From Agarophyton chilense (lineage: Eukaryota > Rhodophyta > Florideophyceae > Gracilariales > Gracilariaceae), in NCBI GenBank assembly GCA_030374765.1, contig JARGXX010000021.1:496001-560000 (forward strand): DNA of 64,000 nucleotides, in the 5' to 3' direction. A program made the position numbers and the translations under genes. The notes beneath the pieces were generated by a model. It searched no databases, was not told where the DNA came from, and was given only the letters and a program-made list of their open reading frames with translations. Shown in pieces: positions 1-64,000 of this stretch (the first letter of the stretch is position 1; every line of letters starts with the position of its first letter).

Positions 1-648
1 TTGATTTGCGGTGACTTGCACAAATAGGCGTGTCACAGGATTACTATTTCTAGAGACTTGAAGATAAACTCATGCCTCTACGTTTGGTCGACTCTAACTT
101 TAATCCACCTCCTTGTGGTGTCAACTGTACAGCATAAGTACAGAACTCCTAGGAATTGAATTCGGAGAAAGCGGCATATAAATTCCCAAGCGAGAGAAAA
201 AGAGAACGCTGCTAACAATGACATAAGACCTGCTGAAGAAAAATGTATTGGAAATGCAAGAATCACAAAGAAACGTTGGAAAATGAGGGACGATTATGTT
301 CTTGAAAAGGCCGCCCTTTCCGTCTTTGAAAGGATATATATCGTTACTTCCTCTACCAAAGACTTTGCTGACGGCAATTTAGTTAACCGGAAAAAGTTGG
401 AACTAATTTTAAACCACGCACAGTTGATCCGTTTAAATGTGGCTACGGCGTTCAACAAGACTGTTCTTTGTAAAGAAGCAAGCTTAGTCAGTTGAGGTGT
501 AGTATATACCGAGTGCCGAGATCCTTTGCAAGATTGTGAGAGAGTTAATCAGATTAATCGGAGTGGAGAACAGAAGTGGAGAATCGCAATACGACATTGA
601 TACAACAAAAAACAGCCGATACATCTTTTAAAAGGGGACGCACTCATT
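1..648. other. No recognised gene
   Basis: I find no recognisable gene here. The longest open frame on + (283-495, 70 codons) has no family motif I know and no supporting context. The last part may be the decayed upstream portion of the retroelement RNase H domain that becomes readable from about 649. Confidence 0.4.
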
Positions 649-1104
649 CTTGAACTCCGATGGCTTCTTGGCAGTCGGAATAATTATCGAACACGGGTAC
701 TTATATTTATTGATAATCAGTCGCTTCTTGGAGATTCAGTAAAGAGTCGTAGCAGTAAACGAAGCTTTAAACGTATTAACAGACGTCTGGACGCCTTATT
801 TGTAGTCGGTGACCTTACAATGGATTATTTTCATGTCACTAATGAGCACAATCCAGCCGATTAACCATCACAGGCTTTGAGATTTAGCTCACCGCCGAGT
901 AAATGCGGCGTCGCTGCAAGAATACCGTAACAACGTTGGTTACATTTAGTGGAGAGGCTGGCGCAACAACCCATCGCTCGCCGTCAATGAAAAAACGCAG
1001 TGGATGTCGATAATTTGTTTACGAGGTATTTTATCGAACTCTTTCGTGGTCCTCAGCAATTAAAAGCAGGTGATATTGCTCAGTCGAAATCAAAGCTGGA
1101 ATAA
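649..1104 (+). pseudogene. Retroelement RNase H C-terminal remnant (DIRS/Ngaro-like)
   Basis: One reading frame spans 649-1104 with three internal stops. It reads as the end of a retroelement RNase H domain: an LELRWLL helix, then a VLIFIDNQSLLGD segment (the DNQS motif holding a catalytic Asp), then YFHVTNEHNPAD followed by a PSQALRF motif. The NPADxPSR signature closing the RNase H fold is characteristic of tyrosine-recombinase retroelements (DIRS, PAT, Ngaro) and some relatives. No reverse transcriptase or recombinase was recognised next to it, so this is a fragment. It lies about 550 bp upstream of the family A ORF; whether they belong together is unknown. Confidence 0.5.
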
Positions 1105-1649
1105 TTTCTCCCCGAACTCAGCGGAAACTTGGTATGAGCAAACCAATGCGTACAAGGATGGACGGCATCGCGCCGTAACCGACATTTACGTGTATTTCCG
1201 AAATCATTGTGCACGGACTGGCGCTGGCTCTTTTTTAGACATAGCGATCCGTGTCTTCGGATTGATTGCTGCTGTTGTTTGACGGGTACCCCCTCCGAGG
1301 GGGTTTCTTGCACTTTAAATTGATGGATATGGACAAAGTGCCGCTAATCAGCATTCTATCCATGCGTACCAGGCGTTCCTGCGTACCTGCATGCCAAGAC
1401 GTGTAGAAAAATAACTGTTGCTTGAAGATTCAAAAAGGAATGGACTCAAGAATGGATCTTCTTCGAGAAAGTACGGGTTTGATCCGTAAGCCTTGGTCAT
1501 TTTTTCAGACTGGAATCATGTCCCCCAGTATTAATTACAATCTCCAAAAAGAAACTGGGTTGTATCGTCGTAGATAGGTTTATAATCTCCAGTCGTTGAA
1601 CTTGTAACCATCACCGCCTTTCATAGTCATTTGACGGCCTTGCTGTAGC
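1105..1649. other. Unassigned stretch with one strong hairpin
   Basis: No gene is recognised here. The stretch contains the perfect inverted repeat annotated at 1288-1304 and otherwise shows only short random frames. Confidence 0.4.
1288..1304. repeat. Perfect 6-bp-stem hairpin
   Basis: The sequence ACCCCC TCCGA GGGGGT forms a perfect 6-bp G/C-rich stem with a 5-nt loop and is followed by TTTC. It lies about 180 bp after the retroelement RNase H remnant. It could be a terminal repeat or 3'-end structure of that element. The role is not established. Confidence 0.4.
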
Positions 1650-3314
1650 ATGGAGCTCCGACAAACGCCCATAAGAATCGCATCGCGACGCCAATGTCTC
1701 CCCGGAGAGTCCACCCCTTTCATGTCACCCATACAACCCGATAATGCCAATCCTCCTCCTCTTCTTACTGGACGAGCTATTGCCGCCCAGCCGACGCCGT
1801 TCGACTCGAATGTGCAGCTCTCTGAGGATCATGGCCCATTCTGTGTTCCATTAGTACCACAGCTCCCGCCCGACAGCATCGCTTTCGAACGTACGCCGGT
1901 AGCCTCTGCATCTTTGATATAGATGTCCGATGCCGCCACCATTGGTCCAGAGCCTCACCCGATCCGCACAGAGCTTAACGCACTTTATACTTTTATTGCT
2001 CGGAAAAGAAAGGCTGAGCTGCAAGACATTGCGAAGCACCTTTACCTTACAAAACGTGGGGAAAAGGCGAAGTCTTTGTGCGCATGATTCTGACAGCCAA
2101 TAAAAAAGAATGCGCGGGATAGCTCTAGAAGAATGATTCTTAGATAAAGGTGCTCTACAGGATTTTCACACGATGCGTAACAGTTCAATTCTTCTAGAAT
2201 GCTGTCCGGAAGAAGAAGGTCTTCTGGAGAAGTTAAAACAACGAGAACGCGACTTATGGACAAGAGACATGGATCGCGTTCGCTCTTGCGTTCGCATAGC
2301 TCAAGGTGAGTCCAATTCCAATGCCATAACTACTCAAGCTCCGCCAGCACTAGACAAGGAAAAAAGTCAGAACTTCTCATTGGATGAGTTTGTGCGTCTT
2401 GTTATCTTTATTCATGAAGAAGATATCGCTCGAAAGGCAATGAAACGCGCTGTCGGTTCTCCTCTGGAGCGTCGCGAGCTCGACGATAGGGCCTCTCGAG
2501 ATGACATCTTAGTCATGGTCGAAAATCGTTTTAATGACACTACGCTACTGAACAGAGCAGATTTTTCAACCGTTATAGAAAATATTGAATCGTCCCGAGC
2601 CTCCCCTGCCCACAAATCTTCGGCTTTACTGAAGGGGCATTACCAAGAGGCAAGGAATGATTTTACTTTCTTCTACGAAAAATGTTCGGCATCGGGACAG
2701 AAAGACCCCGAACGCTTTCCGGATTTTCTTCTCAAGCATTCAAATGGGTCGTTCATGACTGCCTCAGCCCGTTCATTTTTTTGTTTAAGCTGTTTCGCTG
2801 CGGAACAGACAATGATGACACTGAGCTGGTACACCTGTCTTCTAAGGTAATTGGGGATGACGTTGGCTACGATACAGGAGTGAATGGTGAAGAAGGCGAT
2901 GAAATTTCTCGTGGTGCTCCGTTTAGAAAGAAAAGATGCCGTTCAAATGACTCCATTCTGCTAGAGGATAAGATAGAAAAGCTTGTGAACATCACGACGT
3001 CGTTGGTAATGGTTTCACAGAGGCAGAAGACGGGGTTTGATGGATCAAACACACAGAACAGGTTGGAAATAGTGAGAGCAGAGATAAAATGTCATTCTCT
3101 GCAGAGCGAGGCAGATAATGCGGAGGTAACAGATATGAAGGATTTCGTGGAAAAGACTTCATCGAAGCTTTTCCGCAAAATGAAGGACAACATTAACAAA
3201 ATGTTGGATGAAGAAGTTTACCAGAGCTTTATAAATGACAAATTGTTGATATATGTGCTGTTGGGGTGTGGTCAGCTCGCTTATATGCTTGTGAGAATGA
3301 GACGTCATCTATGA
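1650..3314 (+). pseudogene. Family A ORF, copy 1 (transposon-associated unknown protein)
   Basis: This is a decayed protein of about 500 residues in three pieces. The frame from 1650 runs through a TAG at 1920 to about 2090, then a second frame runs 2173-2780 and a third to 3314. The N-terminal part has a proline-rich stretch and a short helix resembling a SAP-type motif (LQDIAKHLYLTKRGEKA). The middle part has an EFVRLV helix and the phrase ENRFNDTTL. The end is Lys/Glu-rich and probably coiled-coil. The middle part aligns with the ORF at 20236-21716 (EF-RLV at its start, E-RFNDT-L in the core). I know no named family that matches. It points toward a Harbinger transposase on the opposite strand 2 kb away, as copy 2 does. 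Confidence 0.5.
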
Positions 3315-3439
3315 GTCGCAGATAAAGGTAACAAGATTGTTTGAAACTTAACTGCAGCCAGCATTGAGCTACTTTCTGTGCTCTGTCTGGCGCTTGCTCT
3401 TTGATGATCGATTATGTAACCTTATAAGGGCAATTAGTT

Positions 3440-4170
3440 TTTCATCACGCTAGATTTAAACTTATTCATGAAAATAAGGATATTTCCAACCTCATCATCG
3501 ATACTGGGGCTCAGATTAAGAAATAACTGATTTAGGAAGTGGTCTGAAGCCATGTCCGTCACATAAATCGTGCCATGCAAGATTAAATTCGTTTCACTTC
3601 GCGCAGAGTCTTGTCTGGGTTGTTTGGATCAACGACTTTCAACCCAGCTTATTTCTTCTTCCTCAATAAAAAAACTGTCTTGTACATCGCATCGATCTCA
3701 ATTTCCAGAGTTCGATACTTCCTGTCAACCTCTCTCTTGAGCAGCGCAGTGCCAATTTTCCGAACTTGGTCGATACGCTTCAGCCCTGTGTACAGGAACG
3801 GAAAATCAGTGTCACCATATGTGACCTTGGGTTAAATGTGTCTCGTGCGAGGTCCAAAATCTCTTGAAGCGTATCTTGTCCTCGGGAAGTACTACTTAGC
3901 CATTTCAACCATAGGACGGGCGTAATAGTGTCCTCCCTCAAAACCTAGGCATCCGTTAAAGGAATTAGCTTTCCATTTAATCTACAATGGCCGAATATTC
4001 AACTGTTGAACTCGTAAAGTTTCCCTTTCAGCCTTCTGCCTCTCCTCCTTCAAAAGCTTCTTCACTTGCTTCCGCTGTTCCAACAATCTTCGGAGAAGTT
4101 TAGGTAGTGTGAGCAAACACGTTGAATATTCCCATGCGGTATGTTGGCTTTCAGATACTCAGTTGGTTCT
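3440..4170 (-). pseudogene. DNA polymerase alpha catalytic subunit fragment (POLA1/POL1-like)
   Basis: On the minus strand, decayed but clear family-B DNA polymerase sequence can be read. In order it shows an LLRRLLEQRKQVKKLL helix, GCLGFEG with YYARPM (the family-B NSxYGxxG region), TYGDTD (palm catalytic motif YGDTDS with the last Ser lost), then LEIEIDAMYKTV, LLRKKK and AGLKVVDP. The LLLLKKKKYAAL-type block is typical of polymerase alpha rather than delta or epsilon. It then continues with a NQLF and SIDDEVGNIL stretch in a second frame. At least four stops and one frameshift rule out function. The N-terminal half and the C-terminal zinc modules are absent. The fragment lies between the family A ORF and the Harbinger transposase, suggesting a captured or stranded piece of the host gene. 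Confidence 0.72.
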
Positions 4171-4699
4171 CGGGGAGCTTGAGCGTTGCTGAATGGACGA
4201 GAATGAATAACATTCTTTGATTTATCCTACAAAGGCACATTGGACCCAGAACGAATAGCTGCAGCACCAAGTCGTATTTTTTCTGTGTGCTGTTGCCAAG
4301 TAGAATCTTTGAGATCTCTCCATGCACATCTGGGATAATCTTCACAGGGTTGTCAATGCGATGTCTGTTTGGGGTACGTTTCGTCTCACGAGGAAACAAA
4401 AACATGAAGCACGAGTTCTATTCCCTTGACTTGAACAAGTAAGATGGCGAACTGATTAGAATGTATCTAACTTAGTGGTACATCTCCCAACAAATACAAA
4501 TCTTAACCTCCGCCAACGCGCCTATCATGTGCATCAGGCCAGAACATGAAGCCGCTTCCATCTCATGCTCAAGCGATTGCAAGGTTAGCGATCGGATGAC
4601 TGGCTGTGACAGGAGGGCGAGCTATTCGAACAGGCGGGGGACTTGCTCCTCGTTGCGCTGCGCGGGTGAAGCAGGTTGGCGGTGGTGCTGGGCACTAGA
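4171..4699. other. Unassigned, decayed sequence
   Basis: The minus-strand frame 4405-4151 (84 codons) continues upstream of the polymerase fragment but shows no motif I can assign. No other gene is seen. Confidence 0.3.
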
Positions 4700-4935
4700 G
4701 TGTCACTCAGAAGCGGCAGCTTCCGACTGCTTCTCCGAGGAATTGGACTGTATTGCTCACTGCTGCGTGCATTGCACCGTTTTCAGTCGAAACAGGGCAG
4801 GGCTGGTTCTATATTCGTGCGTGATATCCGCCATAAGGCCATCCTAAGCTTTCGCGGTGGCCATGAAAGCCTGAATGGAGGTGAGCACAGTATCCACATT
4901 CAGCAACAGCTTCCACACGCCTTTCGGCGCCATAT
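4700..4935 (-). pseudogene. Ubiquitin-conjugating enzyme E2 fragment (UBE2T-like)
   Basis: The minus-strand frame reads GVWKLLLNVDTVLTSIQAFM, then a stop, then DGLMADITHEYRTSPALF. This follows the C-terminal half of the E2 fold as seen in UBE2T and its plant relatives (PKGAWRPSLNIATVLTSIQ, DDPLMADI, F). The catalytic Cys region (HPNID...ICLD) is not readable upstream, where the sequence carries stops. Several stops show that it is dead. It has the same orientation as the polymerase alpha fragment and lies inside the same bracket of family A ORF and Harbinger transposase. Confidence 0.6.
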
Positions 4936-5335
4936 TAAGACTATCCAGACATATTCAGCGCTACGAGTCGACGTTCGGATTTTAGATTTTCCTGCCGAAA
5001 CGCCCTCTCGGCGGCTTGAACGGATGTTATCGTGGATTGTGTAGTGCGAAACGAAACAAATCGCTTCGTAGGGAGTGTCGGCGGCGCCGACGGCGGATTT
5101 GGAATGTAATAGATCCATACGAGCGTCGTCGTTGCGCGTTCACGCGGCGATTCCAGGCGCGGCGCTGCCGCGCGCACGCAGTTGCATCTTGTGCATGTTT
5201 TTTTCTTGGCCAGAGAGTTCTTCAACAGATTCGGGGCAGGTGCCACGCACCAAAGGCGCCAACGGTGGCCTCGATAGTGTCGAATCAACACGAGCATCCA
5301 ATTTGCTCATAGACTTCACAATGTGCGAAACGAAG
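4936..5335. other. Unassigned between E2 fragment and transposase
   Basis: Open frames exist on both strands (for example + 5075-5593 and - 5297-4941), but they overlap each other and the transposase end. I see no family motif, and I assign nothing. Confidence 0.3.
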
Positions 5336-6568
5336 TCATTGAGAGACAATTCGAGCGTACGGGCGCTTTGTATTGAATTGTTCTACGATACGAACCATCT
5401 CCGATCTCTCAATTCTTACTTCTTCAGCCTTCAAGTTCTCCAATTCGGCGCAAAACTCGTACCAATCAATAGACTGCTCCTGCACCTTGAGTGTATCATC
5501 TCCTCTATCTTTCAGAACGCTCTTGTACCCCTTCCTTTCAATCATGAAGTTATCCCGCTTCATGCAAACTGCAACGACTCGAGTGTTCTTTGATTGTTTG
5601 AACTTTAAGCCCTTTTTTAACAAAGTAAACTTACCTACCAGTATTCCGAAGGTCTGCTCCACCACAATGCGAAGCAAAGATAGGTAATAGTTGAACAATT
5701 TCCCCAACTCAGTGGCCTTCGGTATGGGAACAGGAGTAATGAGACCTTCCGAGCAAACATATGCTTCAGGTCCCACAATCCAAATCCCACGTGGTAGTCC
5801 TTTCTCATTCAAATGCTTTCATGACTCTGATACATTAAAGCAAAAAGAATCATGAGTAGCTCCAGCGCATTTTATCGACGCAAACAAAAATCGGTAGTCA
5901 TGAGAAGCAAGCGCCTGCACAGGAAGAGCGTAATACCTCTTCCAGCAATAAAAAGTTGCAGGGTCGTGAACTCTGTCGGGACACATAATTTTGACCAGAA
6001 TGTCGTCAAATTCACCCACGCATCCTGTAAACGGGTTCGGCGACGGTCTGAAAGTTTTAAATCCTTTCGCCAAATTTCAAAACCCGTTTTCTGTAGTCGG
6101 TAAATCATCAAACTTCAATACTTTATTCATCGCAGAACATGTGTCGTGGAACACTTTATAAATCGTTGATGGGCCGCACTTGTAAGCAAAACACAGATTC
6201 TGATAACGACCTCCAGCCAGGAAGGAAAGCGTAATTTGCAGCCTGGTCTGTGGCGGTAGGACACAGTTCCCGAATCGCCTTGCCATCCTATCGTCTTTTT
6301 CCAGATGAGTTCCAACTTTATCGAATAGATTCACAAATGTTGATATGCTCATTCTGTACAATGTAAACAGGTAATGGCGGGTGAGAGAATTTTTTAGTAT
6401 TTGATCGTAGCTGGCTGAGAGCTTTCGTATAGATGGGAAAAATGAGAGCGTGTAGTCTCGTCGCCGTCGTTTCGTTCGCAACAACTTTGCAACGAATATT
6501 AACGTTAGTTTTAATGGCTGATCGGTTGTTGTGTTATCTGATAAGTTTATCAAAGAAAAGGGAGACAT
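5336..6568 (-). pseudogene. PIF/Harbinger transposase pseudogene, element 1
   Basis: A single minus-strand frame of 411 codons is broken only by two in-frame TGA codons. It follows the HARBI1/DDE_Tnp_4 superfamily. The N-terminal helical region has RMARRFG and STIYKVFHD (helix-turn-helix-like). Next comes NPFTGCVGEFDDILVKI with the first catalytic Asp, FYCWKRYYALPVQAL, GATHDSF with the second, and GIWIVGPEAYVC where the usual third acidic DEAY is altered to PEAY. An FNYYLSLLRIVVEQTFG stretch matches the family's FNxxLSxxRxxVEQxFG. It is convergent with the family A ORF at 1650-3314. I could not define terminal inverted repeats or the 3-bp target duplication. Confidence 0.8.
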
Positions 6569-7239
6569 TGTTATGTTTCATTGGTTTAGTAGGTTCGAGA
6601 CGCACGGTCAAGTTAGAAAAAAGTATTATATTGGTCATTCTGGGGCTACATTCAATTTTGAACGAAAGGTAAAGGTCTCTGTTTGCCTCAATAATGCTAA
6701 AGAAGGACGGGGGGACTGCGTTTTTGGGAGGTAGTGCGGTGGTACAAAGATTGCAGAAAGTGCAGGGGAAGCTCTATTCGGAATTGCTCCCTGATACAGC
6801 ATGGATACAGTCACTGACAAAATTTTCAACAGATTCAGATTAAATCTAGCAATCTCCCAAACTTCTTTTTGTTGAAATTATCATATAAAAACGTCAAGAA
6901 AATATTGGTACGCTGGCGCGCCGGTACGTCTGGTACGTATGGAAAGAATGGCTTTGAGAAAGCGACATCATTTTGGCATGCTGAACGTTACGATAAGAAA
7001 ACGTGACTGCAACGATACCGTGACAATAAGACAGTATTTGTTGGAGGTTTTGGTTAACCAACTAGTTAGAAGAAAGGAGTTGGCTAAAACAGAGGTGCTC
7101 TTACCGTTTCAACCAGCCCGGTTTCGGGCCGGTCTCTGAAGAGCCGTCAAACGTTTACGAATCCCGTTTGCAACAAATCCGCACAGGCGAAGATACGGCG
7201 GGGCAACAACCGACAAGCTTCATACTCGCCTCATCATCA
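6569..7239. other. No recognised gene
   Basis: Short open frames on both strands, none with a motif. The 5' part may hold the terminal region of the Harbinger element, but I found no convincing inverted repeat. Confidence 0.35.
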
Positions 7240-8167
7240 GAAACAGATTGTTTGATTTCGGACACAGGCTGGGGTTGCCATGGACAACAGGCGCGTGCCA
7301 TTTGTAGTTGTCACTGGGCGAAGGACAGTGAATATGATACATGTGTCGTGCCATTTTCTTGAGCCATCTGGAAGTTGCCACACCATAAAAATCCAATTCT
7401 CACATATGCTGCACACACCTGTATTGGAACTCTGCCAACCAGTTTGGGTCATGCTACGTAGCGCGGCATAACCCAAACTCAACATGTTTCTCATTGAGCT
7501 TCGTATTTGCTACATGGAGTGAACAACTCTCGTGGCAGTTGTTCCACAGATGTTTTCCATCCACCTTTGAGCGCTAGCGCACGATCTACGACTCCCAGAG
7601 AATTCCCAGCTGCTTAGCTGCACGGCGACAAAACTATTGACAAGCGATGGAAACAGCCTAGAAGACGAAAATATCCACACTTTGCTTCTCAGTGTATATA
7701 TTTTCGATGACATGAGTTCTGTTTGCCATGGATATATTCTCATCGATTCTTCCGTCCCCTTCTGTGTCTCTCAACCAACTCCAATCCTCATAATAGGATT
7801 TATGGATTCTTTTCATTTAACAAGTAGCTTCAGCCAGAGATGTGAAGCAAGCGGCATTAACCTCGAACATATTGGCCACCCACTGCTCAGCTTTTGTATC
7901 GGGCACATCTTTATATTGCACTGCAGCTCCATGCATTTTACTGAGATCGAATGGGTCCAGCACGAGATACGCTCGTCTTGTGAGTGAACTAACAGGAACG
8001 CACTCAACAAAAACGTCTTCATTCCTGCCAATAACATACTTATATCTACGGTTGCCATGGGCTATTACAACATTTTGATTGCCTTCTTCTTGGCGCGTTG
8101 CAGTCATTCTACGAGTAAGGGCGACTTTCAGACTTCTTTTTTGCGGTACATGAAAAAGGGCTTCCAC
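7240..8167 (-). pseudogene. Unidentified decayed gene
   Basis: The minus-strand frame from 8167 runs 116 codons to a TAA and then continues in the same frame for about 60 more codons (WSWLRDTEGDGRIDENIS, then ANRTHVIENIYTEKQSVDIF). A further coding-like stretch (YKWHAPVVHGNPSLC) follows in another frame toward 7240. The composition and frame continuity look like an old protein gene. I recognise no domain. It could be transposon-derived, since it lies between two transposons, or another stranded host gene. Confidence 0.3.
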
Positions 8168-8435
8168 CGAACCAACTCTTCAACGCCTAGCACCATGTAC
8201 TTGACTGCATCACGCCACCAGCGTCAGCAGATATGATCTCCAGCTCGGAAGCTTTGAACCCGAAAAAATAGACATGGGAGTCTCTCCTGATGGAGGGGCA
8301 TCTTCCAAGTTGAGGTGGAACACGCCCTAGGTGTCACCGCCTCACTCCCCAGTCACAATCCCTACAAGGAATATGGCTAAGACCGACGTTGACTCGGAAC
8401 ACCTAGCTGTTTTACGTCGTCCCTAGATACGGTTT
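8168..8435. other. Upstream junction of gypsy element 1
   Basis: A short stretch with no gene. No LTR or gag gene is recognisable between here and the protease of the gypsy element, so the 5' part of that element is missing or too decayed to see. Confidence 0.35.
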
Positions 8436-8915
8436 ATGAATCCCCGTACTCCGGATAGAGTCCTTGTGATGGCCAAGCGTAACTACAAGAGGTATGCAGA
8501 CCTAGGCCTATCACACCAGTTTATGTATAGAAAGCTATCTGTTTTGAATACAGGAGCCGCGCTAATCTTGATCAATGCTGATATCATACCTTCGACACCG
8601 CGGAATAATATTTGTATTGGTCCAGGATTGGATATCGCCGATGCAATTAATAATCCGCTTCATACGATTGGAAGAATACCTCTGGTAGTGCGATTGGTTA
8701 CCTATTTGGTTCAGTTAGACTTTATAGTCTGTGACTTCCTCGCTGCACCCATGATACTGGGTTGTAATTTTTGTGATCGATTTATTGAAGCAATTCGTCC
8801 CAGAACGAGAACCGTTGTGAAGAATGACGGATCCACGATTCCTATCGTAAAGAAACCGCTGAACCGGGCCACACAAAAAGAAAGCTCCTCTACCTGTTGC
8901 CCAGGAATCTCCTGA
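8436..8915 (+). pseudogene. Gypsy 1 retropepsin region
   Basis: The frame of 159 codons has LSVLNTGAALILINADII near its centre. This corresponds to the retropepsin active-site phrase DTGA with Asp changed to Asn, which would remove catalysis. An IVCDFLAAPMILGCNF segment resembles the C-terminal hydrophobic ILG motif of the domain. It precedes the reverse transcriptase in the usual order. Confidence 0.5.
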
Positions 8916-9333
8916 CAAGGACCCCCGCTCAACGAGTCTCAAGGTTGCGAAATCGATTAAGACGCCCCCAGAATCACAAGTATGGGTAACAGTGATATCT
9001 CAACAACACGGGGTAAGTACTGTGCAACCCTTGGCCTCTTTGTATACCAAGCATCAAGTCGCTTTGTGAAATGGTCTGGTTCTAATCGAACCCGATACTA
9101 ATTTCAAGGTTCTCGTCGCCAACTTCGGTAAAATCAATCAATGGTAACCGAAGAACCAAACACTGGGCTCGGTACTCCCACATCCAACCGCTATCGTCCC
9201 GACGAAGATACCGGTTACAGATGTTCTCGGAGTCCTCGAACCTAAGGAGGGGGAGGAGAATGATGGTGTTGGCACTACACATGTAGAGCCCGAGTTTCAA
9301 TATTCGGGTACACAACCGACACAACTGAAAGGG

Positions 9334-10232
9334 TTGGAACAGAATGCTTCGCTGACTGGTACAGGTGATGTGGATCCTATGAAGGAGTTGGAAATTTTAG
9401 ATCTGGAGCATGTCCCAGAAGATCATCGTGAGAAGATAGGAGAAATGTTGAAGGAATTTACCGCTATGTGGGATGGTTCCCTTGGAACAATAGGAATAAC
9501 GGAACCCCGTATTGACTTTCTTCCAAATACTTGGGCTATCGCTCCGCGCTCTTACAGGGCTGAACCGAAGACTCTGCAAAAAGAGAAGATTCAGGTTGAG
9601 AAAGTGTTACGCGCAGGCGTTATAGAACCAACTCAATCGCCTTGGGCGTCACCTGTTGTCTTAGCTCCAAAAGCGGATGGATCGTGGCGATTTTGTATTT
9701 ATTCTCGACGCTTGAATGCAGGTACAGTGAAAGATGTATACCCGATCCTTCGGATGGATGAATAAATCGATTTGCTTGGAAACGCGACTGTGTTCACTGC
9801 CCTTGATGCGAATTGGGGTTCTTGCAAGTTCCTGTTCCATAGTAAGATCTTGATAAAACGGCTTTTTTCTGCAACCAAGGCTTGTCTCGGTTCAACCGAA
9901 TGCCGTTTCGATTAACGAATGCCCCTGCAACGTTTCAACGTGCGATAGATATTCTATTAGCCCGCTCTAAAAGGAAACCCACTTTGGTATATTTGGACGA
10001 TATCATCGTATTCTCCGACAGCATGGACGAGCATCTTTCCCATGTTAAGGTTGTTATGAGGACACTGCGCGACGCAGAAAACACATTGAAGCTGAAGAAG
10101 TGTAAGTTCTTCACCGATTCGTTCAAACATCCTGGACATATAATCCGACTCGGACAGCTATCAATCGATGAATTTCGAGTCAAGTCCTTGAAGGAAGCGA
10201 AATATCCGACGAATCAAACGAAACTCCGATGA
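9334..10232 (+). pseudogene. Gypsy 1 reverse transcriptase
   Basis: The first frame (9334-9765) carries VLRAGVIEPTQSPWASPVVL and a DGSWRFCIYSRRLN block, typical of Ty3/gypsy RT fingers. After a stop and frameshift, 9882-10232 continues with FNRMPFRLTNAPATFQRAID and the catalytic VYLDDIIVFS (YLDD variant of YxDD). It then reads KKCKFF and HPGHII, the thumb border. Stops and the frame change show it is dead. Confidence 0.8.
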
Positions 10233-10779
10233 TTTCTCAGCTTTTGTAAAGTGTATCGCAGGTTTGTTCCGAACTTCGCTGATTTTGCGATTCCTCTAAA
10301 TGAGCTCCTTCGGAAAAAAATAACAGCTGAACTGGAACCAGTCGGAGACGCATAAGTGTCTGATTTCAATTCCCTTGTGGAAGCTGTGACGTATCCGCCA
10401 GTATTAGCGCTTCTGACCCTTGGGATTCTGTTTCAAGTTGATACGGATGCGAGCCAAAACCAAGTTGGTTGTGCGCCAATTCAGACCTCTACAGAAGGTG
10501 AACGACCTCCACTAGGATACTGGTCCCGCAGTATGAATGTTCATGAAATACTCGGTCTCAGAGAAGAAGTGTCTCGGGGTCGTTTGGGCACTAGAGACGC
10601 TCCAACCATATCTTATGGGTAACCATTTCAAGATACACACTGACCATTCAGCCCTTCGTTGGCTTAAGGAAATAACCGAACCATCGGGACGCCTCATGCG
10701 TTGGCGACTCGGATTGGCGGATTTCGACTTCGGTATTGTTTACAAGAACGGTACTCTGAACAGGCAAGAAGATGCGTAA
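10233..10779 (+). pseudogene. Gypsy 1 RNase H
   Basis: Continues the polymerase through FCKVYRRFVPNFADFAIPLN, then PPVLALL and FQVDTDASQNQVGCA with the first RNase H Asp. It then reads YWSRSM, KKCLGVVWALETLQPYL and HTDHSALRWLKE with the catalytic HTDH. The frame changes at about 10536 and there are stops at 10230 and 10354. Confidence 0.75.
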
Positions 10780-10869
10780 TCCCGCTTCGGAACCTCTGCG
10801 GAGACAGAACCTATCGACAACCTCTAGATTCCCTCCTTTGCAGTAGGAGAAGCTGATGGCAGCGCCGAA

Positions 10870-12260
10870 ATGTCATCGGATGACATGTGTGATGATATGC
10901 TAGATGCAGAAGCTTCGAAGCCCCTGACGGGTTCATTCGTACCAATAACTCCTGAAGAGATGATCCGAGAACAACAAATGGATCCTTTCTGTACACAGAT
11001 CCGTTCTCGTCTCAATGAAGGAGAAACAATTCCCTTTGGAACAGATGACCAAAGATATTTGGCTCGAAATGTCGAATCTTACCCCCAACTTGTGGTTCCC
11101 GATTCCTTACAACAAAGGGTACTCCATCTTTCTCACTACTCGAAGTTGAGTGTCCATCCTGGAGGAAGATAATTGTACTTGACCTTTAGAAGGGATTTCT
11201 ACTGGCCTGTTACGGCTTTTGACTGTTATGCAGTACGTCGTTCTTGCACAAAGTGCGCGAAAAATGACGTGAAGTTACGCAAACAATCGAAAAAGTTGAA
11301 GCTTTTTCCCGCACGAGCGCCCTTGGAATTCGTGGATCTCGACTTTCTAAATGAACCAATCAGGACTCTTCGAGGAAACCGATATCTGTTGATGATGACA
11401 GACCGCTTTTCAAAGCTCGTCAGAACAGTACCGCTTCAACGGATTATAGCTTACACTGTGGCACAGGCCTTTGTAACTCACTGGATCTTCGTCTACGGTC
11501 CACCTGTGCATCTGATCTCAGATAATGGCTCACAATTTACGTCAAAGTTTTTTCAGGACGTGTGTCGAGTACTCGAAATAAGGAACCTGTTTACAACAAC
11601 CTACCATCCGCAAAAAAAATGGTCAGGTAGAACGGTTTAACCGTACATTGCTGAACGTGTTACGATCCCATGTCGCGGATCACCCCAAACAATGAGATTT
11701 ATACACCGACGCGGTAACGTATGCGTATAATACCCAGGTGCATTGGATTACTTCACTGGCACCATTTGAGTTGGTATTATCACGCACACCACCCCCAGTG
11801 GCTATTCAAGCTCAACTGATGCTCTCCACGTTCCCCTAGCCGAAGTTATATCGGGAATCTTAGAAGGAATGGTTGAACACAACGGTGCCAATTGCCCAGA
11901 AAGCAATGAAAAAGGCCCACGCCGCTTATAAGCGTAATTTGGATGATCGAATCCGCGAGCCTTTACCTCAGATAGCGGTTAACGATTTCGTATTCATACG
12001 TAAGTAATACTACAATCCTGAAAAGGATAAAAGGCACAAACTCTCACCGATTGCTGACGGACCTTACCGATTCATCTTAATCGATGAGACCATAGTGGTA
12101 TTGGAAGTTGACAAACGGCACTAACTGTTTTCTCTTGATAGAGTGACCAGAGCCCCACCGTTAACAACGGAGGTCGTAGTACAACCTACTACCCTCCCCG
12201 GTACTTGGCAAACCTCAACGGACAGTTCGCTCTAGCGACCAGAGATTTTCCCGCACATAA
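10870..12260 (+). pseudogene. Gypsy 1 integrase
   Basis: A zinc-finger-like region (HLSHYSKLSVHPGG, CTKCAKN) precedes the catalytic core. The first Asp is in FVDLDFLN. MMTDRFSKLVR follows, then LISDNGSQFTSKFF with the second Asp and TTYHPQ. A frameshift at about 11610-11640 leads into NGQVERFNRTLL with the catalytic Glu. A GPY/F-like LSPIADGPYRF follows near 12050. Stops occur at 11170, 11692 and later. Confidence 0.75.
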
Positions 12261-13194
12261 CCCACGGCTTTTCTGACCTACCAAAGCGTTCGAAAACTGT
12301 CATTACAGGCTCTTATACCACAACGAAAGGATCTCGGATAACCCTGACAATTGTTACTAGGGTGACCCCACATAAGGAGCGGGAGCCTACAGAAAAAGGT
12401 GCTACAAATAATTGTCCGGCAGATCTCGGGGCTCCCACTGATGAAGATACAATTACTCGCAAGTTGGCGATGACTGACCACCCCATAGATGGAAAACCTG
12501 CACCTGAACGGAAACGCAGAAGCGTAGAAGAGAAGGAGATTGCAATTGCAATGAAAGACGTAGGAATTTCATGAATCGAACCAGGATGGTACTGCTGCAG
12601 AGAAGAGATCACAGGTACTTTACAGCATAACTCTGCAAAACAATGGCGCCCTGCACAGTACCATATCGATACTTTATGCCACACACGCGTAATCGGCAAA
12701 CAGTCATCAAACGGGTCTCTGACTTGACAGTGCAGAAAAGATACTCTGGATGGTACGGCACTTTACAACCTCGCCGATTCATAGTGCCGTGGCACGGCGC
12801 ATGTTTGTGCAAAGCAAATTAGAGTTGATATGACCCTCTGAGTGTTCCGCCGCCCTGAAAAGTGAGTGTGAAGAACGAGATTCCCCGCCATGACGGATTT
12901 GTCAATCGCAAACGGCATTCCGCTGTTTTGTGGAAGACACCGCTCGTCGATTTGAAGTCCAATCCCCGCGGACGTATTCAGGATTAACTCGAATTCATGA
13001 GAGCTTCACGCATAACAAGGAGGAGATCTGCTTGGCCGCTTATAGCGAAAGATAGAATTACGCCGTCAACACGGGTCTCGACGAAGTCGCGAGTGATCCG
13101 AACACGTCGCGAAGTTGGAATCCCTCACTTGAGGCTCGCTCCGAAACTCTCTTGAGTCCTATAAAAGATCTCTAGACCGAAATACGTCATTAGG

Positions 13195-13422
13195 ATGGAA
13201 ATACCGCAGGTATACCCACAGGAGTTCGTGATAGATCACGTTGTTCGTCACGAAATCACTTTGACTGGAGACTACCGTTATCAAATCCGACGGTATGAAT
13301 ATAATCCTGTCGAAGACACATGGGAACCTGTTGCACACTTTCCGAGATCCGAAAATATTTTTTATCACCGAAGAACGGGTATACTGTTACCTCCAAACTT
13401 GGATTGTGCCCAAGTTGGGTAA
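13195..13422 (+). pseudogene. Gypsy 1 chromodomain-like C-terminus
   Basis: The frame reads EFVIDHVVRHEI, YRYQIRRYEY and EDTWEPVAHFP. This follows the chromodomain pattern (hydrophobic-E-I-L...R-x-x-Y-x-V-R-W...DTWEP) found at the end of chromovirus integrases, where it directs insertion to marked chromatin. The ATG at 13195 is probably not a true start; it is the end of the polyprotein. Confidence 0.55.
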
Positions 13423-13445
13423 ACCAAAACGGTATTGAAGTAAAG

Positions 13446-13538
13446 AAGTCCAGAAGTCGAAGGAGTCGAAGAACTCGAAGAAGTCGAAGGACTCGAAGAA
13501 CTCGAAGGACTCGAGAAGTCGAAGAAGTCGAGAAGCAC
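13446..13538. repeat. 9-bp degenerate minisatellite (GAAGTCGAA-type)
   Basis: About ten tandem copies of a 9-bp unit alternating between GAAGTCGAA, GAACTCGAA and GGACTCGAA lie directly downstream of the chromodomain-like sequence. Read on + they give Arg/Ser/Thr-rich or Glu/Val-rich peptides depending on frame. The two 1-bp slips between units argue against a maintained coding role. Confidence 0.75.
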
Positions 13539-13879
13539 AGAAGTTACTATGACAAGATGATTTTTACAACTACTCAAGTCACATATCCACTAGATGGAGG
13601 TGAGTCTATCTCCCTTTAGGAAAACTACGCCCCAGGCGAAGGACCAGCCCCAACACTATGGGAGGTACCAGCATTTGGTTGATAGCTCTGCGCCGCAATG
13701 GATAGGAGCTCTCCAATATCAACTATGTTGAGAGGGACTTCCACATCACTGGATTAGAGATGAAGGCGAATCGCCGCAACTTGCGGATCAACCAGATTCG
13801 GTGCGAGCGTCGTAAATCTCCAACCCGCCGGAGCATCCGTATCCCCACTCGCCCCGGCTACTCTCATAGAAACAGTCCC

Positions 13880-15521
13880 TTAAGAGGCGAAAACATCCTT
13901 GTCATCCACGTTTGGATCATCGGTATCGATGGTAACCGGAGAGGTTTCAGAGTACACAAATCCAGTCGCATGTCCTGCTGGGATGTCCCGAGTCAGTTGG
14001 CGCAACGCCCCCGCGTAGGCAGCGGATGTCACCACACCCTTCCATGGGTTGTAGTTTACAAAGTCACCAGCACATGGATGCCGGCGTCCTGGGGATCGAT
14101 CATACGGAGAAGCTTGTCCACGAGCGCGGTTCGAAGGAGGGATAGTATCCCATTCCACACCGTCGATGACACTCAGTAAGTAATGAGTTTCACGACAATT
14201 CTCGTCAGAGCCCAACGCTGGGTAGAGATTAAGTGCTCGAATTTTTGACCGAAGAGCCACCGGAAGATACCACAATCGGTTCTGATCAGAGGCCTCTCAA
14301 AGGATGAATGCCGCAACGCGGGTTGCTCATTTGGCTAGGACCAAGTTCCAGTATCCCGAGTGCTCATCGGGTAACAATCGTGAACCTATGTAGGTAAGAC
14401 ACGGAGGAAGTTCTGCGTAACACTCACGGGATACTTCGACCAGATTACACCATCTGGGAAAGAGTACGTACTTCCCTCGAAGAAAAAGTAGATGGAGGTA
14501 TTCAATCTCAACGTTCGGGTATGGTACGAAACACCTGAATCGCGAACGAGCTTTTCGCTCGAAGCGGATCATCTGACTAAAAGATTTCTGAGAGTGCCTG
14601 GATACATATCGAAATTCCGCTTTGGAGAATCGGTCTGCTCCAACACGTCATATGTGGAGAAAACTTGTGAACACCAAGACAATGGTACTCCGTTTCCGGA
14701 TAAGAAGCTAGGTTATCCCAATAGGATATTTCACCGCGAGTTCGTTAGAATGGAACATCAAATTTGTACTCCAAAAGTACGGGAGAGTCACCAAGGGTAC
14801 GGCTGAGTCGCTGATAAGCCAAACGCGCCATTGCGGACCTCGCATCATCAAGAATTTCATTTCTCCTGCGTAGGAGTGTATTAGGGTCAACCGCGATGCG
14901 GGTCCTCCAATCGAAGGAACGGACAATTTGAACCGGAAGTTCACCCAGAAGATACTAATCCTCTACATAGGAGTCGATCAACTGATTGTTTAGAACCATA
15001 GTGGGATGGAAGCAGGGGGCTCTGGAACAGAGGAAGTTGTCCTGGAAAGGATCTCGCACCACCAGCGATTCGCGCGATATCCAACCGCATTCGTCAGCTG
15101 AGACGAGCATCGCTTGAGGCAAATTCCAAACGAAATCGTCAACGAGTTTGTTCACGCAAGGTTGCGAGGTCCCCTGAGGAAGCGGAGCTGATAATAAACC
15201 ACTGTGGTATTGTGATCGCGCAGAGCTCGGCTCACAAGTAGGACCTTGATCTTTGTTGTCCGAAAAGAGATTCATTCTGTTTGGAAAAGATTGAGCAGCC
15301 TGCGATTTAGCAGAAGAGGAAATGTAGGCATTGCTTGGGCTGAGTGAGTCAGACGAGGGTTTCTTACTAGGAACCGAAACATCGGTGACACCCATGATGG
15401 AAGGACTACTTTTTACGTTATTCGTATATCGCTTCAGATTGCGATGCTTCCGCCGTACTCCAATTTTAAGGAGGGGGAGATTTATAGCAACACCTGCGCG
15501 TATAACTAGTCGGGGCACCAT
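13880..15521 (-). pseudogene. Gypsy 1 antisense ORF (aORF-1)
   Basis: On the strand opposite pol and downstream of it, a decayed protein of roughly 540 codons can be followed. The frame from 15521 runs to 14955 and on to about 14750. A second frame covers 14572-13880 with stops at 14327 and about 14295. Its best-preserved part (NVEIEYLHLL, KYVLFPRW, PPCLTYIGS, VAAFIL-EA, GVEW) lines up in order with aORF-2 at 33886-36144 (NVEYFS, WYVL-PEWW, PPVLAYFGS, LVAILALEA, IVEW). No known domain, signal peptide or membrane helix is visible. Antisense ORFs between pol and the 3' LTR are known from some plant Ty3/gypsy elements (Grande, RIRE2, Retand); I cannot say whether this is related. Confidence 0.5.
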
Positions 15522-16149
15522 TCATATGGCATCCGATATATCGGGGACTACGTCAGTGATTTGAGAATTATTAGTTTTTGGTATTTTAGACAACTTAGAA
15601 GGTACGCTAGTTAAGTCTCTACAGTAGCACCGTTGTGGACGGATGGACGTGCAAGGCTGTGGTTACACACATGATACGTGTATGGACTAGGATTGGTTTG
15701 CACTACTATAGTCGACACGCTTAGTTCACTGTGTAGAATAGACTTGAGCGATGGATTTACCGCCATCGCTAGCACAAAGTAAAGAGAAACTGAGTCCTAG
15801 GCTCTAGATCATGTCGCCTCAGCGAGTCTCCATCTATTAATGGGAAGAACTTCGACAGGTTTGGATAATCTATCCCCTCGGGAAGCTCAGGCGTCACTGT
15901 ACCATTGTTATTGGTGTGTTTCTTTCTTTTGTTGGTTTTCCTGTGTTTAAATCGGTACACCACCCCTGTACAGGGTTGTTTTTACCCGTCTTCGTTTCGC
16001 TTATCCAGTATGAATACCCCTTTCATAGGTCTGTACGCTTGGTCGTGCGTCCTACTTCGCCCTACATTTTCGCCCTTCATTTCGCTGTTGTAAACGGAAT
16101 ATTGTTGTCCTTGGATCCCCCTTGGATTATTCCCCTTTTCCGGGGTTCA
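15522..16149. other. Possible 3' LTR region of gypsy 1
   Basis: Non-coding in appearance, with T/C-rich blocks and a promoter-like stretch around 15.9-16.1 kb. Its position just beyond the aORF fits a 3' LTR or the junction with the copia-like remnant. I found no second copy in the window, so it stays unproven. Confidence 0.3.
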
Positions 16150-17387
16150 TCACCTTCGTAGGTATTGCCTGAACCACGGTGGTCTTACACCCACGCATCG
16201 GTTGCACGAAGGCTCGTTCGCTGAATTACCCTTCTTCACGAGAGCGGGACTCGAACACCCGAGATATATTTCCCCATCTGGGAGTGCTCTACAGGCGCCT
16301 GGCGTAGAATTCGTGTAAAATCCACGGTCTTGTCCTCTGGAGGCATCATTTCTGGAATGTCTTCCTCCACGACGAGGAGGTCTGAATCTACCATTTGAAG
16401 CGTTTCGGTGGCGTTTGAGGTTCCTCTTATTTGTCAGAAATGAGGGACTTAGACACAATTCATTGCACGCAATGTGCCCGGTATCACCACAATCGAAACA
16501 AAAAGACGAATTTCCACTACTGCTGGCCTTGACATCGGTGCACCTCTTCTTCGCACTTCCCGATTTGAATGACAAGTTCGATGCATTTCCTTGCGTCCTA
16601 TTTCCCAAACGAGTTAATATGCTCTGGTTGGATTGAGAAATTGCATATATGGCAGTTTGGACTTTTCAACCCACGATGTTCTTTAGGTCCTCCCTTGTAT
16701 AATGGCGTCATTTAGGTTTAGACGGCATCTGCATGAAGGTTGAAGGAGCTTCTTGACAGAGGAAGCTGGGCAGGTCTTTGAGCGAGTGTCTGTAAGATGT
16801 CCCTCACACCTACTGACAGCTTCATTGATCTTTCTCTTGGTTACCAAAAGCTCCTCCTTCGTAATATTGAAATTATCCTGCCTCAAAAGCTTAAGTTGAG
16901 GCTTCGATAGATTTTCACGGAGGTTGTAAACAGACTCCTGAAACTTCACAAGGTCGATTTGGTTCTGGATAACCCCAGTCTGGCTTCCATTTTTTATGAG
17001 GGCTTCGGCGAGAGAGATAAGTTGTATTTTGGCATTGGTCAACGTCTTCTCACTCAAAAACGCATTGTTGAGAATCTTTATTGCCAGAACTTCTCCAACC
17101 TTTGATGAGGATAAAAGTCCACCGTGCATGAGATGATCGGCAGAAAAGCTGCGGAAAAGTGATACAAAGCTTGGCAAAGGCTCATCCTTGTGCGAACAGT
17201 AGTTTGTAACACAATTAAAAGAAGAAATCAAACGAGAGACAACAGGAACTGGAGGATAGACCGCGACAAGTTCAATGAGTTGACATACCGCTCGCACTTG
17301 GTCCTCCTGCTTGTATTCAACACTTTCGTTTTCCCAGGTTTTGGAAACCACTGATTTATGAGAACTAGATAAAGCTTTTTCATACAC
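16150..17387 (-). pseudogene. Gag-like remnant with zinc knuckle (copia type?)
   Basis: The minus-strand frame 17387-16683 (234 codons) is helix-rich with SFVSLFRSFSADHL and KILNNAFLSEKTLTNAKIQL, a pattern resembling gag capsid proteins of Ty1/copia elements. After a frameshift, 16608-16150 has CFDCGDTGHIAC, a CCHC knuckle with distorted final spacing, followed by an Arg/Gly-rich basic tail (PRRGGRHSRN). Together these are the two halves of a Gag nucleocapsid protein. No protease or RT of this orientation follows. The element was probably cut off by the neighbouring gypsy insertion. Confidence 0.5.
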
Positions 17388-18660
17388 CTGTACGCGTAGA
17401 GTTGCGAATATTGTTTGATGAAAAAGATTGATGCCCTTCTGAACAGCAGTTGTAATAGTGTTTACCGATCGACAAACGTTGCAGTGCTATTTTTGTCTTT
17501 TCTTGGTTGGATCAAACGTTAGCGGATCTTTCGGATTGAAAGACATAAAAGCTTCTGGCGCTGGGACCATAAATATGAGAAGCAGCTGCACGAAGAAGAG
17601 GAGGGCTGTTTTGATAAATTGTAGTATGCGCTCGCAAAGGGCGTCGTCGAATCGGGGAAAGTTTCGTGGGAAAAATGTGTACCCCCTTGTCCACTTCGTC
17701 CCCAGTGTCTCGGGGCGGAGGAGGGGTGAGGTTTAGTATGCAGCGCCGGCAGCATCGTGCCAGGTGGCCCTTGTTTTTTGCACAGGTTCTGCTTGTAACA
17801 CGGTCTCGTGACTCGCTTCGAGTGTGGCATGCCTGAGTATTCACCTGTGTTACTGTTCTTTTAGTTCTCTTATTTGCTCTTTTTCGCATTTTTCTGGGGT
17901 TTTCTTATCCCTTATTTTATTCCCATACCTTTCTCGATTCAAGTCTTCATGTATAATCCTTCACCCCGTCCGGTCTTTTTTCTAGATTATATCTGTATTT
18001 GCACACGGGGAGAGGGAACTATTGCTAAGCTCACATGTACACATATCGGGACTCCAAAATTCAGCTAATCTTCATTCTTGCAGGTTTCGCGCTACAAATA
18101 GGTCTGCTTCATCTCTTAACTTTCATCACAGACTCAGGCGCGTTTTACATTCTTCGATTCTCGCTTCATGCTCTAACATTTTTCCTGATTACGCTGTGAC
18201 GTCGTCGAGCAGATTCAAAGAGGCTTAAACACTGTTTCGTTATCTCTAGGGCAACAAAAAGAATGTCTTCGTATCAAGCTGCTTTGTCGAGTTGAGCCAC
18301 TGAACTACATTCAAGACAGTTTTGATAGTTCAAACGAGACCCAAACGCGTTTCCCGTAATTTGGGGCCAGCAGCTTGTAGGGCAGTCCAGCCAACGAGGC
18401 GTTTAAAACATAAACTCTTGCTATAATGTGATGAGGTCAATATGTTCTATGTATCCAACAGTACTTGAAAAATATATATCAACGAATGGTTATAAATGCA
18501 TGCACACTGAAGTTTTGTTGTTGTTGCTGAGGGACAGTTATTGCATCGTTTTCTCAATAACATCAATAAAGCCTTAAAATTAGATTTGTAGAGGGTTTCA
18601 GAGATCTCTAGTGCCAAGGATTTTCAGGTACGACCAATACGCCTAACTCGCTAGTGATGC
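17388..18660. other. No recognised gene
   Basis: Only short frames on either strand. On -, near 17.75-17.8 kb, KNKGHLARCC looks like a broken zinc knuckle. It might be further gag debris, but it is too short to call. Around 17.87-18.0 kb there is a T/C-rich tract. Confidence 0.3.
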
Positions 18661-18683
18661 TCAAATGTCTGTACTCTACTTAT

Positions 18684-19090
18684 AAAGACTTGGTCAACCA
18701 AACCCATATATTCTCAATATTATTAAGGTTGTGGGTGTTTGACGGCGAGTCCAACATGTTCATCTTATTTTCTTTTACGCGATTAATTTTAGAAAATGAT
18801 CAATAATAATCAGCCCTTCCATGAATAAATATCCATCTTTCTTGTACAGCAGAACCGGCAAAAGGGAACCATTTTTTTATCGAAAGGGAGAATGTAAACT
18901 TTTGTATTGAGGTCATCAAGTGAAACAGTATTACCACATCTAAAGAAATGCTAAACTCAATATTTATTTTACTCACTGAAGCATTATTGAAAGAAGTTGT
19001 GGCTCTTTCCCTACGTCATGCCAGTTGGTAACAAAACCACGTATTCCATCAAAATAAACTGCTTGAAGTCCGAAAAGATAAAATTTTCCA
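18684..19090 (-). pseudogene. Tc1/mariner transposase remnant
   Basis: On the minus strand NFIFSDFKQFIL (from a VIFSDEKKFNL-type first Asp motif) is followed about 400 bp later by MLDSPSNTHNLNNIENIWVW. That matches the WPARSPDLNPIENIW motif carrying the third catalytic residue. The spacing agrees with the intact transposase at 60481-61476. It is heavily frameshifted, and its sequence differs clearly from the other two mariner copies here, so it belongs to another subfamily or is much older. Confidence 0.6.
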
Positions 19091-20235
19091 GTCAAATGTT
19101 TCCACAAAAACCCTCGGATTTGCTATCAAAGCAAACGAGTTAGTTTAACTTTTTGTTAAAAGTGAATTATTCTCTTAATGTTACTAAAATGGAGACTGGG
19201 AACCTTTCTCAAAATTTAGAGTACATTTCCAAGACAGCACTTTTTTGAAACTTAGTTGATGATAAAAGGAGAAGTATGACCGCCCAAATTATGAATTTTT
19301 TTGTTTGTCTGTCAATATTTGTCCACTCGATTTCAATTGATTTTGTTGACTATTTTTGGTGCATATAAGCTGCTAGACGGTATCACAGTGACGTAACAGT
19401 TGAGCAAATTCTTCTGACTTGAAAAATGTAAATGGTGCGGTAAAAATTGAGTTTTATAGAGTTCTGATAAAAGCCTTCTACTGGAAACAGGCTGGTAAAC
19501 TTGGCCCAAAAAGTGGTCGAGAAGACACGAAAAGATGAACTATATTCAAACGATCGGTTTCGTCCTTCCAATGTGCTCAAAAATGCACCACTTTAGCATG
19601 TAAAGTCTTTTGAAGGTATATGTTTAGTAGATATTAGAATATTGTGATTTGTTTTGATAGAATTACTTGTAACTTCCGTAAGGAACAAAATAACAGGTTG
19701 TTTAGATATTGATTATGACTTGTAGTATCTTCTTACTGCCACCTTAGAAAATGTAATCTGTGGAGGCTCTTATGAGCAATTTGCAAAACGCTTTTTGAGA
19801 TACGAAAATTGCGTTGAGTGCATAGCTCTGTCAATAGTAAAGATCAGTATAGAGATCAATAAAATCTGGCATTAGAGGCATGCTTGAAAGAAAGGCGACA
19901 ATATCATACCCTTTTGAATGGTGCAAAACACGCCTCGTGTGACCGGTTACATTTCGGAATTATGGAATTAGCACAACCTCATACAAAAAACTTTCAGGGT
20001 CGCGAATATTGGATTTCCCTATAAGAAAGATCAGATCAGCTCCAATTCCCAGCACAAGAAAGAAACCCGTTTCATATTGTCACGGCACGGCGATTTGCGG
20101 CCCACAAAGATGCATTTTTATCCAGCAGCCTCTCCGTCTATAACGTCGCGCACTCTTTTCTCTTCGTCCTTAGTTCTTTTCCTTTCTCGAACTGCTTCTC
20201 AACGCCTTTCTGGGGATCCCCAATGAGCTAGCACC
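19091..20235. other. No recognised gene; pyrimidine tract before family A copy 2
   Basis: The AT-rich part to about 19.9 kb holds only mariner debris or nothing recognisable. From about 20140 to 20210 the + strand is rich in C and T, directly upstream of the family A ORF. This is similar to leaders in front of other ORFs in this window. Confidence 0.3.
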
Positions 20236-21716
20236 TTGTATGAAGTCAACATGCCGTCATCATCAACATCAAGCTCCGAATATCATTCTCATTCTCCCGC
20301 ACCTCCACCGCCAAAGGCGGACTTCAACATTACTTACGCGTTTCTTTGCGATCAATCTGGCGAGACATTGCGTGAAATCTCACGCTACTGGCGCGTCAGC
20401 GACAATTTTCAAACTGCACACACCTCCAAAGCCATACTAGTGGCACAAATATTGTGCTTCATACATATCAAATATGTTTAATCGGAGAAGGCCACGATTG
20501 AACGTATCCTCACAGCGCGATCGCATTTGGAGTTTATGGACTTAAAATATCGGTAGGAGTTTATTGGAAACCCAAAGACATTACCCGACACGAAAAGCCT
20601 GGAAAAAATTGCGGCATGCGGTGGCGATACTTATAATACAACGTGCCATTTTCCCGAGCTTTCAACGCGTGGAAGGAGCTGTTCTCGTCGAGAAAATCAT
20701 AGGCGCACGAGTCCAAAGAAGGGGGTCCAGTAGAAGTATGGACCGCCTAGGAAGAACGGAAGAGTGCAAGATGATGTGGAATTTGATAGTGTAGATCATG
20801 AACCTCAGAGCGAAGATAAAAGCCCGAAAAAAAGCGAGTACCGTTCCCTTTGTCAGAATTTGCGAGACTCGTTGTTATGATTCGCAATGACCCCGAAACA
20901 CGTCAGGCGTTCCTTCGATCCTCCAAAACATTTTCGAAGCGGGCTCGGTTAGATATCAAAACGAAACCGGTGGACAATTGGACCAATGTTATTGAGGTTC
21001 GTTTCAATGATACCTCATTGGCTCCGTGGTTTTCTTTTGATCACGTTCTTGACGGGATTGTCTCACCTGAACTTCTACCTCGATGTTTCAAATTTGGAGT
21101 GTATTTGCGGTCGGTCTGGAACGGTTTTAGGTCTCTGTCGTCCTTGCCGATTAAGAAATTTAAGAAGTGTGGGAAAAACAACCCAGAATTCAAGGACTTC
21201 ATATACGGACTTATGGGTTCAATGTTGTATAAGTTGAGCCAGGTGAATAGAGATCAAGTTCTAGTAGGAGCTACTGCCCTTGCTTTAGGAACTAAGGATG
21301 AAGACGAACAGTTATTGGGTTCCTCTGTTAGGAATATCGACTACAAAGGAATGTTTGCTCATGAGGGCGGGACTGGTTTGTTTGACCGTCAAGAGAGTTA
21401 TGGGTCAAACTCGAACAGTCGAGTACAATTAAAAAAGCGATCATCTGAAGAGTTCGAGGATTCTAGTGTTTAGTTCGTACATTCTGTATGTAGCTTTCTC
21501 AACACTGAGAAGGAAGCAGAGAGTCCGGCTCCTGTTCAAAAATCTGTTCTTTTGGAGCGCGTCAAATCAGCTCTGGGGAAGATTGAGAAGCGTCGCAATC
21601 TTTTAGTGGAGTTAATTCTTGCACAAGAACTGGTGGACAAAGACAAAAATAAATCTGAATGGGAAGCACATATAATGATGATCAGGAAGCTTTTAGATGA
21701 ACTCGACAAGTCTTAG
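20236..21716 (+). pseudogene. Family A ORF, copy 2 (transposon-associated unknown protein)
   Basis: A coding frame starts at 20236 (Ser/Pro-rich, then LREISRYW), passes stops at 20479, 20554 and 20731, and shifts near 20840. It continues 20850-21716 with a single TAG at 21471. The conserved core reads EFARLVVMI and VRFNDTSLAP and aligns with copy 1 (EFVRLVIFI, NRFNDTTLLN). The part beyond the TAG is a Lys/Glu-rich predicted coiled coil (ERVKSALGKIEKRRNLLVEL) ending LLDELDKS. No known domain is recognised beyond a weak SAP-like N-terminus. The ORF points toward the Harbinger transposase on the opposite strand, with host gene fragments in between. Confidence 0.5.
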
Positions 21717-21814
21717 TGGTCTGAGGCAAACTCAACCATGTAGTAGAAAACACGCACTCTAAATCTGAACCCGTTAGTCTAAATACAGTTTCGGTAATTC
21801 CAGTATCATTAGAC

Positions 21815-22699
21815 TATGTTGCCATATCTTCAGCAATGAGATTCAAAAGAATCAACCCAGGAAGAGTATTCACCCGTGATAAAAGTCGGAAGTCGAACGC
21901 ACTAAGAGGTAACTTATTTCCGAAAGAATGTGTTCGCACAGTGTTTTTGAGCACATACCGTGCACATCCCTTCTTGCTTGCCTTGTTGGTCAATTGTACT
22001 ATGACACCACTCATTTAGAATAGGGTGTTGGTGATGACCATGGTGCGTTCACGTCCGATGTACTAGTTCTGCGTGATGTTTTTTGTGGACAACACAACGC
22101 AAACTGAATTCCGATGCACTTGCAAAAGGTCTTTTGCCAGATCCAGTGAGATTAGCCCCGCTGCACATCCCACACGTGCCAGATTGTAGGTGCGCACAGA
22201 AATTATCATCTTGTACTTGTTGACAAGAATCGCCGAAAGACTGGGAGTAGGGTTGAAAAGAGAGCAATTTACCACAAGAATATCGATGGCTTTGGGGTCC
22301 GAGTTGTTTCGACGCAACAGCGCGTCCATGCAACTGATCAGCACCAGTTCACCTTCCTCCCAGGCAAAATGCATGTTGAATACGGACGGCTCTTTCATCA
22401 CCACCATTTTCCGGAATGGAATGCAAATTTCCAAGGATTCCAACCTGAAAAGGTTTTTTACCGCTAATGCCACTGCACCCCAAGATATTCTTCTGGAACG
22501 CTATGGCCTCCTCATCAAACTTGTTCGAGGCCGAGGTAGTCCTCATATAGCGATTGATGCTAATATGGTACCAAGCCCTTTGTCGGATGAGAGGCGTATA
22601 GTAACGTTCAACAGCGTTGTGGCATACTTTGACGCCGAGATGCAGGTCATGGGGCAGCGCTTGGCCGAAATTTGCAGGGCATTTGCAGCCGCGCACCAC
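21815..22699 (-). pseudogene. 3-ketoacyl-CoA synthase (KCS/FAE1-type) pseudogene
   Basis: On -, FDEEAIAFQKNIL is followed after a frameshift by AIDILVVNCSLFNPTPSLSA, VNKYKM and VGCAAGLISLDLAKDLLQVH, which holds the catalytic Cys. Then come STKNITQN, and after two in-frame stops LTNKASKKGCARYVLKNT and VRTH. These are consecutive hallmarks of fatty-acid elongase condensing enzymes, which extend acyl-CoA with malonyl-CoA in the ER. The N-terminal membrane helices and the C-terminal catalytic His/Asn part are missing. It is head-to-head with the phosphoribosyltransferase pseudogene. Confidence 0.8.
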
Positions 22700-22738
22700 T
22701 CCACTATCGCCATTTCTTCGGCGTTCGATGAACTGTAA

Positions 22739-23700
22739 ATGCAGCTTTCGAGGTGCCTCAAGCTCAGTTTCGATTCACCAACCCAGTTTGGGCTGTACGT
22801 TCAAGTTGCCGACGCCCAAGGTGACTCCAAGGAGCTGGTGGGCGCCAGGATGCTTAAGGAGTGTATTCTTCGCGAGGGCAAGATGTTGGCCGTTGGCATC
22901 CTCAAGGTGTCGTCGTTTTTGAGTCACATGGTCGACACAGATCTCATGTAGGTGTGTGGCGAGGAGCTGGCTGAGAGTTTGAGGCCCACCATGACCAACA
23001 AGGTTGTGATGGTACAGTCCACAGGGGTGATTGTTGAGTTGCCGACAGCTAAGACGCTTGGCATACCATCGGTATTTGCGAGCAAGAGTCGGCCAATCAC
23101 GATAAGCGACTCGTTCGAGACAACGTATCGTTCGGCCACCAAGAGCACCAGTAACGAGGTCATCGTATTTTGCGATTATCTGGAAGGCGGTGACCGCGTG
23201 CTCATCATAATGAATTTCTGGCATGGGGTTCCATGGCATAAGCGCTGTTCAAGCCGGCGAAGATGGCGCATGCAACTGAAATGGATGTGGGCGTTCTGAT
23301 TGAGAAGATTCTAGACGGCGGACACGCGTTTCTGTCTTACTACGACGTGCCGGTGGAATTGTTGGCCAAGGCGTTACCAGGAAGCGACAAGGGACGCATC
23401 ACTGTTGTGGAGGAGGAGCCGTGGGCGTCGCCGGCAGCGAGTTAGCTTGACAAGTGCGACGAAAGGGGGCGCAGTGGCGACAGGGCAGAGGGTGGCGCTG
23501 GCGGCGAGACAGAAGGCGATGAGGACAACAACGAAAACGACGACGTGACCGACGTGGCGACGATCCACTGGGAGGACGTGGACGACGGGATGGAAGAGAT
23601 AGGCGATATCGACGACGACGAAGACGACACGGTGGCGATGAGGGCGGAGGAGCGGCGGCTAGACGACTTGCACAACCCCACGGTAGGCGAGCGGACGTGA
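22739..23700 (+). pseudogene. Xanthine phosphoribosyltransferase (bacterial Xpt type) pseudogene with acidic tail
   Basis: The frame follows Xpt, which makes XMP from xanthine and PRPP. It reads MLKECILREGKMLAVGILKV, SSFLSHMVDTDLM, a TAG at 22949, then VMVQSTGVIVELPTAKTLGI, PSVFASK, TISDS and GGDRVLIIMNF. The last is the PRPP loop, in which the DDF acids of the family are lost. A frameshift at about 23220-23260 leads into VGVLIEKILDGGHAFLSYYD and GRITVVEEEPW. The same frame continues past a TAG at 23443 for about 85 codons of Asp/Glu-rich sequence to 23700, an extension bacterial Xpt lacks. The gene is nearly full length but dead. Confidence 0.72.
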
Positions 23701-23987
23701 GCGCGGAAGGGGAGAGAGGCGAAAAAAAACGGCGTATGTAACGAAAAGCCTCGGCACGCACGGCGGAGACACGGTGGAGACATGGGGGAGGCGCCCGCGT
23801 GGCTGTGGCGTCTGCGTGGCTGCTGTATAGGTTCAGTGCAACGTGCCAGCTGCGTGCGCGCTTTGCACGCTTTGCGTTATACTTTACTACAGCTCGTGCG
23901 TGTGCACTCGACTCTCCACGCTCCCTGCCGTCTACTGGTTGGACTCGCGCGGAGCCCTTTTTGCGTGCTGCCCCTTTGACCCGCTTC

Positions 23988-24190
23988 ATTTCGCTCCTCC
24001 CCCTCCCCTTTTCCACCACCCTTCGCACTCCCATCCCCCACCCCCCTTCCCATCGCCTCGCTTTCCTTCCCCGCCTTCCTCGACTCCTTTCTTCTCCTCA
24101 TTCCCTCAACACCGTTCTTTGCCCGCCCTTCCTCCCTCTCCATCCCCTCCCTGCCTCTTCGCTGTTTTTTTCCTTTCTCTTCTAGAATTC
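23988..24190 (+). promoter_or_regulatory. C/T-rich leader
   Basis: About 200 bp of almost pure C and T on the + strand end at the ATG at 24191. A very similar tract precedes the Tim17-like gene at 57455. This suggests a 5' leader or core-promoter feature of genes in this genome. The function is inferred. Confidence 0.4.
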
Positions 24191-24502
24191 ATGGATGCCC
24201 CGCCGCCACGCCGCGTCTTCCCAGTCCCCAAATCCCTGCTTCACCCACCGTGTGCCGACTTTCCGGATTTTGCCCGCTTGCAAAGTGCGCTGGCGCACAC
24301 TGAGCGCGCGCTTCCCGCACCTCCGGCTCCGCCCCGCCCTGGCGACCACAACTCCTTGGACTACTTCCATTGGGCGGCCTTCGAAAACGCCGCTTGTAAG
24401 CTGGCTCATTTTACTGTCTCTGATCTCTCCGCGTGCGCGCTTTGCGGCGCCATAGGCGAGCTTCACTGCAACAAACCAGGCGTTCACGCCCCGCGTTCGT
24501 AG
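24191..24502 (+). CDS. Hypothetical 103-residue protein
   Basis: An uninterrupted ORF begins right after the C/T-rich leader. It is proline-rich at the start and has a CALCGAIGELHC pair of CxxC/CxxxxxxHC-like residues near the end, but no recognisable family. The start was chosen because the pyrimidine tract ends there; upstream codons in the same frame are low-complexity. It lies among dead gene fragments, so it could be the truncated 5' end of another stranded host gene rather than a functional protein. Confidence 0.35.
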   Translation: MDAPPPRRVFPVPKSLLHPPCADFPDFARLQSALAHTERALPAPPAPPRPGDHNSLDYFHWAAFENAACKLAHFTVSDLSACALCGAIGELHCNKPGVHAPRS

Positions 24503-24639
24503 TGCTACGCTGCATGCAATTGTCTGTAGTCTCCAGTTGGCGCGCTTGTTGCCGCACATCGCGCCGTCACAACACCGCTCACCACTCAGAGAAGGTCACT
24601 CCGTGCTTTCCAAAACTTCTTTACTTGCCATGCTGCTTT

Positions 24640-25068
24640 GCATTCCGCTTCCATCGCACATCCGCTTTCCTCCGCTGACGGAACCCACTGTGCGTTGGCC
24701 TCATCTGATGATGAAGATTCGGTGCCGTTGGATGACGAAAATGACCTTGATGGCCTGGATTGCATGACGTTTTTCTCATGCATGAGGGCGTCATTGTTCA
24801 CTGGGATGCCTGTGCCAAGCGCAAATCAAAGGTGCTTGATATTAGTGGCTCCACCATTTCAGGACCTGACGGCCTCGGCATGTTGGTGCTGATCTCGACA
24901 CTTACTACCAAGAACGATTTGGTTATTGCGGGCGGCTTTTATAGAGAATTAAGTGCCAAAAGTGATACGAACGGCACCATCATTCACAGCAACAGGAATA
25001 CTTATGACGACAATGCGATCACGAATGCCATCGACTTCCATAACGATACTTCCAATTCTAGTAATTAG
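24640..25068 (+). pseudogene. WD40 protein fragment (C2A9.03-like family)
   Basis: An acidic stretch (SSDDEDSVPLDDENDLDGLD) is followed after a frameshift at about 24760 by HDVFLMHEGVIVHWD, SKVLDIS, LVIAGGFYREL and NTYDDNAITNAID. This order matches the N-terminal half of the fungal/plant WD-repeat family typified by S. pombe C2A9.03. In that family an acidic leader precedes a DVYLMS...HW segment and VAGGFQGEL...TYDDNAITNAI. The repeats that should follow are absent, so only the 5' part of a gene remains. Confidence 0.6.
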
Positions 25069-25104
25069 AGCCGGTAGCGGTTCCTAACGGAGAGAGAGTT
25101 GTGG

Positions 25105-25398
25105 CTTCCAGGTGCCAATAGTAGGGGCCGTAATGCAGCAGATGCTGCGGTTGCAGGTGACTACCGAAAATATCAAGCGTCGCTAGCCGAGCAGCATGGC
25201 GCGTGCTACAATAATCTCTTGTGGCAGCAGTACTACGCTGCAATGGAATAAGACTTCAACATGCCGCAGATTTATAATCCGTACTAGAAATATTTCCAAT
25301 CGTACATGAACATAAAAGCTTCTGTGAATAGCGCTGATGGTAGTGTGTGAATGCCTGCCAATGCCGTCTGGCCAAATGCTCTCAGCGCCGAAGGTTAG
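25105..25398 (+). pseudogene. Gln/Tyr/Asn-rich decayed coding stretch
   Basis: One frame of 98 codons with four stops reads GDYRKYQASLAEQH, LLWQQYYAAM, FNMPQIYNPY and KYFQSYMNIKASV. Such Q/Y/N-rich composition is usual in low-complexity tails of RNA-binding or transcription proteins. It is probably the end of another host gene stranded beside the Harbinger transposase. The family is unknown. Confidence 0.35.
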
Positions 25399-25399
25399 G

Positions 25400-26389
25400 C
25401 CTCATTTGTATCTTTAATAACGAAAAAAAGTGTCTGTTTGGACTTTGAAGGGAACAAGATTTTTTATTTTGGCAAGACAAGATTTTCACTGTCTGAAGTG
25501 AGCATGTGATCCTTGTTATGCGCAGCCTTAATTCAATAGTTCGTAGTCGTTGCTTCGTTTTTGAGTACTTACCAACGATCACTTTTAACATATTTCCTTC
25601 CTCCACCACATCTTCCTCAAGATCAGGAGCAAAGAAAGAATAGAAGCCAAACGTATTATACTCAAACCACCTTACTAAACTGTCTTTAGCCACCACCAGG
25701 TTTTCCATACCATGATCCTTGTGTTCGTCGCGTGAGTCTTCGTAAATGCAATAGTTTTCCAGCTCCATTGCGTTATTTGTTATTACTAATGACCGCTATA
25801 AATCAAACTTCAACGGTCGCCATAGATATCCCCATCAACCCTTCAATCGTCCATATGCCTGCTCGACGTGCACCCGGTGCGACGACAACAGCATGCTAAA
25901 AACCTGATCAAATTAATCAGCTTCAGAGCTAGGCACAGCTCTAATTAGCATATAATTACAGATATAGGCCTCACCTCCAGCAATCCAAAAGACCGGCGGT
26001 TGTCCGATCTCGTCTAAGAACTTTGAGATATTAGAATGTGCAAATGCAATTGAGTCCACGGTAGACCCAACGCAGATTGCGGTCCTAGCAACAAAACGAT
26101 ATCTTTATTATACAACCGCCTGCACAGGAACACCAAAACCTTCCTATACAGTGTAGAACTGTTGATTATTTAGTACTTTCAAATGTTTCTCCAAATATAT
26201 GATAGTTCTATCCACAGCACTAATGAACCTCAATAGAGAATTAAATTGCCTTCTCGACAACGAGTAATCTATCGCTCGGTCGAAATAAGCAGTGTGGTCT
26301 TCTTTTTGCGGAAACTGTTCGAAATGTAGTACTGAGTCACACGCATTTAAAACATTATTAGAAATGGTATACATTTTTGGTCTTCCTAG
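25400..26389 (-). pseudogene. PIF/Harbinger transposase, element 2 (C-terminal part)
   Basis: Downstream part of a transposase split by the LTR element. It reads ISAVDRTIIYLEKHLKV (first Asp), QQFYTV, a stop, GFGVPVQAVV, RYRFVARTAICVGSTVDSIA (second Asp) and FWIAGGEAYICNYMLI. The family's third acidic DEAY has become GEAY. The tail is ELENYCIYEDSRDEHKDHG. Several stops and frameshifts are present. The reading frame enters from the upstream part at 37634-37925 when one CCTAG copy is removed. Confidence 0.8.
26385..26389. repeat. Target-site duplication CCTAG (left)
   Basis: CCTAG directly precedes the 5' LTR and is repeated directly after the 3' LTR at 37634-37638. A 5-bp duplication is typical of Ty3/gypsy integrase. 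Confidence 0.92.
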
Positions 26390-27023
26390 TTTCGTATAGT
26401 GGCCGAAGGTTTGACCCTTGAGGTTGTCAATATCCTACATTGACCTTGTAGGTGATGGATGCGAGGAATCATCGGTCATGCAGCTCCGGGCGAGCTACCA
26501 TCTAGGTGTTGTAAGCCACGTGTAGTGTTGATATGTACCTTTTGGTTGAGTAATTGTTAGTGATAGTAGTTGTAATTCTGTGTATTTTAGTACAGTAGTT
26601 GAGTGGCCACCTGGCACTGTAGCCAGTTGTGGCCAGGTCTCTGACACTAGGTCAGAGACCGTGCCTTGCTGGCACCTCCCGGGTGATCTGGAGAGGGCGG
26701 TCCACTGCATATAGGGAACTGCACCTCCCCCATCCTAATCTGATAAAGACAGACATCACTTTGGTCACGACTGTACCTTTTGGTTCATCGTTTCTCAACT
26801 ACCACACAGGCTTTCCCGCGCGTCGATGCCTACCATCGTTCACCTACACGGTATAGGATAGTTGCCCCGCCGTTTGCCCCTGCGGGTTTTCACGGTGCCC
26901 TGTTACCATCGAGGTTTACTACGTTTACCTTCTAAGGTTGAGCGTTAACACACTCCCTACGGTTGAGCGTCATTACGCTCCCGAGACAAGACAGTAGCAT
27001 ACCCCAGAGGTGATTGTACGACA
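26390..27023 (+). repeat. 5' LTR
   Basis: 634 bp, bounded on the left by the target duplication and ending GATTGTACGACA. It contains three back-to-back hairpins (26604-26675) and a TATA-like GCATATAGG about 30 bp after them. The next bases, TTTTAGTCTCCC, are not a usual TGG-starting tRNA primer-binding site. Confidence 0.95.
26604..26675 (+). promoter_or_regulatory. Three contiguous hairpins in the 5' LTR
   Basis: Stem 1 (26604-26635) pairs TGGCCAC with GTGGCCA and inside it CTGGC with GCCAG. Stem 2 (26636-26660) is a perfect 10-bp stem GGTCTCTGAC/GTCAGAGACC with a 5-nt loop. Stem 3 (26661-26675) pairs GTGCC with GGCAC around TTGCT. They abut without spacers. The same three occur in the 3' LTR with every stem intact although the LTRs differ elsewhere. 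They could act in the RNA (dimerisation, packaging, polyadenylation) or as protein-binding palindromes in DNA. Confidence 0.6.
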
Positions 27024-27242
27024 TTTTAGTCTCCCGACTTAGAAAGTATTTTTAGGTTTCGTCGTACATTCCCAGTTCACACGAGATTCCGAGAAGGATT
27101 GGACGCTCGTACATCTATTTGGTTACAGTAAATCCCGCAAAGGACTACAGGATACACCTATTGGTCACAAAAGGAACGACCTAAAAGGAATACGCGTGGT
27201 GCGAGCGCCCCGCCAAGCCATAAAGATCTTAAAGGAGCCCCA

Positions 27243-29379
27243 TTGGCCCAATCGATTCTGGAAAACCCCGAGGAGCTGCCCCGGCACCCTTGGGACAAAA
27301 CCGGAAAGGTACATGGTCCGCCGCCAATGGCAACGGAACCACAAAGGGAATTAATAACTGGGGTTGCAGCGGAGGAGCTATGGCCTCAGCTCGAAGAGCG
27401 AGGGAAAGCGCTCGTAACCCTCGCGGTCGAGGATGCATTAACCATGAAGGAGAAGTCGGATACCCGGATGGTTCCGCCTTCAATGGACGTCGATGCATTT
27501 ACCCGTATTGTGGTTGACCGAGCAGCTCAAGAGCTATCGGAAAGAATACCTGAAACGGTGAAGCAGTATCTCTTTACAGATGCTAGGGAGCATGTTAACC
27601 GCCCTGTGCAGGACCTTTGGGTTTCCGAGGGATTCGCAGAATCCCGACCTACACGGGTGAACATCGCAAAGCGCATACCACAAGGGTTCCAACTGGGTCA
27701 TTCCACCCATTCCAAGCACTTCCCTACTGATAGTGAGTACCTGCAGGGTCCAAGGCAGAGTCAAGAGGTCCGGGGAAGGTAGATCCTCAAGATATTCACC
27801 TGCCACCAATTACTGGTTTCGTTCAAAAGGATACCCATGGAGGTGGTCCCAAGGAAGATTCGTCTGACTCGTTGGATGAGCGACGAAGGAACCGAAAAGG
27901 GAAGAAGCGGAGGAAGAAGAGGGGAAAGAATCTAGAGGATGATTCAGACCCCGACTCGTCAGACTCCAGTTGCGGTACGAGTTCTTCGTCAGATGATGAC
28001 CTTACAGGGAAGAAGAAGAAGAAACCGAACAGATCGACGAATAAGTCGTCGAAAAATACCGGAAAGGGTAAAAAGCGATACAATTAGTCGCCCGGCTTTG
28101 AGTTGGACACCGAAATGGACCTGGAGGTGCACCAACCCTTGAACGATATGTTCACCAAAGCGGTTGACTACAGGACTTATCGGTTGATCAACAAGTCTTC
28201 TGAATACACGTAAAGGGTGGCTCAGAAGATTTCTAAGCACCACAAGAAGCTCAGCTTCCAAATGGGTGACACAACCTTCACAGGTACGGATCCTAATGCG
28301 ATAATTGAGTTTCTACAGAAGTTCAAGCTTGCATGTGACCAAAATGGTTTTTCCGAGGGCGCTGCGATGTGGCTATTTCAGTTTTACCTTAAAGGGAAAG
28401 CATACTATTTGCTGCAGGGTAGGCTCCGCGGCTATACCTCTGCGATGGATGAGGATGGTACAGAGATGTTGGAGTCATACCCAGAAGTGGTCAATTTCTT
28501 TTTGGAAACATACGCCACCGATGAGGTTATCCAAAAGGCTTACTCGGAAGTCCTCGCTTACCATCAAAGGTCTGGGCAAACCGAATCGGAGTTTTCGCTC
28601 GCGCTGTGGAATCCGGCAACCCGTTGTGGTAATGTGTTCACTATCTCTAGGTTAAAGTCGTTATTTGTCGACAATGTCGACAAAGCGATCCGTTACCAGG
28701 TACGCAATTATCGGGCCACTAACCGAAAGGTAGACTACAATGGGCTGGCCCAATACTCCCGGGGCCTTGGAGATAACCTTCGGCTGGGAAAGAGACCAAC
28801 CATGCCTCCAACCTCGAAGGATAAACCGAATAGGTCGGTATTGGAAATTGAAGACACAACAACCGCAAAGGGTAGCTCTCACCTCGAAGTACCTACAGGG
28901 ACCGCTGTCCACTTGGTAGCGACCCAGGGGCGGTTCTCGAAACCTTCCACGGTAGGAAATTGGTCGTCAACGCGTACACCAAACTGGGTACAATCGCCGC
29001 CAAGTGCGGTGAGCTCGCATAGGGTGCAGTGAGCGAGCTCCCATAACTGGCCACCCACATCCTACGCCACGGCTCCTACAAAACTTGTTTCGAGGCCCCC
29101 CTCAATGGTAACGCGAGACCCCCAAACTGGAGACCTCGTTTGCTGGTTTTGTCTTGCGACAGACCACTTGGCAAATAATTGCGCAAACTTACCCCCAGGG
29201 ATGAGAGACTAGTTGATTCGGGCTCGCATGCAGAATCACCAACGCCTCTATGGGTCTTCAACGCAAGCACCAAATAGCGTCCAACCCCGTACACCGGTAC
29301 AGGTCAATACCATCGAGGAAACACCAACTTTGGACTCAACCGCTGCCGTACAGGAGGAAAACACCGAACGATTGGCGTA
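27243..29379 (+). pseudogene. Gypsy 2 gag
   Basis: The first frame (27243-27782) gives an N-terminal, acidic-helical part. From about 27785 a second frame continues to 29379 through stops at 28085, 28211, 29030 and 29213. It has a Lys/Arg- and Ser/Asp-rich linker, then a capsid-like block (DPNAIIEFLQKFKLACDQNG, WLFQFYLKGKAYYLLQ, VVNFFLETYATDEVIQKAY). It ends in a perfect CCHC zinc knuckle CWFCLATDHLANNC at about 29141-29182. Gag would form the particle and bind the RNA. Confidence 0.75.
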
Positions 29380-29427
29380 ACTGCCGAACTAAACCTGCAA
29401 TCGTAAGGCCAATCGATACCCAGAACC

Positions 29428-31061
29428 TTGAAGGTAGAAGAGAACACGTCACAACCAGGTCCTGTTTGTCATATGAAGTACAACAACTACAAAGTACGTG
29501 CTTCAATGTGTTTCTCCGATCGCCTGGTGGTTCCGGTCACCTGCGTGCTGGATACGGGGGCCGGCCCAAACGTTCTGAACTCTCGCGTCATACTTGAGGC
29601 GGTACTTCGGAACTTGAGCCGATCTCCCGACAGCAACCCGCTGGTGGATGCAAATGAGCGCCCATTAAACCTTCGAGGTATCCTCACCACTGTGGTGCAG
29701 CTCGGACACCTCAAGGTAAGACTGCAATTTTTGTTTTCGACCGTTTACCAACAGACTGCCTACTAGGTACGAACTTCATCGACAGAAATGTCAAATCAAT
29801 CCTTCTTGGTTCCCATACCGTCGCCCTACGTCACGGGGGACGAATTACCATCCTAGGTAATACGGAAACCAAACGGGGATGGTTCCCCAAACCGAAAAAG
29901 ACGTTATCCACCGAAACGGTCTCCAACAAAGTGCGCATTACCAAAAAGGTTTTTATCCCGCCAGTGCACCAAATATTGGTACCGGTGTCGTGTGCGACCC
30001 CCGGGCTGGTCATACTACAAAACTATTCGAGGTTAGCACATCGACACCTCACGTTGACGTCCAACGGGATTGTCGACAATATCCCAAATCAACCCTTTAA
30101 GGTGTGCCTCAGCAACTTCAGCAGTCATGACGTGAAGTTGCTGAAAAATACCAATGTTGGCATCCCACTACCGGCAACACAAGGGGTCTTTACCGTAGCT
30201 CACACTGATCTCGGCGAGGTCGCCTTCGATAAGAAAGGGGGGTGCGCAAATGCGTCCACAACCACAAAGGTATCTATAAATACCAACTTGGAAGCGAAAG
30301 TAACCGATAAGGAATCGGTAGACAAAGAAGAGAAACCGGACCCTGAGAGGCAATGGCAAGATAATGTCCAGATCGGTGAAGAAAACGGCCAACTGCGGGG
30401 CCGTATTACCGACCTTCTGGAAGAGTTCAAAACCATGTGGCCAGGCTATCTGGGCCAAATTAAGGCCACACAGCATCGCATCGAGCTCCTCTCTGACTCG
30501 GAGCCGATTTATCAGCAACCATACCGTGCAGGTCCGAAGGCGAGAGAGATAGAACTCAAAGAAGTGGAGCGAATGCTCCAAGAAGGTGTAATTGAACCAA
30601 CCAACTCAGATTGGGATAGTCCCGTGGTTCTGGTTCAGAAGAAAGGGGATAACCGTATAAGGTGTTGTGTGGACAACAGGAGGCTCAATAGCGTGACCAT
30701 CAGGGATTCGAACCCGATACCTAGAATGGATGAGTGCATCGACTCCTTGGGAGATGCGCAGATATTTAGCTCGTTTGATGCCAAATGCGGTTATTGGCAG
30801 GTACGCGTAGGTGAGAAAGAGCGAGACAAAACGACCTTCGCGTGCCATGCAGGTTTGTTTCGCTTCACGCGGATGCCTTTCGGGTTGCGCAATGCTCAAG
30901 ACACCTTCCAAAGGGCGCTGGACATCATCCTTTCGAACGCTAAATGGACAACCGCCTTGGTGTACATCGATGATGTAATCATCTATTCCAGATCGGTAGA
31001 AGAGCACTTTGCACAAGTACTCACCGTACTGACCTTCCTAGCACAGACGGGGGGACGCTGA
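29428..31061 (+). pseudogene. Gypsy 2 protease and reverse transcriptase
   Basis: Protease: VTCVLDTGAGPNVLNS with the retropepsin DTGA, then after a frameshift at about 29740 LPTDCLLGTNFIDRNV, the family's ILG-like end. RT: MLQEGVIEPTNSDWDSPVVL, IRCCVDNRRLNSVTIRDSNP, FSSFDAKCGYWQV with the first catalytic Asp, FRFTRMPFGLRNAQDTFQRA and ALVYIDDVIIYS (YIDD active site). RT itself is unbroken. A length change in a G-run near 31050 breaks the frame into the RT thumb. Confidence 0.85.
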
Positions 31062-33667
31062 AGCTACGCAAATGCGTCTTCTTTACCAGAACGGTTGAAT
31101 ACCTGGGCCACATCATAGGCCCTGGTACTCTAGAGGTTGCGCCGGGCAACATTAGAGCCGTACAGGAGGTCAAGTTTCCACGTTCCCAGACAGACGTTCG
31201 ATCCTTTATAGGTTCATGTAACGTCTATCGTCGCTTCGTGAAGGGATTCGCGAAAATAGTGGCTCCCCTCAACAAGAAGCTCCGGAAAGGTGAACCTGAA
31301 CGGTTTGAGAATCTATCGAACGAAGAAATGGATACCTTTGAGGAATTGAAACGAGCGCTGGTGTCGCCGCCAGTCCTAGCTTTACCGAAAACAGGTCTAC
31401 CATACACGCTGGATACAGATGCATCCTATGCCCAAATTGGTTGTTGTCTCCTGCAGGAGCAGTACAACGGAGACAAAGTACCTATAGGATATTGGAGCCG
31501 CGCTATGAATGAGGCGGAGCAGAACTACACGGTAACCGAAAAGGAATGTCTAGCATTAGTGTGGAGCATGTTGATGCTCCGTCCATACCTTTATGGTGAG
31601 TGCTTTACGTTGTGCACGGACCAAGACGCCTTATCGTGGATCCTGGGACTCGCAGATGCGTCTGGTAGACTTTCCCGTTGGAGGTTGAGACTGTCGGAGT
31701 TTGAATACGACGTAGAGTACCGTCCAGGTATCAAGCACAACATAGCTGATGCTATGTCACGCTTAAACACCTCAGGGTTAGAGACAGAACCTGTGGACGA
31801 TGATATACCTTGCTTTTTGGTGTCATCAAACCAAAATGGTACCGGCGAACACCTAAGAGGATGTTGGGAATTTCCTGAAGAAGGTGCTTTGCGGAAAACC
31901 GACATGGCAACGCAGGTACTGGCCCTAGAGGAAACGAACGTCATGCCCGTAACCCGAGAGCAGTTTCTACGAGAACAGGCCCAGGATGCGTAGTGCAGAA
32001 CCCTGGCTGACCAAATTGGTTTCAAAGGATCACCGTTCGATGTAGACCACAATGGGTACATCGTGAGAAGGTCAACATTGGATGGTAGCCTTCAAAAGGT
32101 GGTTCCGAAGGCGCTGCGCCCGAGAGTCTTGTATCTCGCACACTATCTGCGACTATCGGGACTCCCCGGTGCCACCAGGATGTATTAGACCTTGAGCCAA
32201 CAGTTCTCTTGGCCTCATATGGCCCATGATATCTATATCTTTGTAGGTCAATGCAAATCTTGTGTTCGTACCTGCGGTGGAATTTGAAAGCATCGAAAGT
32301 ACCTCAAGCTGTTTCCAGCAGCGGGTCCACTGGAGTTTGTTGCGATAGACCTTCTAGGACCACTTCCCAAAACCAAGAATGGGTATCAGCACATTCTAGT
32401 GATCACCGACAGGTTCTCGAAGCTCACGAGAGCGATACCTTTAAAGGAGACGAAGTTAATCACGCTGGCGATCGCGTTCCTCAACAATTGGGTCTACCCG
32501 TACTGCACACCACTGTACCTACTGACCGATAGTGGTTCAAACTTGGCATCGAAGTTCTTCGAAGCAGTCTGTAACCTATTGGGTATTAAGAACTATTTCA
32601 CTACGGCCTACCACTTGCAGACGAACGGACAGGTCGAGCGCTTTAACCACACATTGGTATCAAGGCTACGACACTATACGGAAGAGCACCAAAATGGGTG
32701 GGATGAGCTGGTGCAACCGCTCACCTAATCCTATAACCCTCAGGTACACCGGTCAACGCAGACCATTCCCTTTGATTTGGGTCTTTCGCGACACCCCCCA
32801 GGTATTGTAGTGCAGGGAGATTATACCACCAGCACTGCAGCTGGCACACTGACCCCTGCCCAAGTCAAGCGAAATACCCTTTTGAGGTTGAGGAGGGCTC
32901 TCAAACATGCAGATAGCCGCCTCACTGCAGCCCAGAAGCGGTACAAGGCCGACTACGACCGTAGGGTAACCAAAGTGGTCTCCTTATCTTCGGGACAATA
33001 TGTCTACATAGACAACCCACCTTCAGGTTAAAGACCACGACCGGGTGACGAAGCGGACGATGAAGCTATTGATAGAGATATCAATTCGAAGCTTCTACGT
33101 AAATCAGTGGGACCCTATAAGGTATTGAACGCATCAGACCACACCGTTACGGTTGACCAGGACGGAATATCGAATACGATATCAATTTACCGTATTAACG
33201 TAGCACCTGAAACGGTTCAACATCGCATGGAGGCGGACATCTCACCTCGAGAGCCCAGAGCTGTAGCCCTGCGAACTAGAGCCTCGGAGGACCCCACACC
33301 AATTGAGGTGAACGATGACTAATCAAGGGATGATCCGGATTACAACCCTCTAACAGGGATGGAAATGCAACCTCAAACGGTAACAGCGGGAGCTCCCGAT
33401 CCGGCTCCCACACAAGAAGCTCCCAACCCAGAGCATATGAACCCTCAAGGTGGCGTTCCCCCGAAAGATCAGGACCAAACCTCAGAGGAGTTTCCCGTTG
33501 ACCGTTTTGTGAACCACACGCGAACCTATAATGGTCTGAAGTACAACGTCAGATGGTACGGCTGGGACTCAGAAGGGGAAACCCTCGAACCCCCAGCCGC
33601 AATACCCCCACACTTCCGTATCAGGAATTGGCGCCATCGCAAGGAGTCGATGCCTGCAGACGGCTAA
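31055..33667 (+). pseudogene. Gypsy 2 RNase H, integrase and chromodomain-like end
   Basis: One frame of 870 codons with six in-frame stops. RT thumb (VEYLGHIIGPG). RNase H (YTLDTDASYAQIGCCL, EKECLALVWSM, LCTDQDALSWIL, YRPGIKHNIADAMSRL). Integrase HHCC-like finger (AHYLRLSGLPG, GQCKSC). Catalytic core AIDLLGPLPK, LLTDSGSNLASKFF and NGQVERFNHTL. A GPYKVL motif comes near 33110. The end EFPVDRFVNHTRTYNG, LKYNVRWYGWDS and ETLEPPAAIPPHF is a chromodomain-like fold. This places the element with chromoviruses. Confidence 0.85.
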
Positions 33668-33885
33668 CCTTAGACCTTCTTGGTACTCAGGCCTAAGGAA
33701 GGGGAAGAAGATACGTCGTTTTCCGCAGAAGGTGGACGCATATGCGTCAGATTACCTACAAGGGAGGACACGAAAGAACAACCGAATGGAACAGTAGAGG
33801 AGACAAGAAGAGACAACAATTTAATTTAAGAAGGACCTGTCGGTTTAGGAGCAATGGAATCAGCAATACCCTTGCTATTGACTAC
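33668..33885. other. Spacer between the convergent pol and antisense ORF
   Basis: About 220 bp without a gene. The pol and antisense ORFs end tail-to-tail here, so both transcripts probably terminate or overlap in this spacer. Confidence 0.4.
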
Positions 33886-36144
33886 TCACGGAGGAAAACC
33901 CGCGGAATTGCTAGGAGCCATCGACCTAAGAGGTAGCGAAGGAGCGGTAGCCCCCCCACTGGGGAGAGGAGTCGAAACCGAAAGAGAATGAACTAAAGGA
34001 ACCGCCGGAGCAGGTTGCAAAACCGCAAGGATCAAGTTGGAATCTAGAAGGGGATCTGTCAAAGGATCAGACGGCGCAGCAGCAAAGAAACTTGCCAGAT
34101 TGGCAACCTGACGTGTGGCCCGTTGGTACATGTCCAACTGGAACTGGTTCCGGAACTCCCCAAGTTGGTTTAGCGCCTTCATGTACTGCGCATGGCAGGG
34201 CACCAAATATTCAAGGAGCGTTAGTGCAGCAACCACGGAGGTAGACCCCGTTCTCTGAAAGTTGGTGACGAAAGACTGGCGAATTCGAGCCAACAAACCG
34301 ACCACGGCCGGAGAATCCATCATAGGTTGAGGCGGAGGACTACCAATACCCGCCAAGAGAGGTCGAACCGGACCAGCAATCCGCGAGGAGCTCGGTTGAG
34401 TAGGAGTCACACCCGTAGAGATAGGCGACTTACGACCTTGAGGTAACGGCTCGGACGGGAAAGGACCAGCATAAAGACCAACTGGTGTCTCCACAGTACC
34501 GTGATAAGGCTCGGGGCTCGCGGGAGCTCTATAAACAGGAGGCTCCCCGGGATAATATTGGGCGTGGCGAGGCACAATTTCCCAAGTTGCGCGATCGAAA
34601 GCCTCCCAACCTTGATGGGAATCCCAACGGTAATTCTTGCTCTGCTAGAGATACGAGTTCAAATCCTTCACGGTATAATCGGTCCACTCCACGATGTTCT
34701 CGTAACCAAATGGGAAAATATCCTGGGCAACCCTCGGAGGTATGAAGAAGATGCAACCTACAGGTTGAACACCATCTCGGTATATGTCACAGTCGGGATT
34801 GCGAGAATCCCAATCGATACCGTAACGGGCGGCCTCCAGAGCCAGGATGGCAACCAAAACGCTCCACTCCGAGAGGGCAATCGACCAAATGAGGTAACAC
34901 TGCTCTAGGTTCCGGGAACTCTGACTCCCGAAGTACGCCAAAACCGGCGGAGTGGGCACGCTCAGCGATGACGGAACCTCATAAAACTCCCACCACTCTG
35001 GTCAAAGCACGTACCAATCGCGTCTGTTCTTCGTAGGTTGCGAGAAGTACTCGACGTTATGAAACATATGCATAACGCGAGTGTAAGAGTTGCGAGTGCG
35101 AACGCGACTCTCCGTCGCTGCATCCTCGCCCCACCTACTACGGTCAGCCCAATTGATAGTGGTGAAAGGCCGATTCAGGGAAACCAAGTCAGGTGAATCC
35201 GGAAGGTAAGTCTCTGGAATAGACGGGTACTGGCGCATTTTCACCACCAATCAGCGGTAATAATCCAGCTCCGGTTCGATGCGCACATACGGCAAGTCGC
35301 TCGGATATATCGGCGGAATGAAATACCTCAAAGGTGTATGACACTGCCGACTCTGGAAACATTCCACTCGACCCTGAAGAGGTTGAGACTCGTAGTCCTG
35401 TTTCTTCAAGAGCAAGGGAACGGAGCGAAGGCGCTCGCAGTCCCGATGGGACAAACCCAAGTAGGTATCTAATTGTAGTCTGGTAAGAGCTGCCGGCAAC
35501 GACGAATTACCTACCGCCACAGGCCAATAGTGATTCAACAGGTCATTGTTCGTCACCTGGTCGAAGGTAATACCAAAAGGTCCATACTGACTCGTCGTCC
35601 GGTTCGCCGCACCAAACGCGAGATTGTGAGCCCAATTGGTTTGGATCGTCGAAGGAAGTCCACCACTGCATTGGTGCGAGTCAGCCGGAGTCCCAGAAAA
35701 GAACTCAGTCGCTGGGACAGGCACACTGCAAAACCCAATGTTGGTAGGCGTTCGCGAAGTCGAGCGAGTTACCCTCTTTGTAATACCACCACGTCCACGG
35801 CCACGAGATGGGCGGCTACCTGACATGGTTGGGAAGGCTGTAGCTCGACCCGACGAACGAGATGATGACTCGACCTCCACCGCCCCGGTGAACACGAGCG
35901 GGTATTCATCCTTCTGAAGTAGAGCCTCCTCAGTCCGTTCTGAGGAGACGGCTAACGGATCTAACCTTTCCAGTAGTACCGAAACTGACCTTTCGGGTAC
36001 AACAGTGGCCGGCGTGCGGTCGCGAGCGGGTCTAGACCTTTGAGGTTTCGTGGAACGGGACCAATCCGAACTTAAAGGCATAACGGCAGGGGTATCGATC
36101 CCCTCGGAATCGCCAACTTCTTCAACCTCAATGGTAACCAGCAC
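33886..36144 (-). pseudogene. Gypsy 2 antisense ORF (aORF-2), unknown protein of about 750 residues
   Basis: A single minus-strand frame of 753 codons, starting at the ATG at 36144, is broken only by three in-frame stops (about 35251, 35001 and 34649). The N-terminal 100 residues are Ser/Thr/Pro/Arg-rich with an RPSRGRGRGG patch. A Trp/Tyr-rich middle part follows (HYWPVAVGNSSLPAALTRLQ, NVEYFS, WYVL, PEWWEFYEV, PPVLAYFGS, IVEWTDY). A Pro-rich linker leads to a helical C-terminus (LLARIRQSFVTNFQ, ASFFAAAPSD). There is no signal peptide, membrane helix or recognised domain, so it does not look like an envelope. Motifs shared with aORF-1 show it is conserved between distinct elements. Confidence 0.65.
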
Positions 36145-36986
36145 CTAACGTCTCTCGAACGCTAGTGCTGCTTGTAGGGACGACCCACCCGTGCGAGGTA
36201 TCGGTGACGAAACCACGATGCGGCGCGAGGTTCACCGACATGGTAATAAATGGGTTCGAACGCGTGCGCGGAGGTGGCGCCATCCTGTCATGACCTTGAG
36301 GGTAAACCGGAATGCAAAACCGTAAAAAGGTCGCGTAATTACCGACGGGGCCGCTCAACACCAGTAAGGTCTCACAACCGGAAGCTTCCACCGGAAGCTT
36401 CCACCACGGAGCCAGGCCAACACCTCAATGGTTGTATCGACGCAGGCTCAGGCCTCACCGGCGCCACGAGTCAATCCGTACAAGGTAGACGAAACCTGAA
36501 AGGTCGAAAAGCCAGGAAACCTTCAAGGAAAAGCCGGACAGTACGGTTACGATCGCGACGGCGCCAATTAAGGGCAGTACTACCTGAAGGGTTCTCGAGC
36601 CGTGGGAACGACCAGGCGGGACGGCGCTGCGCAGGGACCCAGGAGGGGAATGAAGTTAGAGAAATTGGGAAGGATGCGATACCAACTTGGTTAGACAGTG
36701 GGCGATGCGGAAGCAGAATCGCAAGCACGCAGGGCCACTACCGAAACGGTGTCGGCAAGCGCGTTAGTTACCCTGCATCGCCCTCATAGCAGTCCCTACC
36801 TGAATGGTTGTCGCTCAAATCGGGCGCAGACGTCGTCGCGCGCCCTCCCCGACCGATACTGGCGCCGATTTTTGACCCTCAAGGGATCGCGTGTCGTGTA
36901 CAGACACCACTCTGATGCCCGCGCTGCTGTCGCTCGCAACTTCTGTATGGTGTGATGGATGGAGACACAGGGCGTGCCTCACGGGT
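36145..36986. other. Region upstream of aORF-2
   Basis: About 840 bp between the antisense ORF start and the polypurine tract. The + frame 36250-36789 (179 codons) is Arg/Ser-rich with no motif and is probably chance. This stretch should contain the promoter of the antisense gene. The only structure noticed is a 13-bp tandem duplication at 36378-36403. Confidence 0.35.
36378..36403. repeat. Tandem 13-bp repeat with palindromic core
   Basis: Two exact copies of CCGGAAGCTTCCA, each holding the palindrome GGAAGCTTCC, lie about 240 bp upstream of the antisense ORF start. They could be a factor-binding site for its promoter or a simple duplication. Confidence 0.5.
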
Positions 36987-36997
36987 AGAAAGGGGGG
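36987..36997 (+). other. Polypurine tract
   Basis: AGAAAGGGGGG lies 2 bp before the 3' LTR. This is the expected place and composition of the plus-strand primer left by RNase H during reverse transcription. Confidence 0.85.
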
Positions 36998-36999
36998 TC

Positions 37000-37633
37000 T
37001 GTCGTATAGTGGCAGAAGGTTTGACCCTTGAGGTTGTCAATATCCTATACTGACCTTGTAGGTGATGGATGCGAGGAATCATCGGTCATGCAGCTCCGGG
37101 CGAGCTACCATCTAGGTGTTGTCAGCCATGTGTAGTGTTGGCATGTACCTTATGGTTGAGTAATTGTTAGTGATAATAATTGTAATTCTGTGTATTTTAA
37201 TACAGTAGTTGAGTGGCCACCTGGCACTGTGGCCAGTGGTGGCCAGGTCTCTGACACTAGGTCAGAGACCGTGCCTTGCTGGCACCTCCCGGGTGATCTG
37301 GAGAGGAAAGTCCACTGCATATAGTGAACTGCACCTCCCCCCTCCTAATCTGAGAAAGACAGACATCACTTTGGTCACGAGTATACCTTTTGGTTCATCG
37401 TTTCTCAACTACCACACAGGCTTTCCCGCGCGTCGACGCCTACCATCGTTCACCTACACGGTATAGGCTAGTTGCCCCGCCGTTTGCCCCTGCGGGTTTT
37501 CACGGTGCCCTGTTACCATCGAGGTTTACTACGTTTACCTTCTAAGGTTGAGCGTCAACACGCTCCCTACGGTTGCGCGTCACTATGCTCCCGAGACAAG
37601 ACAGTAGCATACCCAAGAGGTGATTGTACGACA
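37000..37633 (+). repeat. 3' LTR
   Basis: 634 bp, starting TGTCGTATAG and ending TACGACA, the same length as the 5' LTR with about 30 substitutions and no net length change. It carries the same three hairpins at 37214-37285. Confidence 0.95.
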
Positions 37634-37925
37634 CCTAGGCCAAACGTAGTGAAAATATCCCAGTAGTTGGCTCCCGCCATAATGCGTATAAAGATTGCCA
37701 CCTACGTCGCCGTTTTGAAGTCATGATCTTTGATATGGACTTCCGTTTCGTGGTGTTCTTCACCTTCGTATAAGCGACAAATAAACGGCTTAAGAAGTTC
37801 AGCAAGAGTGTAAAACGTGGTACGCGAGATCCGAAAAGATTTGGCGATATCGGAGTTCGTGAGGTGTTGGGTGACAGAAATAAGAGAACGACGACTACGT
37901 GCTTTTTTTTCTTCGAGTATTTCTC
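37634..37925 (-). pseudogene. PIF/Harbinger transposase, element 2 (N-terminal part)
   Basis: The first residue of this strip is the right-hand CCTAG duplication. On - it reads ARSRRSLISVTQHLTNSDIA, then FRISRTTFYTLAELLKP (helix-turn-helix-like), a stop, then MAGANYWDIFTTFG. Removing the LTR element and one CCTAG joins this to GRPKMYTISNNVL at 26389 in the same frame, as expected for a Harbinger N-terminus. It shows that the LTR element landed inside a transposase gene. Confidence 0.75.
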
Positions 37926-38379
37926 TTCATTTTTTTGTACACCCACAAAAATATTTTGAACACCAGCACCAAATATTGAAAGCGGCGACGTTTCCGATCA
38001 ATCATAACGGATAGAAGCACTGTGGAACTAACGTGGCGATCAATGAATCACGGCACGGTGATAGCAGCGTGCGAAACGTGACGAAGCTCGTCGTTGTCTT
38101 CTTGACTTGATCTGAAGTTGTAGAGTCATAATTCAGTAAAACTTGTTTTTAATTTTCAAAGTATTTCATAATTGGCAATGAATGACGAAGTGCCTGTGGT
38201 GTTTACATGCATCGCAAAGTTTGGGATTTCTCGTGTATATTCATGTACGCACCCTTCGCCATTCATTCGCCGTTAACCCCCTCATGGGAAGGCGTGGCGG
38301 TGGGGGCAACGCCATGGCCGGATGTAGCGGCTCCAAGGGTTGTCACGAATGGATGGTTAGAGTGACCACATGACGCAGT
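37926..38379. other. No recognised gene
   Basis: Short spacer between the split Harbinger gene and the next transposon. The motif TCACGGCACGGTGAT at 38048 resembles TCACGGCACGGCGAT at 20080, upstream of family A copy 2. It might mark element edges, but it is in direct rather than inverted orientation. Confidence 0.3.
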
Positions 38380-41300
38380 GTGACTACTCTGCGCTGTCCT
38401 CCCGCGCAAGCGATTGGACGCCACCGCGTTAGAATGGCTATGCACCCAGGGCCACGCGCCCCTGCAATCTCCGGTAGAACAATGTACGCTCTTGAGCCTC
38501 CGAAACGAATAGCAAAGCGACATTATCATCACATACCGGTCGTTTCTACCAAGTCCTTGGATGCACCCTCCGACGGGCAGTCGGTACGCTGCCCAATGGA
38601 GTGCAAAAATTGCGGTAGGGTGTACCGACACGTCAGCAACTTCCGCATTCACAGCCTAAAATGCAGCGAACCACTCTTAGATACCGGGTACATATATTCA
38701 CCTAACGCATTTGCCCGACCCGATGAAAACGGCCACAATGATACATTCGTAAACGACAACGACCTACTGCGTGCCGATAGAGAACAATGTGAAGAACAAC
38801 ATGCCGAACAAGATGCTCATGACGCCAGTCCAGATCCACAGATATCTCAGTCGAGCGAGTTGAGCGAACAATCGCTCCAACCCGAAGTCCAGACCTCAAA
38901 TGCGCAAGCATGCAATACCGTAGACCTGAAACACTTTGGAATACATTCAAGATCGAACGACTGGCATCTTGTACAGAGCGAAACAGAGCGGTATGCAGAA
39001 AGCCAAACACGTGATCTACTCGTAACTGAGCAGCCGTATAAGGCTGCAGTGTTTATTTTCACATCTGGTCCCTGCAACATCGGGCTCTCTGGATCTATGA
39101 CCACAGAATATTTGAATTCCCTTCCTCACGAGAGCGAAGTTCTACAAAGTGGAAGAAGGCGAAAGCCTTTCGGCAGGATCATTTCGCACGGCAACAGCAA
39201 CTACTTCCCCAGAACGGCCGCTGGCGCAAGCATAAAATTCTGCCTCCTCGCCCAGAGGTACCGGTGGATATTGCCCTTGTTTGTTTTCTGCCGGACGCTA
39301 TTTGGAGCGTCGTCAGGGCTTCAAACGCTCTCAAACTTTCTAATATTGACTGGGATAGAGACGTCACACTCTGCTGCGGTCCTGTCTTCCATGTAGCTGA
39401 ACAAAGAGTGGTTCATGTCGTTCAAACAGCCAACGATCTGATATTCTTGGAACGGTCCATACTCGAGAAGGCCCGCACTACGGGATTGAGAGTAGCGGCT
39501 CTACAACTATTCATAGACAAGTAAAATGTTACACGTTTGAAGGAACGGTCTATGTATCCAACTGTGCTCTACCTCCTCTGCTTTTCGCGTCGTGTCCGGC
39601 GCCGACTGGCAATCAACGTTGGAATGATTCCCGTTCTTTCGGGACTTGGAAGAGACGGCCGTAAAATGCCGAAGGAGCTAACAAGATTAGCACGGGCCAC
39701 CGCTATCCAACTGACGCTCGAAAGCCTTCTCAGTTCTCTTGAGCCGAACTTGAAGATCGAAGTGCACTTTCCCGGATCTGGAAAACAGACCATTACCCCA
39801 GTGCTTTTCTCTATCGTTTCAGATCTCCCCGAGGTCGCCGTTCTCCTCGGTATGAAGCACGGGTTACGGAAAATTTACCCTTGCTTCCGTTGTTACGTCC
39901 CTTGAGAATCCATGAGTCAACTCGAATGCGCCATTCAGCTCAAGACATCTACGTTCTTACGGAAAGTGTATGATGCACTCCCGACGCAGCGTACGAAGAC
40001 CGCGCGTCAGGAATTAATGAAGAAGTACAGTTTGAGGGTGCCGGCGTCGTCGTTGCTGCAAAGACATGAAATGAACTTCGATGTGCCGCGGCAAGACGCT
40101 GCGGGCGGACGCCGTGGAGTAGTTCAAAGAAACAAGCTCGGTCTTCACGCGCTCTGCAGATTTGAAAGCTTGCATAACTTCGACCTTGGCATAACGGCAG
40201 ACATATTACACGGCATCGAAAAGTACTTCGCTCACCCTCTCGGTGCATCTGATGCTGGAAAGATCGTGGCCACGGTGAACAAGCATCAGAGCGACCTCCC
40301 ACGTTGTGCCGAAGGCTCTATGTTATGCTCTCCTAGCCAAGGAACGATCATCGCCGAGAGCCATGCCAACATGACGGCTCAGCAATACAAGTCCTCACTG
40401 TGCGTGCTGCTGTTCATTCTCATTGGAGCTTGTAAAGGCGTTACCACCAACAGCATACCTGAAGTCATGGTCCATATCCTGGAATGAATTCTTTCTTAAA
40501 TAGAGCTTCACCATTATTGCCGACGTATCAACCACGTCTCATATTTCTTGTACGCCAGAGTGGAACAAGACGTGAGGGCTCTCAAGAATAGGTTCTAAAA
40601 CACGTACAAAGTATCTATTGGGGCTGCTCGAAGAGGCCGGATTTCCAATGGCATCGGCGGCAATGAAGACGCTCTTGGGACAATGAAGGCTCATCAGCTC
40701 TACGCTCAAATTGCGAGGGACATCAAGAGCGGTGGGCTGCTGAGTAATTATGATGCGCAGGCTCGTGAATCCCATCACGTCCAAACACTAGCTCACCACA
40801 ACAGAACCTCAAAAACATCGGAAGCTGAGGAAAGCGTAGCAATCCGATCGACAACCCGAGAACTCGGCGTACTGGACTCCATGTACCCAATGAGGTCTGC
40901 CTCGAGCCGCCAAGAAGGCGAACGCCTCATTTCAGGCAGACGAACACGATCACAGCGACAGGAAGAAAACTCAGACAACAACCCATTCCTTCCCGTGACC
41001 AAAAGAGTGAAGCTTAAGGTGCAAACAGTCAATGAAGCACTTCTAGACGGAATGTGTGCCGCATCCTTCACTTTATTGCTGAAAAAAACGTATCCAGGGG
41101 AAGATCCCGGGTCCTTTCGTTCCTTGGTACGAAAGCTGAAAATCAAGCAGAGCGTTCGAGTTCCTGCCCACTTTCCATGGATGCCTGCATCCGACGAAGG
41201 AGCTAGTGTGCCGAGCGCGCCTCCCGAGCAGGTGAGAAGAATTATTCGCTCATCCCCGTCTTTTTACAACAGCCTTCCACAGCATGAATTCATCGAGATC

Positions 41301-41807
41301 AAGACTGGTGGCCAGCATGCTCTCGGACAAGGGCGCCTCATCTTCTTCCATCCCTTCGACGCCCGGTCTTTGCAGAAAAAGAATTCAATTTGGCTTCTGA
41401 TCAGACTGCTGACGAAGTCAACTGCAAGTATTACAAATAATCTGAATGACGTCGAAGCAACATGGCAGCATGCAACCGATGAGCTACTTGAGCGATACGG
41501 CTGTCATCGCTTGCAATGGGCGCAAAATTCTGAAGGCAGCTTTGTGCACACTGTCGTCCCTGTTCATGACGTCGTTCGGCCGGTTTCGATCGTGCCAGAC
41601 TTCCGACACACGACCAAAAAGCTTGAATTCGTAAATGACCTCTCAAGAGGATCGTCGGTCAGCGGTGAGATCCAGCAGGGACAAGCCTCTTCGCGATCTG
41701 GCCATAACGAAAGGAGAGATGTTGAAAGGCTTGCCCCAGAGCCCGAAAAACAGCGAGCAGTGTTCTTTTACAACAACTTCTTTCCCTGGACGTCGCCGTC
41801 GACCTGA
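38380..41807 (+). pseudogene. CACTA/Plavaka-like transposase with C2HC zinc finger
   Basis: The N-terminus has a zinc finger CKNCGRVYRHVSNFRIHSLKC-type pattern (CX2CX12HX3C) at about 38603-38663, then an acidic linker. After a frameshift near 39250 one frame (39264-41807) continues through stops at 39522, 39903 and about 40485-40600. It has YPTVLYLLCFSRRVRRRL, GLRKIYPCFRCYVP and FESLHNFDLGITADILHGIE, then a C-terminal LIFFHPFDAR and VRPVSIVPDF. The pattern (host-name RR motif, CxxC after a PE-V-LLG block, LHNF-L--D-LHG, terminal V-DF) resembles Tnp2/Plavaka transposases of the CACTA group. The assignment is by overall pattern, not by a decisive motif. Confidence 0.5.
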
Positions 41808-41982
41808 GAGACGAGTAGAGCTGTCGAGTAGTTGCTTTGCACAATAGCACATAAATAGAAGTATTAAAATCCCCACCCTTTCGCTTCAGCAACTGTGATA
41901 AAAGATGTACCTCACGGTTTTGTTCTAACCTCTCCCCAGAAAAACACCAGAGCCCTTCTGTTGAACGATATTTCGAATAGCT

Positions 41983-44064
41983 ATGCTTCCGCAGAGAGAT
42001 AACCTCCCCTTACCTTCTAATCTTTCTGAACTGCCCCCTTCGTGCTCCATAGGAAAGCGTGGCGTCCTCCGACATGGTGCCCGTGTTCCGGAGCGCAACG
42101 GCGGCATCCGAAATGCACCCCGAGTTTCTCAGGCTGTCTCCCATCGTCCTACGGCGGCTTCCCTGGAGCAAGACTGTGCAGAGTGGCCTATTTACCAAGA
42201 ACGCCTCGCATTTATGCATCCTCCTCCAGTTCCTTCTCTTCCAGATTCATTTATTCCCGCAAACGACGATAATGGAGTGACGGCGTACAGATCAACGATG
42301 TACTTGGGTTTGCAGGGACACGAAACCTCCAATATTGATGCTTCACAGGGGCGACTGGCTCAGAGACAAACGGCTGAACAGGTCGGAATGCTCCCATCAT
42401 CACGCCAAGAGCAGAGGGGGACTAGGATCACTGGAATCGGTATCGGTGTTCATCAAGAACTGCCCACGAAACAGGAAAGACCGGCAAATCTGTCCACCAG
42501 TAGCCTTGCAAGGATGGACTACGATAATCAGTACACTACACCATCCGGAGATGTTCATGGTAGGGACGACAATGTGCCTCACAGCCGTGACGACATTGTT
42601 CCCCCTGCTGAGTTCCGAAGGCATGCAGCAGAGCCGTACGTTCCAGGATATACACCTGATCAAAACCGGAGCACTGTACTGAGAGGAAGAAGCATGAATG
42701 ATTATGCGCACCATGGCTCCAGATATCTACATGAGCTATATTCTGTGATAGCAAAACATGCAAGCATCACCGGAATTTAGGGCTTGCAGAAAACCATACA
42801 CGAAGAGCAGCAAAAACTCTTTCAGCTTGTGGAAGGTACCAGACTAGAGGTTGGGAGGCTGAAAAATCTTGTTAGTGACCTATCAGAAACAATCAACACG
42901 GGACCAACTAGACAGTTTCCATCCCACACATAATCCGGAGCGTCGACGGAACTAACAGACGATCAGTGCGAAGTTGCGCTCTGTGGAAATGCCAAGCACT
43001 TCTTTTCTGAGAAACACGACAAAAAGGTTCGCGAAGTCCTTTCGTTCTCCTGTACAGCAAGCCAGCCTGGCTGCCGCACCGTTGATGGCACCATCTTCTG
43101 TCCCATAGCGATTCTGTGGGGAAAAGCCATAAAAACAGCCAAAGGAAGGAAAACGGGAAGCTATATTGGCAACCTGATTGTGACAAAAATCAAAAGCACC
43201 GATTCGCAGCTTCACATGATGTTCCCAGATCAGACAGCTTTTTTCGAGGAACTCTTTGTGCCTTCGATTGAGAGTTGCTGTGGGAAGCTGACTACCGAGC
43301 TTATTTCACATGCCAGGATGTTTTTCCAGGCAAACGCGGAGAGGATTGGAGCACTGATCCGTGCCAATATCCAGAGCGTCGACGGCACCAGGAAATCGGA
43401 ATTAATGAAAACATACACTGAGCACACAGCTGCCACATCTCCGAAGTCCTATTTCGGCTCAGCCGAGAGCATCGACGAAGGGGCATACCGTGCCTCCTCC
43501 TCGTCGCCGGTGGGCCTTCCTAGATTTTTCGCCGCTGTGAAGAAAACGTTTCGAGTCGGAGAAGCACCAGAAAATGTGGTAACGTTGCAACAATTGGCTT
43601 TCTGCTGCATGTACCTTGTGAAAGATTACACCTCAAGTGCCGTGCGACCTCTACTCTTCCAACTCGTCCCAGGCGGATGTGCAGCTCAAGTAGAGTATGA
43701 GGAGAAAAAGAAGATGATTGGTTTCATGTGCGCGCCACTAGCAAACCGATTGATCGGAAGTAGCAACGCTCACGGACGGGAATGGGAGACAAGCGACGTC
43801 CGAATTGTGCATCACGAAGCACCGCGTGTGAATTGGCTTGGAAGAATGTGCAGTGAGCTTGGTGAGAGAGCTATGTAATTGAGCGGCGATGCAGGTGAAG
43901 CCAAGAGAACAGAGGCTCGACAGAGATGGAGGGAAACGGTCGTGGGCTTTGAAAACCGTGGGGATGCCCAAATGTCTTGGTCGGATGTGCCCAAGGCGAC
44001 CAGCTCAAAGGAGTTTGGGCCCTTCTCTCACAGCTTCTGTAATCACAACGAGTTCAATGTATAG
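41983..44064 (+). pseudogene. Second ORF of the CACTA-like transposon, unknown protein
   Basis: One frame of 694 codons with only three stops (TAG 42778, TAA 42931, TAA 43876). The N-terminal third is Pro/Arg-rich and probably disordered. The middle has a short coiled coil (LQKTIHEEQQKLFQLVEGT, LEVGRLKNLVSDLSE) followed by a Cys-containing region (QCEVALCGNAKHFF, FSCTASQPGCRTVDGTIFCP). The C-terminal part is helical (QLAFCCMYLVKDY). I recognise no family. CACTA elements usually encode a second DNA-binding protein (TnpA-type), which is the likeliest role, but no homology supports it. Confidence 0.4.
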
Positions 44065-46007
44065 TTCTTGAGAAATTTTGTGATTTCGCAAGCTCTTTAA
44101 GTGTTTCGACAAGGCCGATAAAGGCGTCGCCCGCCTTTTCCGGCCAGCGTTCCACCCATCAGCAACACAACGTTCGGGTTTACGTTATTGAGTCGAGCAC
44201 GTGCCTGAGAAGATCTGCCATTGCTTGTCAACGTTATTTGAGGAGGGTTCTTCTCTCAAAGATTTGATGGTAATGTGAGTCGCTAGGACCAAGGGCACTG
44301 CGCGACGAAGCAATGGTTGTGAAGGGGCCTTGCATGGCAGTGGATCGCAGCAAGACACCTGGGGCAGCTCGGAATGGTACTGAAACGATGTGAATCGGAT
44401 GTAAGGTGCGTGCGCGGCTTCTTTTGCGAAGGTTTGTAGGTTTTTAATATCTTGTGCTTTCGCATGAGTTCACATGGACTCCTTGACATATGGTTGAAAC
44501 GGGCGTCTATTGAATAGGCAGAAGGTGAGTTTGTATTGTATTTGCATGCCAATTTTCCATCAGAACGCTCCAGGAACTTGACCAATCCATGTGCTGACTT
44601 CATTGCGTTCTTACCGATGCGGTTCAGACGAACCCCAGAACGTCTGTTGAAAATAATTCTTAGTAAGTTTATACAAATACTTTCTTCGATTGGAAAGGTC
44701 TCCAATGGTTACTAAAATGCTGTCTCAAAACGCCTGGTTGCGTGAATCATTCTCTCAATTTGGTTGTTCGGCTGCGTTGGTCAATCATGAGCGCACATAC
44801 TCAACTATAAGTTGGGGCCACAGTAGGTTGGTCATAAACAGATCGATTGGTGAATATAATGAAGCGCAATACAGTTCTTGCGATTCTCAAAGTGTTACGC
44901 GATGATTTTTGTTCTGAGATACGTATCTGGTACCCGTCTTTTTGAGAGAATTTCTGGTGCTCGCTGTATGTTTTTCCTCAATAACTTGTCTTTCTCACTG
45001 CTAACGTTGCTTGCTTGCTGACATGATTACGTTTTTTCGGTCCGGATTTTAGGTGATACATTGGACATATCATGAGAGAAGGACTGAGGTAGTTCAAGAC
45101 TGGATATTTCCTGGACAGTAGCGCATGGACACATTTTTATATTGGGCACGAAAGGTAGCTCGAATATTTACTGCAAAGGAATGGAAGAAGCGGTTATTGC
45201 GAGGAGATGCCCGTTTTAGCGTCGTCGTCATTGCAGAGATTTGGTCACAATCGCCGCGTACGTTGCAGCAAGATTTGGCGCGAGTGTGGACTGAAGTTGT
45301 GAAGTATATACTGCATAGAATTTTGTGGCGTCTATACATAGAGGCCACAGAGTGGCATCGAGATAAGATTTGCCAGCTTGTGTGCAGCGTGGTAACCCGG
45401 TGAAACATGATGGCCCGCTTATTCAGGTGTTAACAAGTGCAGCATTACGCGTTTCTTATAATATGTGAGAGCTGCGCAAGGCCGCACTTTTTTGTTGTTA
45501 TAACTGAAATTGAAGAATTTGAGACGGTCTCTCTTCATATCGGAAGAAGGAATGAAAAAAGGTATTTTTTAAGCGGAAGAGACGTGATAGAAGATGCATT
45601 TGCCAATTTTTGGAGAGCGCAGCGATTTATGCTATATTGAAATAATCATTAAGGAGCGATGCAGTGCGATCAATGTAAACTACGAGACCATTTGGTGCCA
45701 TTGACACCTGAGCGGGCCATTTGTTTGTGAGAACCGATCCGAAGAGCCCGTGAGACGGACCATCAGCTTTGCTTGTTCGATACCTTTAATGCCTCTCCGC
45801 CCTGATGTCACATCATTCAAACCCGCTTCTACGGCGATTGTAGGGGCCTATTCGTGGCTTACCCGTGGGGAGAGTCCTGTACAATTGGCCATGGCGCCAG
45901 ACGTGAAATGCCATGAGGAGTCCTGGTGTCGGACGTTACTTTCGGCGCAGACATGGCAAAAGCGCTGTACATGGCTGTACACGTGAAATTTCGAAATTTG
46001 CGATGTA
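44065..46007. other. Mostly unassigned; one broken frame at 45125-45640
   Basis: On +, a frame from 45125 to 45640 is open except for two stops and reads like protein (FTAKEWKKRLLRGDARFSVV, DVIEDAFANFWRAQRF). On -, 44705-44283 is open for 140 codons without motif. No family was recognised in either. The stretch may be further transposon debris. Confidence 0.3.
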
Positions 46008-47305
46008 GAGTGCGTTTCAAAAACATATCCCTTTACAAAAACTGCCCCATAAAGGCATTTCACGTACTGTAGAGCACATTTCACAACAAATAAAAACCAC
46101 TAAGTTAATAACACAGTTTCAAAAGTATATCCTTTATACAATCATTCGCTCAATTATGGCTCGTGGCGCACCTCTGACACGCTCTGAACAGCTGAAAATC
46201 ATGGAATTAGTAGGTCAGGGTATGATTCCAGCAGATATAGCCCGACAACTCAAGCGCAGCCCAAAAACAATCAGCAACTTCATCAAAAACCCCGCTACAT
46301 ACAGAACAAAACGTTCAACTGGCCGTCCTACGTCACTCTGCCATCCCCGACCGATAAGCGTAGAATTAAGCGAGACTTATGCCGCAACACTTCATCTTGC
46401 GGAAAAATTGTCAAAAATCTAAATTTGCTTCTATCAAGATCTACAATATGGTGTAAAGTCAACCGTCAAAATTTTTTCAAGTACAAAAAAATGAGAAAAA
46501 CTTTTTTTTAAAAGATAATCACAAGAAAAATCGAGTTGAATGGTGTGCTCAAAAGGCATATTAGAAAACGGAATGTAATAACGTTATCTTTTCCGACGAA
46601 AAAAAGTTTAACCTTAATGGTCCCGATTGCTATAAATTTTATTGGCATGATCTACGCAAAGAAAAGAAAGAATTTGTGACCAGGCATTCAGTAAACGAAT
46701 CAGTAATGATTTGGGCTGGAATCACTACGAAAGGAGCAACTAACATGGCTTTTGTTGAAACTAAAATGAACTCTGAGAAGCGGGCTGAAATTCTAGAAAA
46801 CTATCTTTTACCTTTTGCATACTTTATACACGAAGAAAAATTCAATTTTCAGCAAGATAATGCACCTGTGCATAAATCCAATTCTATGAAACAGTGGTTC
46901 AATAGTCTAAATATGTCGGTTATGGAATTGCCTACACGCTCTCTTGACCTCAACCCTATCGAAAACATTTAGGGAATGTTGGTTTGAATGTTTTATGGGC
47001 AAGAAAGGCAATTTGATACAGTTTTTAATCTAAAAAATTGTATCAAAGATTTCTGGGAAAAGATTGACTGTAATGCTATCAATCCTTTTATAGAATCAAT
47101 GCCAAAGCGTTTTATAAGTGTTGTACAGGGTAGAGGAGCAAAAATAAACTACTGAACTCGCGTTAGAATAAAAAGGATGCAATAAAGGTTAAGTTTTTGA
47201 AACAGTTTTTTTACTTAAAAATTTTTTCACACTGATTTTGTTAGTTTTACTGTAGCCAAAACGTCGATTTTTGGAACATTTGCGCGAGGGATATGATTTT
47301 GAAAC
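46008..47305 (+). mobile_element. Tc1/mariner element, decayed copy
   Basis: Same family as the intact element at 60333-61632. The left end GAGTGCGTTTCAAAAACATA follows a TA at 46006. The right end stops at ...GATTTTGAAAC, lacking the last six bases of the intact right end, and is followed by TA. The transposase ORF starts at 46156 like the intact one but is frameshifted near 46340 and has many stops, including one at 46970 in the third catalytic motif region. Compared with the intact copy, changes are mostly G to A and C to T. Confidence 0.88.
46156..47154 (+). pseudogene. Tc1/mariner transposase, dead copy
   Basis: The N-terminal helix-turn-helix region (SEQLKIMELVGQGMIPADIA) is intact for about 60 codons. 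Then an insertion near 46330 shifts the frame. Later parts show VIFSDEKKFNLNG, FNFQQDNAPVHKS and SLDLNPIENI with a stop in place of the next Trp. All three catalytic positions are still visible, but the gene cannot be translated through. Confidence 0.88.
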
Positions 47306-47785
47306 TATGACCCCCCCTTTGGTGCGTGCATCAACAACGTTGTGACGATTAGGCAGGTTTCAATTGCAACGTGGAACGTGGCACAGTGAGCTGTGACACT
47401 GCGCAACCGCCAGAACTCGCGCCGCGATTGGCGCCAGCTTCGAGTGTAAAGATTTGCTCATCGCCCAATGGAATACGGGTATATACCTCTAGCATCCAAT
47501 GGAATTGGAGAAAGCTCTTTTTGCAGATCGAGTTCAGTTTGCAGCAGGTGTGTAGTTGATGTTTTTGCACGCGTGGCACGCCCCATGCCTGTTCGTCAGC
47601 AGCTGTGTGGGCTGCAGGACTAGCTAGCAGTGCTGGTGCCGTACCTGTGCGCCGTCATTCACCGCGCACGCCATCTTCCGTGTGGAAGCTCGAGGACCTT
47701 CGCCGTGCTCGGCGTACCCATTCCGGCAGTTGAAAGTTTCCACATTCGAGGGTCCACAGTTTTCGTTTTCGTCCCACCCACCACC
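47306..47785. other. Upstream region of the membrane-protein gene
   Basis: Intergenic between the mariner element and the ATG at 47786. The same reading frame is open back to 47630, but the CCACCATGG context at 47786 marks the better start. Nothing else is recognised. Confidence 0.4.
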
Positions 47786-48658
47786 ATGGCAACCTCAACC
47801 CTCTTCATCGCCCCTCTTCTGTCTCGGTATAACTCCCCCTTCATCTCTCGCCCCCTCAAATGCTCCCGTACTGTTCGTGTCGCAACCAGGCCCCATATGA
47901 GCGCCTCGCCTCCCCCGACCCCATCGCCCTCTGATGAACAACCGGATAACCGCTATGCCCGATTTTCCGAGTTCTCCATCACAACTGGCGACGCTAAGTT
48001 ACAAAACGATCTTGCCAAGGAGCTCAACTGGCAGGCCACGCGCACCATCACCAACCAGAACATCGAGTCAACCATCCAGATGCGCATCGATGCCGTGTCT
48101 GACCTGCTGTCAGAGCTCTACACAAACTCTGAACGCGATATTTTCAGGCGCAACGAAGAGCTTGCCATTCGAACCTCGCTCCCTAACATCTCTAAGTGGA
48201 ACCAGCAGCTCATTCAGGGCCACAAGGCCTCCAAACTTCGGCGCTCAGAGATCTCAAAGGAGCTTGCTATTGTTCACGCTCTGCTAAAGCGCACGGCGCG
48301 TACGCGTTCCAAGTCGAAGCGTAAGTCGCCCAAAACCCCGTCCTCGCTCGCCTCACATTTGACGTCTACCCTCCCGTCCCGTGCCACCTTGCTGGCAGAC
48401 GTGCGCCGTCTCAGCGCTCCTAACGCCGTTCTCTTCACGGTGGTCATATGCACGCTGGCTCTTGAGTCGTTTGAGAGCGTCGTGTCGCAAGAGAACGGCC
48501 CGTCCACGTTGGCCAACTACGCTGCTTTTGTCTCCGCGTTTGTCGTGTCGTGTACATACTTTCACACACTTCGTTCAGCCCATTGCCGCGCACGTGCAGA
48601 TCTTCGTAAACGTTCCGTCGCGTTTATGAACAAGGGTGCACAAAAGAAGCAGCGATGA
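47786..48658 (+). CDS. Organelle-targeted membrane protein, unknown (290 residues)
   Basis: The start was chosen at an ATG in a perfect CCACCATGG context. The first 45 residues are rich in Ser, Arg and hydrophobics without acids (MATSTLFIAPLLSRY, then SRTVRVATRPH), as in plastid or mitochondrial transit peptides. The middle is helical and charged (QMRIDAVSDLLSELYTNSER), possibly coiled-coil. Near the C-terminus two hydrophobic segments (AVLFTVVICTLALESF and AAFVSAFVVSCTYF) are likely membrane helices, and the end is basic. The gene is intact and intronless. I know no named family. It is the first gene of the live island and is followed by the convergent NDUFAF4-like gene. Confidence 0.7.
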   Translation: MATSTLFIAPLLSRYNSPFISRPLKCSRTVRVATRPHMSASPPPTPSPSDEQPDNRYARFSEFSITTGDAKLQNDLAKELNWQATRTITNQNIESTIQMRIDAVSDLLSELYTNSERDIFRRNEELAIRTSLPNISKWNQQLIQGHKASKLRRSEISKELAIVHALLKRTARTRSKSKRKSPKTPSSLASHLTSTLPSRATLLADVRRLSAPNAVLFTVVICTLALESFESVVSQENGPSTLANYAAFVSAFVVSCTYFHTLRSAHCRARADLRKRSVAFMNKGAQKKQR

Positions 48659-49105
48659 CTGTTGGTGTTCTGTATCATGGTGCCTTCAGGCGTGGGTCTG
48701 TTTGTTTTGGGGGACAGATGTTTTCAAGGGTGTGGCGCGACGCCCTGTATCTTTTGCTACGCTGTCGTGCATTAAAAACACAGTTGTGACATCTGCCACT
48801 CTGCGCTCTTGCTGCTGAGTTACACTCTAAGCATTGTACTATATTATGTACTACATTTCTTTTCTTACGCTGTCAAACAGGAAAGCTTTTTGCCTCGGGA
48901 TGACGGTAAGTTTTGTAAAAGTTCGAGATTTGGTAACGACCACTGCAGCCATGCGCAGGAAGTGAGCATAGTTTGTAGGACAACATGTTACATGAGGACC
49001 ATTTCTAGCAGCTCATGACGAGCATGCTGTTGGGGTTCTGGGGCTCTTTCAGTTCGCTAGATAGAACATTCGCTGTTCTCATACAAGATGGAAGCGTTCC
49101 GGCGA
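48659..49105. other. Intergenic between convergent genes
   Basis: 3' flanks of the convergent genes at 47786-48658 and 49106-49747. No gene seen. Confidence 0.4.
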
Positions 49106-49747
49106 CTAATCCCTTTCGAAGCGCTTAATCGTGTTTTTTGGGTCCGGATTGTAATATCCTCGTATTTGACCATCTTGGTCAACACGCCCAGCATATGTGC
49201 GTGTGAATCTGAGCAAGTCAGCCAGATCGCCTTGATCTACTTTATACTTGCCACTTAGAGCCTTCACATCCCACTGTTTGCTCTGCTGTCTCCTCAGGTT
49301 GAAAAGATCCAGAACGTCAACTTGTGACATTCTTCCCGTTGGGTTTTCCGCCGGTGCATACCCGCCAAACTCTGCATCGTGCATCTCAGCTTCTGTTTTG
49401 GTTCGTTGTTGAGGAAGCCTTTCGGTTGTTGCATGGCTCCGTTGCGCGGGATGGCGATCTGTAGACGACTTGTGTCGCCCCAAGGTTTGATGCTCATCCC
49501 AGGTGGATGATGTGATTACGTTACTCACTTTCTTCAGTGCCGCTGCCCAATCATCCACGGTAGGTCTTTGGTATAAGACTGTATTTTGATTAGACCGCTG
49601 TTTTCGAACCTGAGCTGTGATGGACGGATCTGATTTAGAGAGATTCGGATTAGATGGAGATGGAGAAGTAGCCGCATTTGTCTTCGGGGCTCGCTTTGCA
49701 AACTGTTGAGCGGCCGTCCTCGAAGCAGTAGAAAGAGATGAACCCAT
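49106..49747 (-). CDS. NDUFAF4-like complex I assembly factor (213 residues)
   Basis: The start at 49747 was chosen because it gives MGSSLSTASR, an N-myristoylation-like MG start as in animal NDUFAF4; the frame is open 12 codons further up. The N-terminal 120 residues are Ser/Thr/Gln-rich and probably disordered. The C-terminus reads NPTGRMSQVDVLDLFNLRRQ, then QWDVKALSGKYKVDQGDLAD and LLRFTRTY. It follows the NDUFAF4 (UPF0240) C-terminal pattern GK-S--EAL-LL---------W-----I---Y-L---DV--LLKY--TF. NDUFAF4 helps assemble the membrane arm of mitochondrial complex I. The family call rests on this C-terminal block only. Confidence 0.55.
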   Translation of the reverse strand: MGSSLSTASRTAAQQFAKRAPKTNAATSPSPSNPNLSKSDPSITAQVRKQRSNQNTVLYQRPTVDDWAAALKKVSNVITSSTWDEHQTLGRHKSSTDRHPAQRSHATTERLPQQRTKTEAEMHDAEFGGYAPAENPTGRMSQVDVLDLFNLRRQQSKQWDVKALSGKYKVDQGDLADLLRFTRTYAGRVDQDGQIRGYYNPDPKNTIKRFERD

Positions 49748-50483
49748 TGCGAACGGTATTAGAAGAAAACGTGCAGTGATCAAAACAGATGTCGGTTATA
49801 GCGACGTCTGGTTGGCGCGGCCTTGAGGGTTTCAATTCATGTTGTAGCGTCAAATGGGAATCGTGAAGAGTTATGGTTCTGATCGCTGTCGTTCGCAACC
49901 CTGAGCAACGTCTGTTTAGTGCATGGGATCACTGTGAATGGCGACGGTGTACTTCTGAGAATCTGATAGCGTTACCTGACTATCTGTCTGTATGGGAAAG
50001 TTGAATGCTCCGAATTAATTAGGACGTAACGAAACTGGAACTCATTTGCTTTTATCGCTGAAGTCAGTCATAGAGTTTCACAGCGCAATTATAAACTTTT
50101 ACGTTGTTGCATGGTGAAAACGGATATTAATTAATTAATCAAATAGCGGTTTTGACCATACAATTCCTAATTTGACGTGCTTTCGTCGAGGGTGAGGGCT
50201 TGAGAACCATTCGTTCATTCACCATCTCAAAGAATCCTCATTCGCCGTTTTTGGATCTCGACTCCGTATGCACAGTCCAGCTTTCCGCCACTGACGTCCG
50301 ACCTGTCCATAAACCCCTCGACTTCAGCAATGTACAAACGTGCGAGTTGCCGAAGCCAGTCATTCGCGACTACAATCGAAAACAACCTTACCAACGGAAT
50401 CCTATAAGATTGTTTGACTCGAACAGTCGAGTGATTATAGCGGGGAAAGAACGCCGACTTCAGAGATAATCCATTTTCAACAG
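49748..50483. other. Divergent intergenic region
   Basis: Separates the NDUFAF4-like gene (-) from the CCB1-like gene (+) and should hold both promoters. The 89-codon + frame 50200-50469 has no motif and is not called. Confidence 0.4.
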
Positions 50484-51287
50484 ATGTTTGCATTTGCTTC
50501 AACTTTCACGACTCCAGTGAGTCGGAGTTCTATCGTCCCTGGAACTGGTTCATCTAGTCTAGGAAGCGATGGGTCATATTTTGTTTCGGCCAGGCGCATC
50601 TCTTGTTGGAAGCATCCAAGACGGGTATCCGCCATCCCTTCCATGAGCTTAAGGCCCAGTGAAGCGTTCACCAACCTTATCCTCTCCGACGTATCCGATG
50701 TCAACCGCGGCCCTCTCTTTGCCACAGCCTTCGTATTCTTCTTGACGTTTTGGGGCGGTATCTCATTCGTAAAGGGTTCGACGAAGCCTCGTATCACACA
50801 GGCATCATTCACGTTGCGCGAATCGGCATCTGATATCGCAAAGAAAACTGCACGATACCTCATGCAGAGGTCTTTCGTTGCCGACCCAGAGAAAGACTCC
50901 CGAGCCGGTGTAATGACCTTCACGGGCAAAGTCCGTGCAAGCTCTAGTGTTGCGAGCATTTTGGTTGGAGTAGCCGCCAGTGGCCTCTGGTCTCTGACAT
51001 ATATTTTGAACTTCGTACTGCCTAATCAGTACCAGAGCCCGTACTGGGGATCTTTGACCCTTTTGTCTTTTCTTGTTGTTCCCTGGTATTGGAAAGCAGC
51101 GTCAAGAACCGAGGAAGTGAAGGTCATGGTCGAGGAAGACGAAGGAGTGTCTACTCTATATCTGAAGGGCCACCGTGATGAGATTGAGCAGTTGGAGAAA
51201 GCATTTAACTGGAAGAGAAACCCACCGGTGTATGAAGGCGATGAAGAACAAGCCGAAACTCAAAAAGAGACTGTTGTTTCAAGCTGA
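50484..51287 (+). CDS. CCB1-like cytochrome b6f cofactor assembly protein
   Basis: 267 residues. Residues 1-60 look like a plastid transit peptide (Ser/Thr/Arg-rich, few acids). Membrane helices lie at about 78-96, 155-179 and 187-203. Between the first two, KGSTKPRITQASF and the RYLMQRSF helix precede VMTFTGKVRASSSV. After the third, PWYWKAASRTEEVKV and a GHRDEIEQLEKAF end follow. This order matches the cyanobacterial and plastid family named cofactor assembly of complex C subunit B (CCB1), with its VTFEGxVRPS and YWKKAGRxE signatures. CCB1 acts in the thylakoid, where covalent haem c-n is attached to cytochrome b6. The gene is intronless and convergent with eIF4AIII, 133 bp away. Confidence 0.7.
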   Translation: MFAFASTFTTPVSRSSIVPGTGSSSLGSDGSYFVSARRISCWKHPRRVSAIPSMSLRPSEAFTNLILSDVSDVNRGPLFATAFVFFLTFWGGISFVKGSTKPRITQASFTLRESASDIAKKTARYLMQRSFVADPEKDSRAGVMTFTGKVRASSSVASILVGVAASGLWSLTYILNFVLPNQYQSPYWGSLTLLSFLVVPWYWKAASRTEEVKVMVEEDEGVSTLYLKGHRDEIEQLEKAFNWKRNPPVYEGDEEQAETQKETVVSS

Positions 51288-51420
51288 TCAATTGCCAGAC
51301 CTTGTTCGCCTTGTTGATACGAGATCCATGCGTTGTATGATTGCATCAAGCAAAAGAAAAGAAGTGCATTAAAGATGGATATCCTTGATCTATAGGACCG
51401 CCGAAGAAAGCATGGAATTA

Positions 51421-52674
51421 TTACAAATACTTGTCCACATCGGCCGGTAACTCTCGTATCCGAATCCCGTAGAACTTTTCGATCGAAGACATTGCTCGTT
51501 TGTCTGAGGACCTTGCAAACGTAATAGCGACTCCTTTGCGCCCAAATCTGCCGCTACGCCCTATTCGATGCAAGTACGACTCCTGCTGCAAGGGGACATC
51601 ATAGTTAATCACTAAGCTAACCTGTTGTACATCAATTCCTCTCGACCACACATCAGTCACGATGAGGACGCGGTAGTCTCCTGCCCGAAAGGCTTCCATA
51701 ACAGAGTCTCTCTCGTTTTGCTTCATATCACCATGCATAGCAGTAACAACAAAATTGCTCTCCTTCATTTTCGTTGCGAGCCACTCCACTTTCCGCCGCG
51801 TGTTACAAAAAATCACAGCTTGGGTTATCGTAAGCGTTTCGTACAAGTCGCACAGCGTATCAAACTTCCATTCCTCTTGCTCAACGTCAACGTAGAACTG
51901 GCGAATTCCGTCAAGACTGAGGCCATCTCGTTTCACCAACACCGATATGGGTTTCGTCATAAACTTTTCCGTCATCTCCAACACATCAGATGGTAGTGTG
52001 GCCGAGACGAGCACCACTTGTACCGTCGGTGGTGCGTATCTATAAATGTCGTACACCTGCTCCTTGAAGCCCATTGTGAGCATTTCATCAGCCTCGTCTA
52101 CGAACAAAATCTTAAGTTTCTTCGTGTTCAGCACATTCCGTTGGATCATGTCGTACACTCGACCCGGCGTTCCGCTCACTATGTGTACGCCGCCGTTCGC
52201 AAGGCGACGAATATCATCGCCTACTTTCTTACCGCCCACGCAGGCGTGAGAGCCAGTAGACAGGAATTCGCCCAACAATTCAACGTTTTGATGGGTCTGA
52301 ACGGCTAATTCACGAGTGGGGCTAAGAACGAGCACTTGAACGTGATTGAGGGTTGCTGTTGCGAGCTGCAGGGCCACTATTGCTATCATGGCAGTCTTTC
52401 CCGTTCCGCTCTGTGCTTGCGCCACCACGTCATGGCCGCGAATCATGGGAACTATGCATCTTTGTTGAATTGCTGAGGGCATATCAAATCCAATCGAGTA
52501 AATACCGCGGAGCAGAGGGGGTTTCAAAGGCATGTCTTCGAAGTTCTTGAACACTTGAACCTCTTGATTTATGTTAAACGTTGCCTTTTCCGCCTGACGT
52601 CTCGTGAAAGTTGAGTCGGAGGCGGTGGGAGACGTCGGGGCGTACCGTGGTGAAACATTTCCGAGACCTGACAT
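51421..52674 (-). CDS. DEAD-box RNA helicase eIF4A-III (FAL1-like)
   Basis: 417 residues, intact and unspliced. Motifs in order: Q motif region before residue 75, [10 protein letters not shown] (Walker A, 85-94), PTREL (119-123), TPGR (169-172), DEAD (193-196), SAT (224-226), RGID (345-348) and [13 protein letters not shown] (369-381). [20 protein letters not shown] and [20 protein letters not shown] are close to eIF4A3 rather than translational eIF4A1. eIF4AIII clamps RNA in the exon junction complex and also serves rRNA processing (yeast FAL1). Persistence of an EJC helicase in an apparently intron-poor genome fits the ribosome role or a few spliced genes. The N-terminal 30 residues are Ser/Thr/Pro-rich. 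Confidence 0.95.
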
Positions 52675-54582
52675 GGCGACAACTCCGAGGCGCGGAGCGA
52701 CAAGAAGGCTAGATGTGCGTACACGTCGGTTCGGTTGCTGGTGCAGGTTGTTAAGTTGGATAATGCTGCTCGACTATATGAAGCACAGGTGCAGCTGAAG
52801 TGGGCTTGCAAGGCATGGGAACACGTACCAGCACGCCTATTTTCGGACTTAATAACAGATAACACTGATAATACAGAAAGCATCGCGCTCGTATTTCCAC
52901 AAGTGGTTGCCGTATTGTACAAAAAGGATTTCACGAGATTTTTACCTTCCCCGAAGTAGATACGCGACCAGCCGGGAATGGTGGGGGCTCAACGTGACCG
53001 AGTAACTCTTCCTTCTAAGGCACCTGTACGCCAGTAGATACCACAGGCAACGCCTACCAAGACCTGACTCGAGCAGAAGAGATTTCTTTCGCGTCTGCCA
53101 CAAGACATCTACCGACGCTCTTGAAAGTTCGTGCTGAACTCAGTATCACCCAACCACGACAAGTACTTACTCCATACGCCACGGTACAGACAAAGAACCT
53201 TCCGACCATTTGTCATATGATTTCCGTGCTCGGTGGTTTATTTCGCTGCGCGAAGCTCAAGAGCCTCTGTTAAGAATGGTTTGGCGAACACAACCCATGT
53301 GTTTCCAGCGTAAGCACATAAGCTTTGCGTGGGTGTCGTAACCGGGACACGTGATGTGGGGTCCCAACTGCTTCCACACCACGTAGCTCATGCCGACAAC
53401 AAAGCGTTTGTATCGCAGATATAAAGAGCCATGGGAAAGCTGCTGGACTCGAAGGCAGTGGGATCGAAATAGGTCATTTTCCTTCCGCAAAGGCCTTCAG
53501 CTAGTTCAGGTGGGGGTTTACATTTACAGCCACGTTAACCATCTCTGTAGTGCAATCCACTGTAGTAGTAGTTGGTACCCACGACAGCATCAGTATCGCC
53601 CTTGAGTTCATTTTAGAAATCCTCACTGAAGGTTATTTCTACGTTGTGGATTCCATCATCGTGGCTAATCGCATACTGGTAAACTACTATTCGAGGACCG
53701 CGCTGTATTCGTCTGGAACTACTTCCAGCCAACTGAAACCCCTTGCAATTGTCGCCGTTCGTTGCGTTTCATGCAGAAACGGTTGCGACGCCTTTATAAA
53801 AAACCGTTTCGACCATGGGTACCGAAACAGCCCGTAGTGCTTCTGTTTTCGATAAGTTCAGTTCATAGGCCCGCAACGCAGAATGATGATGGTCTCAAAA
53901 CTTTATAAACCCGCAATGCAGCTCTTGATCGCCAAAGTCACTTTTCGTCACCGCGTTTATCCGACGTAAAACTTTGCTAAGCTACCTCATGTGACACCAG
54001 TGACATCCATACATGAAGTTCTCCTTTGAACTGTTTCATCGCTTTCAATACTTCTTCTTTCAAATCCAGTTCAAGCCTTTTCTCCGTTTCTTTCCAATTT
54101 ACACTTCGCAGTTTCCTTCTTGACATCCATTTTATTTTCCCACCGCTTTAAATGCTTCTGTCTGCTTTTCTTCATTCTACTAAGATCATTGCGATTAAAG
54201 TATAAGTTTCCTCCCACAGCACATAGTTACCCTCTTTATCTCTTGCCCATAACCCTCCCACAAATTTCATGCTCACGACCAACATGGATTAATCGATTTT
54301 TCTACGTCCCACAACCCCAAGTTGATGACAAAAGGTGGGCATGTTGGTACCAGTGGCCGGAGAATGGAGACGTCTGGCAAACAGAAAGCGAGCGATTGTG
54401 CGCTATCATACGATGGAAGCATGAACAAGTATCGATGTCGTCTTTCTCCATCACAAGATATTGGAGAGGCTGGCGGTGACGTATGGGGAGTCATTGGAAC
54501 TGCTCGAGCAAATTCTGCTCGAGATTAATCTTGCAAGTTAGTTTGCCACAAATCAGGAGTTTAAACAATACTGGTAACTCTT
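52675..54582. other. Mostly unassigned; two decayed coding-like stretches
   Basis: On +, 53020-53272 reads as protein without a start (NAYQDLTRAEEISFASATRH, TICHMISVLGGLF). About 53395-53837 forms one frame with a single stop (GSGIEIGHFPSAKAF, then STVVVVGTHDSISIALEFIL, TEGYFYVVDS). The second has a loose resemblance to the VVVGSHD start of the periplasmic-binding-like domain attached to some MoeA proteins, too weak to name. Around 54.03-54.13 kb the + strand is pyrimidine-rich. No intact gene. Confidence 0.3.
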
Positions 54583-55245
54583 TTACCTGCGTTTGGTGCT
54601 CAAAGTTGACAGTCTCTCTTTGGTCAGGAGCGCGGGTGGTCTCAAATGAAGACAATGTCTCAAAGCATTGAAGTGCCTGTTTTTGTAAGTCCATACAGGA
54701 TACTTCGCCTGGGCATCATTCTCTTCTAAATCGTACGCAGGACAATTGACATCATATGAGGTCATAACTATAAGACTTTGTGCGAAATTTCAGTTATTCT
54801 GACCGGAATATGGAACGACGGCTTCTTGAGTTGCTTTCTTCATGGGATAACTCGTCCCCGCTTTTGAATTTAGTAGACATATGACGGAGTTACGAAGAGT
54901 ATCTTCAAAGGACGACGTCCATTTGCCAAAACTTGGAAGATGCTCTTCGAAGCGTATAAGAACGCACCCACGACCTGGTTCGAAGCACGATTTCATTTCT
55001 CAGCTGTGCGTGCAGTGATAGGGAAACCAGCTCCGACTAGCTTTTGTGTTGGTAGCTTCTTCATCCGAAAAATCCAAGAATAGACGATTTCGTGAATTGC
55101 AGCCGGGACAAGCTTCAAAGTCTCTTAATTCACGAGAGCGTCGCCAGATGTCTTTGGGGACAGATATTGTACCAAGCTTGAGACATGCTATTTGCCAAAT
55201 GATCATAAATGAGATCATATGTATCAGATAATAGCTACATCTCAT
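54583..55245 (-). pseudogene. Unidentified decayed gene, about 220 codons
   Basis: One minus-strand frame stays open from 55245 to 54583 except for two stops (about 55000 and 54790). It reads IWRRSRELRDFEACPGCNSR, RNRLFLDFSDEEATN, SCFEPGRGCVLIRFEEHLPS and SSFEDTLRNSVICLL. The CPGC pair might be part of a zinc site. The length and few stops suggest a recently lost gene or a transposon ORF. Family unknown. Confidence 0.3.
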
Positions 55246-55346
55246 TGAATAATGCCGATCAAAGGACTACATACACGGCGTCAACCGAGAACGGTCCCGG
55301 TGCTTGAGTGTTGAGAACGATTTTCAACGCTTCAAAGATCAAGGCC

Positions 55347-56801
55347 TTAGCGTTTTTTGTCGCGAACGGTCCAATGGATGGTGGAGCGGAGGTGGTCGGC
55401 CAAGTGCATTTGGCCGGCTTTCCAACAAGTATCCATGACGAGCGAGTACAGCAGATACGACGGCTGAATGCGATGAGAGTGGGTGAGGCGGCGCAGCAGC
55501 GCAAGGGCGGGGTGGGCAGCGGCACAGGCGCGGTACGCGTGGAAGGCAGCCAGAGTAGGATCGGCACGTGCAGCAGCGCAGGCGCGCACGGTGGGGTTGT
55601 GCACGGGGCCGGAAAGCTGAGCAACGGCCTGCGGTGAGATGCAACGCGTGAGGGGGAGGTTTTGTGAATGAAGTTGAGTTAGGTATTGGTTGTAAGTGGA
55701 GGTGATTGAATCGGGGTGGTTTTGAAGGGCGGCGGCACGAATGATGGCGGCGAAGGTGCACGGGGCCAATGGACGGTTGGCGGCGTGCATGGCGTCCAGC
55801 AGGAGGGTGGCTTCGGGGTGGCGGCGCTGGTCCAGGGCGGTGGTGAGCAAGATGTTGTGGGTGAAGTGGTCGGGGGCAATGGAGCAGCCGAGCATCTCGC
55901 GGTGAGCGGTGTGGAGGAGGTGGTAGTTTGACAAGAGGCAGGCGGCGTGCATGATGTGGTTGTAGTAGTGCAGCTGAGAAGGGGACGACAGCAGGTCGGG
56001 AGCGTCGAGAGGGTCGGAAGGGTCGAGAGGGTCGGAAAGGTCGAGAAGATGCATGGGGTCGGGAGCATCGGGAGCATCAGGAGCAGCGGCGGCGGTGGTG
56101 TGAAACATACGGTTGACAAGGGCGAAGTGCATGAGCGCAGCGGCCGATTCGACATCGAGAGCTTCGGCACACACGCGAAAGGACGTAAACACAAAGCGCG
56201 GCGTGGGGCACAACTGCTGCGAGCGCACATAACGCCACACAGACCAGACGCGCGACGAACGACGCTCCAAGAGCGGGTCGGCGGCGGCAGCGCGCACGAC
56301 GGCGTGTAACGCATCGATTCCGACGCGCGCACGGGTGAGATGCGCCAGTCGAAACATGCTTTCCACTGCGACATCGGCGCCGGCGGCGGTGAGCGCGGCC
56401 ACGTGCGCATGCGCGGCGGCGTGGCGTGCGACGGCGCTGACAATGGCGGCGTGCACGCGCGGCGAAGGGCGCAAAACACGCCGCTCCGACGAAGACGAGG
56501 AGGAGGAGGAGGAGGAGGAAGAGGAAGAGGAAGAGGAAGACAAAGACGAAGCGGCAGCGGTAATTCGCACGCTGAGCGATGCGGCCGTGGGTTGATGGCG
56601 CAGCGCCGAGGTCAATAGAGCATCCAGGGCGGCGCGCGACGGGCGCGAAGCGACTGGCGGCGCGCTACGAGCGCGGCGGCGAATTCGCGCCAGTCGCGCG
56701 CGAGAAAGCGCGGGCCATGGCTCACGCGCTTGAGCAGAGGCAGGTGCAGGCGCGGTGGAACACGCGGCGCGACGCGCCGCTGGCAGAGCGCGACGTAGCA
56801 T
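55347..56801 (-). CDS. Pentatricopeptide-repeat protein, probably mitochondrial (484 residues)
   Basis: The start was taken at 56801 because it yields MLRRALPAARRAACSTAPAP, an Arg/Ala-rich mitochondrial presequence. The frame is open upstream but overlaps the leader of the divergent gene. Residues 40-110 include a run of about 20 serines. The second half has repeated helix pairs of PPR type (YNHIMHAACLLSNYHLLHTA, FTHNILLTTALDQRRHPEAT, LLLDAMHAANRPLAPCTFAA, YSLVMDTCWKAGQMHLADHL). PPR proteins bind organelle RNA one base per repeat and guide processing, stability or translation. The repeats are degenerate and few, so the target cannot be guessed. The gene is intact, with high GC relative to its surroundings. 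Confidence 0.7.
   Translation of the reverse strand: MLRRALPAARRAACSTAPAPASAQAREPWPALSRARLARIRRRARSAPPVASRPSRAALDALLTSALRHQPTAASLSVRITAAASSLSSSSSSSSSSSSSSSSSSERRVLRPSPRVHAAIVSAVARHAAAHAHVAALTAAGADVAVESMFRLAHLTRARVGIDALHAVVRAAAADPLLERRSSRVWSVWRYVRSQQLCPTPRFVFTSFRVCAEALDVESAAALMHFALVNRMFHTTAAAAPDAPDAPDPMHLLDLSDPLDPSDPLDAPDLLSSPSQLHYYNHIMHAACLLSNYHLLHTAHREMLGCSIAPDHFTHNILLTTALDQRRHPEATLLLDAMHAANRPLAPCTFAAIIRAAALQNHPDSITSTYNQYLTQLHSQNLPLTRCISPQAVAQLSGPVHNPTVRACAAARADPTLAAFHAYRACAAAHPALALLRRLTHSHRIQPSYLLYSLVMDTCWKAGQMHLADHLRSTIHWTVRDKKR
56497..56545. repeat. GAG/GAA trinucleotide repeat
   Basis: A run of GAG then GAA units on +, coding poly-Ser on the minus strand in the PPR protein. Its purity suggests recent length change; it lies between the presequence and the repeats. 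Confidence 0.8.
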
Positions 56802-57084
56802 TAGCGACGGCCTCCCGCGCACAGCTTCGTCGTCCTTCATCCGCTTCGCTCTCACTCTCAAGTGGCACGCGCGCGCACACGCTCGCGCACGGTGCCACGC
56901 GACGCGACTCGCCCCGCATCGGTGCCCGCCCCGGTGCCGCTCCTCTCCCCCCCCCAAAGACCTGCACCGGTACCGCGCAAGCTGCGCCGTCGCACCCCGC
57001 CGTGCACGCGCCACCACCCGCGCCCCCATGCCGCGCCTCCACGCCGCCGCGCGCAGCCCCCCGCCCCCCGCCCCTGGCGAGCGC

Positions 57085-57454
57085 TTTTCACTTCGCACGA
57101 CACCCCGCACAAACGCCCCCCTCACCCCCACCCTCCCCTTCTCTCCGCCACGTTCCCCCGCGCCTATCGCAAACCGCCCGACACCCACCGCTTAGCCCCC
57201 CTAACTCCCTCCCCCACGCCCTCTTCTCCCCCCCCCCGATCTCCGCCTTCCTTCCCCCCCTCCGTCACACCCCTTGCCGCCGCCTCCTTGTATGCGACGC
57301 GCGCTGCCAGTTCGACAACCCCGAAACACACCCACATCTTCTGCATCCAACATTCCTCTCTCCCCTCCCCATCTCCGAAACCCCAGCGCCACTATCCCAC
57401 CCATCCCACCTCGCGTCGCGCCATTCCTTCCTGTCTCGCTCTCTTCTTCGCGCC
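57085..57454 (+). promoter_or_regulatory. C/T-rich leader of the Tim17-like gene
   Basis: About 370 bp of strongly C/T-biased + strand, with runs of seven or more C, end at the ATG at 57455. It lies in the 653-bp gap between the divergent PPR and Tim17-like genes. It resembles the tract at 23988-24190 and may be the shared promoter/leader type of this genome. Confidence 0.45.
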
Positions 57455-58201
57455 ATGTCCGCGCAAAAGCGCCTGACCCTCTGGCGCGAAGGAGGCCTGC
57501 AACGCGTCTTCGCCGGCGCCGCTTGCGGATTCGTCGGCGGCGCTTCCTACGCCTACTTCACCCGTTTACCCCCCGTGCGAGCAGGCGTCGCCTGTGCCAT
57601 GTTGGCCACCCCGTTCTTCACCGTACGTGAGGTCGTTGCCGCCTCAATGGCCGTCGACGGACCCGTCGCAAGTGCCATGACCGGTGGCGTCGCCGGATAC
57701 TTTGGAGCCCTAGTCACTTTGGGACCTTGCTGGAAGTCAATCAGTCGCTCGGCCATGCTCATGGGCGTCGGATGCGGCTTTGTTGACATTCTTCTAAGCG
57801 GTCTTGATTGGAAGCGCAAGCTTTACTTGGTCAATCGCCATGACGCTGCTGTCGCAGCCGCTGCCGAAAATGTCAACACCCCCCATCAACACCCTCACCA
57901 ACCTCCCCAGCTCCATCAACCGCCCCAGCCCGCTCCTTCCGCACCCTTCAAGTGGCCCCATTGGTTCCCTGTCGTCAAGCAGATTGATGACGAGTACGAG
58001 GAATTGCTTCGCAGACAACGTGCCACCGTGCAAGCTCTGGAACAAGAACAAGCTCGCATTGCCCTCTTGTTGGAGGCTTTGGAATCCGTTAAGGCCGGTA
58101 AGCAGGTCACCGATCTCGAATTGGCCGATGCTGGACTGCGATCTCCCGACAAGAACCCGTCGCAGCCACCTCTGTCCTCCCCGTCCATACCTGCACCTTG
58201 A
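57455..58201 (+). CDS. Tim17/22/23-like inner-membrane protein (248 residues)
   Basis: The start is at 57455, where the pyrimidine-rich leader ends and protein-like sequence begins. The same frame is open 292 codons upstream, but that part is low-complexity. Residues 1-125 have glycine-rich hydrophobic segments (FAGAACGFVGGASYAYFTRL, VACAMLATPFFTVREVV, AMTGGVAGYFGALVTLGPCW, LMGVGCGFVDILLSGL) with the GxxxG spacing and REV/DG phrases of Tim17-fold proteins. These include import-channel subunits and complex I assembly factors of mitochondria. Then comes a His/Gln/Pro-rich linker and a C-terminal coiled coil (EYEELLRRQRATVQALEQEQ). The exact subfamily is unclear. Confidence 0.5.
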   Translation: MSAQKRLTLWREGGLQRVFAGAACGFVGGASYAYFTRLPPVRAGVACAMLATPFFTVREVVAASMAVDGPVASAMTGGVAGYFGALVTLGPCWKSISRSAMLMGVGCGFVDILLSGLDWKRKLYLVNRHDAAVAAAAENVNTPHQHPHQPPQLHQPPQPAPSAPFKWPHWFPVVKQIDDEYEELLRRQRATVQALEQEQARIALLLEALESVKAGKQVTDLELADAGLRSPDKNPSQPPLSSPSIPAP

Positions 58202-60332
58202 AGTCATCCCGTGCACATTTCCGTTCCACACATACAAACTCACACACACACGTACTCTCACTCACGTTCACACAAACACACACGCATACGCACAAACAGA
58301 CACACACAAATCCACTCCAACATTCGCGTGGGATATCAACTTTTTGTGTTTCTTTTTCTTTTTTATATCGACAGTCGACAGTGAACCACGAATCACCTCG
58401 TTTGTACTGCTATAATTGCTTTTCTGCATTGAGTCGGCAACGGCATCTGGCGCGCCGTTTTTTGGACGCCGCGCTTCTCCGCTTATGTAATATCGTGCTT
58501 GTGGTTGGTATTCCAGAGTCACCATTGCACCACTGTCAACCACTAGATGCAAACTTTTTTTGTCAATCATGTGCGCGCGTTGCGGTTTCAAGATACAAGA
58601 TGAATTTTTCAAGCCCAGTTCAAGGATTTTATTTGAGCCCTATGGCTGTGACCCGAAATCTGCCGTATGCACGGTATATCTCAGCGAACGCGAACCCTAC
58701 AACTACGGATGGCTGTCCGTATCAATGCCTTAAAATGAGACCGTTTGTTGAGCGGTGCGAAACGTCTCACAGGAAAACCCTTTTGGGCGGATCCCCGTTT
58801 GACTCCCTCAACAAGATTTATGTACGCTTTCTCGCGAGGTGCTGCTACGTCTACTGCATTGCTCCTAGGCGGTTTGCCTATCAGATCAGCCCCCCCTCTG
58901 TACATGGTGACTTGCCGTACTGCATTTATTTGGGTTTTTGTTTTTTGCTTCTGCGTTACGTACAGTAAGAGAAACCTGATTATTAAAGCCACCCCTTCAC
59001 TGAGGCCCGTTCTCCGAGTTGGCGCAGATGATAAGCGGAAACTGGAAATTCTGTAATAGCCAATAGAAAGAATCCACGTTTCCGCTTATCGTTTCCCAGT
59101 ACTCATCTTGTAGGCGGCCCAAAAGTTTCCGACTACAAGATGACGACGACGATGACATTGAATGAGCTCCCCATTACTGAAATAACACCCCCCTTGACTC
59201 TGACAATCATGCAAAGTACTCACCGAATGTTGTTTTGATAACCACCAGAACAAACAGGCCTTCAAAGCATTGAAACTTATCGGAGCTCATAATGCAATAG
59301 TTGAAACAAAACGTAGAATCATTGCATACAAAATGGCTCAATAACAAGTCTCGCTAAACCAATTGAAGCAATTTATAGCACCTGGATCCGGATAAATAAA
59401 AAAAACTCAACTTTCTGTACCGTCTACCATTTATGACGGTTAAAATAAGCCTAGATACAAAAAAATTGGAAACATTACATTAAGTTTGTGGTGATGTACC
59501 CAACACAAAAAATAGTAAGGTTGTCGTAAATAAGCCGTATCCAAGAGAAATGGAACCAATAATTAGTTTCTCGGCAGGCGGCCGTCGCCCAAACTTTCAA
59601 GTGGTTGGGTACTGTATAATGCTTCATCTTTTTTTCTGATACGAGATTTATCAGTACCATACAATAGTTAATGTAATACCTCGATCGAAAGCATCTTGAT
59701 CAAAAAATTATTGACTCGTAGACCGAGAACAGTGCACCACTTTTTAGCAATGCAAATATTAAGCCACAAAATATCACTGCTTTAGCCGGTATAATTAGGA
59801 TTACATTTCTATGATTAAGCCTGCACTTATGTCACACGTAAGACATGTTAGTGTGTTGTAAAGAACCTGGGCTAAATTTCAAAGCTTTTATGGCACTTCT
59901 TTTTATAGCGTTATGAGTCGTTAAGGCATAGAGATTTGGACGCTTCTGCTACATATGCCGACCGTAAGTTTTATATTATGTAGGCTTTTTTTCTACAATT
60001 ACACCCAGTTTTACAACCTCTTGCAACACGTGCGCTTACTTTGGATGCGCAATACGAAGAAGAGGTTGGTGGTGGCGTTGGTTCTCATGGTTTTGGAAGT
60101 ATTTAGTATAGAGAGCTACGATAAGACGATCATGATGCCACGTGCTGGACCTGGATGATTTTTGGCAGACGCCGTGTACTACAGTGCTTTAGTTACCAAT
60201 CAGTTCTGCTTTTCGCTAATTTAGTATGAAATAGATAGGATTGAGTAGATAAGGAGGCGCACCTCAAGTGCAATTCCCGTAGCCGCGTTGCTAGAAGCGC
60301 CACAATAGTTCGGGTGGCTGGTGAGATATATA
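58202..60332. other. 3' flank of the Tim17-like gene, then unassigned AT-rich DNA
   Basis: Begins with a CA-rich repeat (58230-58312). The + frame 58198-58968 overlaps it and contains no motif. From about 59.1 kb the sequence is AT-rich, and no gene was recognised up to the mariner element. Confidence 0.4.
58230..58312. repeat. CA-rich microsatellite
   Basis: An imperfect run of CACA/CACG/CATA units about 30 bp downstream of the Tim17-like stop codon, probably in the 3' UTR. Confidence 0.75.
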
Positions 60333-61632
60333 CAGTGCGTTTCAAAAACATATCCCTTTACAAAAACTGCGCCAAAAAGGCATTTCACGTACTGTAGAGC
60401 ACATTTCACAACAAATAAAAACCACTAAGTCAATAACACTGTTTCAAAAGTATATCCTTTATACAATCATTCGCTCAATTATGGCTCGTGGCGCACCTCT
60501 GACACGCTCTGAACAGCTGGAAATCATGGAATTAGTAGGTCAGGGTATGATTCCAGCAGATATAGCCCGAAAACTCAAGCGCAGCCCAAAAACAATCAGC
60601 AACTTCATCAAAAACCCCGCTGCATACGGAACAAAGCGTTCAACCGGCCGTCCAACGGCACTATCCCCGGCCGATAAGCGTGGAATTAAGCGAGAACTAT
60701 GCCGCAACACTTCATCTTGCGGGAAAATTGTCAAAAATCTAAATTTGCCTCTATCACGATCTACAATATGGCGTGAAGTCAACCGTCAAAATTTGTTCAA
60801 GTACACAAAAATGAGGAAAACTTTTTTTTTAAAAGATAATCACAAGAAAAATCGAGTTGAATGGTGTGCTCAAAAGGCTTATTGGAAAACGGAATGGAAT
60901 AATGTTATCTTTTCCGACGAAAAAAAGTTTAACCTTGATGGTCCAGATTGCTATAAATTTTATTGGCATGATCTACGAAAAGAAAAGAAGGAATTTGTGA
61001 CTAGGCATTCAGGAGGCGCATCAGTAATGGTTTGGGCTGGAATCTCCACGAAAGGAGCAACTGATATGGCTTTTGTTGAAACTACAATGAACTCTGAGAA
61101 GTATGCTGAGGTTCTAGAAAACTATCTTTTACCTTTTTCATACTGTATGCACGGAGAAGAATTCATTTTCCAGCAAGATAATGCACCTGTGCATAAGTCT
61201 AATTCAATGAAACAGTGGTTCAATAGTCTAAATATGTCGGTTATGGAATGGCCTGCGCGCTCTCCTGACCTCAACCCTATCGAAAACATTTGGGGAATGT
61301 TGGCCCGAATGGTTTATGGGCAAGGAAGGCAGTTTGATACAGTTTTTGATTTGAAAAATTGTATCAAAGATTGCTGGGAAAAGATTGACTGTAATGCTAT
61401 CAATCCTTTTATAGAATCAATGCCAAAGCGTTGTATAAGTGTTATACAGGCTAGAGGAGCAAAAATAAACTACTGAACTCGCGTTAGAATAAAAAGGATG
61501 CAATAAAGGTTATGATTTTGAAACAGTTTTTTTACTTGAAAATTTTTTCACACTGATTTTGTTAGTTGTACTGTAGCCAAAACGTCGATTTTTGGAAAAT
61601 TTGCGCGAGGGATATGATTTTGAAACAGACTT
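60333..61632 (+). mobile_element. Intact Tc1/mariner (DD34E) element
   Basis: 1300 bp flanked by TA (60331-60332 and 61633-61634). The terminal repeats AGTGCGTTTCAAAAACATAT and AGTCTGTTTCAAAATCATAT (right end reversed) match at 21 of 24 bases. A second, inner copy of GTTTCAAAA lies about 100 bp inside each end (60441 and about 61525), giving the IR/DR layout of Tc1-type elements where transposase binds two sites per end. With an unbroken transposase this copy could be, or recently was, mobile. Confidence 0.92.
60481..61476 (+). CDS. Tc1/mariner transposase, intact (331 residues)
   Basis: Paired helix-turn-helix DNA-binding region at 1-115 (SEQLEIMELVGQGMIPADIA, then SRSTIWREVNRQ) with a GRPTALSPADKR linker (GRPR-like motif). 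The catalytic triad is D146 (VIFSDEKKF), D233 (FQQDNAPVH) and E268 (SPDLNPIENIW), with 34 residues between the last two, hence DD34E. The full length of 331 is normal for the family. The ATG lies 148 bp inside the left end, just after the inner repeat. The dead copy at 46156 starts at the same codon. Confidence 0.95.
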   Translation: MARGAPLTRSEQLEIMELVGQGMIPADIARKLKRSPKTISNFIKNPAAYGTKRSTGRPTALSPADKRGIKRELCRNTSSCGKIVKNLNLPLSRSTIWREVNRQNLFKYTKMRKTFFLKDNHKKNRVEWCAQKAYWKTEWNNVIFSDEKKFNLDGPDCYKFYWHDLRKEKKEFVTRHSGGASVMVWAGISTKGATDMAFVETTMNSEKYAEVLENYLLPFSYCMHGEEFIFQQDNAPVHKSNSMKQWFNSLNMSVMEWPARSPDLNPIENIWGMLARMVYGQGRQFDTVFDLKNCIKDCWEKIDCNAINPFIESMPKRCISVIQARGAKINY

Positions 61633-62254
61633 TATCTTCACCAAGAATGGGCACCCCGGTAATTATTGTAAATTTAAGCACCTACTAGACCACTTTTATC
61701 CCTTTCGGTTTATACAGTCAACCATAAAGGCAATTATAGTATCTTTACGGTTTTCTGGACCCGCTTGCACTGTGCAGCACCTCCTACCAACTTTCATTCG
61801 GTACGCCCGCCATTCCTGTTGCCCCCTTCAGTGGCTGGTGCTGGCACACCTTACGGTTATCTTCAATCTACCGCCTCCTAAGTCGAGCCCATTGCGCGTT
61901 CCGTAGAACCGACAGGTCGTACACCCCCGCTACCGTTTTGGGTTATACCACATTTTGGTATGCCGACTTAGAATTTTGTGTTTACCACTTTTGGAATTAA
62001 AAGAGAGAATTTGGGGTTGAATCAGTACCGTTTGGTGAAAGAGTCATTTAAATAACAACTGCTGACTCAACAGTTTGCCTTAATGAAGAAATCATTGCAA
62101 AACTCGCCGAGACGCGTCACTAGGGCGCCTAGTACACCAATTGGTAGTCTCCTCCAACGGAGAGGTGTTGCAAAACACATTCTAGACAAACACTTTGCTA
62201 CAGATTGTATTAATAACATAGGGAAGTGAATATCAAACGCCTGAAAAGAAGACA
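61633..62254. other. No recognised gene
   Basis: Around 61.68-61.96 kb there is a C/T-rich stretch with short hairpins that might be a solo LTR, but no partner was found in the window. Nothing coding recognised. Confidence 0.3.
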
Positions 62255-62527
62255 ATGTCTAATCATGATGATATCAAGTTTCTTGGTATAAAAAGTATTA
62301 TTTCTGCAATTCAGGCTCCTGACAATTACATCTCCGAGGAGCTGCAGAAAGCAGAGAGAGAAAAAATGACGTTCGAAGTTCGCGAAGCTGAAGCGCGTTC
62401 CACTTGTTCTACACTGAATGCTATTTATAAAACAAAGATGATGCTGCAGAAGGCGTCGAGTGATTATGAGAAAGCGGCTTTTCAAAGAATGTTGAAGATC
62501 CGCATGAACAATCTTGATTCACGTTAA
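62255..62527 (+). pseudogene. Possible C-terminal tail of a third family A ORF
   Basis: A 90-codon frame with a charged, coiled-coil-like end (SEELQKAEREKMTFEVREAE, SSDYEKAAFQRMLKIRMNNL) stops at DSR. It resembles the end of family A copy 2 (KSEWEAHIMMIRKLLDELDK) in the spacing of aromatic-E, M-L/I-K/R and LD residues. It is followed at once by decayed host gene fragments, as copies 1 and 2 are. The similarity is short and could be chance among coiled coils. Confidence 0.3.
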
Positions 62528-62760
62528 TACGTTTGCGTATGCGCTTTAGCTGTGCTATGCAGTATGATCGACAGAAGAAGCGCCTTGAGTTTGTAAAGGC
62601 TGTCGAAAAGTGCGAAGCCCTCACCATCTGCCTGTCATATACGCAAAGCCGTGAGTGTTCAACACCCTCCTCTCTGTGTGCATTCGAATATCATACACAT
62701 GCATTCCATCCCATGCAACAATGTTTATTGTTTAGCGTAGTCGCAGTACTTATTTGAGCG

Positions 62761-63380
62761 CTCATCCCTGGTCTTGTAATTTCTGACGTTCCGCGTTTGA
62801 TTGAAGGTGCTCATCGAGGTCTACGTATGGGCGTTACATTTTTGCGTCACATCGAAGGTTTCAATGTTTTCGTTCACATACTTGATGGAAGCGCAAATGA
62901 TGTAATAGAAAAGTTTGACGCCATTCTCCAAGAACTAGAACTCTTTGATCAGCATCTTGCGCGAAAGATAGAATTTGTTCTTTTCAAGAAGGTTGATATA
63001 CCTGTCCTCCGAGAAAGATGGGATACTGGACTCAATGAATGCCTTTTTGAAGCTGGTGGGGTGGACAAGATCATCTCCATCATCAGTACGAAGTCGGATT
63101 TTAGATTGTCTGACGTGATGCCCTAGCTCATGGCGCTTGTCGGCAGTGCTGTTCATTAAGAAATCATAGTTGTTTCGAAGATGAGGATTATGAATTTTTC
63201 GGTATTAAATCGGTAGCAGTTGTGTGTACAGGTAAACGTCAATTTGAATTCGGTGGTTTCAAAGTGCAACAAGCTTATGATATGGGAATCGGGGATACTG
63301 TCGAAAGAACCGATCAAAATCTATGGCTGATATCGGGAATTAAAATCTATTCAAGCTTTGTCGAACGGAGATTGGCCTGA
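62761..63380 (+). pseudogene. Obg/CgtA GTPase fragment
   Basis: The first frame reads VISDVPRLIEGAHRG (G3 motif DxPG changed to DVPR), MGVTFLRHIEGF, VFVHILDGSANDVIEKFDAI, LELFDQ and VLFKKVDIP (G4 NKxD changed to KKVD), then a stop. A second frame from about 63177 gives DYEFFGIKSV, RQFEFGGFKVQQAYDMG and IGDTVERTDQNLW. This matches the C-terminal domain of Obg with an internal deletion. Obg is a ribosome-biogenesis GTPase; plants and algae have plastid and mitochondrial forms. The glycine-rich N-terminal domain and the P-loop are missing. Confidence 0.72.
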
Positions 63381-63549
63381 GAAAGCAGCGCCAGTTGATT
63401 ATTCTGCATTCGTCGATATATGCCTCCAGCATGGTACTGAAGAACAAGCTGTAAGGTACGCAAGGTGGATCGTGGACTGGAGGTATCAAGCCTGAGCTCT
63501 TGCTCGCTGCGATCAGAGCAAAGACGTAGCAAAATTATCTCTCGAGTGA
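63337..63549 (+). pseudogene. Vps16 C-terminal fragment
   Basis: The frame reads KSIQALSNGDWPEKAAP, DYSAFVDICLQHGTEEQAVR, YARWIVDWRYQA, a stop, and ALARCDQSKDVAKLS. It follows the helical C-terminal end of Vps16 (P-GY--FVE-CL-----EA-KYI-R--D---R---Y--I----DA), a subunit of the HOPS/CORVET tethering complexes of the vacuole/lysosome. It overlaps the Obg fragment by 44 bp in another frame. Only the last 70 codons remain. Confidence 0.45.
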
Positions 63550-64000
63550 GAAATCAACAACTCTTGGAAGAGGTCTAGGAACTAACCGCAAGCCATCTAA
63601 ACCAACTGACAGTACCACCTTGAAGAGGTGAGGACATCCCGATATTTGAAGCTGGTTGATTCAAATGAGTCTCAAGAAAGAGGACTTCTGTTATCAGAAC
63701 AACTGGAGACGAATTGTATCATGACATTCGTCAAGCATTTGAATGGAAGACGTAAACCCCGTCGCATACTTGAGGTGCGAAATCTTTTTGAGGTTTGTAA
63801 ATTCCTGTTTACTTACGATTCAGTTGCATCGTGTTAAGTGAGGCACCAGTCCAGATCATCCTATTGAATCAAACGTTTCAGTTTTAGTAAACAAGCGGCT
63901 GAGGGGTTATCCACAACCGAGAGCCCTGGTTGATCTTGAAAAGGACCTCTGCTGCAATTTCGTACTGTAGAGCAACGCCCAGTTAGGGGATACTTGAAGA
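63550..64000. other. Window end; one short frame
   Basis: The + frame 63628-63837 (69 codons) has no motif. If the bracket architecture of the other two loci holds, a minus-strand Harbinger transposase would be expected beyond the window edge. Confidence 0.3.

Follow-up and report, generated by a model that had tools for sequence, protein, structure and literature searches.

PIF/Harbinger transposons of Agarophyton chilense carry duplicated host-gene DNA between their two own genes

Two loci in a stretch of 64,000 nucleotides of Agarophyton chilense DNA (contig JARGXX010000021.1, positions 496,001 to 560,000; hereafter the window) are each a single PIF/Harbinger transposon, in which host-gene cargo lies between a gene on the + strand, termed family A, and a convergent transposase gene on the - strand. 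The same order at both loci had been proposed in an earlier note on this DNA, and Pfam matches and recurring units bear it out. Very probably, the two loci are copies of two-gene PIF/Harbinger elements that hold duplicated host DNA between their convergent gene tails, this DNA having been loaded by the repair mechanism described below and then multiplied and moved by the element. The evidence consists of the structure of the units, their 3-bp duplications, their recurrence, the donors of the cargo, the differing cargo of related elements and one replacement for which the states before and after, as well as the donors, were found; how the cargo is loaded is what we infer.

The first element is 5,604 bp long (1351-6954), as delimited by a whole-unit copy and by empty paralogous sites, so the unit that had been placed at 1650-6568 is real, with wider limits. 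Its left terminal inverted repeat (1351-1372, +) pairs with the right one (6930-6952, -), and it is flanked by the 3-bp target duplications TCA (1348-1350) and TGA (6955-6957), which show one difference. Between the ends lie a broken family A gene in two overlapping frames (2137-3311, +), a fragment of a family-B DNA polymerase gene (3607-4110, -; Pfam DNA_pol_B, E 2.6e-25), a fragment of an E2 (ubiquitin-conjugating enzyme) gene (4778-5062, -; UQ_con, 4.3e-15), both with internal stops, and a broken transposase (5339-6577, -; DDE_Tnp_4 at about 5561-5998). The whole unit recurs at C75:68072-73671 with 89% identity and TCA on both sides, and it is absent from five paralogous repeats (L048-L052), which have CCG or CAG at the position of the duplication. 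Parent-like genes, matched by protein only, were found for the polymerase (C6:309213-309704, 63%, in a 1,560-aa open frame) and for the E2 (C116:886713-886991, 68%, in a 235-aa open frame). The stops and frame breaks of the host pieces in the window would also be expected if Harbinger parts had inserted by chance into old pseudogene loci of the host, but this is contradicted by the recurrence of the units, by the 3-bp duplications outside them and by the presence of parent genes elsewhere. The empty paralogous sites of locus 1, together with the recurring units, refute such an origin, to which we assign practically no probability, and with the donors they favour capture inside the element, as had been suggested.

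The second element (19875-38209) lacks its rightmost ~40 bp and also extends beyond its proposed limits (20236-37925). A left target duplication, TTA (19872-19874), is followed by family A with several stops (20227-21470, +), a captured 3-ketoacyl-CoA synthase (KCS) fragment (22019-22572, -; Pfam FAE1_CUT1_RppA, E 1.5e-54) and a captured block (22575-25065, +), recognised by donor homology, that comprises the 3' part of Xpt, intergenic DNA and the 5' part of a WD40 gene. The transposase is interrupted by a nested LTR retrotransposon of ~11.2 kb (26390-37633, CCTAG on both sides, LTRs 95.4% identical over 632 bp), which separates its 3' part (25385-26389, -; DDE_Tnp_4 at 25802-26212) from its 5' part and the right terminal region (37634-38209, -); the latter stretch gave no Pfam match and was assigned by homology to other copies. 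Of the interval that had been taken as one unit, 26390-37633 thus belongs to a retrotransposon that is foreign to the Harbinger element. KCS, Xpt and WD40 were correctly listed as cargo, but the Q/Y-rich tail falls outside the WD40 capture, which stops at 25065. The Q/Y-rich frame lies in older element or cargo sequence (25066-25384, +) outside the Xpt-WD40 block, and 25066-25600 is common, at 78.6%, to an element at C88:286-292 kb whose cargo is CPSase.

The donors of the locus-2 cargo lie on different contigs. KCS matches a C80 gene with an open frame (75.8% DNA identity), and the Xpt-WD40 block matches C99:1469682-1472592 (L016; 88-91%), where both genes are open; the Xpt and WD40 pieces were named through the frames of this locus, one of 631 aa above the NCBIfam cut-off for xanthine phosphoribosyltransferase and one of 685 aa that encodes a WD40 protein. 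The proposed check for intact parent genes thus came out for capture, those of locus 1 being parent-like genes. In the same lineage, C117 retains ~1.03 kb of KCS, whereas locus 2 has 0.55 kb of it followed by the Xpt-WD40 block. The locus-2 unit recurs at several places in copies diverged by 11-16%, and C79 and C80 are flanked by TAA left and right, the window copy showing the left side only. Flanks are shared on the left by C80, C14 and C82 and on the right by C80, C14, C82 and C81, which means one insertion and not four. With the right side of locus 2 read in these other copies, ends and 3-bp duplications lie outside both units and none lies between cargo and transposase, in agreement with the expectation for capture within the element.

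Linkage to the transposase gives strong support to the proposal that family A encodes the second protein of the Harbinger element. A convergent transposase match lies within 12 kb (<=12 kb) at 44 of 97 family-A places, compared to a mean of 1.25 and a maximum of 5 in random placements (n=200), for which the extent of a contig was its largest match coordinate and only contigs with matches were used. A transposase match in any orientation lies within this distance at 52 of the 97, the same 44 being those downstream on the opposite strand. The 97 places were derived from 97 + 79 match rows by joining fragments of the same place by hand, and a weak separate place (C68:4612640-4612856) was omitted; its inclusion gives 44/98. 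As the pairing used the best 150 of 525 transposase candidates, true pairs are missed, including window locus 2 and its C14, C79, C80 and C82 copies. An association by chance is ruled out by this excess over random placement, together with the recurrence of family A, cargo and transposase as a unit in this order. The family A sequences of the two loci are 30.6% identical over 121 aa (E ~8e-8). The second protein of PIF/Harbinger elements has been described with a SANT/Myb/trihelix domain (PMC8616336). In family A of the window loci and of the L029 element described below, no Pfam match to SANT/Myb rose above the cut-off (an E of up to 5 gave sub-cut-off matches only), and the + strand of both window loci gave no Pfam match. 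An AlphaFold model of a 317-aa relative, built from four sequences, has a mean pLDDT of 38.7. The scoring of 7,998 candidates yielded two proteins homologous to family A of L029, one from Gracilariopsis chorda and the other from a transcriptome.

The cargo differs among related elements, as had been anticipated, and copies of the units occur elsewhere in the genome. Among 31 family A/transposase pairs with long spacing, 21 were inspected, of which 16 contain host DNA, two contain nested transposons and three are without assignment; the other ten are at C71, C21:39 kb, C99:1639 kb, C68:2114 kb, C95:2416 kb, C100:1111 kb, C96:567 kb, C13:1222 kb, C22:1200 kb and C95:2146 kb. Eight cargo sets were observed. 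The count includes L039 (C95) on the basis of a bromodomain stretch, for which one scanned frame gave no Pfam match. At C111 (L056), the interior is another Harbinger element, which encodes a DUF6818 protein, and at C98:1287 kb (L034), a piece of a DDE_Tnp_1_7 transposase was found in a scan of two ORFs; no host cargo was seen at either place. The interiors at C6:95 kb (L033) and C33:537 kb (L055) look FkbM-like by eye, with no Pfam or NCBIfam match in the frames scanned, and the ORFs scanned at C80:1296 kb (L054) matched neither database.

An exchange of cargo can be followed in one lineage. Four near-identical 9-kb elements (C88, C6, C25 and C135) have as their cargo a bromodomain piece, S16 and COX18 as a complete frame. 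In L029, a young copy, both element genes are open and COX18 is an open frame of 386 aa; the description of the cargo as dead pieces is therefore correct for the window and does not extend to L029. The duplications of the four copies (TCA, TCA, TGA and TCA) are equal on both sides, and the flanks differ. An assembly artefact or scaffold chimera might be considered, as the data come from a single assembly and include no reads, but each of the four copies has flanks of its own and duplications that agree, which makes it very improbable, and the diverged copies of locus 2 cannot be one misjoined sequence. The state before the exchange is found in C22, C33 and C4, which match L029 at 1-3233 (96-99%) and ~6592-8813 (95-98%) and contain ~3.7 kb of other sequence in between. 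At that place, the four later copies contain the stretch C3:1538520-1541882, to which the new cargo is 99.7% identical (L029 aligned). The donors of the pieces of this family, L035 and L036, are both on C3 in the same orientation, ~8.3 kb apart. The mechanism proposed below does not account for a jump of this length between the C3 pieces.

The sequence beside the left junction of this exchange bears on its mechanism. Compared with the donor L036, L029 has 65 mismatches in 2052-2957 (~7%) and none in 2958-3229, a tract of 272 bp that adjoins the junction (P 2e-8 under uniform scatter; such a run occurred in 0/20,000 simulations). Over the last 193 bp, C22, a copy in the before state, has 9 differences from the donor and 10 from L029, which shows that the tract is not simply conserved. 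There is no microhomology at the left junction, and 2 bp are shared at the right one. The best reading of this one event is that the old cargo may have guided a broken end into the donor locus, which then gave the new cargo. In such a process, a double-strand break would arise within the element, for which excision is the simplest presumed cause; a broken end would invade a host gene, copy it by repair synthesis and switch template, and the copied end would be joined back to the remaining half of the element, with microhomology short or absent. The cargo on board would be the homology that leads the broken end to its source locus, so that the next cargo would come from the same neighbourhood, and copies with both element genes could keep multiplying, so that cargo in the central slot would be tolerated. 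The homology-guided step is a single event, and the data do not fix which way sequence was exchanged in the 272-bp tract: if both C3 pieces had been captured in one step and an older element copy had later converted the 5' part, the same pattern would result.

The model of Tan et al. for multicopy Pack-TIRs, as set out in PMC8277862, invokes replicative breaks and a microhomology jump. Nearby donors and short microhomology agree with it and with excision repair alike, and the data do not separate replicative from excision-induced breaks, but strand invasion explains a homologous tract of 272 bp better than a jump by microhomology does. We consider this model rather unlikely. DNA-level cargo between element ends would also be produced by the Pack-CACTA-type trapping presented in the review PMC13317346, in which a host gene comes to lie between two related elements inserted close together, and complementary deletions during aberrant excision leave a single hybrid. 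However, the L029 exchange concerns an internal stretch only, and the sequence to its left and right matches the before copies at 95-99%. Among the matches listed, neither family A nor the transposase has one beside the C3 donors, and the donors of KCS and of Xpt-WD40 lie on separate contigs. Trapping of this type does not predict the donor-identical tract, a conversion tract that weakens it further, and we regard it as improbable.

The assignment to PIF/Harbinger rests on several features. DDE_Tnp_4 was found in the window transposases (Pfam, E 1.7e-20 and 5.1e-12) and in that of L029 (E 1.2e-25, profile positions 2-158 of 158), and 3-bp target site duplications are present in all four copies of the L029 family, at C75 and, for the locus-2 family, at C79 and C80. 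Terminal inverted repeats are ~23 bp long at locus 1 and read GGGCGCTCGTCA/GGGTGCGCGTCA in the L029 family; those of the locus-2 family match over a few G-rich bases only and are thus weak. The convergent family A supplies the second gene. The capture of host coding sequence whose parent genes lie at other places is also what defines Pack-TYPE elements, which include Harbinger-PIF ones of rice and maize and are termed non-autonomous in the account of PMC8903248. The present elements resemble them as PIF/Harbinger elements with terminal inverted repeats and captured host gene pieces; unlike the Pack-TYPE elements described there, they have two genes of their own (open in L029, broken in the window copies), their cargo comprises several genes and extends to a complete frame, and one cargo replacement has a recognisable before state. 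On these sequence features, they appear to behave like Pack-TYPE elements but would not be classed with them, as both own genes are retained.

Other known systems share part of this picture. Turmoil-1 of C. elegans is, according to PMC2572040, a Harbinger with a transposase and two captured coding sequences; there, the cargo lies in long inverted repeats of one complete copy, whereas here it occupies a central slot, is present in several copies and was replaced. The formation of animal Pack-TIRs by gap filling or FoSTeST, as given in PMC8277862, is similar in its nearby-donor bias, short microhomology and template switching, but the switching is described as guided by microhomology, while here a 272-bp homologous tract of earlier cargo adjoins the place where the template changes. 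Pack-MULEs, Pack-CACTAs and gene-carrying Helitrons are likewise DNA transposons that duplicate host genes, although their superfamilies differ; the same 2026 review, in its treatment of the subject, considers that the mechanism of unlinked gene capture may still be undiscovered (PMC13317346). For red algae, we found no report of such a gene-carrying PIF/Harbinger element in the literature searched, which left subscription journals mostly outside.

In summary, a PIF/Harbinger element with both of its genes can hold cargo from several genes, one of them with its reading frame complete, and a single lineage with a before state, an after state, a 99.7%-identical donor and an adjoining tract makes a specific repair model testable. 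As a tentative extension, which is a serious possibility although somewhat less likely than not, autonomous Harbingers of this red alga might be self-loading carriers, in which each piece of cargo would serve as a homology address for the next, loads would be exchanged step by step, whole genes, COX18 among them, would be duplicated and dispersed along with the element's own genes, and capture would be directed by earlier capture and not random. Caution is advisable with duplicated host genes in such genomes, which may be transposon cargo.

We read locus 1 (window 1351-6954) as one mobile unit, in which, ahead of DNA_pol_B, UQ_con and DDE_Tnp_4 domains on the - strand (Pfam), the + strand carries a family A frame. 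The earlier note had proposed that both loci are Harbinger elements carrying captured host gene pieces, and named as checks element ends and 3-bp target duplications outside each unit, copies elsewhere in the genome and parent genes for the pieces; for locus 1 ends, duplications, a second copy and parent-like genes were found. An inverted repeat of ~23 bp marks the element ends, which are flanked by TCA and TGA, and the full unit is also present at C75:68072-73671 (C-numbers are contigs of the same genome) at 89% identity, there flanked by TCA on both sides. The landing site is a dispersed repeat, with matches to its left flank in at least 33 other places, and in five out of five paralogous repeats read (L048-L052) the two flanks are directly joined. 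Because these paralogous sites are empty, family A, the polymerase piece, the ubiquitin-conjugating enzyme (E2) piece and the transposase arrived as a single unit. Protein matches place parent-like genes at C6:309213-309704 for the polymerase (63%, within a 1,560-aa open frame) and at C116:886713-886991 for the E2 (68%, within a 235-aa open frame). In the locus-1 transposase, the second of the catalytic Asp motifs appears by eye to be changed. The two halves of the landing-site repeat occupy window 604-1348 and 6958-7233, and 601-861 holds a frame that by eye resembles RNase H. The window corresponds to C21:496001-560000; the genome searches covered 79.8 Mb in 135 contigs and score the best candidates only, so all copy numbers here are lower bounds.

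Locus 2 (19875-38209) is split by an LTR retrotransposon at 26390-37633, whose LTRs are 95.4% identical over 632 bp and which has CCTAG at either side; it sits in the locus-2 transposase, and its gag-, RT- and integrase-like frames appear Ty3/gypsy-like by eye. With the retrotransposon left out, long stretches of locus 2, most of them 84-89% identical (81-90% when taken piece by piece), were also found at C86, C79, C80, C98, C14, C82, C81, C93 and C117. Since the C80, C14, C82 and C81 copies share flanking DNA, they are counted as one insertion that was duplicated later or is present twice in the assembly. Window 22713-24237 is missing from the C14 and C82 copies. The proposed ends and 3-bp duplications were recovered in C79 and C80, where TAA lies at both sides and the elements start with GGGG or GAGG and finish with a run of C; in the window copy they held for the left side (TTA), the final ~40 bp being absent. 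A segment of ~650 bp with similar frames by eye lies 3' of family A in the C117 (L018 3718-4367) and C88 (L023 627-1282) elements and is absent from the window copy. Further along the window, a run of long + strand frames at 38374-43878 (340, 193, 402, 271 and 314 aa) is possibly another large transposon, a direct repeat of ~0.8 kb occurs at 46003-46785 and 60328-61106 (91-97% identity, 14.3 kb apart), and 55347-58201 is G+C-rich (67% in 56001-58000) and holds two long open frames, of 614 aa and 541 aa, that oppose each other.

The pieces carried by locus 2 have open donor genes elsewhere. The 3-ketoacyl-CoA synthase (KCS) piece (22019-22572) matches C80:119894-120443 at 75.8% DNA identity, within an open frame that has a full-length FAE1_CUT1_RppA match, and the block at 22575-25065 matches C99:1469682-1472592 at 88-91%; the C79 copy of this block is 2.9 kb long at 90%. 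The C99 donor consists of two adjacent open genes, a 631-aa frame that exceeds the NCBIfam cut-off for xanthine phosphoribosyltransferase (Xpt) and a 685-aa WD40 protein. As the captured block begins within the Xpt gene, crosses intergenic DNA and ends within the WD40 gene, it was captured from genomic DNA. The KCS piece in C117 is ~1.03 kb long and, most simply, the Xpt-WD40 block would have taken the place of the KCS 5' part in the window lineage, in a comparison that stops short of the C117 right part. An element at C88:278-292 kb shares family A sequence and 25066-25600 with locus 2; the DNA between these shared parts encodes CPSase small-chain and MGS-like domains.

Family A is the second gene of the Harbinger element, as the earlier note had suggested. 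Among the 97 family A places (two protein searches, merged by hand, one weak place omitted), 52 have a DDE_Tnp_4 match within 12 kb among the transposase matches listed, and at no fewer than 44 this match, again within 12 kb, is downstream and on the opposite strand; 200 rounds of random placement gave 1.25 convergent pairs on average and never more than 5. The family A and transposase matches are at most 2.4 kb apart in 13 of the 44 pairs and more than 2.7 kb apart in 31; in the one compact element read (L057, C116), the frames lie ~0.3 kb apart without cargo. Host DNA, recognised by Pfam, by a donor match or through near-identity with a copy so recognised, separates the genes in 16 of the 31 long-spaced pairs (C86, C98:1270 kb, C10, C97, C92, C88:249 kb, C6:650 kb, C25, C22:1330 kb, C135, C33:115 kb, C98:909 kb, window locus 1, C4, C95:233 kb and C75), nested transposons do so in two, three are ambiguous and the other 10 are uninspected. 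At L056 2509-4335 (C111), a second Harbinger transposase adjoining a DUF6818 protein is nested in another element, between its family A and its transposase, and at L034 4676-5026 (C98) a DDE_Tnp_1_7 (IS4-type) transposase fragment is nested inside a Harbinger element. Related elements with other cargo, a further check named in the earlier note, were found; with those of the window, the cargo sets seen number eight: polymerase and E2; KCS, Xpt and WD40; bromodomain, S16 and COX18; bromodomain and PGI; PGI without bromodomain; GH47 and inositol-pentakisphosphate 2-kinase; DAGK; and, in an element outside the 31 long-spaced pairs, CPSase and MGS. The three PGI/bromodomain sets are one lineage.

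A replacement of cargo can be followed in the family of L029 (C88:249075-258108, 9,034 bp), in which family A (570 aa) and the transposase (438 aa) are both open. Copies 99-100% identical to it occur in C6, C25 and C135, and the four copies lie in differing DNA, flanked on both sides by TCA, TCA, TGA and TCA, respectively. The space between the two genes holds part of a bromodomain, an S16 domain in full and, beginning at its Met, an open frame of 386 aa; this is identified as COX18 because of its likeness to proteins of Gracilaria domingensis (83% identity) and Gracilariopsis chorda (73%) and not by Pfam, where the match is under the cut-off (19.6 of 35 bits). These identities make a Gracilaria-like red alga the most likely host. 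C22, C33 and C4 share L029 1-3233 and ~6592 to 8813, with ~3.7 kb in between instead, which in C22, the one read, comprises a longer bromodomain stretch and PGI. The new stretch of L029 is 99.7% identical to C3:1538520-1541882, with 6 mismatches and 2 gap openings in 3,365 aligned bases. The bromodomain piece has its donor at C3:1550150-1551331, inside a 530-aa frame that encodes both a bromodomain and a BET domain. Neither family A nor the transposase was found beside these donor places among the matches listed in the genome searches.

Compared with the bromodomain donor, L029 has 65 differences in 2052-2957 and none in 2958-3229, and the junction to the new block, at 3229/3230, borders this mismatch-free tract. 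If mismatches were scattered uniformly, all 65 would lie within the first 906 of the 1,178 sites with a probability of 2e-8, and in none of 20,000 simulations did an equally long mismatch-free run arise anywhere. Across 193 bp of this region, C22 has 9 differences from the donor and 10 from L029. The two donor pieces on C3 lie ~8.3 kb apart and are read in the same direction; the left junction in L029 has no microhomology, and the right one has two bases in common with the element. The simplest account of this one event is that a broken element end would have entered the host bromodomain gene via the older cargo, copied it and then jumped onward within that donor region, where S16 and COX18 would have been copied before the end was joined to the other half of the element. 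The order could also be the reverse, with capture first and the 5' part then converted by an older element copy.

In the parts of the literature covered, gene capture by TIR elements is already known: it is described for Pack-TYPE elements, among them Harbinger-PIF elements from rice and maize (PMC8903248), for Turmoil-1 (PMC2572040) and for animal Pack-TIRs (PMC8277862), and is reviewed in PMC13317346 and PMC8616336. Elements such as those described here appear in none of the titles and abstract starts listed on Harbinger capture and on red-algal or Gracilaria transposons, a scope that takes in few subscription journals and, by title or abstract start, the Gracilariopsis genome papers PMC3713064 and PMC5970526.
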